NCBI GenBank assembly: GCA_003222535.1
Contig: QHWJ01000199.1
Coordinates: 1-43,372 of the forward strand
Direction of reading: 5' to 3'
Source of the DNA: Acidobacteriota bacterium
Lineage (GTDB): Bacteria; Acidobacteriota; Vicinamibacteria; Vicinamibacterales; CAVVIG01
DNA length: 43,372 nt
The notes under the pieces are model-generated. The model was given only the letters and a program-made list of their open reading frames with translations. It had not been told where the DNA came from and did not search any database. Made by a program: the position numbers and the translations under genes. Positions 1 to 43,372 of this stretch are shown one piece after another; position 1 is the first letter of the stretch, and each line of letters opens with the position of its first letter.

Positions 1-352
1 GCGTTTTGCCGGGGTCTGTTCGCTCCCAGCCCCTTGTCCTCTGCCCTGTGTGCGCGCCGACTGCCCTCTGCTCTGCGCGCGCGCCGACCATCGCCAGAAC
101 CTCGGCGCACCCGTGAAACCGCGCCCACCAGATCGCTGAGCGGCCCGCGTAAGTGTCGGGGATGCTCAGCCCAGGGTCGCGCTCGAGCAGCGCGCGCACG
201 GTCGCGAGACGGCGGCCGCCGAGGAGCGGCCGATCGATGTCGCTCAGCGCGCCGCCCGACACGGCTTGCGCCAGGGGGGTCTCGCCATACTCACCGCCGA
301 TTCGCGGGTTGGCGCCGTATGTCAGCAGGAGCTTCACGATCGTCGGATTCAA
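1..352 (-). pseudogene. Ankyrin-repeat protein remnant, running off the left edge
   Basis: Read leftwards from about 352, the minus strand encodes an ankyrin-like pattern: NPTIVKLLLTYGANPRIGG, then YGETPLAQAV, a spacer rich in Leu and Arg, then TVRALLERDP and GRSAIWWARFHGCAEVLAMV. The frame stays open to the window edge. No earlier ankyrin unit precedes it, and its 5' side runs straight into the GATTGCG word repeat. The gene therefore looks beheaded at that repeat, unless translation starts at the TTG at 350-352. Bases 1-80 look low-complexity (alternating GCGCG and CAGAG/CTCTG words). Ankyrin proteins mediate protein binding; no specific role can be given. Confidence 0.45.
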
Positions 353-365
353 TGTAAAGACACCT

Positions 366-436
366 ATTGCGGATTGCGGATTGCGGATCAGATTGTCGAT
401 TGGATTGCGGATTGCGGGTCCGCAATCCGCAATCCG
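366..436. repeat. Word-repeat hairpin (GATTGCG word) between ankyrin remnant and aminopeptidase
   Basis: The word GGATTGCG recurs along 366-417 and its reverse complement CGCAATCC along 420-450. The centre is a perfect 16-bp inverted repeat (402-417 against 420-435) with only 2 nt between the arms. It lies just past the stop codon of the minus-strand aminopeptidase, so it could act as a hairpin terminator or 3' stabiliser, although no T-run follows it. Confidence 0.85.
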
Positions 437-454
437 AAATCCGCAATTCCCGCG

Positions 455-3052
455 TCAGAACGTAGAGAGCCAGGCCTCGACGGCGGGCGTCTGCTTCTCG
501 CGCAGCCCGATGCAGTTGCTGATCTGCTCGACCGTCTGCTGGAGAGTGCGCGCGGCGCCGGGCAGCCTGTGCGCCGTGAAAAACGAGGTGATCTGCTCGC
601 GTGACGCCGCGTCGCAGAAGCTGCTCATCGACCGGATCAGGTTCGTGTCGCCGCCCGCGATGGTGATCTTCGGCTCGAGCGCCGCCCAGTGCGCGGCGAG
701 AAACGCCCACGCGCGGCTCCGCCCGTCCGGGTTGGCGAAAAATCGCGAGAGGTACACCGCCGTATCCTGACTCCGAAGCTGCGGCGACACGGCCAGCTGC
801 AGCCCGCGGTCGATGAGCGGCGGCTCGCGGAAGTCAGCAAGCGCGTACAGATATCGATAATGCACCTCCGGGTCCGATGCCCGCTCGGCGGCGGCGGCGA
901 GCGCGTCGAAAAGCGCGGCATCGCCGTGTGCGGCAGCCGTCGTGATGACCGCATCCGCGAGCGTCGGATCGAGCGGCGCACGGCCGGACAACGATCGGTC
1001 GGCCGCGCTCCGCGCCTTCGCGACGACGTCCGGGTCCTGGCCGATGGTGCCGAGCGACGCGATGACGGCCGCGCGCAGCGACCGCCGGTCGTCCGCGTCC
1101 GACGCAGCCACCGCGAAGGCGACCTCGTCGAAGAGCGGCCGCAGCAGCCGGCGCGTGAACATCTCGAATCGCCCGACCGTCGCGTCCGTCGTCAGGTAGT
1201 CGTGCACGAAGCCGAGACGATGGGCGATCTCTTCGAGCACGCCGCTCGTGTGCTCCCGGCCATTTTCGGACACCAGCGTGAGGTAGTCGGCGATGCTGTG
1301 CCGTCCTGCGCGCACGAGGGCCCACTCGTCGTCGAGGAGAGACAGGCGCTCGGACGCCGTCAGATCGGTTTCGACGTGCGGCGCCAGCGCGCGCAGCAGG
1401 CCGGACGAGTAGGCGGTGCGATAGTAGCCACGGGCGCCGGCATTCGCGAACACCCACGGCACGCAGGCGCCGTCGAGGCTCACCGTGCGCGACTCATCAG
1501 TGACCACTTCACACGTGGCCGACGGCCGGCCCGGGACTTTGAGGCAGACAGGAATCTGCCAGCGTCCGCTCTCGCCTTGCGCCTCGTCGACGAGAAAGCG
1601 CTGCTGCTCGAGCGTGACGGCCGTCCGGCCGTTCGCGCACGCGATCGACACATCGAGCAGCGGCGCACCCGGCTGATTGACGAAGGTCGGCAGAATGCGC
1701 TCGATCGGCTTTCCGGAGGTCGCGGAGATCGCCTTCCAGAAGTCTTCGGACGTCGCGTTCGCGTACGCGTGTGCCTGAAGATAGTCGTTGACGCCCTTCC
1801 GGAACGTGTCCGCGCCGACGTAGCCCTCGATCATCCGCAGCACAGCCGCGCCCTTTTGGTACGCGATCGCGTCGAAGGCCTCGTCGATTTGCGCCGGCGT
1901 CTCGACGTCGGCGTGAATCGGGCGCGTCGACTTCAGAGAATCGAGCGCCAGCGCGGTCTGATTCTCCTGGGCTTCGTCGATCGCGATGGTCCAGTCCGGA
2001 TGCGCGGCGGCGAGCGGCTTGTTGGCCATCCAGGTCGCGAAGCCTTCGTTCAACCAGAGGTCGTCCCACCACTGCATCGTCACGAGATCGCCGAACCACT
2101 GGTGCGCCATCTCGTGGGCCAGAATCGACGCGATCTTCTTCCGCGTGCCGGCCGAGGCCGACTTCGCGTCCGCCAGCAGATCCGTCTCGCGATAGAAAAT
2201 CGCGGCGGTATTCTCCATGGCGCCCGCCGCGAAATCCGGCACCGCCACCACGTCGAGCTTTCCGAACGGGTACTTGATGGCGTAGTAGCCGTTGTAGAAC
2301 TGCAGGATCTGCTGCGCGGCCTCGAGCGCGATGCGTCCCAGATCCTTCTTGTCCGGCGTCGCGCAGATTCGGATGGGCACGCCGTCGGTCGCGCCATCCA
2401 GGCACTTGAAGTCCCCCACGGCCATCGCGACGAGATACGCGGACATCCTCGGCGATGTCGCGAACTTGATCGTGTGCTGGGTGATCGAGGGGCCGCTCGT
2501 GTCGGACACGACCTTCCCGTTCGAGATCGCGGTGTCGCCGCGGTCGATCGTCAGCGTGACGGCGAACGTCGCCTTGAACGCCGGCTCGTCGAAGCACGGA
2601 AACGCCCGGCGCGCGTCGGTGGACTCGAACTGCGTCACGGCGTACTTCCGGAGCTTGGTCTTGCTGATGTAAAAGCCGCGCAACTGTTCGTTCAGCGTGC
2701 CGGCGTACCGGATGTGTAGCTCGGCCGGTCCTTTGGCAAGCGGCCTGGGCACGGTCAGCGTCGCCGTCTGATTCTTCTCGTCGAGCGTCACGGTGGCGGT
2801 CTGCGACGACGCGCCGTCGCCGATGGTCACCTGCCGGAACTGAATGTCCAGGGCGTGGACCACGACCCGGGGCGTCGGCTCGGCGACCTGGACGCGTATC
2901 GTTTCGGTCCCTTCGAATCGCTCGCGCCCGAGATCGACCACGAACGCCAGGTCGTAGTGGTCGGGTGTCACAATGGTCGGAAGTCGTTGGGCCGAAGCGG
3001 GTAAGGCTGTGAACAGGGCAGCGGCCAGGATCGTGAGGGAGCGGAATCGCAT
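455..3052 (-). CDS. Secreted M1-family aminopeptidase (aminopeptidase N / ERAP-like)
   Basis: Zinc metallopeptidase removing N-terminal residues from peptides; 865 residues, the usual length for a full M1 enzyme. Residues 1-21 form a signal peptide ending ALPASAQ, so it is probably periplasmic or exported. The exopeptidase motif GAMEN and the zinc site HEMAHQWFGD with its distal Glu in LWLNEGFA are intact. The C-terminal half is the alpha-helical ERAP1-type domain. The ATG at 3050-3052 directly precedes the signal peptide. It is transcribed away from the sulfite operon and ends next to the GATTGCG hairpin. The family assignment is secure; the substrate is unknown. Confidence 0.95.
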   Translation of the reverse strand: MRFRSLTILAAALFTALPASAQRLPTIVTPDHYDLAFVVDLGRERFEGTETIRVQVAEPTPRVVVHALDIQFRQVTIGDGASSQTATVTLDEKNQTATLTVPRPLAKGPAELHIRYAGTLNEQLRGFYISKTKLRKYAVTQFESTDARRAFPCFDEPAFKATFAVTLTIDRGDTAISNGKVVSDTSGPSITQHTIKFATSPRMSAYLVAMAVGDFKCLDGATDGVPIRICATPDKKDLGRIALEAAQQILQFYNGYYAIKYPFGKLDVVAVPDFAAGAMENTAAIFYRETDLLADAKSASAGTRKKIASILAHEMAHQWFGDLVTMQWWDDLWLNEGFATWMANKPLAAAHPDWTIAIDEAQENQTALALDSLKSTRPIHADVETPAQIDEAFDAIAYQKGAAVLRMIEGYVGADTFRKGVNDYLQAHAYANATSEDFWKAISATSGKPIERILPTFVNQPGAPLLDVSIACANGRTAVTLEQQRFLVDEAQGESGRWQIPVCLKVPGRPSATCEVVTDESRTVSLDGACVPWVFANAGARGYYRTAYSSGLLRALAPHVETDLTASERLSLLDDEWALVRAGRHSIADYLTLVSENGREHTSGVLEEIAHRLGFVHDYLTTDATVGRFEMFTRRLLRPLFDEVAFAVAASDADDRRSLRAAVIASLGTIGQDPDVVAKARSAADRSLSGRAPLDPTLADAVITTAAAHGDAALFDALAAAAERASDPEVHYRYLYALADFREPPLIDRGLQLAVSPQLRSQDTAVYLSRFFANPDGRSRAWAFLAAHWAALEPKITIAGGDTNLIRSMSSFCDAASREQITSFFTAHRLPGAARTLQQTVEQISNCIGLREKQTPAVEAWLSTF

Positions 3053-3073
3053 CGTTCCAGTTTACCGAGAAAC

Positions 3074-3102
3074 TTGACTCCGCCTCCCGAAGGGAGTAAA
3101 AA
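3074..3102 (+). promoter_or_regulatory. Candidate promoter of the cysteine-attenuated sulfite operon
   Basis: A TTGACT -35 box (3074-3079) and a TAAAAA -10 box (3097-3102) are separated by 17 bp. Transcription would begin near 3108-3110, about 22 nt before the leader-peptide ATG. The inverted repeat GACCA/TGGTC (3104-3120) would sit at the very 5' end of the RNA. The boxes are only partial matches, so this is inferred. Confidence 0.5.
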
Positions 3103-3131
3103 AGACCATCGTGATTGGTCAACCGACCTGC

Positions 3132-3218
3132 ATGTGTAGCTGCTGTTGTTGTGGCGGGCTCCCGGTGAGCCCCTGCGCCAATGGTCCAGCTGCTTGCGAG
3201 TCGACGATCACACCGTGA
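3132..3218 (+). CDS. Cysteine-rich leader peptide (28 aa), predicted attenuator
   Basis: A short frame, ATG at 3132 to TGA at 3216-3218, encodes 28 residues of which 7 are Cys (positions 2, 4, 5, 6, 7, 15 and 22), with four Cys codons in a row at 3141-3152. It lies upstream of an intrinsic terminator and then the siroheme/sulfite reductase genes, which make sulfide for cysteine synthesis. Ribosome stalling on Cys codons when charged Cys-tRNA is scarce would fit classical attenuation. Polycysteine leader ORFs acting this way are known in mycobacteria. Its stop codon lies inside a GATCAC/GTGATC hairpin (3206-3220). No convincing ribosome-binding site precedes the ATG. Confidence 0.72.
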   Translation: MCSCCCCGGLPVSPCANGPAACESTITP

Positions 3219-3247
3219 TCTAGTCCAGCAAACGACAACGACCCAAG

Positions 3248-3282
3248 GCCCGGGAGGCTTACCAGCTTCCCGGGCTTTTTTT
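3248..3282 (+). terminator. Intrinsic terminator (attenuator) ahead of the siroheme/sulfite reductase operon
   Basis: The stem GCCCGGGAGGC (3248-3258) pairs with GCTTCCCGGGC (3265-3275) with one G-U, a short loop, and seven T residues at 3276-3282. It lies between the Cys leader and the first operon gene. The leader bases CTCCCGG (3159-3165), just after the Cys run, match CCGGGAG (3250-3256) in the terminator's 5' arm and could form a competing helix. A second local hairpin, GGGCTC/GAGCCC (3156-3172), overlaps that element. Confidence 0.88.
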
Positions 3283-3344
3283 GTTTGGGAGCGCGAAGGG
3301 CATCAATTCCTTGTTTGGGAGCGTGAAGGCTTCAGCCGAGCGAT

Positions 3345-4004
3345 ATGTCTGATCTCCTGCCACTGTTTCTCAATCTCACCGGGCGAGCCGTGTTGCTCGT
3401 CGGGGGCGGCCGTGTCGCCACGGCCAAGCTCCAGCAGCTGCTGGCGGCCGGCGCGCGCGTCCGCGTGGTGGCGCCCGAGATCAGCGAAGAGATCCTGAGC
3501 ACAACGTCGCAGGTCCAGCTTGCGCGGCGGCCTTTCGTGCCCTCCGATCTCGACGGCGTGTGGCTCGTGGTGGCTGCGGCCACGCGTCCGGTCAACCGTG
3601 AGGTCGCCGCCGTTGCCGAGACCCGGCGCGTCTTCGTCAATGCGGTCGACGATCCGGCCAACGCCAGCGCGTTCCTCAGCGGCGTCGTCCGGCGCGACGG
3701 GGTGACGCTGGCGATCTCGACCAGCGGTGACGCGCCCGCGCTGACGGCGCTTCTGCGCGAAGCGTTCGACGCGCTGCTGCCGCGCGATCTCGCACGGTGG
3801 GTGTTGCGGGCGCGCGCCGAGCGCGTCGTCTGGCGTCGCGAGGGAGTGCCGATGGAGGCGCGCAAGCCGCGCCTGCTGGCGGCGCTGAACGATTTGTACC
3901 GCAGCCCTGAAGGAGCGCGCCAGACAGGCACGGATGTCGATGTGGCGCAGGGCGTCAGCCCAGCGGTTCCCTGGTTGAACCTCCCGGAGGACTCGTGGCT
4001 GTGA
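3345..4004 (+). CDS. Precorrin-2 dehydrogenase / sirohydrochlorin ferrochelatase (siroheme synthase N-domain)
   Basis: Oxidises precorrin-2 with NAD+ and probably inserts iron to complete siroheme. The 219-residue protein begins with a Rossmann fold (LLVGGGRVATAKLQ, residues 17-30) and contains the conserved siroheme-synthase segment AISTSGDAPALTALLRE. It corresponds to the N-terminal part of CysG; the methyltransferase part is the next, separate gene. The ATG at 3345 lies about 60 nt after the attenuator terminator. Its end overlaps the next start by 10 bp, suggesting translational coupling. The C-terminal 25 residues resemble no conserved region. Confidence 0.9.
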   Translation: MSDLLPLFLNLTGRAVLLVGGGRVATAKLQQLLAAGARVRVVAPEISEEILSTTSQVQLARRPFVPSDLDGVWLVVAAATRPVNREVAAVAETRRVFVNAVDDPANASAFLSGVVRRDGVTLAISTSGDAPALTALLREAFDALLPRDLARWVLRARAERVVWRREGVPMEARKPRLLAALNDLYRSPEGARQTGTDVDVAQGVSPAVPWLNLPEDSWL

Positions 4005-4774
4005 ACGGACATGTCTCCCTTGTGGGCGCCGGACCCGGCGATCCGGGCCTGCTGACGCGCAGGGCGATCGCGCGGCTCCGAGCCGCCGACCTCGTGCTGT
4101 ACGACGCGCTGATCGACGACCGCATTCTGCGGTACGCGCGGCACGCGCAGAAGTTTTTCGTCGGCAAGCGCGCCGGCCGCCACGCGATGGCGCAGACGTC
4201 GATTCATGCGCTGATGATTCGCGCCGCCCGGCGCGGGCGTCGCGTCGTGCGGTTGAAGGGCGGCGACCCGTTCGTGTTCGGCCGCGGCGGCGAAGAAGCG
4301 CTCGCGTTGCGGCAGGCGGGCGTCGCCTACGACGTCGTGCCGGGCGTGACCAGCGCGGTGGCGGCGCCGGCGTCGGCCGGCATTCCGGTCACGCATCGCG
4401 GCGTCTCGTCCGCATTCCTTGTCGTCTCCGGACACGAGGACGAGGCGTTCGCATCGGCGATCGCGCAACTCCAGCCGGACGGCGTCACCGTCGTGGTGCT
4501 GATGGGCCTCGGGCGATCGGCGGCGATCGCGCGACGGCTGATCGAGCGCGGCTGGTCGGGCGGGACTCCGGCTGCCGTGATCGTCGATGCGTCGAATCCG
4601 GAGCAGCAGGTGTGGCGCGGCACGATCGACCAGATGGCGTCGGACTCCGTGGTGATCGACAGCCGCGGACCGGGAACGATCGTGATTGGCGAGGTGGTGG
4701 CGGTGGGACTGCCGGAAGTGGGAATCAAGAATTCAGAAGTTGGAATGGCGCGAATTCGAAATTCCAGATTCTGA
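3995..4774 (+). CDS. cobA: Uroporphyrinogen-III C-methyltransferase
   Basis: SAM-dependent enzyme methylating uroporphyrinogen III at C2 and C7 to precorrin-2, the substrate of the preceding gene. Signature features are VGAGPGDPGLLTRRA near the N-terminus, RLKGGDPFVFGRGGEE (about residues 87-102) and VVPGVTSAVAAPASAGIPVTHRG. The GTG start at 3995 has CGGAGG at 3985-3990. The last 15 or so residues (from GIKNSEVG onward) are encoded by a GAATTC-type word repeat and lie beyond the family's normal end, so the repeat seems to have supplied a new C-terminus and stop. Confidence 0.93.
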   Translation: MAVNGHVSLVGAGPGDPGLLTRRAIARLRAADLVLYDALIDDRILRYARHAQKFFVGKRAGRHAMAQTSIHALMIRAARRGRRVVRLKGGDPFVFGRGGEEALALRQAGVAYDVVPGVTSAVAAPASAGIPVTHRGVSSAFLVVSGHEDEAFASAIAQLQPDGVTVVVLMGLGRSAAIARRLIERGWSGGTPAAVIVDASNPEQQVWRGTIDQMASDSVVIDSRGPGTIVIGEVVAVGLPEVGIKNSEVGMARIRNSRF

Positions 4775-4786
4775 ATTCTGAATTGC
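4726..4786. repeat. Word-repeat element (GAATTC word) at the cobA / sulfite reductase junction
   Basis: The words AGAATTCAGAA, GGAAT and CGAATTCG, and then the complementary ATTCCAGATTCTGAATTCTGAATT, fill the end of cobA and the short gap to the reductase ATG. The element is AT-rich against GC-rich neighbours. A ribosome-binding GAGG (4787-4790) follows it directly, so a hairpin here could affect reductase translation. Confidence 0.75.
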
Positions 4787-4794
4787 GAGGCTTT

Positions 4795-6630
4795 ATGTCC
4801 GTGGTTGACGATCCCAAGACGTTCGGACGCGCGCGGCTCTCGTTCGCCAGCGAGGCGGACATCGACGAGTTCGTGGCGACGCTCGAGCGCTACGAGCGGG
4901 GCGAGCTCACGCCGGATCAGTGGCGCGCGTTCCGCCTGGTCCGCGGCACCTACGGCCAGCGGCAGGCGGAAGACGCCCAGATGCTGCGGGTGAAGATCCC
5001 GCAGGGCGTGCTGACCAGTGATCAGCTCGAGGCGCTCGCCGACGTCGGCGAGCGACACTCGCGCGGGTTCGGCCACATCACGACCCGCCAGAACGTGCAG
5101 TTCCACTTCGTCAAGCTGCACGACGTCGAACCGGCGATGCGGCGGCTGGCCGAGGCGGGGCTGACGACGAGGGAAGCGTGCGGCAACTCGGTGCGCAACA
5201 TCACCGCGTGCCCGTACGCGGGCGTCGCGGCGGACGAGCGGTTCGACGTCACGCCGTACGCGGAGGCGCTCACGCGCCATCTGCTGCGCCACCCGCTCAG
5301 CTCGACGCTGCCGCGCAAGTTCAAGATCGCGTTCGAAGGGTGCGCGACGGATCATGTCGCCACCGGCGTCAACGACCTGGGGTTCCGTGCGGTCGTGGGA
5401 CCCGACGGCGGGCGCGGCTTCCGCGTGACGGCGGGCGGCGGCACGGCGATCATGACCTCGTCTGCCGGACTGCTTCACGAGTTCCTTCCGGCATCGGAGA
5501 TCCTGCGTGCGGCGGAAGGGGTGCTGCGCGTCTTCGCGCGCCTGGGCGACTATCAGCACAAGCAGCGCAACCGGATGAAGTTCCTGATCAAGACGCTCGG
5601 GTGGACGCGTTGGCGCGAGGAATACGATCGCGAGCTGACGGCGTGCCGGCTGCGCGGGCAGGTGCCGACGCTCGAGATCGATCCGCCGGCGAGCGAAGCG
5701 AAGCCGGAGTGGGTGAAAGAGTCGTCGCCGTCGGTCGGTTACATCGCGTCGCGCGTCGCCGGCGGCCGGATCTCGGGACCGGGCCTGACGCCGAACATCG
5801 TGCCGCTCTATCAGGTCGGTGACGAGGTGTACGCGCGCTGGCGCGCCACCAACGTGCGTCCGCAGAAGCATTTCGGCTACGTCATGGCGGTGGCCACCGT
5901 GCCGCTCGGCGATCTGACGAGCGCGCAGATGCGCGTCATCGGCGAACTGGCGCGGGCGTACGGCGACGGCACCATCCGCGTGACGCCGGAGCAGGACCTG
6001 CTGATCCGCTGGGTGAATGCCTGCGACGTGCGCCAGCTCTATCGCCGTCTGGCGGCCGCGGGGCTCGGGCTCGCCGAGGCGGGCACGGTGGCCGACGTCA
6101 CCAGCTGCCCGGGCGCCGAGTCGTGCCGCCTGGCCGTGACGCAGTCGCGGGGCCTCGGGAGACTCGTCGAGGAACATCTCCGCGCACGGCCCGATCTGAT
6201 TGCCGCGGCCGACGGCGCGCGCATCAAGATCAGCGGCTGCCCGAACGGCTGCGGTCTGCATCACATCGCCACGATCGGCTTCCAGGGCAGCGTGCGGCGG
6301 CTCGGGTCGCGTGCCGTGCCGCAGTACTTCGTGATGGTCGGCGGCGGCGCGCACGATCGGGGCGCCGCGTTCGGCCGTCTGGCGGCGAAGATTCCGGCCC
6401 GCCGCATTCCTCAAGCCCTGGAGCGCCTGATCGACCTCTACGCGCGCGACCGCACGCCGGGCGAGTCGGCGACGGGCTTCTTCGGGCGGGTGGAGCTGGA
6501 CCTCGTCAAGAACGAGCTCGCCGATCTCGAACGGCTTCAACCCGGCGACGCGGTACCCGCCGACTTCATGGATCTCGGCGAAGCCACCGAGTTCACGCCG
6601 GAGGTGATGGATGGGGAGTGCTCGGCCTGA
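4795..6630 (+). CDS. Ferredoxin-type sulfite/nitrite reductase (siroheme, [4Fe-4S])
   Basis: Six-electron reduction of sulfite to sulfide, or nitrite to ammonia, at a coupled siroheme and 4Fe-4S centre. The 611-residue protein has the duplicated architecture of the family: ferredoxin-like half domains near residues 50-110 and 330-400, and catalytic domains with RNITACPYAG (about residues 136-145) and the cluster motif TSCPGAESC...KISGCPNGCG (about 435-485), giving the four Cys ligands. ATG 4795 follows GAGG by 4 nt; in-frame codons upstream lie in the word repeat. Siroheme genes upstream supply its cofactor. The cysteine leader favours sulfite as substrate, but sequence alone does not exclude nitrite. 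Confidence 0.9.
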   Translation: MSVVDDPKTFGRARLSFASEADIDEFVATLERYERGELTPDQWRAFRLVRGTYGQRQAEDAQMLRVKIPQGVLTSDQLEALADVGERHSRGFGHITTRQNVQFHFVKLHDVEPAMRRLAEAGLTTREACGNSVRNITACPYAGVAADERFDVTPYAEALTRHLLRHPLSSTLPRKFKIAFEGCATDHVATGVNDLGFRAVVGPDGGRGFRVTAGGGTAIMTSSAGLLHEFLPASEILRAAEGVLRVFARLGDYQHKQRNRMKFLIKTLGWTRWREEYDRELTACRLRGQVPTLEIDPPASEAKPEWVKESSPSVGYIASRVAGGRISGPGLTPNIVPLYQVGDEVYARWRATNVRPQKHFGYVMAVATVPLGDLTSAQMRVIGELARAYGDGTIRVTPEQDLLIRWVNACDVRQLYRRLAAAGLGLAEAGTVADVTSCPGAESCRLAVTQSRGLGRLVEEHLRARPDLIAAADGARIKISGCPNGCGLHHIATIGFQGSVRRLGSRAVPQYFVMVGGGAHDRGAAFGRLAAKIPARRIPQALERLIDLYARDRTPGESATGFFGRVELDLVKNELADLERLQPGDAVPADFMDLGEATEFTPEVMDGECSA

Positions 6631-6658
6631 TTGAATCCATGTATGCGAATGCGTCGAT

Positions 6659-6688
6659 TTGCATTTGACGGCGTCGCTTTGGTATAGT
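6659..6688 (+). promoter_or_regulatory. Candidate promoter for the riboswitch-hom-thrC transcript
   Basis: A good -10 box, TATAGT (6683-6688), is preceded at 18 bp by TTGCAT (6659-6664). A better-looking TTGACG (6665-6670) is only 12 bp away, too close for standard sigma-70 spacing. Transcription would start near 6695, just before the riboswitch. Confidence 0.55.
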
Positions 6689-6710
6689 CCGCGGGACAAC
6701 TGAATACGTG

Positions 6711-6885
6711 CTTTCTTATCAAGAGTGGCTGAGGGACCGGCCCTGTGACGCCACGGCAACCACGCGACGGCCCGTCGCGGTTCAGGTGCCAATTCCTGCC
6801 TCGATGGTCCGGATCGGACCGGGCACTACCTTTCATCCGAAGTACGAAGGTAGCGTTCGCCGGACCGCGGGGGGAGATGAGGGAG
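6711..6885 (+). promoter_or_regulatory. SAM-I (S-box) riboswitch controlling hom-thrC
   Basis: The core matches the S-box consensus: CTTATCAAGAG at 6716-6726, then GAGGGACCGGCCC and GGCAACC, the conserved GGTGCCAATTCC near 6786-6797 and the closing AGATGAGGGAG (6875-6885). P1 can be drawn as ten contiguous pairs, 6711-6720 with 6876-6885, including three G-U. The 3' strand of P1 is purine-rich and is also the only good Shine-Dalgarno for the TTG at 6895. SAM binding would therefore hide the ribosome site directly. No terminator hairpin follows, so translational control is inferred. Confidence 0.93.
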
Positions 6886-6894
6886 AGAGAGACC

Positions 6895-8121
6895 TTGAGT
6901 TCCCGCTTTCGCGTTGCACTGCTTGGCTTCGGTACCGTTGGTTCGGCAGTTGCGCGGCGCCTGGTCGAGACGACCGCCGCCGACGGCGGCGCCCTCCCGA
7001 AATTTCAACTCACGCACGTGTTCGACCGCCGCGCCGACGAGAAGCGCGACGCCTGGCACGCCGCCGGCCTGGCAGCCCGATGTGAAAGTCCGACTGCATT
7101 CGGGATCCCAGGCGCGGCAGCCACGCCGGGGGCTCCAGCCGGGGGCAGTCCCGGCCTCGGTGCGACGCCGGACTTTCACCACGGGCCGCTGACATGGACG
7201 ACGCGCATCGAGGATGTACTGCAGAGCGACGCCGACCTCGTCGTCGAGGCGATCGGGGGCGTGGAGCCGGCAGCCGACTGGATTCGCGCCGCGCTCGCCG
7301 CCGGCAAGTCCGTCGTCACCGCGAACAAGCAGGTGATGGCTCGCCACGGCTTCGCGCTGCTCACGCTGGCCGCGAGGCAGGGACGTCAGCTGCGGTTCGA
7401 AGCCGCGGTCGGCGGGGCGATGCCGATCGTGCGCGCCCTCGGCGAGGGCCTGGCGGGGGACCGGATCACGCGCGTCGTGGCCATCCTGAACGGCACGACG
7501 AACGCCGTTTTCTCGCGTATGGAGGCGACCGGCTGCTCGCTCGAGGAGGCGCTCGGTGACGCGCGGGCGCGCGGCTACGCGGAAGCGGATCCGTCGGCCG
7601 ACCTCGACGGGAGCGACGCGCGCGCCAAGCTGGCGATTCTCTGCGCGCTGGCGTTCGGCCTCCGGGTGGACCCGTCGCACATCGCGACGCGATCGTCGGC
7701 CTGGATTGCGGCGGACGACTTCGCGCGGGCGCGGGCCCGCGGCGGGACGGTTCGCCAGCTCGCGCACGCCGAGTACGACCGCGCCGCCTCGGTGCTGACC
7801 GCGTGGGTCGCGCCGGCCTTCGTCACCTGTCATTCGTTCTTCGGAAAGACAACGGGCGCGCAGAATGCGGCGCTGATCACCGGAGCGCACTCCGGCGAGA
7901 CCGGCATCTTCGGCGCGGGCGCAGGCGGCGGCGCGACCGCGGTCGCGGTCATGAGCGACATCGTCGCCATCGCGCGCGACCGCTCGGCGATTGTTCCCCC
8001 TCCCGTCCTGACTTCAGATTTCAGGGTTCAGATTGCAGATTTGAGCGCGGAGACTTCCGCGTTGAGCGTCGAGACTCCAGAGTTGCATGTTGAAACGTCC
8101 CGTTTGTTGGAGGCTGTGTGA
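6895..8121 (+). CDS. hom: Homoserine dehydrogenase (no ACT domain)
   Basis: NAD(P)H-dependent reduction of aspartate semialdehyde to homoserine, the branch point to threonine and methionine. Seen: Rossmann motif GFGTVGSAV near the N-terminus; TANKQVMARHG; the substrate region FEAAVGGAMPIVRAL; LNGTTNAVFSRM; and ADPSADLDGSDARAKLAIL with the catalytic Lys. The TTG start at 6895 is chosen because it follows the purine-rich GGGAGAGAG; the in-frame ATG at 6877 lies inside riboswitch P1. No regulatory ACT domain is present. Two oddities: about 33 residues inserted after DAWHAAGL (repeat at 7082-7179), and a repetitive ET/SALSVE tail of about 35 residues from a word repeat. Confidence 0.93.
   Translation: MSSRFRVALLGFGTVGSAVARRLVETTAADGGALPKFQLTHVFDRRADEKRDAWHAAGLAARCESPTAFGIPGAAATPGAPAGGSPGLGATPDFHHGPLTWTTRIEDVLQSDADLVVEAIGGVEPAADWIRAALAAGKSVVTANKQVMARHGFALLTLAARQGRQLRFEAAVGGAMPIVRALGEGLAGDRITRVVAILNGTTNAVFSRMEATGCSLEEALGDARARGYAEADPSADLDGSDARAKLAILCALAFGLRVDPSHIATRSSAWIAADDFARARARGGTVRQLAHAEYDRAASVLTAWVAPAFVTCHSFFGKTTGAQNAALITGAHSGETGIFGAGAGGGATAVAVMSDIVAIARDRSAIVPPPVLTSDFRVQIADLSAETSALSVETPELHVETSRLLEAV
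7082..7179. repeat. 98-bp cassette with 11-bp terminal inverted repeats, inserted in frame in hom
   Basis: GTGAAAGTCCG at 7082-7092 is the exact inverted complement of CGGACTTTCAC at 7169-7179. The interior is GC-rich, with GCCACGCCGGGGGCTCC and CCGGCCTCGG segments. It encodes a Gly/Ala/Pro-rich stretch between RDAWHAAGL and the conserved TRIEDVL region, where the family normally has a short loop. The reading frame is kept, so the enzyme probably tolerates it. Confidence 0.75.
8010..8097. repeat. Word-repeat tract forming the C-terminal tail of homoserine dehydrogenase
   Basis: TTCAGATT, TCAGGGTTCAGATTGCAGATTTG, then GAGCGCGGAGACTTCC, GCGTTGAGCGTCGAGACTCC and related words repeat through the last 30 codons of hom. 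The encoded tail (SAETSALSVETPELHVETS) has no counterpart in the enzyme family. The tract ends just before the overlapping thrC start. Confidence 0.6.
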
Positions 8122-9353
8122 GTGCGTTGACCGGACTTCAGTGTCATCTCTGCAAGGCGACGTTTCCGGCGGAAGCGATCTACGTCTGCGACCAATGTCT
8201 CGGTCCGCTCGAGCCCGCCTACGACTACGGCGCCATTCATCTCACGCGTGAAGAGGTCGAGAGGCGGCCGAAGAATCTCTGGCGCTATCGCGAGCTGCTG
8301 CCGATCGTCGGCCGTCCGCTGACCGGGTTCAATTCAGGGTTCACGCCGCTCGTGCGCTGCGATCGGCTGGCCGCCCGGCTCGGGGTCAGCGAGCTGTACA
8401 TCAAGGACGATTCGGTGAATCACCCGACGCTGTCGTACAAGGACAGGGTCGTCTCGGTCGCCGCCACACGCGCCGTCGAGCTCGGCTTCAGCGTGCTCGC
8501 GTGCGCGTCGACCGGCAATCTGGCCAACAGCGTCGCAGCGCACGCGGCGCGGCTCGGCATCGAGTGCTGCGTGTTCATTCCGGACAACCTCGAAGCCGGC
8601 AAGCTGCTCGGATCGGCCATCTTCAACCCGACGATCCTCGCGATCGCCGGCAACTACGACGACGTGAACCGGCTGTGCACGCAGGTCGGGGATCGCTACG
8701 GCTGGGGATTCGTGAACATCAACCTGCGGTCGTACTACGCCGAAGGCGCGAAGACCATGGGCTTCGAGATCGTCGAGCAGCTGGGCTGGCGGTATCCGAA
8801 GCATCTGGTGTCGCCAGTGGCCGGCGGCACGCTGCTTCCACGCCTCGTCAGGGGGCTCCGGGAGATGCGCGAAATCGGGCTCGTCGATGGCGACCTGCCG
8901 CGTGTCTACGCGGCACAGGCGGCTGGATGCGCGCCGGTCGTCCACGCGCTGCAGGCAGGACTCGAGCATCCCGAGCCGGTTCGGCCCGACACGATCGCGA
9001 AGTCCATCGCGATCGGTAATCCCGCCGACGGCTATCAGGTGATCGAGAGCGTGAAGGCGACCGGCGGTGCGGGAGCGGCGGTGACCGACGCCGGGATCGT
9101 CGACGCGATCAAGCTCCTGGCGGAAACCGAAGGCATCTTCACCGAGCCGGCTGGCGGCACGACGCTCGCCGCGACGATCGATCTCATCGCGCGCGGCGTC
9201 ATCGCGCGCGACGAATCGATCGTGGTCTGCGTCACCGGAAACGGCTACAAAACCGCGGAGGTGGTGGCCGATCGCCTGACCACGCCCGTCCGCCTGAGCC
9301 GGGCGTTCAAAGAGTTCGAGGCCTGGCACGCATCGAGGGAGGTGCTCGCGTGA
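8118..9353 (+). CDS. thrC: Threonine synthase
   Basis: PLP enzyme converting O-phosphohomoserine to threonine. The 411-residue protein opens with a zinc-ribbon-like segment (CHLCKATF...CDQCLGPLEP, residues 8-33) typical of bacterial threonine synthases. The PLP lysine is in HPTLSYKDRVV (about residue 107), followed by the phosphate-binding CASTGNLANSVAAHAARLG. The C-terminal IAIGNPADGYQ and TEPAGGTTLAA segments also fit. GTG 8118 overlaps the hom stop by 4 bp (GTGA), so the two are translationally coupled and share the SAM riboswitch. The kinase thrB is not in the window. Confidence 0.95.
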   Translation: MSALTGLQCHLCKATFPAEAIYVCDQCLGPLEPAYDYGAIHLTREEVERRPKNLWRYRELLPIVGRPLTGFNSGFTPLVRCDRLAARLGVSELYIKDDSVNHPTLSYKDRVVSVAATRAVELGFSVLACASTGNLANSVAAHAARLGIECCVFIPDNLEAGKLLGSAIFNPTILAIAGNYDDVNRLCTQVGDRYGWGFVNINLRSYYAEGAKTMGFEIVEQLGWRYPKHLVSPVAGGTLLPRLVRGLREMREIGLVDGDLPRVYAAQAAGCAPVVHALQAGLEHPEPVRPDTIAKSIAIGNPADGYQVIESVKATGGAGAAVTDAGIVDAIKLLAETEGIFTEPAGGTTLAATIDLIARGVIARDESIVVCVTGNGYKTAEVVADRLTTPVRLSRAFKEFEAWHASREVLA

Positions 9354-9364
9354 GCTGTGGCATC

Positions 9365-9449
9365 GCTCGTCCTGAGCCTGTCGAAGGACGAGGCGCCGAG
9401 ATCGCCGTGGTTTCGACAAGCCCGTGAGCGAGACGCTCATCCTTCGACG
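9365..9449. repeat. Dispersed palindromic repeat (GCTCGTCCTGAGCC family) between thrC and degQ
   Basis: Bases 9365-9392 form a 28-bp quasi-palindrome, and their exact reverse complement occurs inside uvrC at 16815-16842. A second unit (about 9409-9435, CGTGGTTTCGACAAGC...) resembles the partner unit also found in uvrC. The element fills the gap between the convergent thrC and degQ genes and could serve as a bidirectional hairpin. Confidence 0.85.
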
Positions 9450-9454
9450 GCCGA

Positions 9455-10642
<1,188 letters not shown>

Positions 10643-10645
10643 TGA

Positions 10646-11068
10646 TCACGTGACGTCGACCCGCCGCGTGCCGCGGTCGGTCGACTTCGGGATGGTCACG
10701 GTGAGGACGCCGTCCTTCAGGTCGGCGGTGACGCCGCCGACGTCTATCGGCTCGGGCAGCGAGAAGGCGCGCGAGAACTGCCCGTGGCCGCGCTCGACGC
10801 GATGGTACTGCTCGCAGGGGATGTCGCGGTCGGGGCCTGCGAGGCGGGCCCCGCGGATGACAATCCGGCTGTCTTCCGCGTGGATTTCGATTTGATCGCG
10901 CGCGAGGCCGGGCAGCTCCGCGGTCAGGACGTAGTCGTCGGCGGTCTCGTAGAGATCGACGGGCGGCGTCCAGCCGGGTGCGTCGGTGCCAACCAGGTGC
11001 CCGATCTGTTCGTGGAGCGCAAGGAGGTCGCGAAGCGGATCCCAACGCGTGAACGCCACGTTTCTCAT
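10646..11068 (-). CDS. Hsp20-family small heat-shock protein
   Basis: ATP-independent holdase that keeps unfolding proteins soluble. The alpha-crystallin domain spans about residues 35-130 (PPVDLYETADDYVLTAELPG ... ADLKDGVLTVTIPK). The annotated ATG (11066-11068) gives 140 residues. However, a TACGAT -10-like box on the minus strand overlaps this ATG (11067-11072), and the predicted transcript would start at the GTG at 11057-11059. That would give a leaderless mRNA and a protein beginning VAFTRWDPLRDL, which matches the usual Hsp20 start better. The true start may therefore be 9 nt downstream. It forms an operon with degQ. Confidence 0.9.
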   Translation of the reverse strand: MRNVAFTRWDPLRDLLALHEQIGHLVGTDAPGWTPPVDLYETADDYVLTAELPGLARDQIEIHAEDSRIVIRGARLAGPDRDIPCEQYHRVERGHGQFSRAFSLPEPIDVGGVTADLKDGVLTVTIPKSTDRGTRRVDVT

Positions 11069-11109
11069 CGTAGCACGGTTGGCTGGGCTCAGACCATATG
11101 TGCTACGAT
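11067..11109. promoter_or_regulatory. 10-bp perfect inverted repeat in the hsp20/efp divergent promoter
   Basis: ATCGTAGCAC (11067-11076) and GTGCTACGAT (11100-11109) are exact inverted complements separated by 23 bp. Each arm read outward is TGcTACGAT, an extended -10 element: one faces efp (ATG 11134) and the other faces hsp20. The symmetry could be two mirrored promoters or an operator coupling them. A weak -35 for efp may be TTGGCT (11079-11084). Confidence 0.65.
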
Positions 11110-11133
11110 TGCAAGGATATACAGCCACAGAAC

Positions 11134-11697
11134 ATGTCATTCATACAAGCCACGCGCCTCCGTAGAGGAATGCTCATCAAGGTCGGGAACGACCTGTTCC
11201 GCATCCTCGAGCTGCACCATCTGACGCCCGGCAACAAGCGCGCGCATATCCAGGTGCGGATGCGTAACATCCGCAGCACGATGCTGGCGGACCACAAGTT
11301 CCGCGCCGAGCAAGACGTGGAGCGCGCGACGCTCGACGAGCGCGAAATGCAGTATCTCTACAGCGACGGCGACCACTACTACTTCATGGACACGTCGACG
11401 TTCGAGCAGATCCACATCACGAGCGAAGCGCTCGGCGACTCGAAGAACTACCTGATTCCCGAGGCGACCATCCGCGTCGAGTTCTACGACGTCGAGCCGG
11501 TCGGCATCGAGCTGCCGCCGACTGTCGATCTGCTGGTGAAGGAAACCGTGCCCGGCATCAACCGCGCGACCGCCAGCGCCCAGGTGAAGCCGGCGACGCT
11601 CGAAACCGGCCTCGTCATCCAGGTCCCGCCCTTCGTCAACGAAGGCGACACAGTCCGCGTCAACACCGAAACCGGCGAGTACCAATCGCGAGTCTAG
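11134..11697 (+). CDS. efp: Elongation factor P, variant tip loop
   Basis: Binds between the ribosomal P and E sites and relieves stalling at polyproline. The 187-residue protein has the three beta-barrel domains of EF-P: KOW-like N domain (residues 1-65), OB domain (about 67-125, with [18 protein letters not shown]) and C-terminal OB domain ending [15 protein letters not shown]. The conserved tip reads LTPGNKRAH, so the residue right after PG, usually the modified Lys or Arg, is Asn, with Lys next. The ATG at 11134 is chosen because the protein then begins [13 protein letters not shown] as in the family; the longer frame reads through the promoter. Confidence 0.95.
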
Positions 11698-11707
11698 GTT
11701 TGAGTCC

Positions 11708-12298
11708 ATGGACGTCGTCCCGAAGGCACCGCTTCACGGCTGGATCGAGGTCATTACAGGCAGCATGTTCAGCGGGAAGAGCGAGGAGCTCATTCGCCGT
11801 CTGAGACGGGCGCAGATTGCCCGCCAGAAGGTCCAGATCTTCAAGCCGCTCATCGACAACCGCTTCAGCGAAGACCACATCGTCTCGCACAGCGACATGC
11901 GGATCGGGTCCGAGACCGTCAAGAGCTCGGAGGAGCTGGTGCAGCAGGTTCACACGGACACCGAGGTCGTCGGGATCGACGAAGGGCAGTTCTTCGATCC
12001 GGATCTGCCGGCGGCCTGCAACACGCTCGCGGACCGCGGCAAGCGCGTCATCGTCGCCGGCCTCGACCAGGACTATCTGGGTCGGCCGTTCGAGCCGATG
12101 CCCCAACTGCTGGCGATTGCCGAATACATCACGAAGACGCTCGCGATCTGCGTGGTGTGCGGCGACCCGGCGAACCATACGCAGCGGCTCGTCGTCAGCA
12201 GCGATCGGGTGCTGGTCGGCGCCACGGGAGTGTACGAGGCGCGCTGCCGCCATTGCTTCGACCCGCATCTTTCCGGGCTAAGAATGGCTGAAGGCTGA
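11708..12298 (+). CDS. tdk: Thymidine kinase (type II)
   Basis: Phosphorylates thymidine with ATP in the salvage pathway. The 196-residue protein has the P-loop [17 protein letters not shown] (residues 18-34), the Walker-B-like IDEGQFFD with catalytic Glu, the lasso region around ATGVYEARC and the zinc ligands CVVC and CRHC. It lies 10 nt after efp and is probably co-transcribed. Its last codons (GLRMAEG) lie in the left arm of the AGCCCTTAGC hairpin, so the stop codon is within the repeat element. Confidence 0.95.
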
Positions 12299-12317
12299 TA
12301 GCCCTTAGCCCTTAGCT
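12274..12317. repeat. Word-repeat hairpin (GGCTAAG / CTTAGCC) at the tdk end
   Basis: GGGCTAAGAATGGCTGAAGGCT on the left faces AGCCCTTAGCCCTTAGC on the right, with the tdk TGA at the centre. GGGCTAAG and CTTAGCCC pair perfectly and TTTGCC follows. It could terminate the efp-tdk transcript. It has the same design as the other word-repeat elements but a different word. Confidence 0.7.
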
Positions 12318-12343
12318 TTGCCATGACGCGTTAGAATTCGGCC

Positions 12344-12892
12344 GTGAACGTCCTCACCGGCAGTCTGCTCCTCCTCGGCTTCGGGTTCCTGGTGGCGAAC
12401 GTCAAGCTCGCCGCCGACTACATCCGGTTCCGGAGGCTCCGCCGCGGCGCGCTGTTGATCTGGAGGACGCCGAAACCGCCGTACTACACCTTCGGACTGG
12501 GTCTCGGCGTGACGCTCGGTCTGCTCGTGTTCGCCAAGCTGTTCCTTCTGCACCGGCAGGCGTTCGGCGAATCGATGATGTTCCTGTATTACACGTACTT
12601 TTTTCCGATGAGCCTGACGATCGGCCGCGGCTTCTACGAGGACGGCATCTGGGCCGAGACGACCTTCATCCCGTACCACGAGGTGGGGGGCATCAGCTGG
12701 CGGGAAGGCGAGCGCCAGGTAACGCTCGTCGTCATCTCACGGTTGCGCAACCTTGCACGCCGACTCATCGTGCCGGGGGACAAGTACGGAGCCGCGCGGC
12801 GGCTGCTCCGGGACAAGATTGGCGAGCACGTCATTCATTTCACTGGCACGGGGCTGGACCTCGGCGGGCACGACGAGCGGGACGAAGTTTAG
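12344..12892 (+). CDS. Membrane protein of unknown function with C-terminal cytoplasmic domain
   Basis: Hypothetical protein, 182 residues, GTG start. Hydrophobic segments at about residues 3-22, 46-66 and 78-95 predict three membrane helices. The remaining C-terminal part is soluble and contains RGFYEDGIW...FIPYHEVGGISW, a pattern resembling small PH-like membrane-associated domains such as DUF5673. The start is the first candidate after the tdk hairpin, since the ATG at 12323 reaches a stop within three codons. Nothing in the neighbourhood points to a function. Confidence 0.75.
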   Translation: MNVLTGSLLLLGFGFLVANVKLAADYIRFRRLRRGALLIWRTPKPPYYTFGLGLGVTLGLLVFAKLFLLHRQAFGESMMFLYYTYFFPMSLTIGRGFYEDGIWAETTFIPYHEVGGISWREGERQVTLVVISRLRNLARRLIVPGDKYGAARRLLRDKIGEHVIHFTGTGLDLGGHDERDEV

Positions 12893-12962
12893 AGGTGCGA
12901 GGTGCCGGAGTGCGAGATGCACGCTCGTGGCAGGCCTTTCAGAACCGTCCAGGTTGAGAGCG

Positions 12963-13071
12963 TGTGAAGAAATCACGTACAACGCAGAAACCGCTGAACC
13001 CGCAGAGAAAAATGCTTAGTGTTTTGCTGCGTGTTCTGCGAGTTCTGCGTTCAACGTCGTATTTCTTCACA
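12963..13071. repeat. Word-repeat hairpin (ACGCAGAA / TTCTGCGT) upstream of ku
   Basis: Perfect 11-bp terminal inverted repeats, TGTGAAGAAAT (12963-12973) and ATTTCTTCACA (13061-13071), enclose arms built from ACGCAGAA/CCGCAGAGAA and TGCGTGTTCTGCGAGTTCTGCG. The sequence 12893-12962 before it (GAGGTGCGAGGTGCCGGAGTGCGAG) is also repetitive. The gap between the preceding gene and ku holds no other recognisable feature. Confidence 0.8.
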
Positions 13072-13098
13072 GGCTCTTGAGCCGATAAGAGATACGCC

Positions 13099-13941
13099 AT
13101 GGCAGCACGACCAACCTGGAAAGGCTTCCTGAAAATCAGCCTGGTGAACATCCCGATCAGGGTGTTCCCGGCGACCGAATCGAGCGGCTCGATCTCCTTC
13201 AATCAGCTTCACGGAGAGTGTCAGACGCGCATCCATCAGAAGCGCTGGTGCCCGCACTGCGACCGCGAGGTGCCGAGCTCCGAGATCGTCAAAGGGTACG
13301 AGTTCGAGAAGGGCCGCTATGTGATCATGTCGGAGGAGGACCTCGACAAGGTCCGTCCGGAGTCGACGCGCGTCATCGACCTCGTGCAGTTCGCGGACGC
13401 GTCGTCCATCGACCCGATGTACGTGGACCGCACGTACTACCTCGCGCCGGACGGCGGCATGGCCGCCGACGCGTTCGCGGTCATGCGCGACGGCATGCAG
13501 GGAAAGGTCGGGATCGGCAAGCTCGCGCTCTACGGACGTGAGTACCTCGTCGCCGTGCGCCCGTACCAGCGCGGCATCGTCATGCACACGCTGCATCACG
13601 CGGCGGAAATCCGCGGCATCGGGGCCGTGGAAGAGCTGAGCTCGCTGCCGGCAACGGTGAAACCCGAAGAGATCAAGCTTGCCAGACAGGTCATCTCGAC
13701 CTTCGAGCAGCCGCTGAATCTGTCGGACTACAAGGACGAGTATCGCGAAGGACTCCAGCGGATCATCGACGCGAAGATCGCCGGCGAAGAGGTGGTCGCC
13801 GCCACGGCGAAGGCGGCGCCGAGAGTGGTCAACCTGATGGACGCCCTGAAGAGGAGCCTGGATGCAGTCAGCGCGACAAAGAAGCGGCCCGCGAAAGCCA
13901 CGACGGAAAGACAGACCTCTGCGAAACGCAAGCGGGCCTAA
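13099..13941 (+). CDS. ku: Ku DNA end-binding protein (bacterial NHEJ)
   Basis: Homodimeric ring protein that threads onto double-strand breaks and recruits ligase LigD. The 280-residue protein starts MAARPTWKGFLKISLVNIPI, as bacterial Ku does, with the core barrel to about residue 250, including RWCPHCDREV, GKLALYGREYLVAVRPY and LARQVISTFEQPLNLSDYKDEY. The C-terminal 30 residues are Lys/Arg-rich (KKRPAKATTERQTSAKRKRA), the usual basic DNA-binding tail. No ligD is present here. Word repeats flank it on both sides. Confidence 0.96.
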   Translation: MAARPTWKGFLKISLVNIPIRVFPATESSGSISFNQLHGECQTRIHQKRWCPHCDREVPSSEIVKGYEFEKGRYVIMSEEDLDKVRPESTRVIDLVQFADASSIDPMYVDRTYYLAPDGGMAADAFAVMRDGMQGKVGIGKLALYGREYLVAVRPYQRGIVMHTLHHAAEIRGIGAVEELSSLPATVKPEEIKLARQVISTFEQPLNLSDYKDEYREGLQRIIDAKIAGEEVVAATAKAAPRVVNLMDALKRSLDAVSATKKRPAKATTERQTSAKRKRA

Positions 13942-13970
13942 TTGGGAATTTGGAATTTGGAATTTGGAAT
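13941..13970. repeat. Left GGAATTT word array flanking the four-helix-bundle gene
   Basis: Four tandem copies of a GGAATTT word directly follow the ku stop. Their reverse complement forms the array at 14544-14577, so the four-helix-bundle gene between them is bracketed by inverted arrays about 570 bp apart. Confidence 0.8.
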
Positions 13971-14066
13971 GCGTACGCACTTTCCGCGTACGCGGTACCT
14001 CCCATCGCTGAAAGCTAGAAAAACATCCAGTCTGATCTGGCACTCTCCATGCTCGTTCTGCCGGGC

Positions 14067-14567
14067 ATGGAAGACGAGAAAGACGGTCCACCTGAAAGAC
14101 CAGCAGCGTTCGAAGATGGGCAGGACATCCGGGACCGCGCATTCGAGTTTGCGTGTCGCGTCGTGAAGTTCTGTCAGCAACTGTCCAACGGCGGCGGTGT
14201 CGGCCGGTTGATGGTGCCGCAGCTTCTCGACTGCAGCCTGTCATTCGCCACGATGCTGGAAGAGGCGCGTAGTGCCGAAAGCGACGCCGACTTCATCTCG
14301 AAGTGCTGCATTTCGCTGAAGGAGTGCCGCGAATCGTGGACGCGTTTACGCGTGTGCAACCGATGCATGATCGGCCCGTCACAAGAAGCGAGCGAGCTTG
14401 TTCAGGAAGGGAATGAGCTGATTGCGATCGTCACGACGATTATCAAGAACAAGCGGAAGAACGTGGCGGCGAAGCCGGCGGCGAAGAAGGCGGAGCGACT
14501 TGTGCGACGGGCAAAAAGCGCCAGGCCGCCGAAGCGCGAGTACGAATTCCAAATTCCAAATTCCTAA
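14067..14567 (+). CDS. Four-helix-bundle protein (23S rRNA intervening-sequence protein family)
   Basis: The 166 residues match the four-helix-bundle/S23 family found in 23S rRNA intervening sequences and elsewhere: IRDRAFEFACRVVKFCQQL, GVGRLMVPQLLDCSLSFATMLEEARSAES, DFISKCCISLKECRESWTRLR, and a last helix ASELVQEGNELIAIVTTIIKN. An alternative ATG lies at 14049. The tail is basic (NVAAKPAAKKAERLVRRAKSA) and ends EFQIPNS, encoded by the right word array. The biological role of the family is unknown; related folds include the Avd protein of diversity-generating retroelements, but no reverse transcriptase is present. A broken second family member lies at 37627. Confidence 0.8.
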   Translation: MEDEKDGPPERPAAFEDGQDIRDRAFEFACRVVKFCQQLSNGGGVGRLMVPQLLDCSLSFATMLEEARSAESDADFISKCCISLKECRESWTRLRVCNRCMIGPSQEASELVQEGNELIAIVTTIIKNKRKNVAAKPAAKKAERLVRRAKSARPPKREYEFQIPNS

Positions 14568-14577
14568 TTCTTAATTC
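14544..14577. repeat. Right AAATTCC word array flanking the four-helix-bundle gene
   Basis: Tandem AAATTCC / TAATTCT words, the inverted complement of the array at 13941-13970. It contains the stop codons of both convergent genes, which overlap by 4 bp (14564-14567). Confidence 0.8.
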
Positions 14578-15430
14578 TCGAGGCCACCCATGCCACCAGA
14601 CCTTCATCGTGGGCCATGGGATCGCCCAGCCAGTCGGGCGGCACGAGCCACACGAACGCGAGAATCGCGATCACCCAGATGTCGTAGGGTAGCGTCGCGC
14701 GCTCGTCGGTCCAGAAGAACGCCCGGTTGAAGATCCCTTTCACGCCCTCTTTCGACGGGATCGGCAGACCGTTGAGCGCCAGATACGTGTAGTAGATCCG
14801 GTTGGCCACCGCGAGGATCGACAGGACGAGGACCACCCACAGCACGCCCGCCATCCGATTCGTGATCGCGCCAATCATGAACAGGACGATGCGCTCGGGG
14901 CGCTCCATGAAGCCGACCTTGCACTTCCGGACCAGCGACTCGGCGCGCGCCCGCGCATAGCTCGTCATGATCGAGAAGATCAGCGTCAGCGCGGCGATCA
15001 TCACATAGTCGCTCCGCCCGACTTTCGAGTAGAGGAAGATCAGGCCGGTCAGCAGCGCCAGGTCGGAAAACCGGTCGAGCGTCGAGTCCCAGAACGCGCC
15101 GAACTCGGATTGCAGCTGCAGCAGGTGGGCGACCTTGCCGTCGATGAAATCGAAGATGTTTGCGACGAGCATGATGACAAACGCCAGCTTGAACCGCCCG
15201 AAGGCGAGCGCCCACGCCGCCGCGACGTTCACGAGCACGCCGATGAGCGTGAGGGTGTTGGGGTGAATCCGGAGCGCGACGCACAGGTCGATGATGGCCC
15301 GCAGCGGGAACATGCAGATCGCGCCGACCAGGCCCGTGAAGGTCGTCGGACGGCGGCGTCGCGGCGGGGCCGGCCGGACCGTGTTCAGGTCGTGGCCGGT
15401 GATCTTGTCGGTGACGGAAGTAACAGGCAC
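14564..15430 (-). CDS. CDP-alcohol phosphatidyltransferase (phosphatidylinositol-phosphate synthase-like)
   Basis: Integral membrane enzyme joining a CDP-diacylglycerol or similar lipid to an alcohol. The 288 residues include the family signature at about 96-125: DFIDGKVAH...GAFWDSTLDRFSD, so the metal-binding Asp residues are present, but the usual AR after DG-x-x is AH. Several hydrophobic helices follow. SYARARAESLVRKCKVGF and ERPERIVLF resemble phosphatidylinositol phosphate synthases more than PgsA. The GTG start at 15430 is the longest consistent start. The alcohol substrate cannot be decided from sequence. Confidence 0.88.
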   Translation of the reverse strand: MPVTSVTDKITGHDLNTVRPAPPRRRRPTTFTGLVGAICMFPLRAIIDLCVALRIHPNTLTLIGVLVNVAAAWALAFGRFKLAFVIMLVANIFDFIDGKVAHLLQLQSEFGAFWDSTLDRFSDLALLTGLIFLYSKVGRSDYVMIAALTLIFSIMTSYARARAESLVRKCKVGFMERPERIVLFMIGAITNRMAGVLWVVLVLSILAVANRIYYTYLALNGLPIPSKEGVKGIFNRAFFWTDERATLPYDIWVIAILAFVWLVPPDWLGDPMAHDEGLVAWVASRIKN

Positions 15431-15511
15431 TATTGTCTGATGTTCTGTCTGACGTTCGTGTGACGTATCATGGAGGGTTCAGCCACCGGCGAAAACGCGA
15501 CATAGTAGCGT

Positions 15512-17587
15512 ATGCCCATCCACGAACTCAAGGAACAGATTGCCCGGTTGCCCGAGCAGCCCGGGGTCTATCTGTACTTCAACGCGGAAGGGGACACGAT
15601 CTACGTCGGCAAAGCGCGCGCGCTGCGCGACAGGGTCCGGAATTACCTCGGTGCGTCCGGGTCGGATCCGAAGACCGACGCCCTGCTGGACGAGGTCGTC
15701 CGCCTCGAAGTCATCGTGACCGACTCGGTGGTGGAGGCGCTGGCGCTCGAAAACAACCTGATCAAGCAACGCGCGCCCAAATACAACATCCTGCTGCGCG
15801 ACGACAAGAACTATCCCTACCTGCAGCTGACGACGAACGAGGCGTTTCCGCGCGTCCTGGTGGCCCGCCGCGTCGAGCGCGACGGCAGTTTCTATGCCGG
15901 TCCCTTTCTGCCCGCGACCTTCGCCCGGAAGACGATGGCGCTGACGCACCGGCTGTTCGGCATGCGATCGTGCAACGAGGTGATTACCGGCAGGCGCGGC
16001 CGGCCGTGCCTCGAGTACGACATCAAGCGGTGCATCGCGCCGTGCGTCGACGCGATCTGCTCCGCCGAGGACTACGCGCGCGCCGTCGGCGTGACGCAGC
16101 TGTTTCTCGAAGGCCGGAACGACGAGCTCGTGAAGACCCTGCGGGCGCGCATGCTCGACGCCGCGTCAGGCGAGCGCTTCGAGGAAGCGGCGCAGGCGCG
16201 CGACGCGTTGCGCACGGTGCAGACGCTTCACGATCGCCAGCAGAAGATGGCGACAGCCGAGCTCGGCCACCGCGACGTCTTCGGGCTCAAGCTCGGTCCC
16301 GCCGGCGTCGCGATGCAGGTGTTCCAGGTGCGGCGCGGCCGCGTCGTGGAGCGGGTCGAGCTCGGGACGGAAGAGGCGATCGTGGGAGCCCGCGACGGAG
16401 AAGTGCTGGAGGCGGCCATCCAGCAGTTCTACGAGGTGCGCAGCGCGCCCGCGGAGATCCACGTGCCGGCGGAGCCCGACGACCGCGACGCACTCGAGAG
16501 CTGGCTGTCCGGGCGCGCCGGCCGCCGCGTGCGGATCGTCGTACCGCAGCGCGGTGAGAAGCGCGGCTTCGTCGACCTCGCCAACCGCAACGCGGCCCTC
16601 GCCTACCAGACGCGCTTCAACCAGGCGAAAACCGCGCAGTACGATGCGCTCGAGACGCTGCAGCACGTGCTGGCGCTGCCGACGCTGCCGCGACGGATCG
16701 AGTGCTTCGACATCTCGACGATTCAGGGGAGCGAAACCGTCGCGTCGATGGTGGTCTGCGAGGACGGCCGCATGCGGAAAGCGGAGTACCGGAAGTTCCG
16801 CATCCGAGGCATTGCTCGTCCTTCGACAGGCTCAGGACGAGCGGAAGCGTCGGCACGCTCAGAACGAGCAAAAACAGAGCAGCCGCTCGTGGTGAGCTTG
16901 TCGAACCACGAGCCCCCCGCCCCCCCGCCTCCGCTCGTCCGGGATCCATCGAGCTACGGCGGGCCCGTCCGACCAGCCTCCGCCAAGGCTCCGGCGGTCC
17001 GCCGAAGCTTCAGCGAAGGCGGAAGCGCCGAAGGCGCGAAGGCGGGCAGTCCCCAGTCCCCAAGTCCCCAGTCCCCAGTCCCCATTCAGGACGACTTCGC
17101 CGCCATGCATGAAGTCGTGCTCCGCCGGCACCGCAAGCTGCTCGAACAGGGTGGCCTGTTCCCGGACCTGATCCTGATCGACGGCGGCAAGGGCCAGCTG
17201 TCGGCGGCGTATGCCGCGCTCGAGGAGCTGGGCCTGGCGAATCTGGTCGCCGTGGGCATCGCGAAGAAAGAAGAGTTGATCCACACACGCGACCGCGAGG
17301 ATCCGATCGCGCTTGCTGCCAACGATCCCGCGTTGTTGCTGATGCAGCGCATTCGCGACGAGGCGCATCGGTTCGCGGTCACGTTCCATCGCCGCGCGCG
17401 CACGATGCGCGACCTGCGATCCGAGCTCGACGACGTGCCGGGCATCGGACCCGGGCGGCGCAGGACATTGCTGACGGCGTTCGGGAGCGTGGCGGGCGTG
17501 CGGCGCGCGACGCGCGAAGATCTCGCGGCGGTTGTAGGGGCGAAAGCCGCGGACGCCGTCCTTGCGTTTTTCGCGAGTCGGCCGTAA
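15512..17587 (+). CDS. uvrC: Excinuclease ABC subunit C with an in-frame repeat insertion
   Basis: Dual-incision nuclease of nucleotide excision repair, acting on the UvrB-DNA complex. Domains in order: GIY-YIG endonuclease (residues 12-95, PGVYLYF and IYVGKAR), UVR motif that contacts UvrB (about 206-240, FEEAAQARDAL), RNase H-like nuclease (DISTIQGSETVAS, then LILIDGGKGQLSAA) and C-terminal helix-hairpin-helix (LDDVPGIGPGRRRTLL). At 691 residues it is longer than usual because about 90 residues of repeat-derived low-complexity protein (about 434-524) interrupt the RNase H-like region between KFRIRGI and DDFAAMHEVVLRR. Both sides stay in frame. A CATAGT box (15501-15506) lies just before the ATG. 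Confidence 0.95.
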   Translation: MPIHELKEQIARLPEQPGVYLYFNAEGDTIYVGKARALRDRVRNYLGASGSDPKTDALLDEVVRLEVIVTDSVVEALALENNLIKQRAPKYNILLRDDKNYPYLQLTTNEAFPRVLVARRVERDGSFYAGPFLPATFARKTMALTHRLFGMRSCNEVITGRRGRPCLEYDIKRCIAPCVDAICSAEDYARAVGVTQLFLEGRNDELVKTLRARMLDAASGERFEEAAQARDALRTVQTLHDRQQKMATAELGHRDVFGLKLGPAGVAMQVFQVRRGRVVERVELGTEEAIVGARDGEVLEAAIQQFYEVRSAPAEIHVPAEPDDRDALESWLSGRAGRRVRIVVPQRGEKRGFVDLANRNAALAYQTRFNQAKTAQYDALETLQHVLALPTLPRRIECFDISTIQGSETVASMVVCEDGRMRKAEYRKFRIRGIARPSTGSGRAEASARSERAKTEQPLVVSLSNHEPPAPPPPLVRDPSSYGGPVRPASAKAPAVRRSFSEGGSAEGAKAGSPQSPSPQSPVPIQDDFAAMHEVVLRRHRKLLEQGGLFPDLILIDGGKGQLSAAYAALEELGLANLVAVGIAKKEELIHTRDREDPIALAANDPALLLMQRIRDEAHRFAVTFHRRARTMRDLRSELDDVPGIGPGRRRTLLTAFGSVAGVRRATREDLAAVVGAKAADAVLAFFASRP
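16811..17085. repeat. Composite repeat cassette inserted in frame in uvrC
   Basis: Three different repeat types lie end to end. First, 16815-16842 is the exact reverse complement of 9365-9392, followed by related GAGC units and a GCTCGTGGTGAGC...CCACGAGC palindrome (about 16884-16912). Second, a CCAAGGCTCCGGCGG / CTTCAGCGAAGGCGGAAGC block occupies about 16981-17043. Third, there is a CAGTCCCC array at about 17046-17085. The total length keeps the uvrC frame. Confidence 0.85.
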
Positions 17588-17589
17588 CC

Positions 17590-18246
17590 TTGACTGGCTT
17601 GCCGGGCATCGACGTCTCGCAGATCTTCATCGCGCTCATCGTTCTGCTGTTCTCGCTGACGGTACATGAAATGGCGCACGCGTGGACGGCGGATCGCCTC
17701 GGCGATCCGACGGCGCGCCTGCTCGGCCGTGTGTCGCTCAATCCGCTCGTGCACGCCGATCCGATCGGCACGATTCTGTTTCCGCTCATCGCGATGGTCA
17801 GCGGCGCGCCGCTGATCGGCTGGGCCAAGCCGGTACCGGTGAACATGCGCTACCTCCAGCGTCCCCGGCGCGACTACATGCTGGTGGCGGCCGCCGGCCC
17901 CGCGAGCAATCTCGTGCTGGCCGTCGTCGCGTCCGTGGCGCTCGTGGTGCTGCCGATCTCGCCGCAGACGCTCGACGAGGCCAACGTCACCGTGCCGCTG
18001 GCGACGATCCTGAGCCAGTTGATGCAGCTGAACGTCCTGCTCGCCGTCTTCAATATGGTGCCGATTCCGCCGCTCGACGGCGGCAACGTGCTCGCGGGCC
18101 TGCTGCCGCCGTCGGCCGCGGCGCTGTTCAATCAAATCCGGCCGTACGGCTTTCTGCTCCTCTACGCGCTCGTCCTCACCGGCGGCTTCAACTACATTGT
18201 CGTGCCGCCGTATCGGTTCATCGTCTCCTGGCTTCCGACAAAGTGA
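17590..18246 (+). CDS. Site-2 protease family membrane metallopeptidase (M50)
   Basis: Intramembrane zinc protease, 218 residues, with several hydrophobic helices. The zinc site is HEMAH (about residues 26-30) in LTVHEMAHAW, and the third ligand lies in NMVPIPPLDGGNVL. GWAKPVPVNMRYLQRPRRDYMLVAAAGPASNL is characteristic of the short rhomboid-like S2P subgroup without PDZ. TTG 17590 lies 2 nt after the uvrC stop; a second TTG at 17599 is possible. Its end overlaps trpS by 4 bp. Substrates are unknown. Confidence 0.9.
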   Translation: MTGLPGIDVSQIFIALIVLLFSLTVHEMAHAWTADRLGDPTARLLGRVSLNPLVHADPIGTILFPLIAMVSGAPLIGWAKPVPVNMRYLQRPRRDYMLVAAAGPASNLVLAVVASVALVVLPISPQTLDEANVTVPLATILSQLMQLNVLLAVFNMVPIPPLDGGNVLAGLLPPSAAALFNQIRPYGFLLLYALVLTGGFNYIVVPPYRFIVSWLPTK

Positions 18247-19244
18247 CCTCTCGCGGGCGCGTCGTTTCCGGCATGCGGCCGACCGGCCGCCTCCATCTCG
18301 GTCATCTGGTTGGCGCCCTCGGCAACTGGGTGCCGCTGCAGGACACGTACGACTGCTTCTACTTCGTAGCCGACTGGCACGCGCTGACCAGCGAATATGC
18401 CGACACGAGCCGTATCGCGCGCAACGTGTACGACGTCGTCGCCGACTGGATCGGCGCCGGCCTCGATCCCGAGAAGGGCACGTTCTTCGTGCAGTCGCTC
18501 GTGCCCGAGCATGCCGAGCTCTACCTGCTGCTGTCGATGGTGATCGCCGTGCCCTGGCTCGAGCGCGTGCCGACCTACAAGGAGCAGCGCGAGACGCTGA
18601 AAGACAAGGATCTCTCGACGATCGGCTTTCTCGGCTACCCGCTGCTGCAGACCGCCGACGTCGCGATGTACGACGCGCAGTTCGTGCCGGTCGGCGAAGA
18701 TCAGGTCGCGCACCTCGAGCTGGCGCGCGAGGTGGTCCGCCGGTTCAACAAGTTTTTCGGCGACGTCCTTGTCGAACCGCAGCCGCTCCTGACGACGTTC
18801 GGCCGGCTGCCCGGGCTGGACGGCGACAAGAAGATGAGCAAGAGCCTCGGCAACACGATTCATCTGTCCGACACCGAAGACGAGGTGAGAAAGAAAGTCA
18901 GGCAGATGTACACCGATCCGAAACGGATCCGGGCCGACATTCCCGGGACGGTCGAAGGCAACCCGGTGTTCGTCTATCACGACGCGTTCAACTCGAACAC
19001 GGTGGAAGTGGAGGACCTGAAGGCGCGGTATCGCGCCGGGAAGGTCGGCGACGTCGAGGTGAAAACGAAGCTGGCGATCGCGTTGAATGCGTATCTGGAG
19101 CCGATCCGCCAGCGGCGCTCCGCCGTGCTCGCGAGGCCGGGCCATCTCCGCGAGATCCTGTTCGAAGGCTCGAAGCGGGCGCGCGCCGTCGCCGCCGGAA
19201 CGATGGACCGCGTGCGCGAGGCGATGAAGATTACGTACAAATGA
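18243..19244 (+). CDS. trpS: Tryptophanyl-tRNA synthetase
   Basis: Class I aminoacyl-tRNA synthetase charging tRNA-Trp. The 333-residue length is typical. The HIGH-like motif is in RPTGRLHLGHLVGAL, the KMSKS loop is in GDKKMSKSLGNTI, and YFVADWHALTSEY and LQTADVAMYDAQFVPVGEDQ match the Trp/ATP pocket. The GTG at 18243 overlaps the upstream stop (GTGA), supporting coupling; the longer upstream frame is antisense to nothing useful and belongs to the M50 gene's shadow. The 3' end overlaps scpA by 4 bp. Confidence 0.96.
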   Translation: MTSRGRVVSGMRPTGRLHLGHLVGALGNWVPLQDTYDCFYFVADWHALTSEYADTSRIARNVYDVVADWIGAGLDPEKGTFFVQSLVPEHAELYLLLSMVIAVPWLERVPTYKEQRETLKDKDLSTIGFLGYPLLQTADVAMYDAQFVPVGEDQVAHLELAREVVRRFNKFFGDVLVEPQPLLTTFGRLPGLDGDKKMSKSLGNTIHLSDTEDEVRKKVRQMYTDPKRIRADIPGTVEGNPVFVYHDAFNSNTVEVEDLKARYRAGKVGDVEVKTKLAIALNAYLEPIRQRRSAVLARPGHLREILFEGSKRARAVAAGTMDRVREAMKITYK

Positions 19245-20047
19245 GCGAGTCCTATTCCGAGTTCGAATCGGCGCCGGATGCGTTCCCCGTCAAGCTGTCG
19301 AATTTCGAAGGGCCGCTCGATCTCCTGCTGCACCTCATCAAGACGAACGCGTTGAACATCCACGACATTCCGATCGCGCTCATCACCGCGCAGTATCTCG
19401 CGGCGATCGAGCTGCTGCAGGAGCTGGATCTCGACGTGGCCGGCGAGTTCCTCGTCATGGCGGCGACGCTCATCCACATCAAGTCGAAGATGCTGCTGCC
19501 GCGGCCCGAGACCGCCGCCGGAGTGGAGGGCGAGGCAGAAGATCCGCGCGACGCGCTGGTTCGCCGGCTGCTCGAGCATCAGAAGTTCAAGGCGGCGGCC
19601 GGGCTGCTGCACGAGCGCGAGCAGCTCCGCGCCGCGCAGTGGCTGCGCCCCGACGGACGCGTCGCGGAGATGGCCGGCGACGGCTGCGAGCCGGAGCTCG
19701 AGGTCGATCTCTTCAGCCTGCTCACGGCGTTCCAGGCCGTCGTGGAGCGCGCGAAGCTGCGGCCCAGAGTCGTGTTGCCGCCCGAGCAGATTTCGATCGA
19801 GACGCGCATCGGCCAGCTGCTGGCGCGCCTCTCCGAGACCGAAGCGTGCGGCTTCGAGGATCTCTTCGCCGACATCTCCGACCGCAGCGGGCTCATCGTC
19901 ACGTTTCTCGCGCTGCTCGAGATGATTCGCCTGAAGCTCGTGAGGGTCTTCCAGTCCGGGAGCTTCGGCCCGGTCCGCGTCTACCGGCGATCGAGGCCGG
20001 CCGACGCGCCGCATCCGATTGGGGATCCGGAGGGAAATCGTGGCTGA
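19241..20047 (+). CDS. scpA: Segregation and condensation protein A
   Basis: Kleisin subunit bridging SMC heads in bacterial condensin, needed for chromosome segregation. The 268-residue protein has the N-terminal signature FEGPLDLLLHLIKTNALNIHDIPIALITAQYL, followed by LVMAATLIHIKSKMLLP, and the C-terminal winged helix (about 195-255: IVTFLALLEMIRLKLVRVFQ). ATG 19241 overlaps the trpS stop (ATGA). The gene overlaps scpB by 8 bp when scpB starts at 20040. The SMC partner is not in the window. Confidence 0.96.
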   Translation: MSESYSEFESAPDAFPVKLSNFEGPLDLLLHLIKTNALNIHDIPIALITAQYLAAIELLQELDLDVAGEFLVMAATLIHIKSKMLLPRPETAAGVEGEAEDPRDALVRRLLEHQKFKAAAGLLHEREQLRAAQWLRPDGRVAEMAGDGCEPELEVDLFSLLTAFQAVVERAKLRPRVVLPPEQISIETRIGQLLARLSETEACGFEDLFADISDRSGLIVTFLALLEMIRLKLVRVFQSGSFGPVRVYRRSRPADAPHPIGDPEGNRG

Positions 20048-20783
20048 ACAAGACGACACCGGACGGGACGAGCCGACCGGGCGGGGCGGGCGGGAACGGC
20101 AGGATGGGCGAAACGGGCAGGAGCGTTCGGAAAGCCTCCCGACGCGGCGCTCCGCGGAGCTTAAAGCGATTCTCGAGGCGCTGATCTTCGCGTCGCCGGA
20201 ACCGCTGACGCCGAAGGCGATGTGCAAGCTGCTCGACACCGAGCCGAAAGAAGACGTGCAGACGGCGCTGGCCGACCTGAAGCAGGACTACGAGCGCCCG
20301 GGAGGGCTTCAGCTCGTGGAAGTCGCCGGTGGGTTTCAGATCGTCACGCGTTCAGACCTCCACGACTGGGTGCGCCGGCTGTTCCACGAGCGCACCACGC
20401 AAAAGCTCACGGTGCAGGCGCTCGAAACGGTGGCGGTCATCGCGTATCGACAGCCGATCACCGCCGCCGAGATCACCGAGGTGCGCGGCGTCAACACGTC
20501 GGGGGTGCTGAACACGCTGCTCGAGCGCCACCTGATCAAGATTGTCGGGCGGAAACAGGTCGTCGGCCGGCCGTTCCTGTATGCGACGACCAGGGAGTTT
20601 CTGATTCGCTTCGGCCTGAACGACCTCACCGATCTCCCGAAGGTCGAAGATATGGCGGAAGCGCTCGGTCTCGACACGCCGATCCTGACCGAGCGGACAC
20701 CCAACGAGGAACTGCTGCCCGTCGAAGAACTCGATCCCGATGACGAGCCGCCGACTGAAGAACCGAGCGGCTCGGTACACTGA
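20040..20783 (+). CDS. scpB: Segregation and condensation protein B
   Basis: Dimeric winged-helix partner of ScpA in the SMC complex. The GTG at 20040 is preferred over the upstream ATG (20019) because GGAGGG lies at 20029-20034 with good spacing. The protein has a polar N-terminal stretch of about 35 residues, then two winged helices (LKAILEALIFASPEPLT..., and ALETVAVIAYRQPITAAEITEVRGVNTSGVL...GRPFLYATTREFLIRFGL). The C-terminus is acidic. Its stop lies at the border of a GGACACC word repeat. Confidence 0.95.
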   Translation: MAEQDDTGRDEPTGRGGRERQDGRNGQERSESLPTRRSAELKAILEALIFASPEPLTPKAMCKLLDTEPKEDVQTALADLKQDYERPGGLQLVEVAGGFQIVTRSDLHDWVRRLFHERTTQKLTVQALETVAVIAYRQPITAAEITEVRGVNTSGVLNTLLERHLIKIVGRKQVVGRPFLYATTREFLIRFGLNDLTDLPKVEDMAEALGLDTPILTERTPNEELLPVEELDPDDEPPTEEPSGSVH

Positions 20784-20785
20784 GT

Positions 20786-20902
20786 CAAGACAAGGACACC
20801 AAGGAACTGAAACAGGACCAGGACACCAAGGGTACGAAGGACACAGAGGTTAACCTCGGATTCTGTCTTTGTGTCCTTTGTCTCCTTTGTGTCCTTGGTG
20901 AC
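20786..20902. repeat. Word-repeat hairpin (AAGGACACC / GTGTCCTTT) between scpB and rluB
   Basis: AAGGACACCAAGG, ACCAGGACACCAAGG and GAAGGACACAGAGG on the left face TCTGTCTTTGTGTCC, TTTGTCTCC and TTTGTGTCCTTGG on the right. The right arm encodes the last residues of RluB (HKGDKGHKDRIRG), so the convergent gene has its C-terminus in the element. Confidence 0.85.
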
Positions 20903-21644
20903 GCGTCTGCGCAGCGTCGTCGCGCGTCGCGGCTTTTTGCAGCCGCGCGACTTCGTCTGCATTCAACTCCCGCCAGCGCCCCAGCTTCAGCTTTGCATCT
21001 CGGATGGGCCCGATCGCGACGCGTTTCAGATGGTCGACCGGGTGGCCGATCGCGTCGCACATCTTCCGCACCTGGCGATTCCGTCCTTCGCGGACCGTGA
21101 CGATGAGTGTCGTGTCGTTGGCTTCGCGCTTCGATGGCAGGACCTTCACCTCGGCGGGTCCCGTTCGCCGGCCGTCGATCACCAGACCGCGGGAGAGCCG
21201 ATCGAGATCGTGCGCGTCCGGCACGCCGAGGACGCGCGCCTCGTAAACGCGGACGACGCCATGGCTTGGGTGCGTCAGCCGCGCCGCCAGGTCGCCGTCA
21301 TTGGTGAGCAGCAACAGCCCCTCAGACTCGTAATCGAGGCGGCCCACCGGGTAGACGTACTCGCGGACACCGCGCAGCAGATCGATGACCGTCGGCCGCC
21401 TCTGCGGATCGGATCGGGTCGTCACATACCCGCGCGGCTTGTTCAGCAGCAGGTAGCGGTGGTGCTCGACGACCTTCACACGGCGGCCATCGACGCGGAT
21501 GTCGTCCCGAGCGGGATCCGCCTTCGTCCCAAGCTCGAAGGTGGTGACGCCGTTCACGCTCACGCGTCCCTCGCGCATCATCTGCTCCGACGCGCGCCGC
21601 GATGCGACGCCGGCCTGCGACAGGATCTTCTGCAGCCTTTTCAT
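20850..21644 (-). CDS. rluB: 23S rRNA pseudouridine synthase of the RsuA/RluB family
   Basis: Isomerises a uridine in 23S rRNA. An N-terminal S4 domain (MKRLQKILSQAGVASRRASEQMMREGRVSVNG) is followed by the synthase domain with LLLNKPRGYVTT, the catalytic Asp in VYPVGRLDYESEGLLLLTNDG, and EGRNRQVRKMCDAIGHPV. The ATG at 21642-21644 begins at the S4 domain; the longer frame runs through the CACGAAA repeat. About 20 C-terminal residues (after LQKAATRDDAAQ) are repeat-encoded. In many bacteria this gene follows scpB on the same strand; here it is inverted. RsuA/RluE specificity cannot be excluded. Confidence 0.92.
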   Translation of the reverse strand: MKRLQKILSQAGVASRRASEQMMREGRVSVNGVTTFELGTKADPARDDIRVDGRRVKVVEHHRYLLLNKPRGYVTTRSDPQRRPTVIDLLRGVREYVYPVGRLDYESEGLLLLTNDGDLAARLTHPSHGVVRVYEARVLGVPDAHDLDRLSRGLVIDGRRTGPAEVKVLPSKREANDTTLIVTVREGRNRQVRKMCDAIGHPVDHLKRVAIGPIRDAKLKLGRWRELNADEVARLQKAATRDDAAQTRHQGHKGDKGHKDRIRG

Positions 21645-21656
21645 TGTCAAAAGAGC

Positions 21657-21740
21657 ACCACGAAAACACGAAAACACGAAAAAGAATTCTTGGGTTTCAG
21701 GCCTTTTTCGTGAGCTTTCGCGTCTTCGTGCTTTCGTGGT
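21657..21740. repeat. Word-repeat hairpin (CACGAAAA / TTTTCGTG) between rluB and the hydrolase
   Basis: ACCACGAAAACACGAAAAC... (21657-21684) faces CTTTTTCGTGAGC..CGTCTTCGTGCTTTCGTGGT (21702-21740). It uses the same word as the element at 27346-27429. It lies between two minus-strand genes, immediately upstream of the rluB start. Confidence 0.88.
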
Positions 21741-21751
21741 TGCATTTTGCA

Positions 21752-22951
21752 TCAGCGAGAAAGCAGGTCCCCCCAGAATCCCGCCAGCTGCAGTACGTCG
21801 CCGGCGTGCATGGGCCGGTCGGCTTCGGCGTGCGAGATGAGGCCGCTCACGAGCAGCCGCGCTTGCGTGTGCCCGCGCAGATCCTCCGCGAGGTATTCCG
21901 ATTCGATCGCCGGGATGACGTTGTCGTCCGTGCCGTGCAGCAGAAAGACCGGCGCCGACGGCTTCGGCGACTTCGACGGCGACAGCGGCGGGGCGCCGCC
22001 GTAAGACCCCACGAACGGCAGCAGCTTCGGCCCGAGATGCACCACGTCGCGCGCGTTCACGTAGCGGAGCAGAGTCGCCGACGGCTCGGGCAGCCGCCTG
22101 GCCAGCTCGCGCAGCGCCCCGAATTCACGATCGGCCTCCGGCTTGTCAACACGATCGAGATGCGACGCCCACAGAAACTGCCGGACCGCCGCGCGCAGCG
22201 GCTCGACTTGCGCCCTGGGGACGAGCCGGTCGGCGAGACCGAGCAGCATGACCGCCACGCCGTAATCGTGCGGCGCCCGGATGACCGGCGGCTGCGCGGC
22301 GCCGGGCTCCAGGCGCAGCTGGTGCACCGGCGGCGGCTCGATCCCCGTGCACAGATAGCGCAGCACGCGCGGCAGATCGTCGTGGCCGCCGAACGCGAAG
22401 ACGAACGCGGTCCGGCCCGCCATCGACGGCCGGCCGGCCGCGACCACCGACAGCCCTCCGCTGAAGCTGATGCCCATCATTCCGACCTTGCCATCGGGCG
22501 CGAGGCCCGAGTCGGACCACAACCACCCGGCCGCCTGCTCGATGGCGTCGGTGATGGCTGGAGTGATCTCGAAATGCGAGAGCTCCGGAATGTCGGGCGT
22601 GACGATCGCAAGGCCGCTGCCGGACAGCTGACGCGCCAGACCGACGAGCCGCGGCTCATCGATGCCGGCCGGGTGCAGGCCCGAGACGAGCAGCGCCGCG
22701 CGATGCCGTGATCGCGATGGTTCGTAGAGTCGGGCCCGCAGCGGTCCGCGCCCCGTCGGGATCACGATCTCGCGCTCGCGCTCCGTGGTCGTGTCGAGAT
22801 CGGCGATGCGGCGGGGCGTGCCTTGCACGTCCGCCGCGCGGATGACGAACGAAAGACCGTGAATGTACGGGCGCGCGATGAGCGCGGCGCCAGCCAGGGA
22901 CGCGAGCACGAAGACAAGCGTTGCGATGCGGCGGCCGCGCATGAGCCGCAT
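21752..22951 (-). CDS. Alpha/beta hydrolase, membrane-anchored
   Basis: The 399 residues include an N-terminal hydrophobic helix (about residues 10-28), which acts as an anchor or signal. The hydrolase core shows the nucleophile elbow GMMGISFSGGLSVV (Ser), an acid in HGTDDNVIP and a His in LISHAEADRP, so the catalytic triad seems complete. The dienelactone-hydrolase-like look (LHPAGIDEPR near the oxyanion region) suggests ester or peptide hydrolysis, but the substrate is unknown. The ATG at 22949-22951 is chosen because the longer frame passes through the GCAGAATTG repeat. Confidence 0.85.
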   Translation of the reverse strand: MRLMRGRRIATLVFVLASLAGAALIARPYIHGLSFVIRAADVQGTPRRIADLDTTTEREREIVIPTGRGPLRARLYEPSRSRHRAALLVSGLHPAGIDEPRLVGLARQLSGSGLAIVTPDIPELSHFEITPAITDAIEQAAGWLWSDSGLAPDGKVGMMGISFSGGLSVVAAGRPSMAGRTAFVFAFGGHDDLPRVLRYLCTGIEPPPVHQLRLEPGAAQPPVIRAPHDYGVAVMLLGLADRLVPRAQVEPLRAAVRQFLWASHLDRVDKPEADREFGALRELARRLPEPSATLLRYVNARDVVHLGPKLLPFVGSYGGAPPLSPSKSPKPSAPVFLLHGTDDNVIPAIESEYLAEDLRGHTQARLLVSGLISHAEADRPMHAGDVLQLAGFWGDLLSR

Positions 22952-22970
22952 GTTACACTCGCCCTCACGC

Positions 22971-23072
22971 GATTGCAGAATGGCAGGATTACAGAATTGC
23001 AGGAACGGAAGGCTGTAGACCCTTCGCGCCTTCCCTTTCTGCAATCCTACCATTCCGCAATTCTGCAATCCT
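22971..23072. repeat. Word-repeat hairpin (TTGCAGAA / TTCTGCAA) between hydrolase and cmk
   Basis: GATTGCAGAATGGCAGG, ATTACAGAATTGCAGG and AACGGAAGGC (22971-23013) face GCCTTCC, TTTCTGCAATCC, TACCATTCCGC and AATTCTGCAATCCT (23028-23072). The gap between the divergent genes contains little else, so both promoters must lie in or beside the element. Confidence 0.88.
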
Positions 23073-23073
23073 C

Positions 23074-23748
23074 ATGAAGTCTCTCGTCATTGCCATCGAT
23101 GGTCCTTCAGGGGCCGGGAAAGGAACCGTCGCCCGCGCGGTGGCCAGCGAGCTCGGTTACCGCCACGTGGACAGCGGCGCCATGTATCGCGCAGTCGGCT
23201 GGCGCGCGATCCGCGACGGCGTCTCCCTCGAGGACGAGGCGGCCGTGGCCGCGCTCGCCGAACGTTCGCGGATCGACGTGTCGAACAGGCACATCACGAT
23301 AGACGACGTCGACGTCACGCGCGCGATCCGCACGCCGGAAATCGACCGCGCGGCCGCCGCCGTGGCCCGCCTGCCGCGCGTGCGGTCGGTGCTCGTCGAA
23401 CGTCAGCGCCAGATGGCCGCCACGGGCGCGATCGTCATGGAGGGACGCGACATCGGCACAGTGGTGTTCCCCAACGCCGACGTGAAGGTCTACCTGGACG
23501 CGTCGCCCGACGAACGCGCACGCCGCCGCGCGAACGACCCCGCCCACACGGGAGTCCCCGCGGCCGTTTCTGAAGTGGCGACCCTTCTCACCCAGCGCGA
23601 CGAGCTCGATCGTACGCGCCCCGCGTCGCCGCTCCATGCGGCGTCCGACGCAGTGGTTGTCGATACGACGGGGAAAAGTGTCGAGGACGTCGTTCAAGAA
23701 GTCTTGCGCGTGGTCAGAGAGCACGGACTCGGGGACTCGGGGACTTGA
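23074..23748 (+). CDS. cmk: Cytidylate kinase
   Basis: Transfers phosphate from ATP to CMP or dCMP. The 224-residue protein has the P-loop IDGPSGAGKGTVAR (residues 8-21), the conserved HVDSGAMYRAV and EGRDIGTVVFPNADVKVYL, and the lid region ERARRR and QRDELDRTRPASPL. ATG 23074 directly follows the repeat hairpin. The last residues (LGDSGT) come from a GGACTCGGG word repeat (about 23725-23760). Synteny with rpsA downstream is common in bacteria, although a DUF6335 gene intervenes here. Confidence 0.95.
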   Translation: MKSLVIAIDGPSGAGKGTVARAVASELGYRHVDSGAMYRAVGWRAIRDGVSLEDEAAVAALAERSRIDVSNRHITIDDVDVTRAIRTPEIDRAAAAVARLPRVRSVLVERQRQMAATGAIVMEGRDIGTVVFPNADVKVYLDASPDERARRRANDPAHTGVPAAVSEVATLLTQRDELDRTRPASPLHAASDAVVVDTTGKSVEDVVQEVLRVVREHGLGDSGT

Positions 23749-23765
23749 GGACTAAGGGACCCGTC

Positions 23766-24365
23766 CTACTTCCTGTCTTTGTAATCCTCCGAAGAGGCGG
23801 GGTCCAATTCCCACCGGTGCTTGTCGCGCTCGATCAACTTCTCGCTTGCTTTCAAGGGCTCGTTATCATCGTACTGAACGCCCAGCGCCTTGCCGATGTC
23901 GTCGACAATGTCCTGATCGGGCGTCGGGTTGTCGCCACCTGGGGCCTCCTCGCCGGCGAAGTAAGCGTCGTCGATGTCCACGTCGACGTCGCCGGCGGTG
24001 ATGTCGGGCGTCATTCCGCGGTGATTGCGCAGGTTCTCTTCCATTTCGGCGCGCCCGGTGCGCGCGGCTGAGCCGTGCCTGTCCATGTTCAAGGATGACG
24101 GCGGTGTCTGCACCGTGTCCTCGAGCGTGCGCCGCATACGGTCCAGCCTCGCGACTTTGATCAGCTTCGGAGTCGGCAGCTTCCGGTTGACGGTCTTCTG
24201 GACCGCGGCCTTTTTCCGGGGGCTCTGAATCCGTGTCTTTCGGGCACGTGCCTGAACCTTGCCCTTGAGTATCGGAATAGGGCGTTTGGCCGATCGGCGT
24301 GCGGGAGCCCGTTTCCGCCCGGACCTGGCTGATTTGGCGGGCTTGGTGGCCTTGCGTCTGGCCAT
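23766..24365 (-). CDS. DUF6335 family protein with a basic N-terminal region
   Basis: Protein of unknown function, 199 residues. The first about 65 residues are Lys/Arg/Ala-rich (MARRKATKPAKSARSGRKRA), resembling histone-like tails and suggesting nucleic-acid binding. The C-terminal half matches the DUF6335 pattern: ITAGDVDVDIDDAYFAGEEAPGGDNPTPDQDIVDDIGKALGV, then EPLKASEKLIERDKHRWELDPASSEDY. It lies between cmk and rpsA on the opposite strand, divergent from rpsA. Confidence 0.78.
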   Translation of the reverse strand: MARRKATKPAKSARSGRKRAPARRSAKRPIPILKGKVQARARKTRIQSPRKKAAVQKTVNRKLPTPKLIKVARLDRMRRTLEDTVQTPPSSLNMDRHGSAARTGRAEMEENLRNHRGMTPDITAGDVDVDIDDAYFAGEEAPGGDNPTPDQDIVDDIGKALGVQYDDNEPLKASEKLIERDKHRWELDPASSEDYKDRK

Positions 24366-24384
24366 GCTGCGTCCTTTCCGAACC

Positions 24385-24428
24385 TTGACAGTTTGCCGAT
24401 AAGTGTCGTACTCTCTGTTGCTTATCGG
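24385..24428 (+). promoter_or_regulatory. Candidate rpsA promoter with an 8-bp inverted repeat over the -10 region
   Basis: A perfect TTGACA (24385-24390) is followed at 18 bp by TACTCT (24409-24414). CCGATAAG (24396-24403) and CTTATCGG (24421-24428) are exact inverted complements that bracket the -10 box and the predicted start. This looks like an operator or an RNA hairpin at the 5' end. The leader to the ATG (24541) would be about 120 nt. Confidence 0.55.
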
Positions 24429-24540
24429 AATTCAGGGAAACCTCGCGGGGCACCGGGCCCGCCGAAATAGACCGCAGGTAATGGCCCAGTGGCAGCAATC
24501 GCCCGGTCGTAATCGATCGACGCAGGAGGACGCGCAAGGC

Positions 24541-26337
24541 ATGGCGAACGTAGATGACGAGAACACTCCCGGTGCGGGCGGCGGCGTCGCAACGAGCGAA
24601 CGCATAGAACGCAGCGACCGCACGGATCGCGGCACGTTGAAGGCGCGGCCGCGCGAGGACGACGAGCAGATCGACCCGGCGGAATACGCGCGGCTGCTCG
24701 ATTCCTACGATAACAGCTTCCGGAACATCGCGGAAGGCGAAGTCGTCAAGGGCACGGTTCTCAAAGTGACGGCATCGGAAGTGATTGTCGATGTCGGGTA
24801 CAAGTCCGAGGGCATCATTTCGGTCGAGGAATTCCTCGATGAGAACCGTGAGGTCACGGTCCAGCCCGGCGACATCGTCGACGTGCTGCTCGAGCGCACG
24901 GAAGACCGCGAAGGCTATGTCGTTCTCTCGCGCGAAAAAGCGGAGAAGATGAAGATCTGGGACGAGGTCGAGAAGGCCTATGCCGAGCGCAAGGTCGTCA
25001 TCGGCCGCGTGATCGAGCGCATCAAGGGCGGTCTGGCCGTGGACATCGGCGTCCGCGCGTTCCTGCCCGGATCGCAGATCGACGTGCGTCCCGTGAGAAA
25101 CCTCGACGCGCTGCGCGGCCAGGAGCTGCGGATGCGGGTCATCAAAGTGAACAAGAAGCGCGGCAATATCGTGCTGTCGCGCAAGGCGCTGCTCGAAGAA
25201 GAGAACGCCGAGAAGAAGAAGCACACGCTCGAGACGCTCGCCGAAGGCAAAGTGCTCAAGGGCGTGGTCAAGAACATCACGGACTACGGCGCGTTCATCG
25301 ATCTGGGCGGCATCGACGGCCTGCTGCACATCACGGACATGTCCTGGGGCCGCGTCGGGCATCCGTCCGAGCTGTTCAAGGTGAACGACGAGATCGACGT
25401 GATCGTGCTCAAGTACGATCCGGCGACCGAGCGCGTCTCGCTGGGCCACAAGCAGCTCATCACCGACCCGTGGGCGAACGTGATGGAACGCTATCCGGTC
25501 GGCGCGCGTATGGGCGGAAAGGTCGTCAGCCTGACCGATTACGGCGCGTTCGTCGAGCTGGAGGCGGGCGTCGAGGGGCTGATCCACGTCAGCGAGATGT
25601 CATGGAGCAAGCGCGTCAAGCATCCGTCGAAGATTCTGAACGTCGGCGACCCGGTGGACGCGATGGTGCTCGGCGTCGACGCGACGGCGCGGCGGATCTC
25701 GCTCGGCCTCAAGCAGGTCGAGACCAACCCGTGGCACGACCTGGCGGACAAGTACCCGGTCGGCTCGAAGATCCAGGGCAAGGTCCGCAACCTGACGGAG
25801 TTCGGCGCGTTCGTCGAGGTGGAGGAAGAAATCGACGGCCTGATCCACATCTCGGACATGTCGTGGAGCAAGCGGATCAAGCATCCGTCCGAAGTGCTGA
25901 AAAAAGGTGACGTCGTCGACGCGATGGTGTTGAACATCGACGCCGAGAACCAGCGACTCTCACTTGGCCTCAAGCAGCTGGCGACCGACATCTGGGACGA
26001 CTTCTTCTCCCATCATCACGTCGGCGACACGATCGAGGGCAAGGTGGTCCGCATGACGAACTTCGGCGCCTTCGTCGAGCTCGACGAGGGGATCGAGGGG
26101 CTCATCCACGTGTCGGAGTTCGACGACTCGCAACATGCCGGAAAGGATGGGAAGATCGAGCTGACGGTCGGCGAAACCTACCCGATGAAGATCATCAAGC
26201 TGGCCCCGGCCGAGCGGAAGATCGGGTTGTCGATTCGCGCGCTCAAGTCCGACGAGTTCCGCACCGACTGGGAGAGCTACCAGGAAGGCGCCGGCGACGG
26301 CAGTGCGACGCTCGGGGATCACTTCCGAAACCGTTGA
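24541..26337 (+). CDS. rpsA: 30S ribosomal protein S1 (six S1 domains)
   Basis: Binds mRNA and helps load it onto the 30S subunit. The 598 residues contain six S1/OB repeats starting near residues 64, 149, 235, 322, 409 and 496, with repeated phrases such as DYGAFIDLGG(I)DGLLHITDMSW, DYGAFVELEAGVEGLIHVSEMSW and FGAFVEVEEEIDGLIHISDMSW. The N-terminal 55 residues are polar and acidic. The ATG at 24541 has AGGAGG at 24524-24529 (11 nt away) and is preferred over frame-mates at 24403 and 24481. HU/IHF follows 42 nt downstream, as is common. Confidence 0.96.
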   Translation: MANVDDENTPGAGGGVATSERIERSDRTDRGTLKARPREDDEQIDPAEYARLLDSYDNSFRNIAEGEVVKGTVLKVTASEVIVDVGYKSEGIISVEEFLDENREVTVQPGDIVDVLLERTEDREGYVVLSREKAEKMKIWDEVEKAYAERKVVIGRVIERIKGGLAVDIGVRAFLPGSQIDVRPVRNLDALRGQELRMRVIKVNKKRGNIVLSRKALLEEENAEKKKHTLETLAEGKVLKGVVKNITDYGAFIDLGGIDGLLHITDMSWGRVGHPSELFKVNDEIDVIVLKYDPATERVSLGHKQLITDPWANVMERYPVGARMGGKVVSLTDYGAFVELEAGVEGLIHVSEMSWSKRVKHPSKILNVGDPVDAMVLGVDATARRISLGLKQVETNPWHDLADKYPVGSKIQGKVRNLTEFGAFVEVEEEIDGLIHISDMSWSKRIKHPSEVLKKGDVVDAMVLNIDAENQRLSLGLKQLATDIWDDFFSHHHVGDTIEGKVVRMTNFGAFVELDEGIEGLIHVSEFDDSQHAGKDGKIELTVGETYPMKIIKLAPAERKIGLSIRALKSDEFRTDWESYQEGAGDGSATLGDHFRNR

Positions 26338-26379
26338 TGGCTGATGGCAGTAGACCTTAGCCATGACGAGGGACCAAGT

Positions 26380-26736
26380 ATGACCAACGGCAGCATGACA
26401 AAGGCGGAGCTCGTCGAGGAAGTCTCGCGCGTGTCGGACCTCACCAAGAAGCACTCCGAGGTGATCGTCGACACGGTGTTCCGCAGCATCATCGAGGCGC
26501 TGCACCGCGGCGAGAAGATCGAGCTGCGGGGGTTCGGCAGTTTCCGGCTGCGCAAGCGAGAGCCGCGGAAGGGCCGCAATCCGAAGACCGGCGATAAGGT
26601 GGACGTGCCGCCGAAGAAAGTGCCGTACTTCAAGCCTGGGAAAGAGCTCAAAGAGCTGATCAACAGGGAGCCGGCGCCCCCCACCGCGGCGCCTCCCGGA
26701 CAGAGCACGGTGCCGCCGGATGCCATGGCGGTCTGA
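26380..26736 (+). CDS. HU/IHF-family DNA-binding protein
   Basis: Small nucleoid protein that bends DNA. The 118-residue protein has the HU fold: MTKAELVEEVSRVSDLTKKHSEVIVDTVFRSIIEALHRGEKIELRGFGSFRLRKREPRKGRNPKTGDKV..PPKKVPYFKPGKELKE in segments matching IhfB/HU, with RNPKTG in the DNA-binding arm. The C-terminal 25 residues form a Pro/Ala-rich tail absent from classical HU. ATG 26380 has GAGGGA upstream; ATG 26395 is an alternative. Its position after rpsA suggests an ihfB-type gene. Confidence 0.93.
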   Translation: MTNGSMTKAELVEEVSRVSDLTKKHSEVIVDTVFRSIIEALHRGEKIELRGFGSFRLRKREPRKGRNPKTGDKVDVPPKKVPYFKPGKELKELINREPAPPTAAPPGQSTVPPDAMAV

Positions 26737-26746
26737 TGATGGGGTC

Positions 26747-26843
26747 GTTGCTGGTTGCTAGTTGCTAGTTGCTAGAGATGAAGCAGTCCGGGTACCTGGC
26801 AACTAGCAGCTGGCAACTACCAACTAGTAACTAGTAACTAGCC
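26747..26843. repeat. Word-repeat hairpin (TTGCTAG / CTAGCAA, CTAGTAA) between HU and HIT genes
   Basis: GTTGCTGGTTGCTAG and GTTGCTAGTTGCTAG (26747-26775) face CTGGCAACTAGCAG, CTGGCAACTACC and AACTAGTAACTAGTAACTAG (26796-26842). The HIT-protein GTG begins six bases after it, so the ribosome site of that gene falls in or beside the right arm. Confidence 0.88.
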
Positions 26844-26848
26844 ACACT

Positions 26849-27346
26849 GTGGAACGTTTATGGGCCCCCTGGAGACTCGCGTACGTGACCGGCGCGAGCG
26901 GCGGTATCGACGATTGCATCTTCTGCCACGCCTCTGAACCCGGTCGAGACGAGCTTGTCCTCGTTCGCGGCCGGACTTCTTACGTCATCCTCAATCTGTA
27001 TCCGTACAACAACGGCCACCTGATGGTGGTGCCGAATCGTCACGTCGCCACGCTGGCGTCGACCACCGGCGACGAGCAGGCCGAGCTCATGCGGTATACG
27101 CGTCACGCGGAGATCGCACTCACCGAAGCGTACACGCCGCAGGGGATCAACATCGGCGTGAACCTCGGCCGGCCCGCCGGTGCCGGCGTGCTCGATCACC
27201 TGCACGTCCATCTCGTGCCGAGGTGGAACGGCGACACGAACTTCATGACCGTCGTCGGCAACGTGCGCGTGTTGCCGGAAGATCTCGGCGCGACGGCCAG
27301 GAAGCTGCGGCCCATCTTCGAGCGGCTGGCCGCGGCGAACGTGTAG
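26849..27346 (+). CDS. HIT-family hydrolase/phosphorylase (Ap4A phosphorylase-like)
   Basis: The 165 residues contain the histidine-triad motif HLHVHLVPRW (about residues 113-122), which acts on nucleotide polyphosphates such as Ap4A. The N-terminus ERLWAPWRLAYV and the CIFC motif followed by NLYPYNNGHLMVVPNRHV match the actinobacterial-type HIT phosphorylases. A GTG start is used at 26849. It is probably cytoplasmic. The exact substrate is unproven. It is flanked by word-repeat hairpins on both sides. Confidence 0.9.
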   Translation: MERLWAPWRLAYVTGASGGIDDCIFCHASEPGRDELVLVRGRTSYVILNLYPYNNGHLMVVPNRHVATLASTTGDEQAELMRYTRHAEIALTEAYTPQGINIGVNLGRPAGAGVLDHLHVHLVPRWNGDTNFMTVVGNVRVLPEDLGATARKLRPIFERLAAANV

Positions 27347-27429
27347 GCCACGAAACGCACGAAACAACGAAAGACACGAAAAGGCTGGTGTTCTTTTTCG
27401 TGTTTCGTGTTTTCGTGTTTTTCGTGGTT
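27346..27429. repeat. Word-repeat hairpin (CACGAAA / TTTCGTG) after the HIT gene
   Basis: GGCCACGAAACGCACGAAAC...GACACGAAAAG (27346-27383) faces CTTTTTCGTGTTTCGTG and TTTTCGTGTTTTTCGTGGTT (27393-27429). This is the same word as at 21657-21740, about 5.6 kb away, so the two elements belong to one sequence subfamily. Confidence 0.88.
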
Positions 27430-27441
27430 GTATTTGGTCTT

Positions 27442-28584
27442 ATGGTCCTGGAACTGACAGCGGAACAGGAAGCGTTTCGGCAGCAGATCGAGGCGTTCGC
27501 GCGCGACGTGGTGTCATTGCGCGCGGCCGGCATCGACAAGTCCGGCGAGTTCCCGGGCGACGTCATGCACGCGGCGGCTGCTCATGGGCTGCTCGGCGTC
27601 ACCATTCCGAAAGCGTGGGGCGGCGCGGGGCGCGACTACGTGAGTTATGCGCTCGCGATCGAAGCGGTTGCGCGCGCCAGTGCCACCGTCGCGGTCTCCC
27701 TGTCGGTGACCAACTCGCTGGTCGCCGAGGTGATCGCCCACGCGGGCCGTGAGCCGCAGCGCGAGCGATGGCTGCGCCCGCTCGCGAGCGGCGAAGCCAT
27801 CGGCGCGTTCGCGCTCTCCGAGCCCGACGCGGGCACCGATGCGGCGAACCAGAAGACGAAGGCGGTCAAGTCCGGAGACGGCTACCGTATCACCGGTCGC
27901 AAGGTGTGGGTTGCGAACGCTGAGGAAGCGTCCGTGGCCATCGTGTTTGCCCGCACGCGTCCGGGGCTGCGCGGCCTGGGCGTGACGGCGTTTCTCGTCC
28001 CCATGGCCACGCCCGGCATCAGGCGCACGGCACGCGCCGATTCGCTGGGCGTCCGCGGGCTCGGCTGCATGGACCTCGATCTCGACATCAGCGTCGGCGA
28101 CGATCAGGTGCTCGGCCACGTGGACCAGGGATTCCGTCTGGCGATGTGGGCGCTGCAGGGAGGACGCGTGGCGATCGCGGCGCAGGCGCTCGGCATCGGG
28201 CAGGCAGCGCTCGACGAAGCGATCGCGCATGCGAAGCGGCGGGAGCAGTTCGGACAGCCGATCGCGAATTATCAGGCCATCCAGTGGATGCTCGCCGATA
28301 TGGCGACCGAGCTGGCCGCCGCGCGCATGCTGACGCTGAAGGCGGCCGCGGCGAAGGATCGTCAGGACAAGAGCGCGTGCGAAGCGTCGATGGCGAAGCT
28401 CGCCGCCTCGGAGGCGGCCCACAAGGCGGCGGACAAGGCCATGCAGATCCTGGCGTCGGCCGGCTATCGTCGCGGATCGGTCGTCGAGCGCCTGTTCCGC
28501 GACGTGCGCGCCACGGAAATTTATCAGGGAACGTCCGAAGCGCAGCGTATGATTATCGCGGCCAACGTGCTGGCTAACGCCTAG
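27442..28584 (+). CDS. Acyl-CoA dehydrogenase-like flavoprotein with Gln at the catalytic Glu position
   Basis: FAD-dependent acyl-CoA dehydrogenase fold, 380 residues: ELTAEQEAFRQQIEAFARD start, FALSEPDAGTDAANQKT (FAD/substrate loop), YRITGRKVWVANAEEA, GGRVAIAAQALGIGQAALDEAIAHAKRREQFGQPIANYQAIQ and the C-terminal signature IYQGTSEAQRMI. In short/medium-chain enzymes that signature is IYEGT and its Glu is the catalytic base; here the codon is CAG (Gln). No alternative Glu is evident at the isovaleryl/long-chain position (LQGGRVAIA). Activity or substrate is therefore uncertain. The ATG at 27442 follows the repeat. Confidence 0.9.
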   Translation: MVLELTAEQEAFRQQIEAFARDVVSLRAAGIDKSGEFPGDVMHAAAAHGLLGVTIPKAWGGAGRDYVSYALAIEAVARASATVAVSLSVTNSLVAEVIAHAGREPQRERWLRPLASGEAIGAFALSEPDAGTDAANQKTKAVKSGDGYRITGRKVWVANAEEASVAIVFARTRPGLRGLGVTAFLVPMATPGIRRTARADSLGVRGLGCMDLDLDISVGDDQVLGHVDQGFRLAMWALQGGRVAIAAQALGIGQAALDEAIAHAKRREQFGQPIANYQAIQWMLADMATELAAARMLTLKAAAAKDRQDKSACEASMAKLAASEAAHKAADKAMQILASAGYRRGSVVERLFRDVRATEIYQGTSEAQRMIIAANVLANA

Positions 28585-28589
28585 CAGAC

Positions 28590-28685
28590 GGGAATCGGGT
28601 AACCGGGTAATCTGGTAATCGGGTGATTGGATTGCCCGATTGCGCAATCAAATTACCCGATTACTCGATTATCCGATTACCAGAT
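28590..28685. repeat. Word-repeat hairpin (GGTAATC / GATTACC), copy 1
   Basis: GGGTAACCGGGTAATCTGG and TAATCGGGTGATTGG on the left face AATTACCCGATTACTCG and ATTATCCGATTACCAG on the right, around a central GATTGCGCAATC. It is closely related to the elements at 29774-29876 and 31320-31433. It ends 10 nt before the asparaginase pseudogene ATG. Confidence 0.9.
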
Positions 28686-28695
28686 GCGAGGTTTT

Positions 28696-29768
28696 ATGAA
28701 GAAGCTGAACCGCCGTGACTTCGTCCGCACGACGACCGCCGCGGCCGCTGCCGCCGCCGCCGCATCCAAGCCATTGTTCGCTCAGGCACCCACGGTGTTG
28801 ACACCGAAAAGCGTCAAGCCGTGCGTTGTCGCGTCGTCCAACGGCAACCGGTCGAAGGACGCCGACGGCGTCACCTGCGTGGCGAAGGCGTTCAAGATGA
28901 TGACGGGCGGCGCCGACGTGCTCGATGCGCTCGTCGCCGGCGTCGCGATCGTCGAGCTCGATCCAAACCAGACGGGCGTCGGTTGGAGCGGTCTGCCGAA
29001 CGCCGAGGGCGTCGTGCAGCTCGATGCGTCGTGCATGCACGGCCCCAGGAAACGCGCCGGCGCCGTCGCGGGGATCGAGGGCGTCCGCACGCCGGCGAGG
29101 GTCGCCCAGCTGGTCGCCGACGAGACCGATCATCATCTGCTCGTGGGCAAGGGCGCGCAGGACTTCGCCCGCGCGATGGGCTTCAAGATCGAGGAGGGGC
29201 TGATCAACGAGACCGCGCGCAAACAGTGGCTCGAGTGGAAGCGGCGCACCGATCCGTTGCACTACCTGAGCCCGAAGGACCGCGCGCAAGCGTGGTACGA
29301 CGCGGGCCTGCAGATGGTACGCGAGGGGCTCATCGACGGCGAGCATTTCTGGGGGACCACACGACGAGCGGGCTGGCATGGAAGATCCCCGGGCGCGCGG
29401 GCGACTCACCGATTCTCGGCGCCGGACTCTACGTCGACGGCGACATCGGCGCGGCCGGGTCGACGGGCCGCGGAGGGTCGAATCTCTACAATCTGTCGTC
29501 GTTCCTGATCGTCGAAGAGATGCGCCGCGGCGCGCACCCGAAGGACGCCGCGATGACGGCGCTCAAGCGTGTGGTCAGGAACACCATCGAGAAGCGCCTG
29601 CTCAACGGGCGTGGCCAGCCCAACTTCGGGCTGAACTTCTACGTGCTGAACGCGAAGGGCGAGTACGCCGGCGTGGCGATGTACGAATCGACGTATGCCG
29701 TGTGCACGGAGCACGGCGCGCAGACGCTCAAGACCGACGCGCTGTTCGAGGGAAGCGCCACCGACTGA
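28696..29768 (+). pseudogene. N4-(beta-N-acetylglucosaminyl)-L-asparaginase-like gene, broken by deletion/frameshift
   Basis: Ntn-hydrolase family that cleaves GlcNAc-asparagine or beta-aspartyl bonds after autoproteolysis. The N-terminus has a twin-arginine signal (NRRDFVRTTTAAAA). The first frame runs through PNAEGVVQLDASCM and DRAQAWYDAGLQMVREGLIDGEHFWGT, then goes astray. From about 29360 the family match continues one frame over with HTTSGLAWKIPGRAGDSPILGAGLYVDGD to YAVCTEHGAQTL. About 15-20 residues normally lying between the nucleophile segment (GT) and TTSG are missing, so a deletion not divisible by three removed part of the active-site beta-strand. Translation would stop near 29508. 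It sits between two near-identical repeats. Confidence 0.85.
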
Positions 29769-29773
29769 CGACC

Positions 29774-29876
29774 GAATCTGGTAATTGGGTAATCTGGTAA
29801 TCTGGTAATTGGATTGGACGATTGGACGATTGGGCAATCCAATTACTCGATTACTCGATTACCCGATTACCAGATT
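29774..29876. repeat. Word-repeat hairpin (GGTAATC / GATTACC), copy 2
   Basis: AATCTGGTAATTGGG, TAATCTGGTAATCTGGTAATT and GGATTGGACGATTGGACG face CAATTACTCGATTACTCG and ATTACCCGATTACCAGATT. Same family as copies 1 and 3. The gap between the pseudogene and the glycosyltransferase-like gene (29769-29945) otherwise holds only about 70 nt with no recognised signal. Confidence 0.9.
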
Positions 29877-29945
29877 AGTTCGGACGCCGCCAGAGCCGGA
29901 TCGCCGAGTCGTCAGGCAGCGCGGCGTTGTCGCTGCTCGATCGGG

Positions 29946-31292
29946 TCATCGCGGAACCCTGAAGACGCGGCCCTTGTCGACGCCGAACGCCACGTGGGAT
30001 TGGTTCGCACCAGGCCGGCGCAGGCCCGCCAGGCGCCAATCGCGCGGCGGCGGATCGATCCACACGAAGACGTTGCGCCCGGATCGGAGCCGCACGGCGT
30101 CGCTCGCGAAGGTGCCGAATGCGCCGACGAAACTCGACGTCGAATCGTCGACGTCGTGCAGCACGATGACGTCGCCAGCCGTCAAGGCTGCGGCATACGG
30201 CTCGATCGTTCGCAGCGCGCGCTCGGAGAAGCGGGCGGGCTCAACGTAGCGTCCATTTCGCGCCCGGTAGATCGGAACGAGGGACAGCAGCACGGCCGCC
30301 ATGACGGCCCCGAGGCGTACCAGGTGTGCGCGTTGTGCCCCAACGCGCATCACCATCGTCTCGACAATCGCGCCGCACCCGATGGCGGCGCCGATGGAGG
30401 GAAAGACGGCATACAGGCTCGACCGGATGGGAAGAAAGACCGTCAAGACGTAGCCACCGACAAACCAGACGGCGCACGCCTCGATCAGGCGGCGGTGGCG
30501 GTCGTCGATGGCGGGTTTCAGACGATAAGCCGCCGCGGTCAGCAGAAGCGCGATCCCGAACAGCGTGGCTCCTCGATCCGCATACTCGAACAGGTTGCGC
30601 AGCACGGACAGCGGAGCAAACGAGAACTGGTAGTAAGAGGGGGCGGACGCCGGCGTGAACGCCCCGGTGTGAAAACGAAGCACGAGATAAGCGACGAGCG
30701 GCGTCGCGAGGTGCGCCGCCACACGCCAGGGGTTGCCGGCGCGCTCGAGGAGCAGCCGGTGCCACGCCAGCAGGATCACCGGGAGGACGATCGCTTCCTC
30801 CTTTGATCCAAGCGCCGCCGCGAGGAACACCGCCATCCAGACGTCGCGCTGCTTCAGCATCGCGATCGCGGACAGGAGCGCAAAGAGCGTCAGGCACAGC
30901 GATGTGCGTCCGCTGATCCAGACGAGCGCCATATTGATGCCGTGCGGGTTGACGGCCCAGAGGAGACCGGCCAGCGATGCCGCGGGCGCCGACAGGTTCG
31001 CGGCGCGGCAGAGCAGCCACAACGCGGCGACGCACGCGACATACAGCGCGAGATTGGTGACCCCGTATCCGCGCGGTCTCACGTCGTGCGCGAGATAGTC
31101 GATCGCGAAGCTGAAGTCGACGATTGGGCGATAGAAGCCAGCTCTCGGGCGGACGAGCGGGTCCGCCGGCGTCTGAAGCGCGGCCCGGCCCGTTTCGACC
31201 CAACCGAAATCGTCTTTCACGAAGCCGCGGCCGACGTCAGGAAGGTAGACCGCGGTGACGAACAGCAACCACGACGCGGCGACAATGATCAT
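29946..31292 (-). CDS. Polytopic membrane protein, GT-C glycosyltransferase-like
   Basis: The 448-residue protein is very hydrophobic, with about ten predicted membrane helices spread through residues 1-330 and a C-terminal periplasmic domain. Near the N-terminus FVKDDFGWVETG resembles the first-loop acidic motif of polyprenyl-phosphate-sugar glycosyltransferases (PMT/ArnT type), and AVNPHGINMALVWISGRTSL is the GT-C-like loop that follows. The ATG at 31290-31292 is chosen to begin just before the first helix (IIVAASWLLFVTAV); the longer frame runs into the third GGTAATC repeat. Donor and acceptor are unknown. Confidence 0.75.
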   Translation of the reverse strand: MIIVAASWLLFVTAVYLPDVGRGFVKDDFGWVETGRAALQTPADPLVRPRAGFYRPIVDFSFAIDYLAHDVRPRGYGVTNLALYVACVAALWLLCRAANLSAPAASLAGLLWAVNPHGINMALVWISGRTSLCLTLFALLSAIAMLKQRDVWMAVFLAAALGSKEEAIVLPVILLAWHRLLLERAGNPWRVAAHLATPLVAYLVLRFHTGAFTPASAPSYYQFSFAPLSVLRNLFEYADRGATLFGIALLLTAAAYRLKPAIDDRHRRLIEACAVWFVGGYVLTVFLPIRSSLYAVFPSIGAAIGCGAIVETMVMRVGAQRAHLVRLGAVMAAVLLSLVPIYRARNGRYVEPARFSERALRTIEPYAAALTAGDVIVLHDVDDSTSSFVGAFGTFASDAVRLRSGRNVFVWIDPPPRDWRLAGLRRPGANQSHVAFGVDKGRVFRVPR

Positions 31293-31319
31293 GAACGCGG
31301 GGCCGGACCGGCTGACAGC

Positions 31320-31433
31320 GGAATCTGGTAATTGGGTCATCTGGCAATCCGGTAATTGGATTGGACGATTGAGCACGATTGAGCAATCAAAATTACCCGA
31401 TTACCCGATTACCCGATTACCCGATTACCAGAT
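31320..31433. repeat. Word-repeat hairpin (GGTAATC / GATTACC), copy 3
   Basis: GGAATCTGGTAATTGGGTC, CAATCCGGTAATTGGATTGG and ACGATTGAGCACG face AATTACCCGATTACCCG and ATTACCCGATTACCCGATTACCAG. Copies 1-3 bracket the asparaginase pseudogene and the glycosyltransferase-like gene in turn. The right arm carries four near-perfect CGATTACC units. Confidence 0.9.
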
Positions 31434-31442
31434 GACTATGCG

Positions 31443-32588
31443 TCATCCCATGATCTGTTTCGCGATGGTCTGAAGCTGAAGGTTGGAGGTACCTTCGTAA
31501 ATCTGACCAATCTTCGCGTCGCGGTACAGCTTCTCGACCGGGTAGTCCTTCACGAAGCCGTTCCCGCCGAAGAGGTTCACGGCGAGCGACGTCACTCGCT
31601 CGGCGACCTCCGACGAGAAGATCTTGCACATCGCCGCCTCGGTGAGAAACCCCTGCCGCGCATCCCGCAGGCGCGCAGCGTTGTAGACGAGCAGGCGCGC
31701 CGCTTCGAGCTCCGTCGCGGCGCGGGCGATCTGGTGCCGCACGGCCTGAAACTCGGCGATCGCCTTGCCGAACTGCGTCCGATCGCGCGTGTACTTGATC
31801 GTGTGGTCGAGGGCGCCCTGCGCGAGGCCGATCATCTGTGCGCCGATGCCGATGCGCCCCGTGTTGAGTGTCTCGATGGCGACCTTGTATCCGTTCCCGA
31901 CCTCGCCGATCAGGTTTGCCGCCGGAACGTCGCAGCGATCGAGAATCAGCTCGGTGGTGGAGGACGCGCGGATGCCGAGCTTGTCTTCTTTCTTGCCGAC
32001 GCTGAAGCCCTTGAAGCCGCGCTCCACCGCGAACGCCGTAATTCCTTTGTATCCTCTACTCACGTCTACAGTAGCGAACACCAGAAAGAGCTGAGCCTCG
32101 GCGCCGTTCGTGATCCAGAGCTTGCGGCCATCGAGGATCCACTTGTCGCCCTGCTTCGTCGCCTTGGTGTGCAGGCCGAACGCGTCCGATCCCGATCCGG
32201 CTTCGGAGAGCGCGTAGGCGCCGGCAACTTCCGTGGCGAGACGCGGCAGATAGCGCTGCTTGATGTCGTCGGAGGCCCACTTGAGCAGCAGCGCGTTGAC
32301 CAGCGTGTTCTGGACGTCCACGAAGATCGCCGCGGAGGCATCCACGGCCGACAGCGCTTCCACGGCGAGCACCGTCATGAACAAGCTGCCGCCGGCGCCG
32401 CCGTACGTCTCCGGGATTTCGATCCCCATGAGGCCGAGCTCGAAGAACTTCGGAATGAGGGTGGGATCGAGCTGCGCGGCCTGCTCCATGGCGCACACGC
32501 GCGGGCGGACCTCGCTCTCGGCGAAGTCGCGCACCGCGCCCTGGAACATCCGTTCTTCTTCGGTGAGGACCGTGAGTGGAGCGGTCAT
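31443..32588 (-). CDS. Acyl-CoA dehydrogenase (short/branched-chain type)
   Basis: FAD enzyme introducing the alpha-beta double bond into acyl-CoA in fatty-acid or branched-chain amino-acid breakdown. The 381 residues contain YALSEAGSGSDAFGLHTKA, KLWITNGAEAQLFLVFA, LNTGRIGIGAQMIGLAQGALDHTIKYTRDRTQFGKAI and the intact catalytic motif QIYEGTSNLQL (Glu). It overlaps the SPFH gene stop by 4 bp (ATGA, 32585-32588), so it is the last gene of an NfeD-SPFH-dehydrogenase operon. The pairing is unusual; a link to membrane lipids is possible. Exact chain-length specificity is unknown. Confidence 0.94.
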   Translation of the reverse strand: MTAPLTVLTEEERMFQGAVRDFAESEVRPRVCAMEQAAQLDPTLIPKFFELGLMGIEIPETYGGAGGSLFMTVLAVEALSAVDASAAIFVDVQNTLVNALLLKWASDDIKQRYLPRLATEVAGAYALSEAGSGSDAFGLHTKATKQGDKWILDGRKLWITNGAEAQLFLVFATVDVSRGYKGITAFAVERGFKGFSVGKKEDKLGIRASSTTELILDRCDVPAANLIGEVGNGYKVAIETLNTGRIGIGAQMIGLAQGALDHTIKYTRDRTQFGKAIAEFQAVRHQIARAATELEAARLLVYNAARLRDARQGFLTEAAMCKIFSSEVAERVTSLAVNLFGGNGFVKDYPVEKLYRDAKIGQIYEGTSNLQLQTIAKQIMG

Positions 32589-33586
32589 CCCTTCTTGTCA
32601 GTCGGGCCCAGCGCCAGCATCTCCCGAATTCCGCCGAGCGACCCGAGCACGCCCGTCGCTTCGTACGGCATGTAGACGACTTTGTTGTTTTGACCGGAGA
32701 CCATTTCCTTCAGCGTCTCGATGTAACGGATGGCGATCAGGTACTGGGCGGGGTCGCCGCCGGTGCCCTTGATCGCCGCGGTGATGCGTTCGATGGCCTG
32801 TGCTTCCGCTTCCGCCACCTTCAGGCGAGCCGCAGCTTCCGCTTCGGCGTGCAGGATCTTGGCCTGCTTGTCACCTTCGGCGGTGTTGATCTCCGACTGG
32901 CGGATGCCCTCCGCCGCGAGAATGCGCGACTGCCGCTCGGCGTCGGCGGTGATGATCGTCGCGCGCCGCTCCCGCTCGGCGCGCATCTGCTTTTCCATCG
33001 CGTCGCGAATGTCGCGCGGCGGGTTGATGTCCTTGAGCTCGACGCGACTGACCTTCGAGCCCCACTTGTGCGTCGCTTCGTCCAGAATCGCGCGCAGCTT
33101 GGCATTGATCGTGTCGCGCGAGGACAGCACATGATCGAGCTCCATCTCGCCGATCACGTTGCGCAGCGTGGTCTGCGTCAGCTTCTCGATGGCATCGGGC
33201 AGATTGGCGATCTCATAGGTCGCGCGCACCGGATCGGTGATCTGCGAATAGATCAGCGCATCGATTTCGACGACGACGTTGTCTTTGGTGATCACGTTCT
33301 GGCGCGGGAACACGTACACCGTCTCGCGCAGGTCGATGCGCTCCGTCCGGAAACGCCGCGAGTAGCTGTCGCCCGCAGGCGTAACGATCGTCTGGTGCCA
33401 ATCGACCGAGCGGGGACGGTCGATCAGGGGCAGAACAAAGTTGATTCCGGAGCTCAGCGTCTTGTGGTACTTGCCGAGCCGCTCGACGATCATCGTCTGT
33501 GCCTGCTGGACCACGCGGATGCTCTTCGAGATCAACACGATGACGCCGAACGCGACCGCGGCCACGAGTATTGTGCCAGGACCCAT
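32585..33586 (-). CDS. SPFH/Band-7 membrane protein (QmcA/stomatin-like)
   Basis: Membrane-microdomain scaffolding protein, 333 residues. An N-terminal helix (about residues 5-22) is followed by the Band-7 domain (VVQQAQTMIVERLGKYHKTLSSGINFVLPLIDRP ... ITDPVRATYEIANLPDAIEKLTQTTLRNVIGEMELD), then a long Ala/Glu coiled coil (AERERRATIITADAERQSRILAAEGIRQSEI) and a short hydrophobic C-terminus. SPFH and NfeD genes usually pair, as they do here with a 3-nt gap. Confidence 0.93.
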   Translation of the reverse strand: MGPGTILVAAVAFGVIVLISKSIRVVQQAQTMIVERLGKYHKTLSSGINFVLPLIDRPRSVDWHQTIVTPAGDSYSRRFRTERIDLRETVYVFPRQNVITKDNVVVEIDALIYSQITDPVRATYEIANLPDAIEKLTQTTLRNVIGEMELDHVLSSRDTINAKLRAILDEATHKWGSKVSRVELKDINPPRDIRDAMEKQMRAERERRATIITADAERQSRILAAEGIRQSEINTAEGDKQAKILHAEAEAAARLKVAEAEAQAIERITAAIKGTGGDPAQYLIAIRYIETLKEMVSGQNNKVVYMPYEATGVLGSLGGIREMLALGPTDKKG

Positions 33587-33589
33587 CGC

Positions 33590-34030
33590 TTACATCTCCT
33601 TTTCGACCATGAGGGTCGTTCCATCCACCTGAATGATCGTGACCTGCGTCCCGGGCTCGATGACGGAGGCGTCCGACGACGCGCCGCGCCAATCCTCGCC
33701 GTCCACCTTGACCCGGCCGGCGCCTCCAGGCCCGATGCGCTCCGTCACAATGGCCGTTTTGCCCAGCAGCGCGTCGACACCCGTGCGCAGCTCCGATCCC
33801 GGGCCGAGCTGGAGCAGATGCATGAGCCGCGGACGTAACCCGGCCATGCTCACGATGCTGGAGACGGCGAACGCGATGCCCTGTGTGACGAAGCCGAGCC
33901 CGGGGATGAGCCCGACAATCCCTGCTACCGCGGCCCCAACCGCCAGGCAGGCGAGCCAGAACCCCGCCGTGAACATCTCCCCGACGAAAAGGCCGATCGC
34001 CAAGAGAAACCAAATCAGCCAATCTTTCAT
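33590..34030 (-). CDS. NfeD-like membrane protein
   Basis: Partner of SPFH proteins in membrane-domain organisation. The 146 residues contain two or three hydrophobic helices (residues 4-55, DWLIWFLLAIGLFVGEMF...) and a C-terminal OB-fold domain (about 82-145, LLGKTAIVTERIGPGGAGRVKVDGEDWRGASSD). This is the short NfeD form without a ClpP-like protease domain. The ATG at 34028-34030 is the first gene of the three-gene operon. Confidence 0.92.
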   Translation of the reverse strand: MKDWLIWFLLAIGLFVGEMFTAGFWLACLAVGAAVAGIVGLIPGLGFVTQGIAFAVSSIVSMAGLRPRLMHLLQLGPGSELRTGVDALLGKTAIVTERIGPGGAGRVKVDGEDWRGASSDASVIEPGTQVTIIQVDGTTLMVEKEM

Positions 34031-34099
34031 ATGGTTCTAAGCTGCAACCCTTGTAGGCGTTCCGCTATCCAACTGGTGCCAACCCCTTGTGGAGCCGCT

Positions 34100-35179
34100 A
34101 TGCTCGCTCGTTCGCTGCTGCTCGTTTCGGTCGTTGCATTGTGGTCACCCGCCGTTCCAGCTGCTGCACAAACCTCACGCCAGATCCTGAAAGGCGATTC
34201 CGTCGCCGTCTACAACCTCGTCGGCGAGCTGCGAGTCGAGGCGGGCTCGGGTAGCGACGTCGTCGTCGAAATCCAGCGCGGCGGCGCGGACGCAGCCAAG
34301 CTCGAGGTGCAGTCGGGGCCGCTGCGCGGCCGCGAGACGCTGCGCATCATCTACCCCGACGACGTCATCTCGATGCCCGAGTGGGGGCGCGGCTGGAACA
34401 CGACGCTGCGCGTGCGGGACGATGGGACGTTCGGTGAGGAACATGGACGCCACGACCGCGGTGGCTGGTTCCGCGACGGTCACGAAGTGCGAATCACCGG
34501 GCGAGGCCGCGGCGGACTTCAAGCGTACGCCGATCTGCGTGTCAGCATCCCGAAGGGCAAGAACGTTGCGCTGTACCTCGGCGTGGGCAAAGCGTTCGTC
34601 TCGAACGTGGAGGGCGTGATCCGCGTCTACGTCGCGTCGGCTGATGTGGCCGCCGATCGCACGCGCGGCTCGCTGCGCGTCGAGAGCGGTTCGGGCAATG
34701 TCGACCTGCGCACCGCGTCGGGCGACGTGAGCCTCGCGACCGGCTCCGGTGACATTACGGCCTCCGGCGTCGACGGTTCGAGCCTCAAGCTCGAGACCGG
34801 GTCGGGCAACGTCACGCTGACGGATGGCAAGGCGTCCACCTTGCACGTCGAAACGGGCTCGGGAAACATCGAGGCGACGGCGTCGTCGGGTGACGACCTG
34901 TCGTTCGAGACGGGCAGCGGGGATGTGGATGTGGCGCTCATCGCCACCTTCAGCACCGTGCGTATCGAGACCGGTTCCGGCGACGTCACGCTCAAAGTGC
35001 CGCCCACGCTCGGCGCCGAGGTGGATCTCGATACGGGAAGTGGCGACATCGATCTGGGCGGGCTGACGCTGCAGGTGCGCCGCATCGCGCACGATCATGT
35101 GACGGGAACGCTGGGGGACGGGAAGGGGCGTGTCTCGGTCGAGACGGGATCGGGGAACGTGCACCTACAGAAGCTCTAG
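34100..35179 (+). CDS. Secreted DUF4097-type beta-repeat protein
   Basis: The 359 residues begin with a signal peptide (ending about residue 24, PAVPAAAQ), so the protein is probably periplasmic or surface-exposed. The C-terminal 160 residues are a series of short repeats around V(E)TGSGDV/ETGSGNV (at least eight copies), the pattern of a DUF4097 right-handed beta-helix. No catalytic motif is seen. ATG 34100 has GGAG at 34091-34094. It overlaps the convergent S4 gene by 15 bp. A related but distinct protein with QNGPL repeats lies at 37974. Confidence 0.88.
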   Translation: MLARSLLLVSVVALWSPAVPAAAQTSRQILKGDSVAVYNLVGELRVEAGSGSDVVVEIQRGGADAAKLEVQSGPLRGRETLRIIYPDDVISMPEWGRGWNTTLRVRDDGTFGEEHGRHDRGGWFRDGHEVRITGRGRGGLQAYADLRVSIPKGKNVALYLGVGKAFVSNVEGVIRVYVASADVAADRTRGSLRVESGSGNVDLRTASGDVSLATGSGDITASGVDGSSLKLETGSGNVTLTDGKASTLHVETGSGNIEATASSGDDLSFETGSGDVDVALIATFSTVRIETGSGDVTLKVPPTLGAEVDLDTGSGDIDLGGLTLQVRRIAHDHVTGTLGDGKGRVSVETGSGNVHLQKL

Positions 35180-35536
35180 TTTGCGGCGATCCTTTTTGGT
35201 GGGCCGACCCTTCCCTTCATAGGTAGGAGTCGGCGCGATTCGATGAGCTTCCGCGAGGCGCTCGCGCGCCCCGCGACCCTCTGGCGATTCATCGTACAAC
35301 AATTGCGCGTCCTTCGGTGGGCCGCGGCGCTCTGAGAGTGCGCGCACGGTCACGAGCCATTCGTACGGGCCCACGCGCACGCGAAGGTCATCGCCGACCC
35401 GCACCGGTTTCGCCGGTTTCGCGCGGCTGCCGTTGATCTGCACTTTCCCGCCGGCGACGGCCGCCGTGGCCAGGGCGCGAGTCTTGAAGAAGCGCGCCGC
35501 CCACAGCCATTTGTCCAAACGAACTGACTCTGTCAT
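35165..35536 (-). CDS. hslR: S4-domain RNA-binding protein (Hsp15-like)
   Basis: The 123 residues begin with an S4 RNA-binding domain (VRLDKWLWAARFFKTRALATAAVAGGKVQINGSRAKPAKPVRVGDDLRV), as in Hsp15, which recycles stalled 50S subunits carrying peptidyl-tRNA. The C-terminal half is basic and ends GKGRPTKKDRRKLE. Its gene is the last of a minus-strand group with the M20 hydrolase and a small membrane protein (17-nt gap). Symbol assigned by family resemblance. Confidence 0.88.
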   Translation of the reverse strand: MTESVRLDKWLWAARFFKTRALATAAVAGGKVQINGSRAKPAKPVRVGDDLRVRVGPYEWLVTVRALSERRGPPKDAQLLYDESPEGRGARERLAEAHRIAPTPTYEGKGRPTKKDRRKLELL

Positions 35537-35553
35537 CGGTTGTCGGTCATCAG

Positions 35554-36225
<672 letters not shown>

Positions 36226-36232
36226 GGCACGC

Positions 36233-37579
36233 CTAGCGGGTTCGACTCAGGTAGTCGACGGCCAGATGCGCCATCGCGCGCACGCCCACCGGTAACGCCG
36301 CCTCATCGACGTAAAACCTTGGGGAGTGGTTCGGCGCCACCGTAGCGGGATCGGTCCCCGGTGGCGTGATGCCGAGGAAGAAGAACACGCCCGGAATGCG
36401 TTGCTGATAGCGGGAGAAATCTTCCGCCGTCGTGACCGGCGTCGCGAGCGTGACATGGCTCGCGCCTGCAACTTCACGCAGCGTCGGAAGGATTCTCTCG
36501 GTCAACTCGGGATCGTTGTATGTCACCGCGGTCGCGCTGTCGATGACGACCTGCGCGGTTGCGCCGGCGCTTTGCGCGATCGATTCGGCCGTACGGCGAA
36601 CGCGCTGGTGAATGTCGCTGCGCATCGCGGTGTCGAACGTGCGGATCGTCCCGAGCATCACAACGCTGTCGGGAATGATATTCAAGCGAATGCCGCCATT
36701 GATGGCGCCCACGGTCACGACCGCCGGCGCCGTCGTTAAATCCACCTGACGGCTCGTAATCGTCTGCAGGCCGAGGACGATCTGCGACGCGACGACGACG
36801 GGGTCGATGCCCGCCCAGGGCAGCGCGCCATGCGTCTGACGCCCCCGGACGACGATGCGGAAGCCGTCTGCGGCCGCCATGATCCCTCCCGCCCGGTACC
36901 GGATGTCGCCGGTCGGGTACGGGAACACGTGGAGGCCAAAGATGGCGCTCGGCTTGGGATCGTCGAGCGCGCCCTCTTCGATCATCAGCGCCGCGCCGCC
37001 GCGCTCGCCCGCCGGTGCGCCCTCCTCGGCGGGCTGGAAGATGAACTTGACCGTCCCGGGCAGATCGTTGCGCATTCCCGCCAGTATCTCGGCGACACCC
37101 ATCAGCATCGCGACATGCGAATCATGCCCGCAGGCGTGCATCACGCCGACTTCCTGGCCGTTGTAGGTGGCGCGCACCTTCGACGCGAAGGGGACGTCGA
37201 CTTCTTCGGTCACCGGCAGGGCGTCCATGTCGGCCCGTAACGCGACGACCGGACCAGGCTTGCCGCCGCGCAGTACGCCGATCACGCCCGTATGGGCGAC
37301 CCCGGTACGGACCTCGAGCCCCAGCGAACGCAGGTGCTGCGCCACGAGATCGGCGGTGCGCGTCTCACGATTGGACAGCTCGGGATGCGCGTGGATGTCG
37401 CGGCGCCAGGCCACGACTTTGTCCTGGACCTGAGCGGCGCGACGGTCGACTTCAGCGTCGAGCCTTGACTGAGCTGGAAGGGACGTAACCAGGGAAAGCG
37501 TCGCGACTCCCAACAGTAGGCTATCTGCCATCAGCCGTCTGCAGTCAGTCATCACGCGAGGATTTGATCGCTTACGCAT
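36233..37579 (-). CDS. M20-family amidohydrolase/carboxypeptidase, secreted
   Basis: Metal-dependent amidase cleaving N-acyl amino acids or related amides. The 448 residues include an N-terminal signal (about residues 17-37, MADSLLLGVATLSLVTSLPAQS), then the M20D pattern: RRDIHAHPELSNRETRTA, GVIGVLRGGKPGPVVALRADMDALPVTEE, HACGHDSHVAMLMGVAEIL (metal Cys/His) and FQPAEEGAPAGERGG. The dimerisation domain follows (GRQTHGALPWAGIDP). TTAEDFSRYQQRIPGVFFFLG gives the last ligands. The upstream sixteen codons partly derive from the TCTGCCATCAGCC repeat, so the real start may be M17 (37531). Confidence 0.93.
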   Translation of the reverse strand: MRKRSNPRVMTDCRRLMADSLLLGVATLSLVTSLPAQSRLDAEVDRRAAQVQDKVVAWRRDIHAHPELSNRETRTADLVAQHLRSLGLEVRTGVAHTGVIGVLRGGKPGPVVALRADMDALPVTEEVDVPFASKVRATYNGQEVGVMHACGHDSHVAMLMGVAEILAGMRNDLPGTVKFIFQPAEEGAPAGERGGAALMIEEGALDDPKPSAIFGLHVFPYPTGDIRYRAGGIMAAADGFRIVVRGRQTHGALPWAGIDPVVVASQIVLGLQTITSRQVDLTTAPAVVTVGAINGGIRLNIIPDSVVMLGTIRTFDTAMRSDIHQRVRRTAESIAQSAGATAQVVIDSATAVTYNDPELTERILPTLREVAGASHVTLATPVTTAEDFSRYQQRIPGVFFFLGITPPGTDPATVAPNHSPRFYVDEAALPVGVRAMAHLAVDYLSRTR

Positions 37580-37896
37580 AAGAAAGGCTCTGGTTTGTTG
37601 GGATCGCGAGCAAAGAATACGCTAGAATGCGTCCATTCAGGAAGCTGGTTGTTTGGCAAAAGGCTCACCAATTGACGGTCAAGGTTTCGTTCAAATCGCG
37701 CTCGGCTCCGCGAGCGAACTCGAGTACCACCTGCTTCTTGCAGCGGATCTGGGTCTTGTCACCGGTGAAGTATATGCCCCTCTAGAAACGGCGGTAATCG
37801 ACATCAAGCGAATGCTAACCGGACTCGCGCGACGACTTCTCGCGTCCGCCGAGGCTCGGAGGCCCCGGCTGACAGCAGACGGCTGAGGGCAGACGG
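37521..37896. repeat. Inverted word arrays flanking the four-helix-bundle pseudogene
   Basis: The left array CTGCCATCAGCCGTCTGCAG (within 37521-37554) is the inverted partner of GGCTGACAGCAGACGG and CTGAGGGCAGACGG (37867-37896). Together they bracket the pseudogene at 37627-37886, as the GGAATTT arrays bracket the intact four-helix gene at 14067-14567. The words differ between the two loci. Confidence 0.65.
37627..37886 (+). pseudogene. Four-helix-bundle protein pseudogene (internal deletion)
   Basis: The ATG at 37627 starts MRPFRKLVVWQKAHQLTVK, the usual start of the four-helix-bundle family. Then the frame shifts, and from about 37680 another frame reads FVQIALGSASELEYHLLLAADLGLV...IDIKRMLTGLARRLL, the family's C-terminal half. 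The middle, normally about 40 residues with the LTSQIRRAAVSIPANIAEG-type segment, is missing. The tail (EARRPRLTADG) comes from the repeat. It is a recent or stable remnant rather than a functional gene. Family function is unknown. Confidence 0.85.
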
Positions 37897-37973
37897 CCAG
37901 TTTGTGAATCCCGGCAACCCTTCCACCGTAGAGAGTGTCGAACCCTGTACACCCTCGCTACTTTGGAGCCGTC

Positions 37974-38804
37974 ATGCCGCGTTACCTCGCCGCTGCCGCC
38001 GTCGCCCTGTTGGTTCTTCCAATCAGCGTATTGCGCGCACAGGAGAGCGATGACGAATGGCTCTCGAATTGCCGCGAAGGATGGGGCGACTGGGGCTCGC
38101 GCGCCCGCCACTGCGAGATTCGCGAGACGGGAATGAAGGCGACCGGCCGCCCGCTCACCATCGATCCGGGCATGAACGGCGGTGTCGAAATCATCGGGTG
38201 GAGTAATTCCGACAGCATCGCGATCACAGCGCGGATCCAGGTCAACGCCCGCAACAGCAGCGATGCCGACGCGATCGCCCGCGACATCAAGATCGAAGCC
38301 TCGGGCGGAACAATCCGCGCGACCGGTGGGAGCGGGCCCTTCGGCCGCGGCCAAAACTGGTCCGTCAGTTTCGTCGTGATGGTGCCGCGGCACAGCGACC
38401 TGACGCTTTCGACCCAGAACGGCCCGCTGTCCGTCGAGGACGTGGCGGGCCGGATGGATCTCCAGACTCAGAATGGACCACTCTCGCTGTCGGGCGTCGG
38501 CGGGGACGTGCACGCGAGCGCGCAAAACGGGCCGCTCACGATCGACCTGCAGGGCACGCGCTGGGAAGGTACCGGACTCGACGCGGAGACGCAGAATGGT
38601 CCGGCGGATCTGCGGATTCCCGACAACTACAACGCGAAGATCGAATTCGGCACCGTCAACGGACCCATGGACGTGGGCTTTCCGCTGACCGTGACAATCA
38701 GCGGACGCGTCAAAGACCGTATCAACACCACGTTGGGCAACGGCGGGCCGCCGATTCGCGTGGTCACGACGAACGGGCCTATGACCGTCCGCCGCGGACG
38801 GTAG
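37974..38804 (+). CDS. Secreted DUF4097-like beta-repeat protein (QNGPL repeats)
   Basis: The 276 residues begin with a signal peptide (residues 1-22, MPRYLAAAAVALLVLPISV...RAQ). The C-terminal half carries TQNGPLSVEDV, TQNGPLSLSGV, AQNGPLTIDLQ, TQNGPADLRIP, VNGPMDVGF and TNGPMTVRRG repeats, a beta-helix-like pattern similar to DUF4097 proteins. ATG 37974 has GGAG at 37965-37968. Function is unknown. The stop codon is just before a GGTGAAGGA word-repeat hairpin. Confidence 0.85.
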   Translation: MPRYLAAAAVALLVLPISVLRAQESDDEWLSNCREGWGDWGSRARHCEIRETGMKATGRPLTIDPGMNGGVEIIGWSNSDSIAITARIQVNARNSSDADAIARDIKIEASGGTIRATGGSGPFGRGQNWSVSFVVMVPRHSDLTLSTQNGPLSVEDVAGRMDLQTQNGPLSLSGVGGDVHASAQNGPLTIDLQGTRWEGTGLDAETQNGPADLRIPDNYNAKIEFGTVNGPMDVGFPLTVTISGRVKDRINTTLGNGGPPIRVVTTNGPMTVRRGR

Positions 38805-38866
38805 GTTGGTGAAGGATCGTGAAGGATGGTGAAGGAGAACCTCCACCATCCTTCACCAACCTTCAT
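38805..38866. repeat. Word-repeat hairpin (GGTGAAGGA / TCCTTCACC)
   Basis: GGTGAAGGATCGTGAAGGATGG on the left faces CCACCATCCTTCACCAACC on the right. The 3' end of the deaminase gene (stop at 38863-38865) falls in the right arm. It separates two convergent genes and could terminate both. Confidence 0.85.
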
Positions 38867-39312
38867 AACGGCCTTCCAATGTCCTCATCCCACAACTCGG
38901 GATGATCTCGAATAAACTCCGTCATCATCGTAATGCACCGCGCATCCTGACGCACCTCGAGTGACACGCCGCGGCTCTGCAGCAGCTCCTCCTCGCCTTT
39001 AAACGTATTGTTCTCCCCGATGATCACGCGCCGAATCCCGTAGAGCAGAATCGCGCCGCTGCACATCGCGCACGGCGACAGTGTGGTGTAGAGCGTCGCC
39101 TCGCGATACACCGACGCCGGTTGGCGGCCCGCGTTCTCGAGCGCGTCCATCTCGCCGTGCAGTACGGCGCTTCCTTTCTGAACCCTGCGATTGTGGCCGC
39201 GACCGATGATCTTGCCCTGCGACACGATCACGGATCCGATCGGGATGCCGCCTTCACGGAGGCCCTGCTCCGCTTCCGCAATCGCCGCGACGAGGAATGG
39301 ATCTGTGCTCAT
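38863..39312 (-). CDS. Cytosine deaminase, zinc-dependent (yeast Fcy1-type)
   Basis: Deaminates cytosine, or related bases, to uracil. The 149 residues have the CDA-fold zinc site HGEMDAL (His plus catalytic Glu) and PCAMC, within the run LYTTLSPCAMCSGAILLYGI. GIPIGSVIVSQGKIIGRGHN...QKGSAVLHGE, VIIGENNTFKGEEELLQSRG and the C-terminal FIRDHPELWDEDIG closely follow the yeast enzyme, more than bacterial guanine or tRNA deaminases. The stop overlaps the repeat and its start overlaps the SDR stop. Confidence 0.9.
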   Translation of the reverse strand: MSTDPFLVAAIAEAEQGLREGGIPIGSVIVSQGKIIGRGHNRRVQKGSAVLHGEMDALENAGRQPASVYREATLYTTLSPCAMCSGAILLYGIRRVIIGENNTFKGEEELLQSRGVSLEVRQDARCITMMTEFIRDHPELWDEDIGRPL

Positions 39313-39968
39313 CGCGTACTGGCGCGCATCGCGTCGTACTCGAACACGTTGGGACCGCGCGGCGCTTCACGCGCGATCGCGACCATCGCTCGCGCGACCG
39401 TGGCGGCGTGAATGGGGCGATAGCGCCGCAGCCTGCCGAAGAGGAGCGCCGGCAACACCGGTGCGCCGAGCATCGCGATCCGTTCGCCGAGCCGAAACTC
39501 GGGGCGCTCGCCGAGCAGCAGAGAGGGGCGGAAGATCTGGATGCCCCGGTAGGGAAGCGCTCGGATCGCCGCCTCCGTTTCGCCTTTGACTCGGCTGTAG
39601 AAGACGCGGGACTTGCGATCGGCACCGATGGCGCTGACGAGGAGAAACTGCGTGGCGCCCGCGCGCAGTCCGGCGCGCGCCAATCCTACCACGAACGCAT
39701 GATCAACCAGGCGAAATGCCGGTTGTGACCCTGCCTGCTTGATGGTCGTGCCGAGGCAACAGAAGATGTCGTCGACGTGCGGCAAGTCGCTCGCGGTTTC
39801 GAGCGAGCCAAGGTCCGCGACGCGCTGCTCGAGCTTGGCGTGATGGTGCGAGGTGGTGCGGCGGCCTACGGTTACAACCCGCGACCAGTGCGCATCGGCG
39901 AGGAGCAGCTCGAGCACATGAGAACCAACCAGACCGGTCGCGCCGGCAAGCAATGCGGTTCGTCCCAC
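39309..39968 (-). CDS. NAD(P)-binding atypical short-chain dehydrogenase/reductase
   Basis: The 219 residues start with an extended Rossmann motif (LLAGATGLVGSHVLELLLAD, residues 6-25). HTATIP2/TIP30-like features follow: CCLGTTIKQAGSQPAFRLVDHAFVVGLAR, FLLVSAIGADRKSRVFYSRVKGETEAAI with the YxxxK pair (Tyr and Lys) present. The reaction is unknown. It overlaps the deaminase start by 4 bp and is divergent from ccdA across only 28 bp. The GTG start is at 39966-39968. Confidence 0.85.
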   Translation of the reverse strand: MGRTALLAGATGLVGSHVLELLLADAHWSRVVTVGRRTTSHHHAKLEQRVADLGSLETASDLPHVDDIFCCLGTTIKQAGSQPAFRLVDHAFVVGLARAGLRAGATQFLLVSAIGADRKSRVFYSRVKGETEAAIRALPYRGIQIFRPSLLLGERPEFRLGERIAMLGAPVLPALLFGRLRRYRPIHAATVARAMVAIAREAPRGPNVFEYDAMRASTR

Positions 39969-39983
39969 GCGCAGGAAAGTAGT

Positions 39984-39989
39984 TATTAT
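39984..39989 (+). promoter_or_regulatory. -10 box for a probably leaderless ccdA transcript
   Basis: TATTAT (39984-39989) ends 7 nt before the GTG start at 39997, so transcription would begin at or next to the start codon, leaving no room for a ribosome-binding site. No clear -35 box was identified. Confidence 0.5.
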
Positions 39990-39996
39990 CTCGCCC

Positions 39997-40692
39997 GTGG
40001 GAATCTCCGATGCGTTGCAGAATCAACCGGTCGTTGCCGTGGGATTGCTGTTCGCCGCCGGCCTGGTGACGAGTCTCAATCCGTGCATCTACCCGATGAT
40101 CCCCATCACCGCCGGAACACTTGCGGGCGTCAACGTCGAAGGACGCACGCGCCGGCGCACCATCGGCCTGACGCTCACCTACGTGTGCGGGCTCGCGCTC
40201 TTCTACGCGCTGGTCGGCATGATCGCCGGGATGACCGGATCGTTGTTCGGGACGATCGGCGCGAGCTTCTGGGCCCGGCTCGTCATCGGGAACCTGCTCC
40301 TCGTCTTCGCCCTCGCGATGCTCGAGGTGATTCCCGTGCGGCTGCCCCCGCGCCTTTCCGCCTGGGCGGGCAGCCTGGGCGGCGGCTCCTACCCGGCCGT
40401 ATTTCTCCTGGGTGCGACGTCGGGTCTGGTCGCGGCGCCGTGTGGGGCACCGGCATTCGCCGCGGTGCTCACCTGGGTCGCGACGACGCACAGCGCCGTG
40501 CTCGGGTTTGTCTACCTCTTCGTGTTCTCGCTCGGCATGTCGGCGCTGCTGGTGGTCGTCGGGTTCTTCTCTGGGGCACTCGCGGCGCTGCCCCGAGCCG
40601 GCGCGTGGATGGCGTGGATCAAAAAGGCCGCGGGCGTGGTTCTACTGCTCATGGCTGAATACTATTTCGTGAAGGCGGGGCAGGTATGGTAA
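39997..40692 (+). CDS. ccdA: CcdA/DsbD-type thiol-disulfide transporter
   Basis: Six-helix membrane protein moving reducing equivalents from cytoplasmic thioredoxin to the periplasm, for cytochrome c maturation or other thiol repair. The 231 residues show the two conserved Cys in TSLNPCIYPMIP (about residue 29) and AAPCGAPAFAAVL (about residue 150). The GTG start gives MGISDALQNQPVV; the -10 box placement suggests a leaderless mRNA. It overlaps the following TlpA-like gene by 7 bp. Confidence 0.9.
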   Translation: MGISDALQNQPVVAVGLLFAAGLVTSLNPCIYPMIPITAGTLAGVNVEGRTRRRTIGLTLTYVCGLALFYALVGMIAGMTGSLFGTIGASFWARLVIGNLLLVFALAMLEVIPVRLPPRLSAWAGSLGGGSYPAVFLLGATSGLVAAPCGAPAFAAVLTWVATTHSAVLGFVYLFVFSLGMSALLVVVGFFSGALAALPRAGAWMAWIKKAAGVVLLLMAEYYFVKAGQVW

Positions 40693-41234
40693 AGGCGTAC
40701 GCCGTGCGCAGTGCGCTGGGCGCCGGAATGCTGTTCCTCTCGCCCGCGCTGTTACGAGGACAAGACGTCATCGGGATTCCCGTCGGCGAAACGCCTCCCG
40801 CTGTCACCCTGGAGAGCATGACTGGCGATTCTGTCGCGCTGTCGCGATGGATCGGCAAGAAGCCTGTCATCGTCGAATTCTGGGCGACGTGGTGCCCAAT
40901 CTGCGCCGAGCTGTTGCCGAGAATGGAAGCGGCGCAAAAGAAGTTCGGTGATCGCGCGGAGTTTCTCGTCGTGGCGGTCGCGGTGAATCAGAGCAAGAAC
41001 ACCGTGCGTCGCCATCTCGAGCGGCATCCGATGCCGTTCACGTTCCTGTGGGATGGGAATGGCGCGGCGGTAAGAGCGTTCGACGCTCCCTCTACTTCAT
41101 ACATCGCGGTTCTGGATACCCAGGGGAAAGTCGTCTACACGGGCGTTGGTGCAGACCAAAACGTCGAAGCGGCGATTGAGGCAGCCCTTCGCCGCCCCAT
41201 CGCCGCCCCTTCGCCGCCCCTTCGCCGCCCTTAA
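40686..41234 (+). CDS. TlpA-like thioredoxin-fold protein
   Basis: Secreted or membrane-anchored thiol-disulfide oxidoreductase that likely accepts electrons from the CcdA partner. The 182 residues have an N-terminal hydrophobic signal (about residues 6-24) and the active-site motif WCPIC in IVEFWATWCPICAELLPRM. The cis-Pro loop lies in FDAPSTSYIAVLD. The C-terminal 13 residues are a CGCCCC-word repeat product (RRPIAAPSPPLRRP). It overlaps the convergent peroxiredoxin stop by 4 bp. Confidence 0.92.
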   Translation: MVKAYAVRSALGAGMLFLSPALLRGQDVIGIPVGETPPAVTLESMTGDSVALSRWIGKKPVIVEFWATWCPICAELLPRMEAAQKKFGDRAEFLVVAVAVNQSKNTVRRHLERHPMPFTFLWDGNGAAVRAFDAPSTSYIAVLDTQGKVVYTGVGADQNVEAAIEAALRRPIAAPSPPLRRP

Positions 41235-41800
41235 CGCGCCGTTGTATCCGCAGGCACCAGTTTGTTAATGGCAGCTCCGAGTTCAGTGTAGCTCGTCGGA
41301 TCGATTTCCCGGAACGGCGTCGCCCGATAGGCGATTCTCCCGTCCGGTCCTACCAGGAACAGATTGCGGTTGTCGAGCTTGTACTGGGCATTGTACGCCC
41401 CGTATGTCTTCCCGACCGCTGAGCCGGTATCACTCCCAAAGAGGACCGGGTAGTCCGCGTCCCGCGCCCAAGAGGCGAGTGCCGTGTCGACATCGGCGCT
41501 GATGGCGATGAGGACCACGTTGCGGCCGTTTCTGAAGACCTGTGCGTACTGATCACGGTACGCATTCATTTGGATCGTTCAGCCACGCGTTCGCGCTTTG
41601 AAGAAGAACGCGAGGACGACCGTCTTCCCCTTGTAGTTGCTGAGCCGTACCGGGTTTTTGAGCGTCCCGTAGCGCGTTGCGCCGGGGATCGCGAAGTCGG
41701 GCGCGACGACGCCGACCTCGAGCGCCGGCGGACCCGGTGGCGGTGCGGGAGGCGCCGCTGGCTGCTGCATCAACGCGGCAAGAACGAGTGTCATGACCAC
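41231..41800 (-). CDS. Selenocysteine-containing peroxiredoxin (predicted), AhpC/TSA-Bcp type
   Basis: Thiol/selenol peroxidase. The N-terminal part reads GVVAPDFAIPGATRYGTLKN and VVLAFFFKARTRG, and after an in-frame TGA (41579-41581) the same frame continues TIQMNAYRDQYAQVFRNGR, VVLIAISADVDTALASWARD, DYPVLFGSDTGSAVGKTYGA and LFLVGPDGRIAYRA. The TGA replaces exactly the peroxidatic Cys in the usual TPGCT motif (here TRG-U-T). No indel is present. A SECIS-like hairpin follows. The GTG at 41798-41800 has AAGGA 7 nt upstream; TTG 41825-41827 is alternative. The N-terminus is hydrophobic then Pro-rich, suggesting export. The alternative reading is a nonsense mutation at the catalytic codon. Confidence 0.78.
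41543..41581 (-). promoter_or_regulatory. UGA codon and SECIS-like hairpin
   Basis: Read on the minus strand: TGA (41581-41579), 14 nt, then stem TGCGTAC (41564-41558), loop CGTGATCA (41557-41550) and stem GTACGCA (41549-41543), seven perfect pairs. The loop's second base is G followed by T, and that G is 22 nt after the TGA, within the range expected for bacterial SECIS elements. Sec machinery is not in the window. Confidence 0.68.
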
Positions 41801-41864
41801 GACGATGTCCTTGTTGTGTGCGGGCAATAATCTACTTGTCCGGCGGGTTCCCCGCCTCCTCCCG

Positions 41865-42404
41865 CTATGCCACGCCTGCGACGTGGTACCGCGTTCTCAA
41901 GATCTCGACATGGTGCCGCTCATGTCCCGGTAGCATGAACGCGAGCGCGCGCACGCTCACCGGCTTGCCGCTCGCCGTGCCGCGGCGGCGCCACGCATCG
42001 GTGTCGAACGTGCGGAGTAGGGCGAGCGTCGCCGCCCGGGCGGTGCGCAGCTCGCCGACGAGATCGGCGAGCGAGCGGTCATCGAATTTGGCGACGGGGA
42101 CGTAGGCGTTTTCGTCGAATCCCGGCAGCGGGGTCGTGTCGCCGCGCGCGATGCGCAGCGCGCGGTAGGCCATGATGCGCTCGATGTCGGCGAGATGCCC
42201 CACGACTTCCTTGATGCTCCACTTGCCGCGGTCGTAGCGATACATCGCGTCCGTCTCGGAGAGGCCGCGCAGCAGCGTGGCCGTGTCCTCGATTTGCGCC
42301 GCGCACGCGGTGACAGGATCGAGCTCGGGGACCCGCTTGATGTAACCGACGTAATGCGACGGAATCTCGTCGGGCTCGGGACGTCCCACGATGCGGGTGC
42401 TCAC
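41865..42404 (-). CDS. DinB-like metal-binding four-helix protein
   Basis: The 179 residues match the DinB/YfiT-type fold often used in thiol-dependent transferases: KWSIKEVVGHLADIERIMAYRALRIARGD in the second helix region, and the C-terminal LPGHERHHVEILRTRYH, giving the three likely metal-binding His. The GTG start is at 42402-42404. The stop codon region is 3' of the peroxiredoxin start. It overlaps the next gene's stop by 4 bp. Exact thiol and substrate are unknown. Confidence 0.85.
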   Translation of the reverse strand: MSTRIVGRPEPDEIPSHYVGYIKRVPELDPVTACAAQIEDTATLLRGLSETDAMYRYDRGKWSIKEVVGHLADIERIMAYRALRIARGDTTPLPGFDENAYVPVAKFDDRSLADLVGELRTARAATLALLRTFDTDAWRRRGTASGKPVSVRALAFMLPGHERHHVEILRTRYHVAGVA

Positions 42405-42898
42405 GGCGATTTCCCGTCGAGCTCCGTGAGCGCCATCGCTTTCACGGTTTTGCCTTCACCGGTCATAATGCGGCGGTGGTAATCCACCTGGCCAAGATGG
42501 TAGGCGAGATGCGTCGCGAAGTGCGCGAGAAAGGCGCCCGTAGAGGAGCTGACGCCGCCGACCTTTTCGGGAAACGGTTTGCGGAGGTCCTCTTCGCTGA
42601 TCTTGCTCATGCCCACTTCCACCGCCGCAATCGCGTTGTCGATCTCGTGCAGCAGCTCGGCGCGCGGAATGTCGCGGCTGGCGAACTCTGCGTCGCGGTT
42701 CCGCACGTAGCCGTTCTTGCCGAGCACGTTGCCGAGGAAGTACTGGAGATTGCCGGCGAGATGGAGCGCGAGATTCCCGCCCGGGTTCGCGATCCCCGCG
42801 GGGATCTCCCACAGGTCTTCGTCGCTGGGATACGATTCGATCTCGCGCCGCAGCGCCTTCAGCTCGCGTGTGATGACGTTGGTGATCCAGTCTTTCAT
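42401..42898 (-). CDS. DinB/DUF1572-like protein
   Basis: The 165 residues begin MKDWITNVITRELKALRREI (ATG 42896-42898). The middle has NLALHLAGNLQYFLGNVL, and the end has AFLAHFATHLAYHLGQVDYHRRIM, giving the His pattern of DinB-like proteins. The longer frame upstream is antisense of the methyltransferase and was not used. With its neighbour it forms a small operon of overlapping genes transcribed after the methyltransferase. Confidence 0.85.
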   Translation of the reverse strand: MKDWITNVITRELKALRREIESYPSDEDLWEIPAGIANPGGNLALHLAGNLQYFLGNVLGKNGYVRNRDAEFASRDIPRAELLHEIDNAIAAVEVGMSKISEEDLRKPFPEKVGGVSSSTGAFLAHFATHLAYHLGQVDYHRRIMTGEGKTVKAMALTELDGKSP

Positions 42899-43372
42899 TC
42901 GATCCTCCCCACCCGCATGGCCACCGGCCAGCGCGCCAACCGTGATTGTCGCGGATCGCCCCAGAGCGGTCCGAGCTCGCTGACGAGACGCGCCACCGGA
43001 TCCTCGCCGTGGCGCTTGATGAACGCGCGCGTGGCCGACCACGTGCGCACGTACCCGGCGACGTCGTCGAGCGTCACGGGCTGCTCGATCACGAAGTCGG
43101 GTGCGGTGAATTCAGCGAACGGAAACTCGATGGTCTGGTAACGCTCCTCCGTGATCCGCCGTTCCGGCGGCCAATAAGGACCCACGGTGTTGCTGTAGAA
43201 GCGACGCACGATCTTGTCGATCGGCGGTGCGATCTCGAGCATCACATACGTCCACACCGCGATCACGCCGTTTGGCCGAAGGACACGCCGAACCTCGGTC
43301 CAAAATCGGGCGCGGTCGAACCAGTGCAGCGCCTGCGCCACCGTGACGAGATCCACCGATCGGTCGCCCAGG
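42895..43372 (-). CDS. SAM-dependent methyltransferase, class I (partial, N-terminus beyond window)
   Basis: The visible C-terminal about 158 residues include LGDRSVDLVTVAQALHWFDRARFWTEVRRVLRPNGVIAVWTY, the post-motif II/III region of a class I methyltransferase (type 11 family), followed by a C-terminal helical part ending RWPVAMRVGRIE. The glycine-rich SAM motif would lie beyond the right edge. Its stop overlaps the next gene's ATG (ATGA). Substrate is unknown. Confidence 0.88.
   Translation of the reverse strand, partial: LGDRSVDLVTVAQALHWFDRARFWTEVRRVLRPNGVIAVWTYVMLEIAPPIDKIVRRFYSNTVGPYWPPERRITEERYQTIEFPFAEFTAPDFVIEQPVTLDDVAGYVRTWSATRAFIKRHGEDPVARLVSELGPLWGDPRQSRLARWPVAMRVGRIE

Follow-up and report, generated by a model that had tools for sequence, protein, structure and literature searches.

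The gene with an apparent stop codon in the DNA analysed here, a stretch of 43,372 nucleotides that we call the window, is most likely intact and codes for an enzyme that destroys peroxides by means of an active-site selenium, to judge from comparison with its relatives. By the family that it matches, the product would be a selenocysteine (Sec) peroxiredoxin, known as a kind from other bacteria and here seen widely across the Gemmatimonadota. We hold it very probable that this is a Gemmatimonadota protein whose UGA is decoded by SelB and tRNA-Sec by way of a downstream hairpin, that is probably exported, and whose selenenic acid is resolved by an outside thiol. The Sec codon, the SECIS hairpin, the decoding machinery (SelB and tRNA-Sec), the fold family, the absence of other Cys, and the gene neighbourhood are all supported by comparison of sequences; translation, peroxidase activity, location, and electron donor are parts of the picture that we infer.

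Standard annotation easily truncates or overlooks such genes. The new aspects are the lack of any other Cys, an N-terminus resembling an export signal, the presence of CcdA and TlpA nearby, and the replacement of a Pro at position -7 in most Sec forms. The accessible portions of the open-licence literature, selenoproteome papers included, yielded no report of a Gemmatimonadota Sec peroxiredoxin. Should the Sec form prove as common as our sample suggests, selenium-dependent peroxide defence would be common in a major soil phylum, and the alternation of Sec and Cys, with its coupled change at -7 in one clade without other Cys, would offer a natural experiment on the use of Sec. The coordinates of the features discussed are collected in Table 1.

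Table 1. Features of the window, with coordinates counted from its first letter
Feature	Coordinates	Strand	Remarks
Selenocysteine peroxiredoxin gene	41231..41800	-	Predicted GTG start 41800-41798, TAA 41233-41231; 189 aa; single Sec, no Cys
In-frame TGA, Sec at the peroxidatic position (TRGU)	41579..41581	-	TGA in 14/15 named relatives, TGC in 1
Bacterial SECIS hairpin	41543..41564	-	Stem of 7 bp; loop of 8 nt (C-G-U-G-A-U-C-A) 21 nt past the TGA; fits the bSECIS model
TlpA/ResA-like thioredoxin-fold protein, WCPIC	40686..41234	+	Proposed reductant; convergent neighbour; TlpA match in 12/15 named loci
CcdA/DsbD-type transmembrane electron carrier	39997..40692	+	Proposed electron source of TlpA; match in 10/15 named loci
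Approximate junction, G000-type (left) / Gemmatimonadota AG34-type (right)	31428..31458		Probably chimeric contig; from repeats and alignments

The reading frame and its in-frame TGA

The frame at 41231-41827 on the reverse strand contains one internal TGA (41581-41579), is otherwise open, and ends in TAA. A sequence-only reading of the window had described it as a frame of 199 codons, open save for that one TGA; the openness stands, though the CDS is likely shorter, with 189 aa counted from the GTG at 41800. The context of the codon is ...FFFKARTRG-TGA-TIQMNAYRDQYAQVF..., and when the TGA is read as Sec the protein matches AhpC-TSA (PF00578) at 1.5e-23 with 83.5 bits, against a gathering cut-off of 26, as well as the Redoxin profile. 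Aligned homologues carry either TGA or Cys at this column, in agreement with the earlier claim that the TGA falls exactly on the codon of the peroxidatic Cys. The motif TPGCT, given there as usual, turns out not to be that of the Gemmatimonadota clade, where the 13 Cys forms carry P[RK][AS]RTxGCT.

Fifteen relatives, each of them from Gemmatimonadota, came out of the named genome scan; at the site 14 have TGA and one (L048) has TGC. When 395 Gemmatimonadota genomes were sampled, 312 had a match at 1e-20 or better; among the best 150 matches, 139 carry the in-frame TGA and 11 do not, and these 11 show a Cys codon there, TGC or TGT. TGA and TGC/TGT thus alternate among homologues, the pattern that the earlier reading had proposed looking for. 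An alignment of 112 rows, in which duplicates and rows from other lineages are counted too, has TGA at the site in 87, TGC in 23, and TGT in 2; the frame of a further locus, L016, reads Cys at the site and is unaligned across it in this alignment. One match (L157, in G435) has two in-frame TGA codons.

Two other readings of the TGA were considered. The first, that an otherwise ordinary Cys peroxiredoxin has suffered a nonsense mutation or a sequencing error, draws on the existence of Cys homologues and on TGA being one base away from TGC and TGT, but the same TGA, flanked by open frame on either side, recurs in 14 of 15 named relatives, whose record names point to several projects, as well as in 139 of the 150 best matches, so that we give this explanation almost no credence. 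The second, that TGA is read as some other amino acid (e.g., Trp) through a changed code or general readthrough, would agree with a frame that remains open past the TGA. We consider it just as extremely improbable: TGA ends 6 of the 12 neighbouring reading frames checked (whose gene labels, except CcdA, TlpA, and the peroxiredoxin, are presumptive) and therefore is not a reassigned sense codon, the column shows TGA, TGC, and TGT only, and tRNA-Sec co-occurs with it.

In a tree of 98 rows, the Gemmatimonadota rows make up one side (support 100/99), and the Cys forms are interspersed with the Sec forms at several points. Ten changes between Sec and Cys are counted on this tree, at least 7 of them forced by starred branches, in a topology with unsettled bootstrap, long branches, and Sec coded as Cys. 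Tandem paralogues also occur: L140, L143, L146, and L148 each pair a Cys form with a Sec form, and L142 has two Cys forms.

The hairpin downstream of the TGA

The hairpin noticed in the sequence-only reading, with 7 bp, a start 14 nt after the TGA, and a GU in its loop, is present as described. Its 5' arm occupies 41564-41558 (TGCGTAC), the first base lying 14 nt past the TGA, and its 3' arm 41549-41543 (GTACGCA); the loop between them (41557-41550) is CGTGATCA, also written CGUGAUCA, and contains the GU. The predicted folding energy of a 36-nt stretch containing the hairpin is -9.2 kcal/mol. In a published bSECIS model, the loop should have 3-9 nt with a G within its first two positions, the stem 4-16 bp, and the structure an MFE of -7.5 or lower at a distance of 16-37 nt from the UGA (PMC13188914). 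The window falls within all these limits (loop of 8 nt, stem of 7 bp, G second and then U, 21 nt, -8.6), as the bacterial SECIS check proposed earlier would have it.

The hairpin of one sequence is weak evidence by itself. Shuffled sequences fold as well as the 36-nt stretch in 5 of 200 cases, and as well as two longer stretches in 11 and 31 of 200. The bSECIS model accepts 1185 of 5000 synonymous shuffles, 506 of the 5000 being at least equally stable, and it accepts 212 of 1383 background codon positions, which were drawn from six genes nearby and from the 3' portion of the peroxiredoxin gene. The earlier argument that a TGA at this one codon followed by such a hairpin is improbable by chance is overstated as regards the lone hairpin, which is unremarkable against this background; it is because of conservation, with TGA at that codon in 14 of 15 named relatives, that the position of the TGA and the hairpin go beyond chance.

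The comparison of codons and hairpins was confined to loci numbered L036 and above, whose distinct 60-nt stretches gave 61 Sec and 13 Cys sequences. Left out were L005 (the window's copy, identical to L036), other-lineage loci, and duplicate stretches, since L107 onward repeat genes of several L036-L050 genomes. The ratio of 61 to 13 should not be taken as a frequency, because the 40 hand-picked regions include all 11 TGA-less rows.

The perfect-hairpin version of the bSECIS model fits 55 of the 61 Sec sequences (6 fail) versus 1 of the 13 Cys sequences. Codons +6 to +11, which encode AYRDQY, show no synonymous change among the 61 distinct Sec sequences except at Asp (GAT 58, GAC 3): the counts are GCG 60, TAC 61, CGT 61, CAG 60, and TAC 61 for the other five, and the two sequences missing from the counts of 60 encode another residue. 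In the 13 Cys forms, codons in the same stretch are mixed (Arg CGC 10, CGT 2, CGG 1; Tyr TAC 8, TAT 5), and the two outer stem pairs are each broken in 10 of 13. The outermost pair, which joins two wobble bases, is UA in 21, GC in 17, CG in 14, AU in 1, and unpaired in 5 of 58 Sec sequences, and its covariation score is equalled by none of 500 shuffles. Two of five covariation measures for the Sec sequences do not exceed shuffles; the covariation is confined to this one stem pair, and the six inner pairs are nearly invariant, which is not itself covariation. The hairpin is conserved as RNA in the Sec forms and decays in the Cys forms. A hairpin kept and covarying in the TGA forms, the Sec/Cys alternation, and the occurrence of tRNA-Sec and SelB in Gemmatimonadota together support the selenoprotein interpretation that was first made from the letters of the window, and none of the refuting outcomes named there that were checked turned up.

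Decoding machinery and the origin of the contig

The SelB wing domain was found in 10 of the 15 named genomes, and tRNA-Sec, as confirmed by ARAGORN, in 11. Each of the 14 named genomes with TGA has SelB or tRNA-Sec, 7 of them both, and the genome with TGC has neither over the cut-off. Four genomes gave no SelB: G195, G196, G206, and G193, which is the nearest one and does have tRNA-Sec.

Across the 395 Gemmatimonadota genomes, tRNA-Sec occurs in 277, namely in 129 of 138 TGA genomes versus 148 of 257 others (odds ratio 10.6, p 1.8e-15, kinship ignored), where the TGA genomes were drawn from the best 150 matches and the other 257 may hold further TGA forms. Eight genomes were counted as Cys-only, 4 of them with tRNA-Sec; two of these 4 (G294 and G502) have a TGA copy as well as the Cys copy next to it, so that the Cys-only genomes with tRNA-Sec become 2 of 6, and moving both to the TGA group changes the counts above to 131/140 versus 146/255. 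Nine of the 138 TGA genomes gave no tRNA-Sec match over the cut-off, among them G207 (L050, L158), a chromosome-titled record of 4.09 Mb with a TGA form and SelB. The incompleteness of metagenome-assembled genomes may explain most of the missing matches, though perhaps not that of G207.

Matches to selA, the SelB domain, selD, and tRNA-Sec occur in G000, the assembly to which the window belongs, and a search for these genes in the same genome was the first check suggested by the sequence-only reading. The genes are there; we do not count them as support, since the segment carrying the peroxiredoxin gene appears to belong to another lineage and the sel genes of G000 are thus no testimony for it, whereas those of Gemmatimonadota are. 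The G000 selD match (L051) has one in-frame TGA and is probably a selenoprotein gene itself, as SelD commonly is.

Repeats and alignments make a chimeric contig the most likely case. From position 1 to about 31430 it contains dispersed repeats that recur many times in the other contigs of G000, and from about 31459 to 43372 it resembles the Gemmatimonadota genome AG34, the nearest relative, with 98.9% identity over 38628-43372 of the window. Contig C87 of AG34 matches 32666-37866 and 38066-38800 at 99-100% (rounded), with 98.8% over the first 835 bases. More distant matches are found in AG14, where one contig aligns at 83% (31459-35509) and 79% (37906-38788), and in AG16, where two contigs align at 85-86%; to the left of 31459 both continue into a repeat protein gene, presumably of YVTN type, that is unalignable with the window. 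The protein has no close relative except in G000 among 193 genomes of the class of G000 (the next best match being 1.5e-19), and the G000 SelB shares only about 30-33% identity with nine SelBs of Gemmatimonadota, with one row of that comparison (L062) uninformative through a wrong strand.

One might instead suppose a real and recent transfer of the Gemmatimonadota segment into the host of G000, whose own Sec machinery would then decode the gene, and the lack of Ns in the contig and the presence of selA, the SelB domain, selD, and tRNA-Sec in G000 would suit such an event. Most of 32666-43372, however, matches AG34 at about 99% identity and in unchanged order, intergenic DNA too, and the break adjoins a dispersed G000-type repeat; such repeats are a usual place of false assembly joins. 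We regard transfer as unlikely, and with a chimeric contig as the preferred reading we recommend that other findings in the window be assigned by their side of the junction at 31428-31458.

Several smaller observations concern the window as a whole. Dispersed, partly palindromic repeat families with many G000 copies lie at 12957-13077, 16924-17045, 28590-28688, 29760-29877, and 31307-31427; a repeat at 366-448, also in the left part, has short copies in Gemmatimonadota genomes too. ARAGORN found no tRNA in the window, a plasmid search gave 13 distant matches of which none covers 80% of the query, and a PHROGs search gave one unnamed family. An Rfam match to ilvB-OMG within 40000-43372 reached 20.1 bits, below its gathering threshold of 95.9, and was taken as chance.

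Protein, neighbours, and related families

From 50 residues before the site onward, no Cys occurs outside the site in any of 64 Sec and 13 Cys forms, in a count where the second copies of L140, L142, and L148 reach the locus edge and may lack their ends. The TxxU motif is present in 60 of 61 Sec forms. The Pro of PxxxTxxC/U at position -7 is absent from 57 of the 61, the residues there being Phe 33, Tyr 21, Pro 4, Ile 2, and Val 1, versus Pro in 13 of 13 Cys forms (Fisher 2.3e-11, kinship ignored). A hydrophobic N-terminal stretch is seen in 76 of 77 members by a crude hydropathy rule rather than a signal-peptide predictor, and the protein probably carries an export signal, the N-terminus of the window's copy being less typical than most. 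An AlphaFold model with a mean pLDDT of 80.9 matches PDB peroxiredoxins with TM-scores of 0.61-0.77 among the 50 matches listed.

The gene faces a CcdA/TlpA pair, as had been claimed, with both partners on the forward strand. It is convergent with the TlpA gene, whose end it overlaps by 4 bases, and for this reason stands outside the CcdA-TlpA operon. No CcdA or TlpA match was found in L041, L045, or L049, the contig of L041 ending right after the gene; the L039 and L043 loci are cut, and L048 has CcdA/TlpA on the opposite side.

In the mechanism that we propose, SelB and tRNA-Sec, directed by the hairpin downstream, would decode UGA as Sec, and the selenolate would reduce H2O2 or organic peroxides; attack of a selenolate on peroxide is known peroxiredoxin chemistry. 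The resulting selenenic acid would be resolved by an outside thiol, which is needed because the protein is without any Cys, and its neighbourhood makes the TlpA-like protein, kept reduced by CcdA, the best candidate donor. The conserved neighbourhood and the absence of the motif Pro from most Sec forms could also fit a selenoprotein that is not chiefly a peroxidase and that acts as a thiol-disulfide or signalling partner of CcdA-TlpA. This seems improbable, as TxxU is so well kept (60/61), no second Cys is available for disulfide exchange, and PF00578 and peroxiredoxin structures are the best matches. A broader form of the peroxidase reading is evenly poised in our judgement: a phylum-wide, exported, one-chalcogen selenoperoxidase fed by CcdA-TlpA, in which chalcogen and shielding residue would be paired, Phe/Tyr at -7 with Sec and Pro with Cys.

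Sec peroxiredoxins with TxxU are an established bacterial family (PMC13188914, PMC9312934), and three other papers count 12 (PMC1794560), 43 (PMC1088965), and 253 (PMC2398784) such genes. The window protein is like the PrxU type of Eubacterium acidaminophilum in its peroxiredoxin domain, TxxU, UGA with a bSECIS hairpin, and Cys homologues. It differs in scoring 54.2 bits against the NCBIfam NF040737 cut-off of 270, and the Gemmatimonadota form differs in having no other Cys, a likely N-terminal export signal, and, in 57 of 61 Sec members, mostly Phe or Tyr in place of the Pro of PxxxTxxU. No NCBIfam model reaches its cut-off for the window protein; the second-best match (45.1 bits, cut-off 140) is to PrxQ/BCP (PRK09437, NF006960), which shares the fold family, whereas the window protein has M at +4 and no Cys close to the peroxidatic site that could act as the resolving one.

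The Sec peroxiredoxins of the G000 lineage (GUTAEC; L006, L007, L008, L010, L011, L013, L017, L033) likewise alternate between TGA and Cys and have hairpins of their own. They show, however, 32-41% identity, lie on a separate side of the tree (100/99), and have Cys at +4. With L034 included, 8 of 9 Sec forms keep the Pro, and the swap at -7 is therefore a habit of the Gemmatimonadota clade and not of Sec proteins generally. The hairpins of these nine loci, from Sec/Cys peroxiredoxins of the G000 class, are different ones, and 7 of the 9 fit the simple model.
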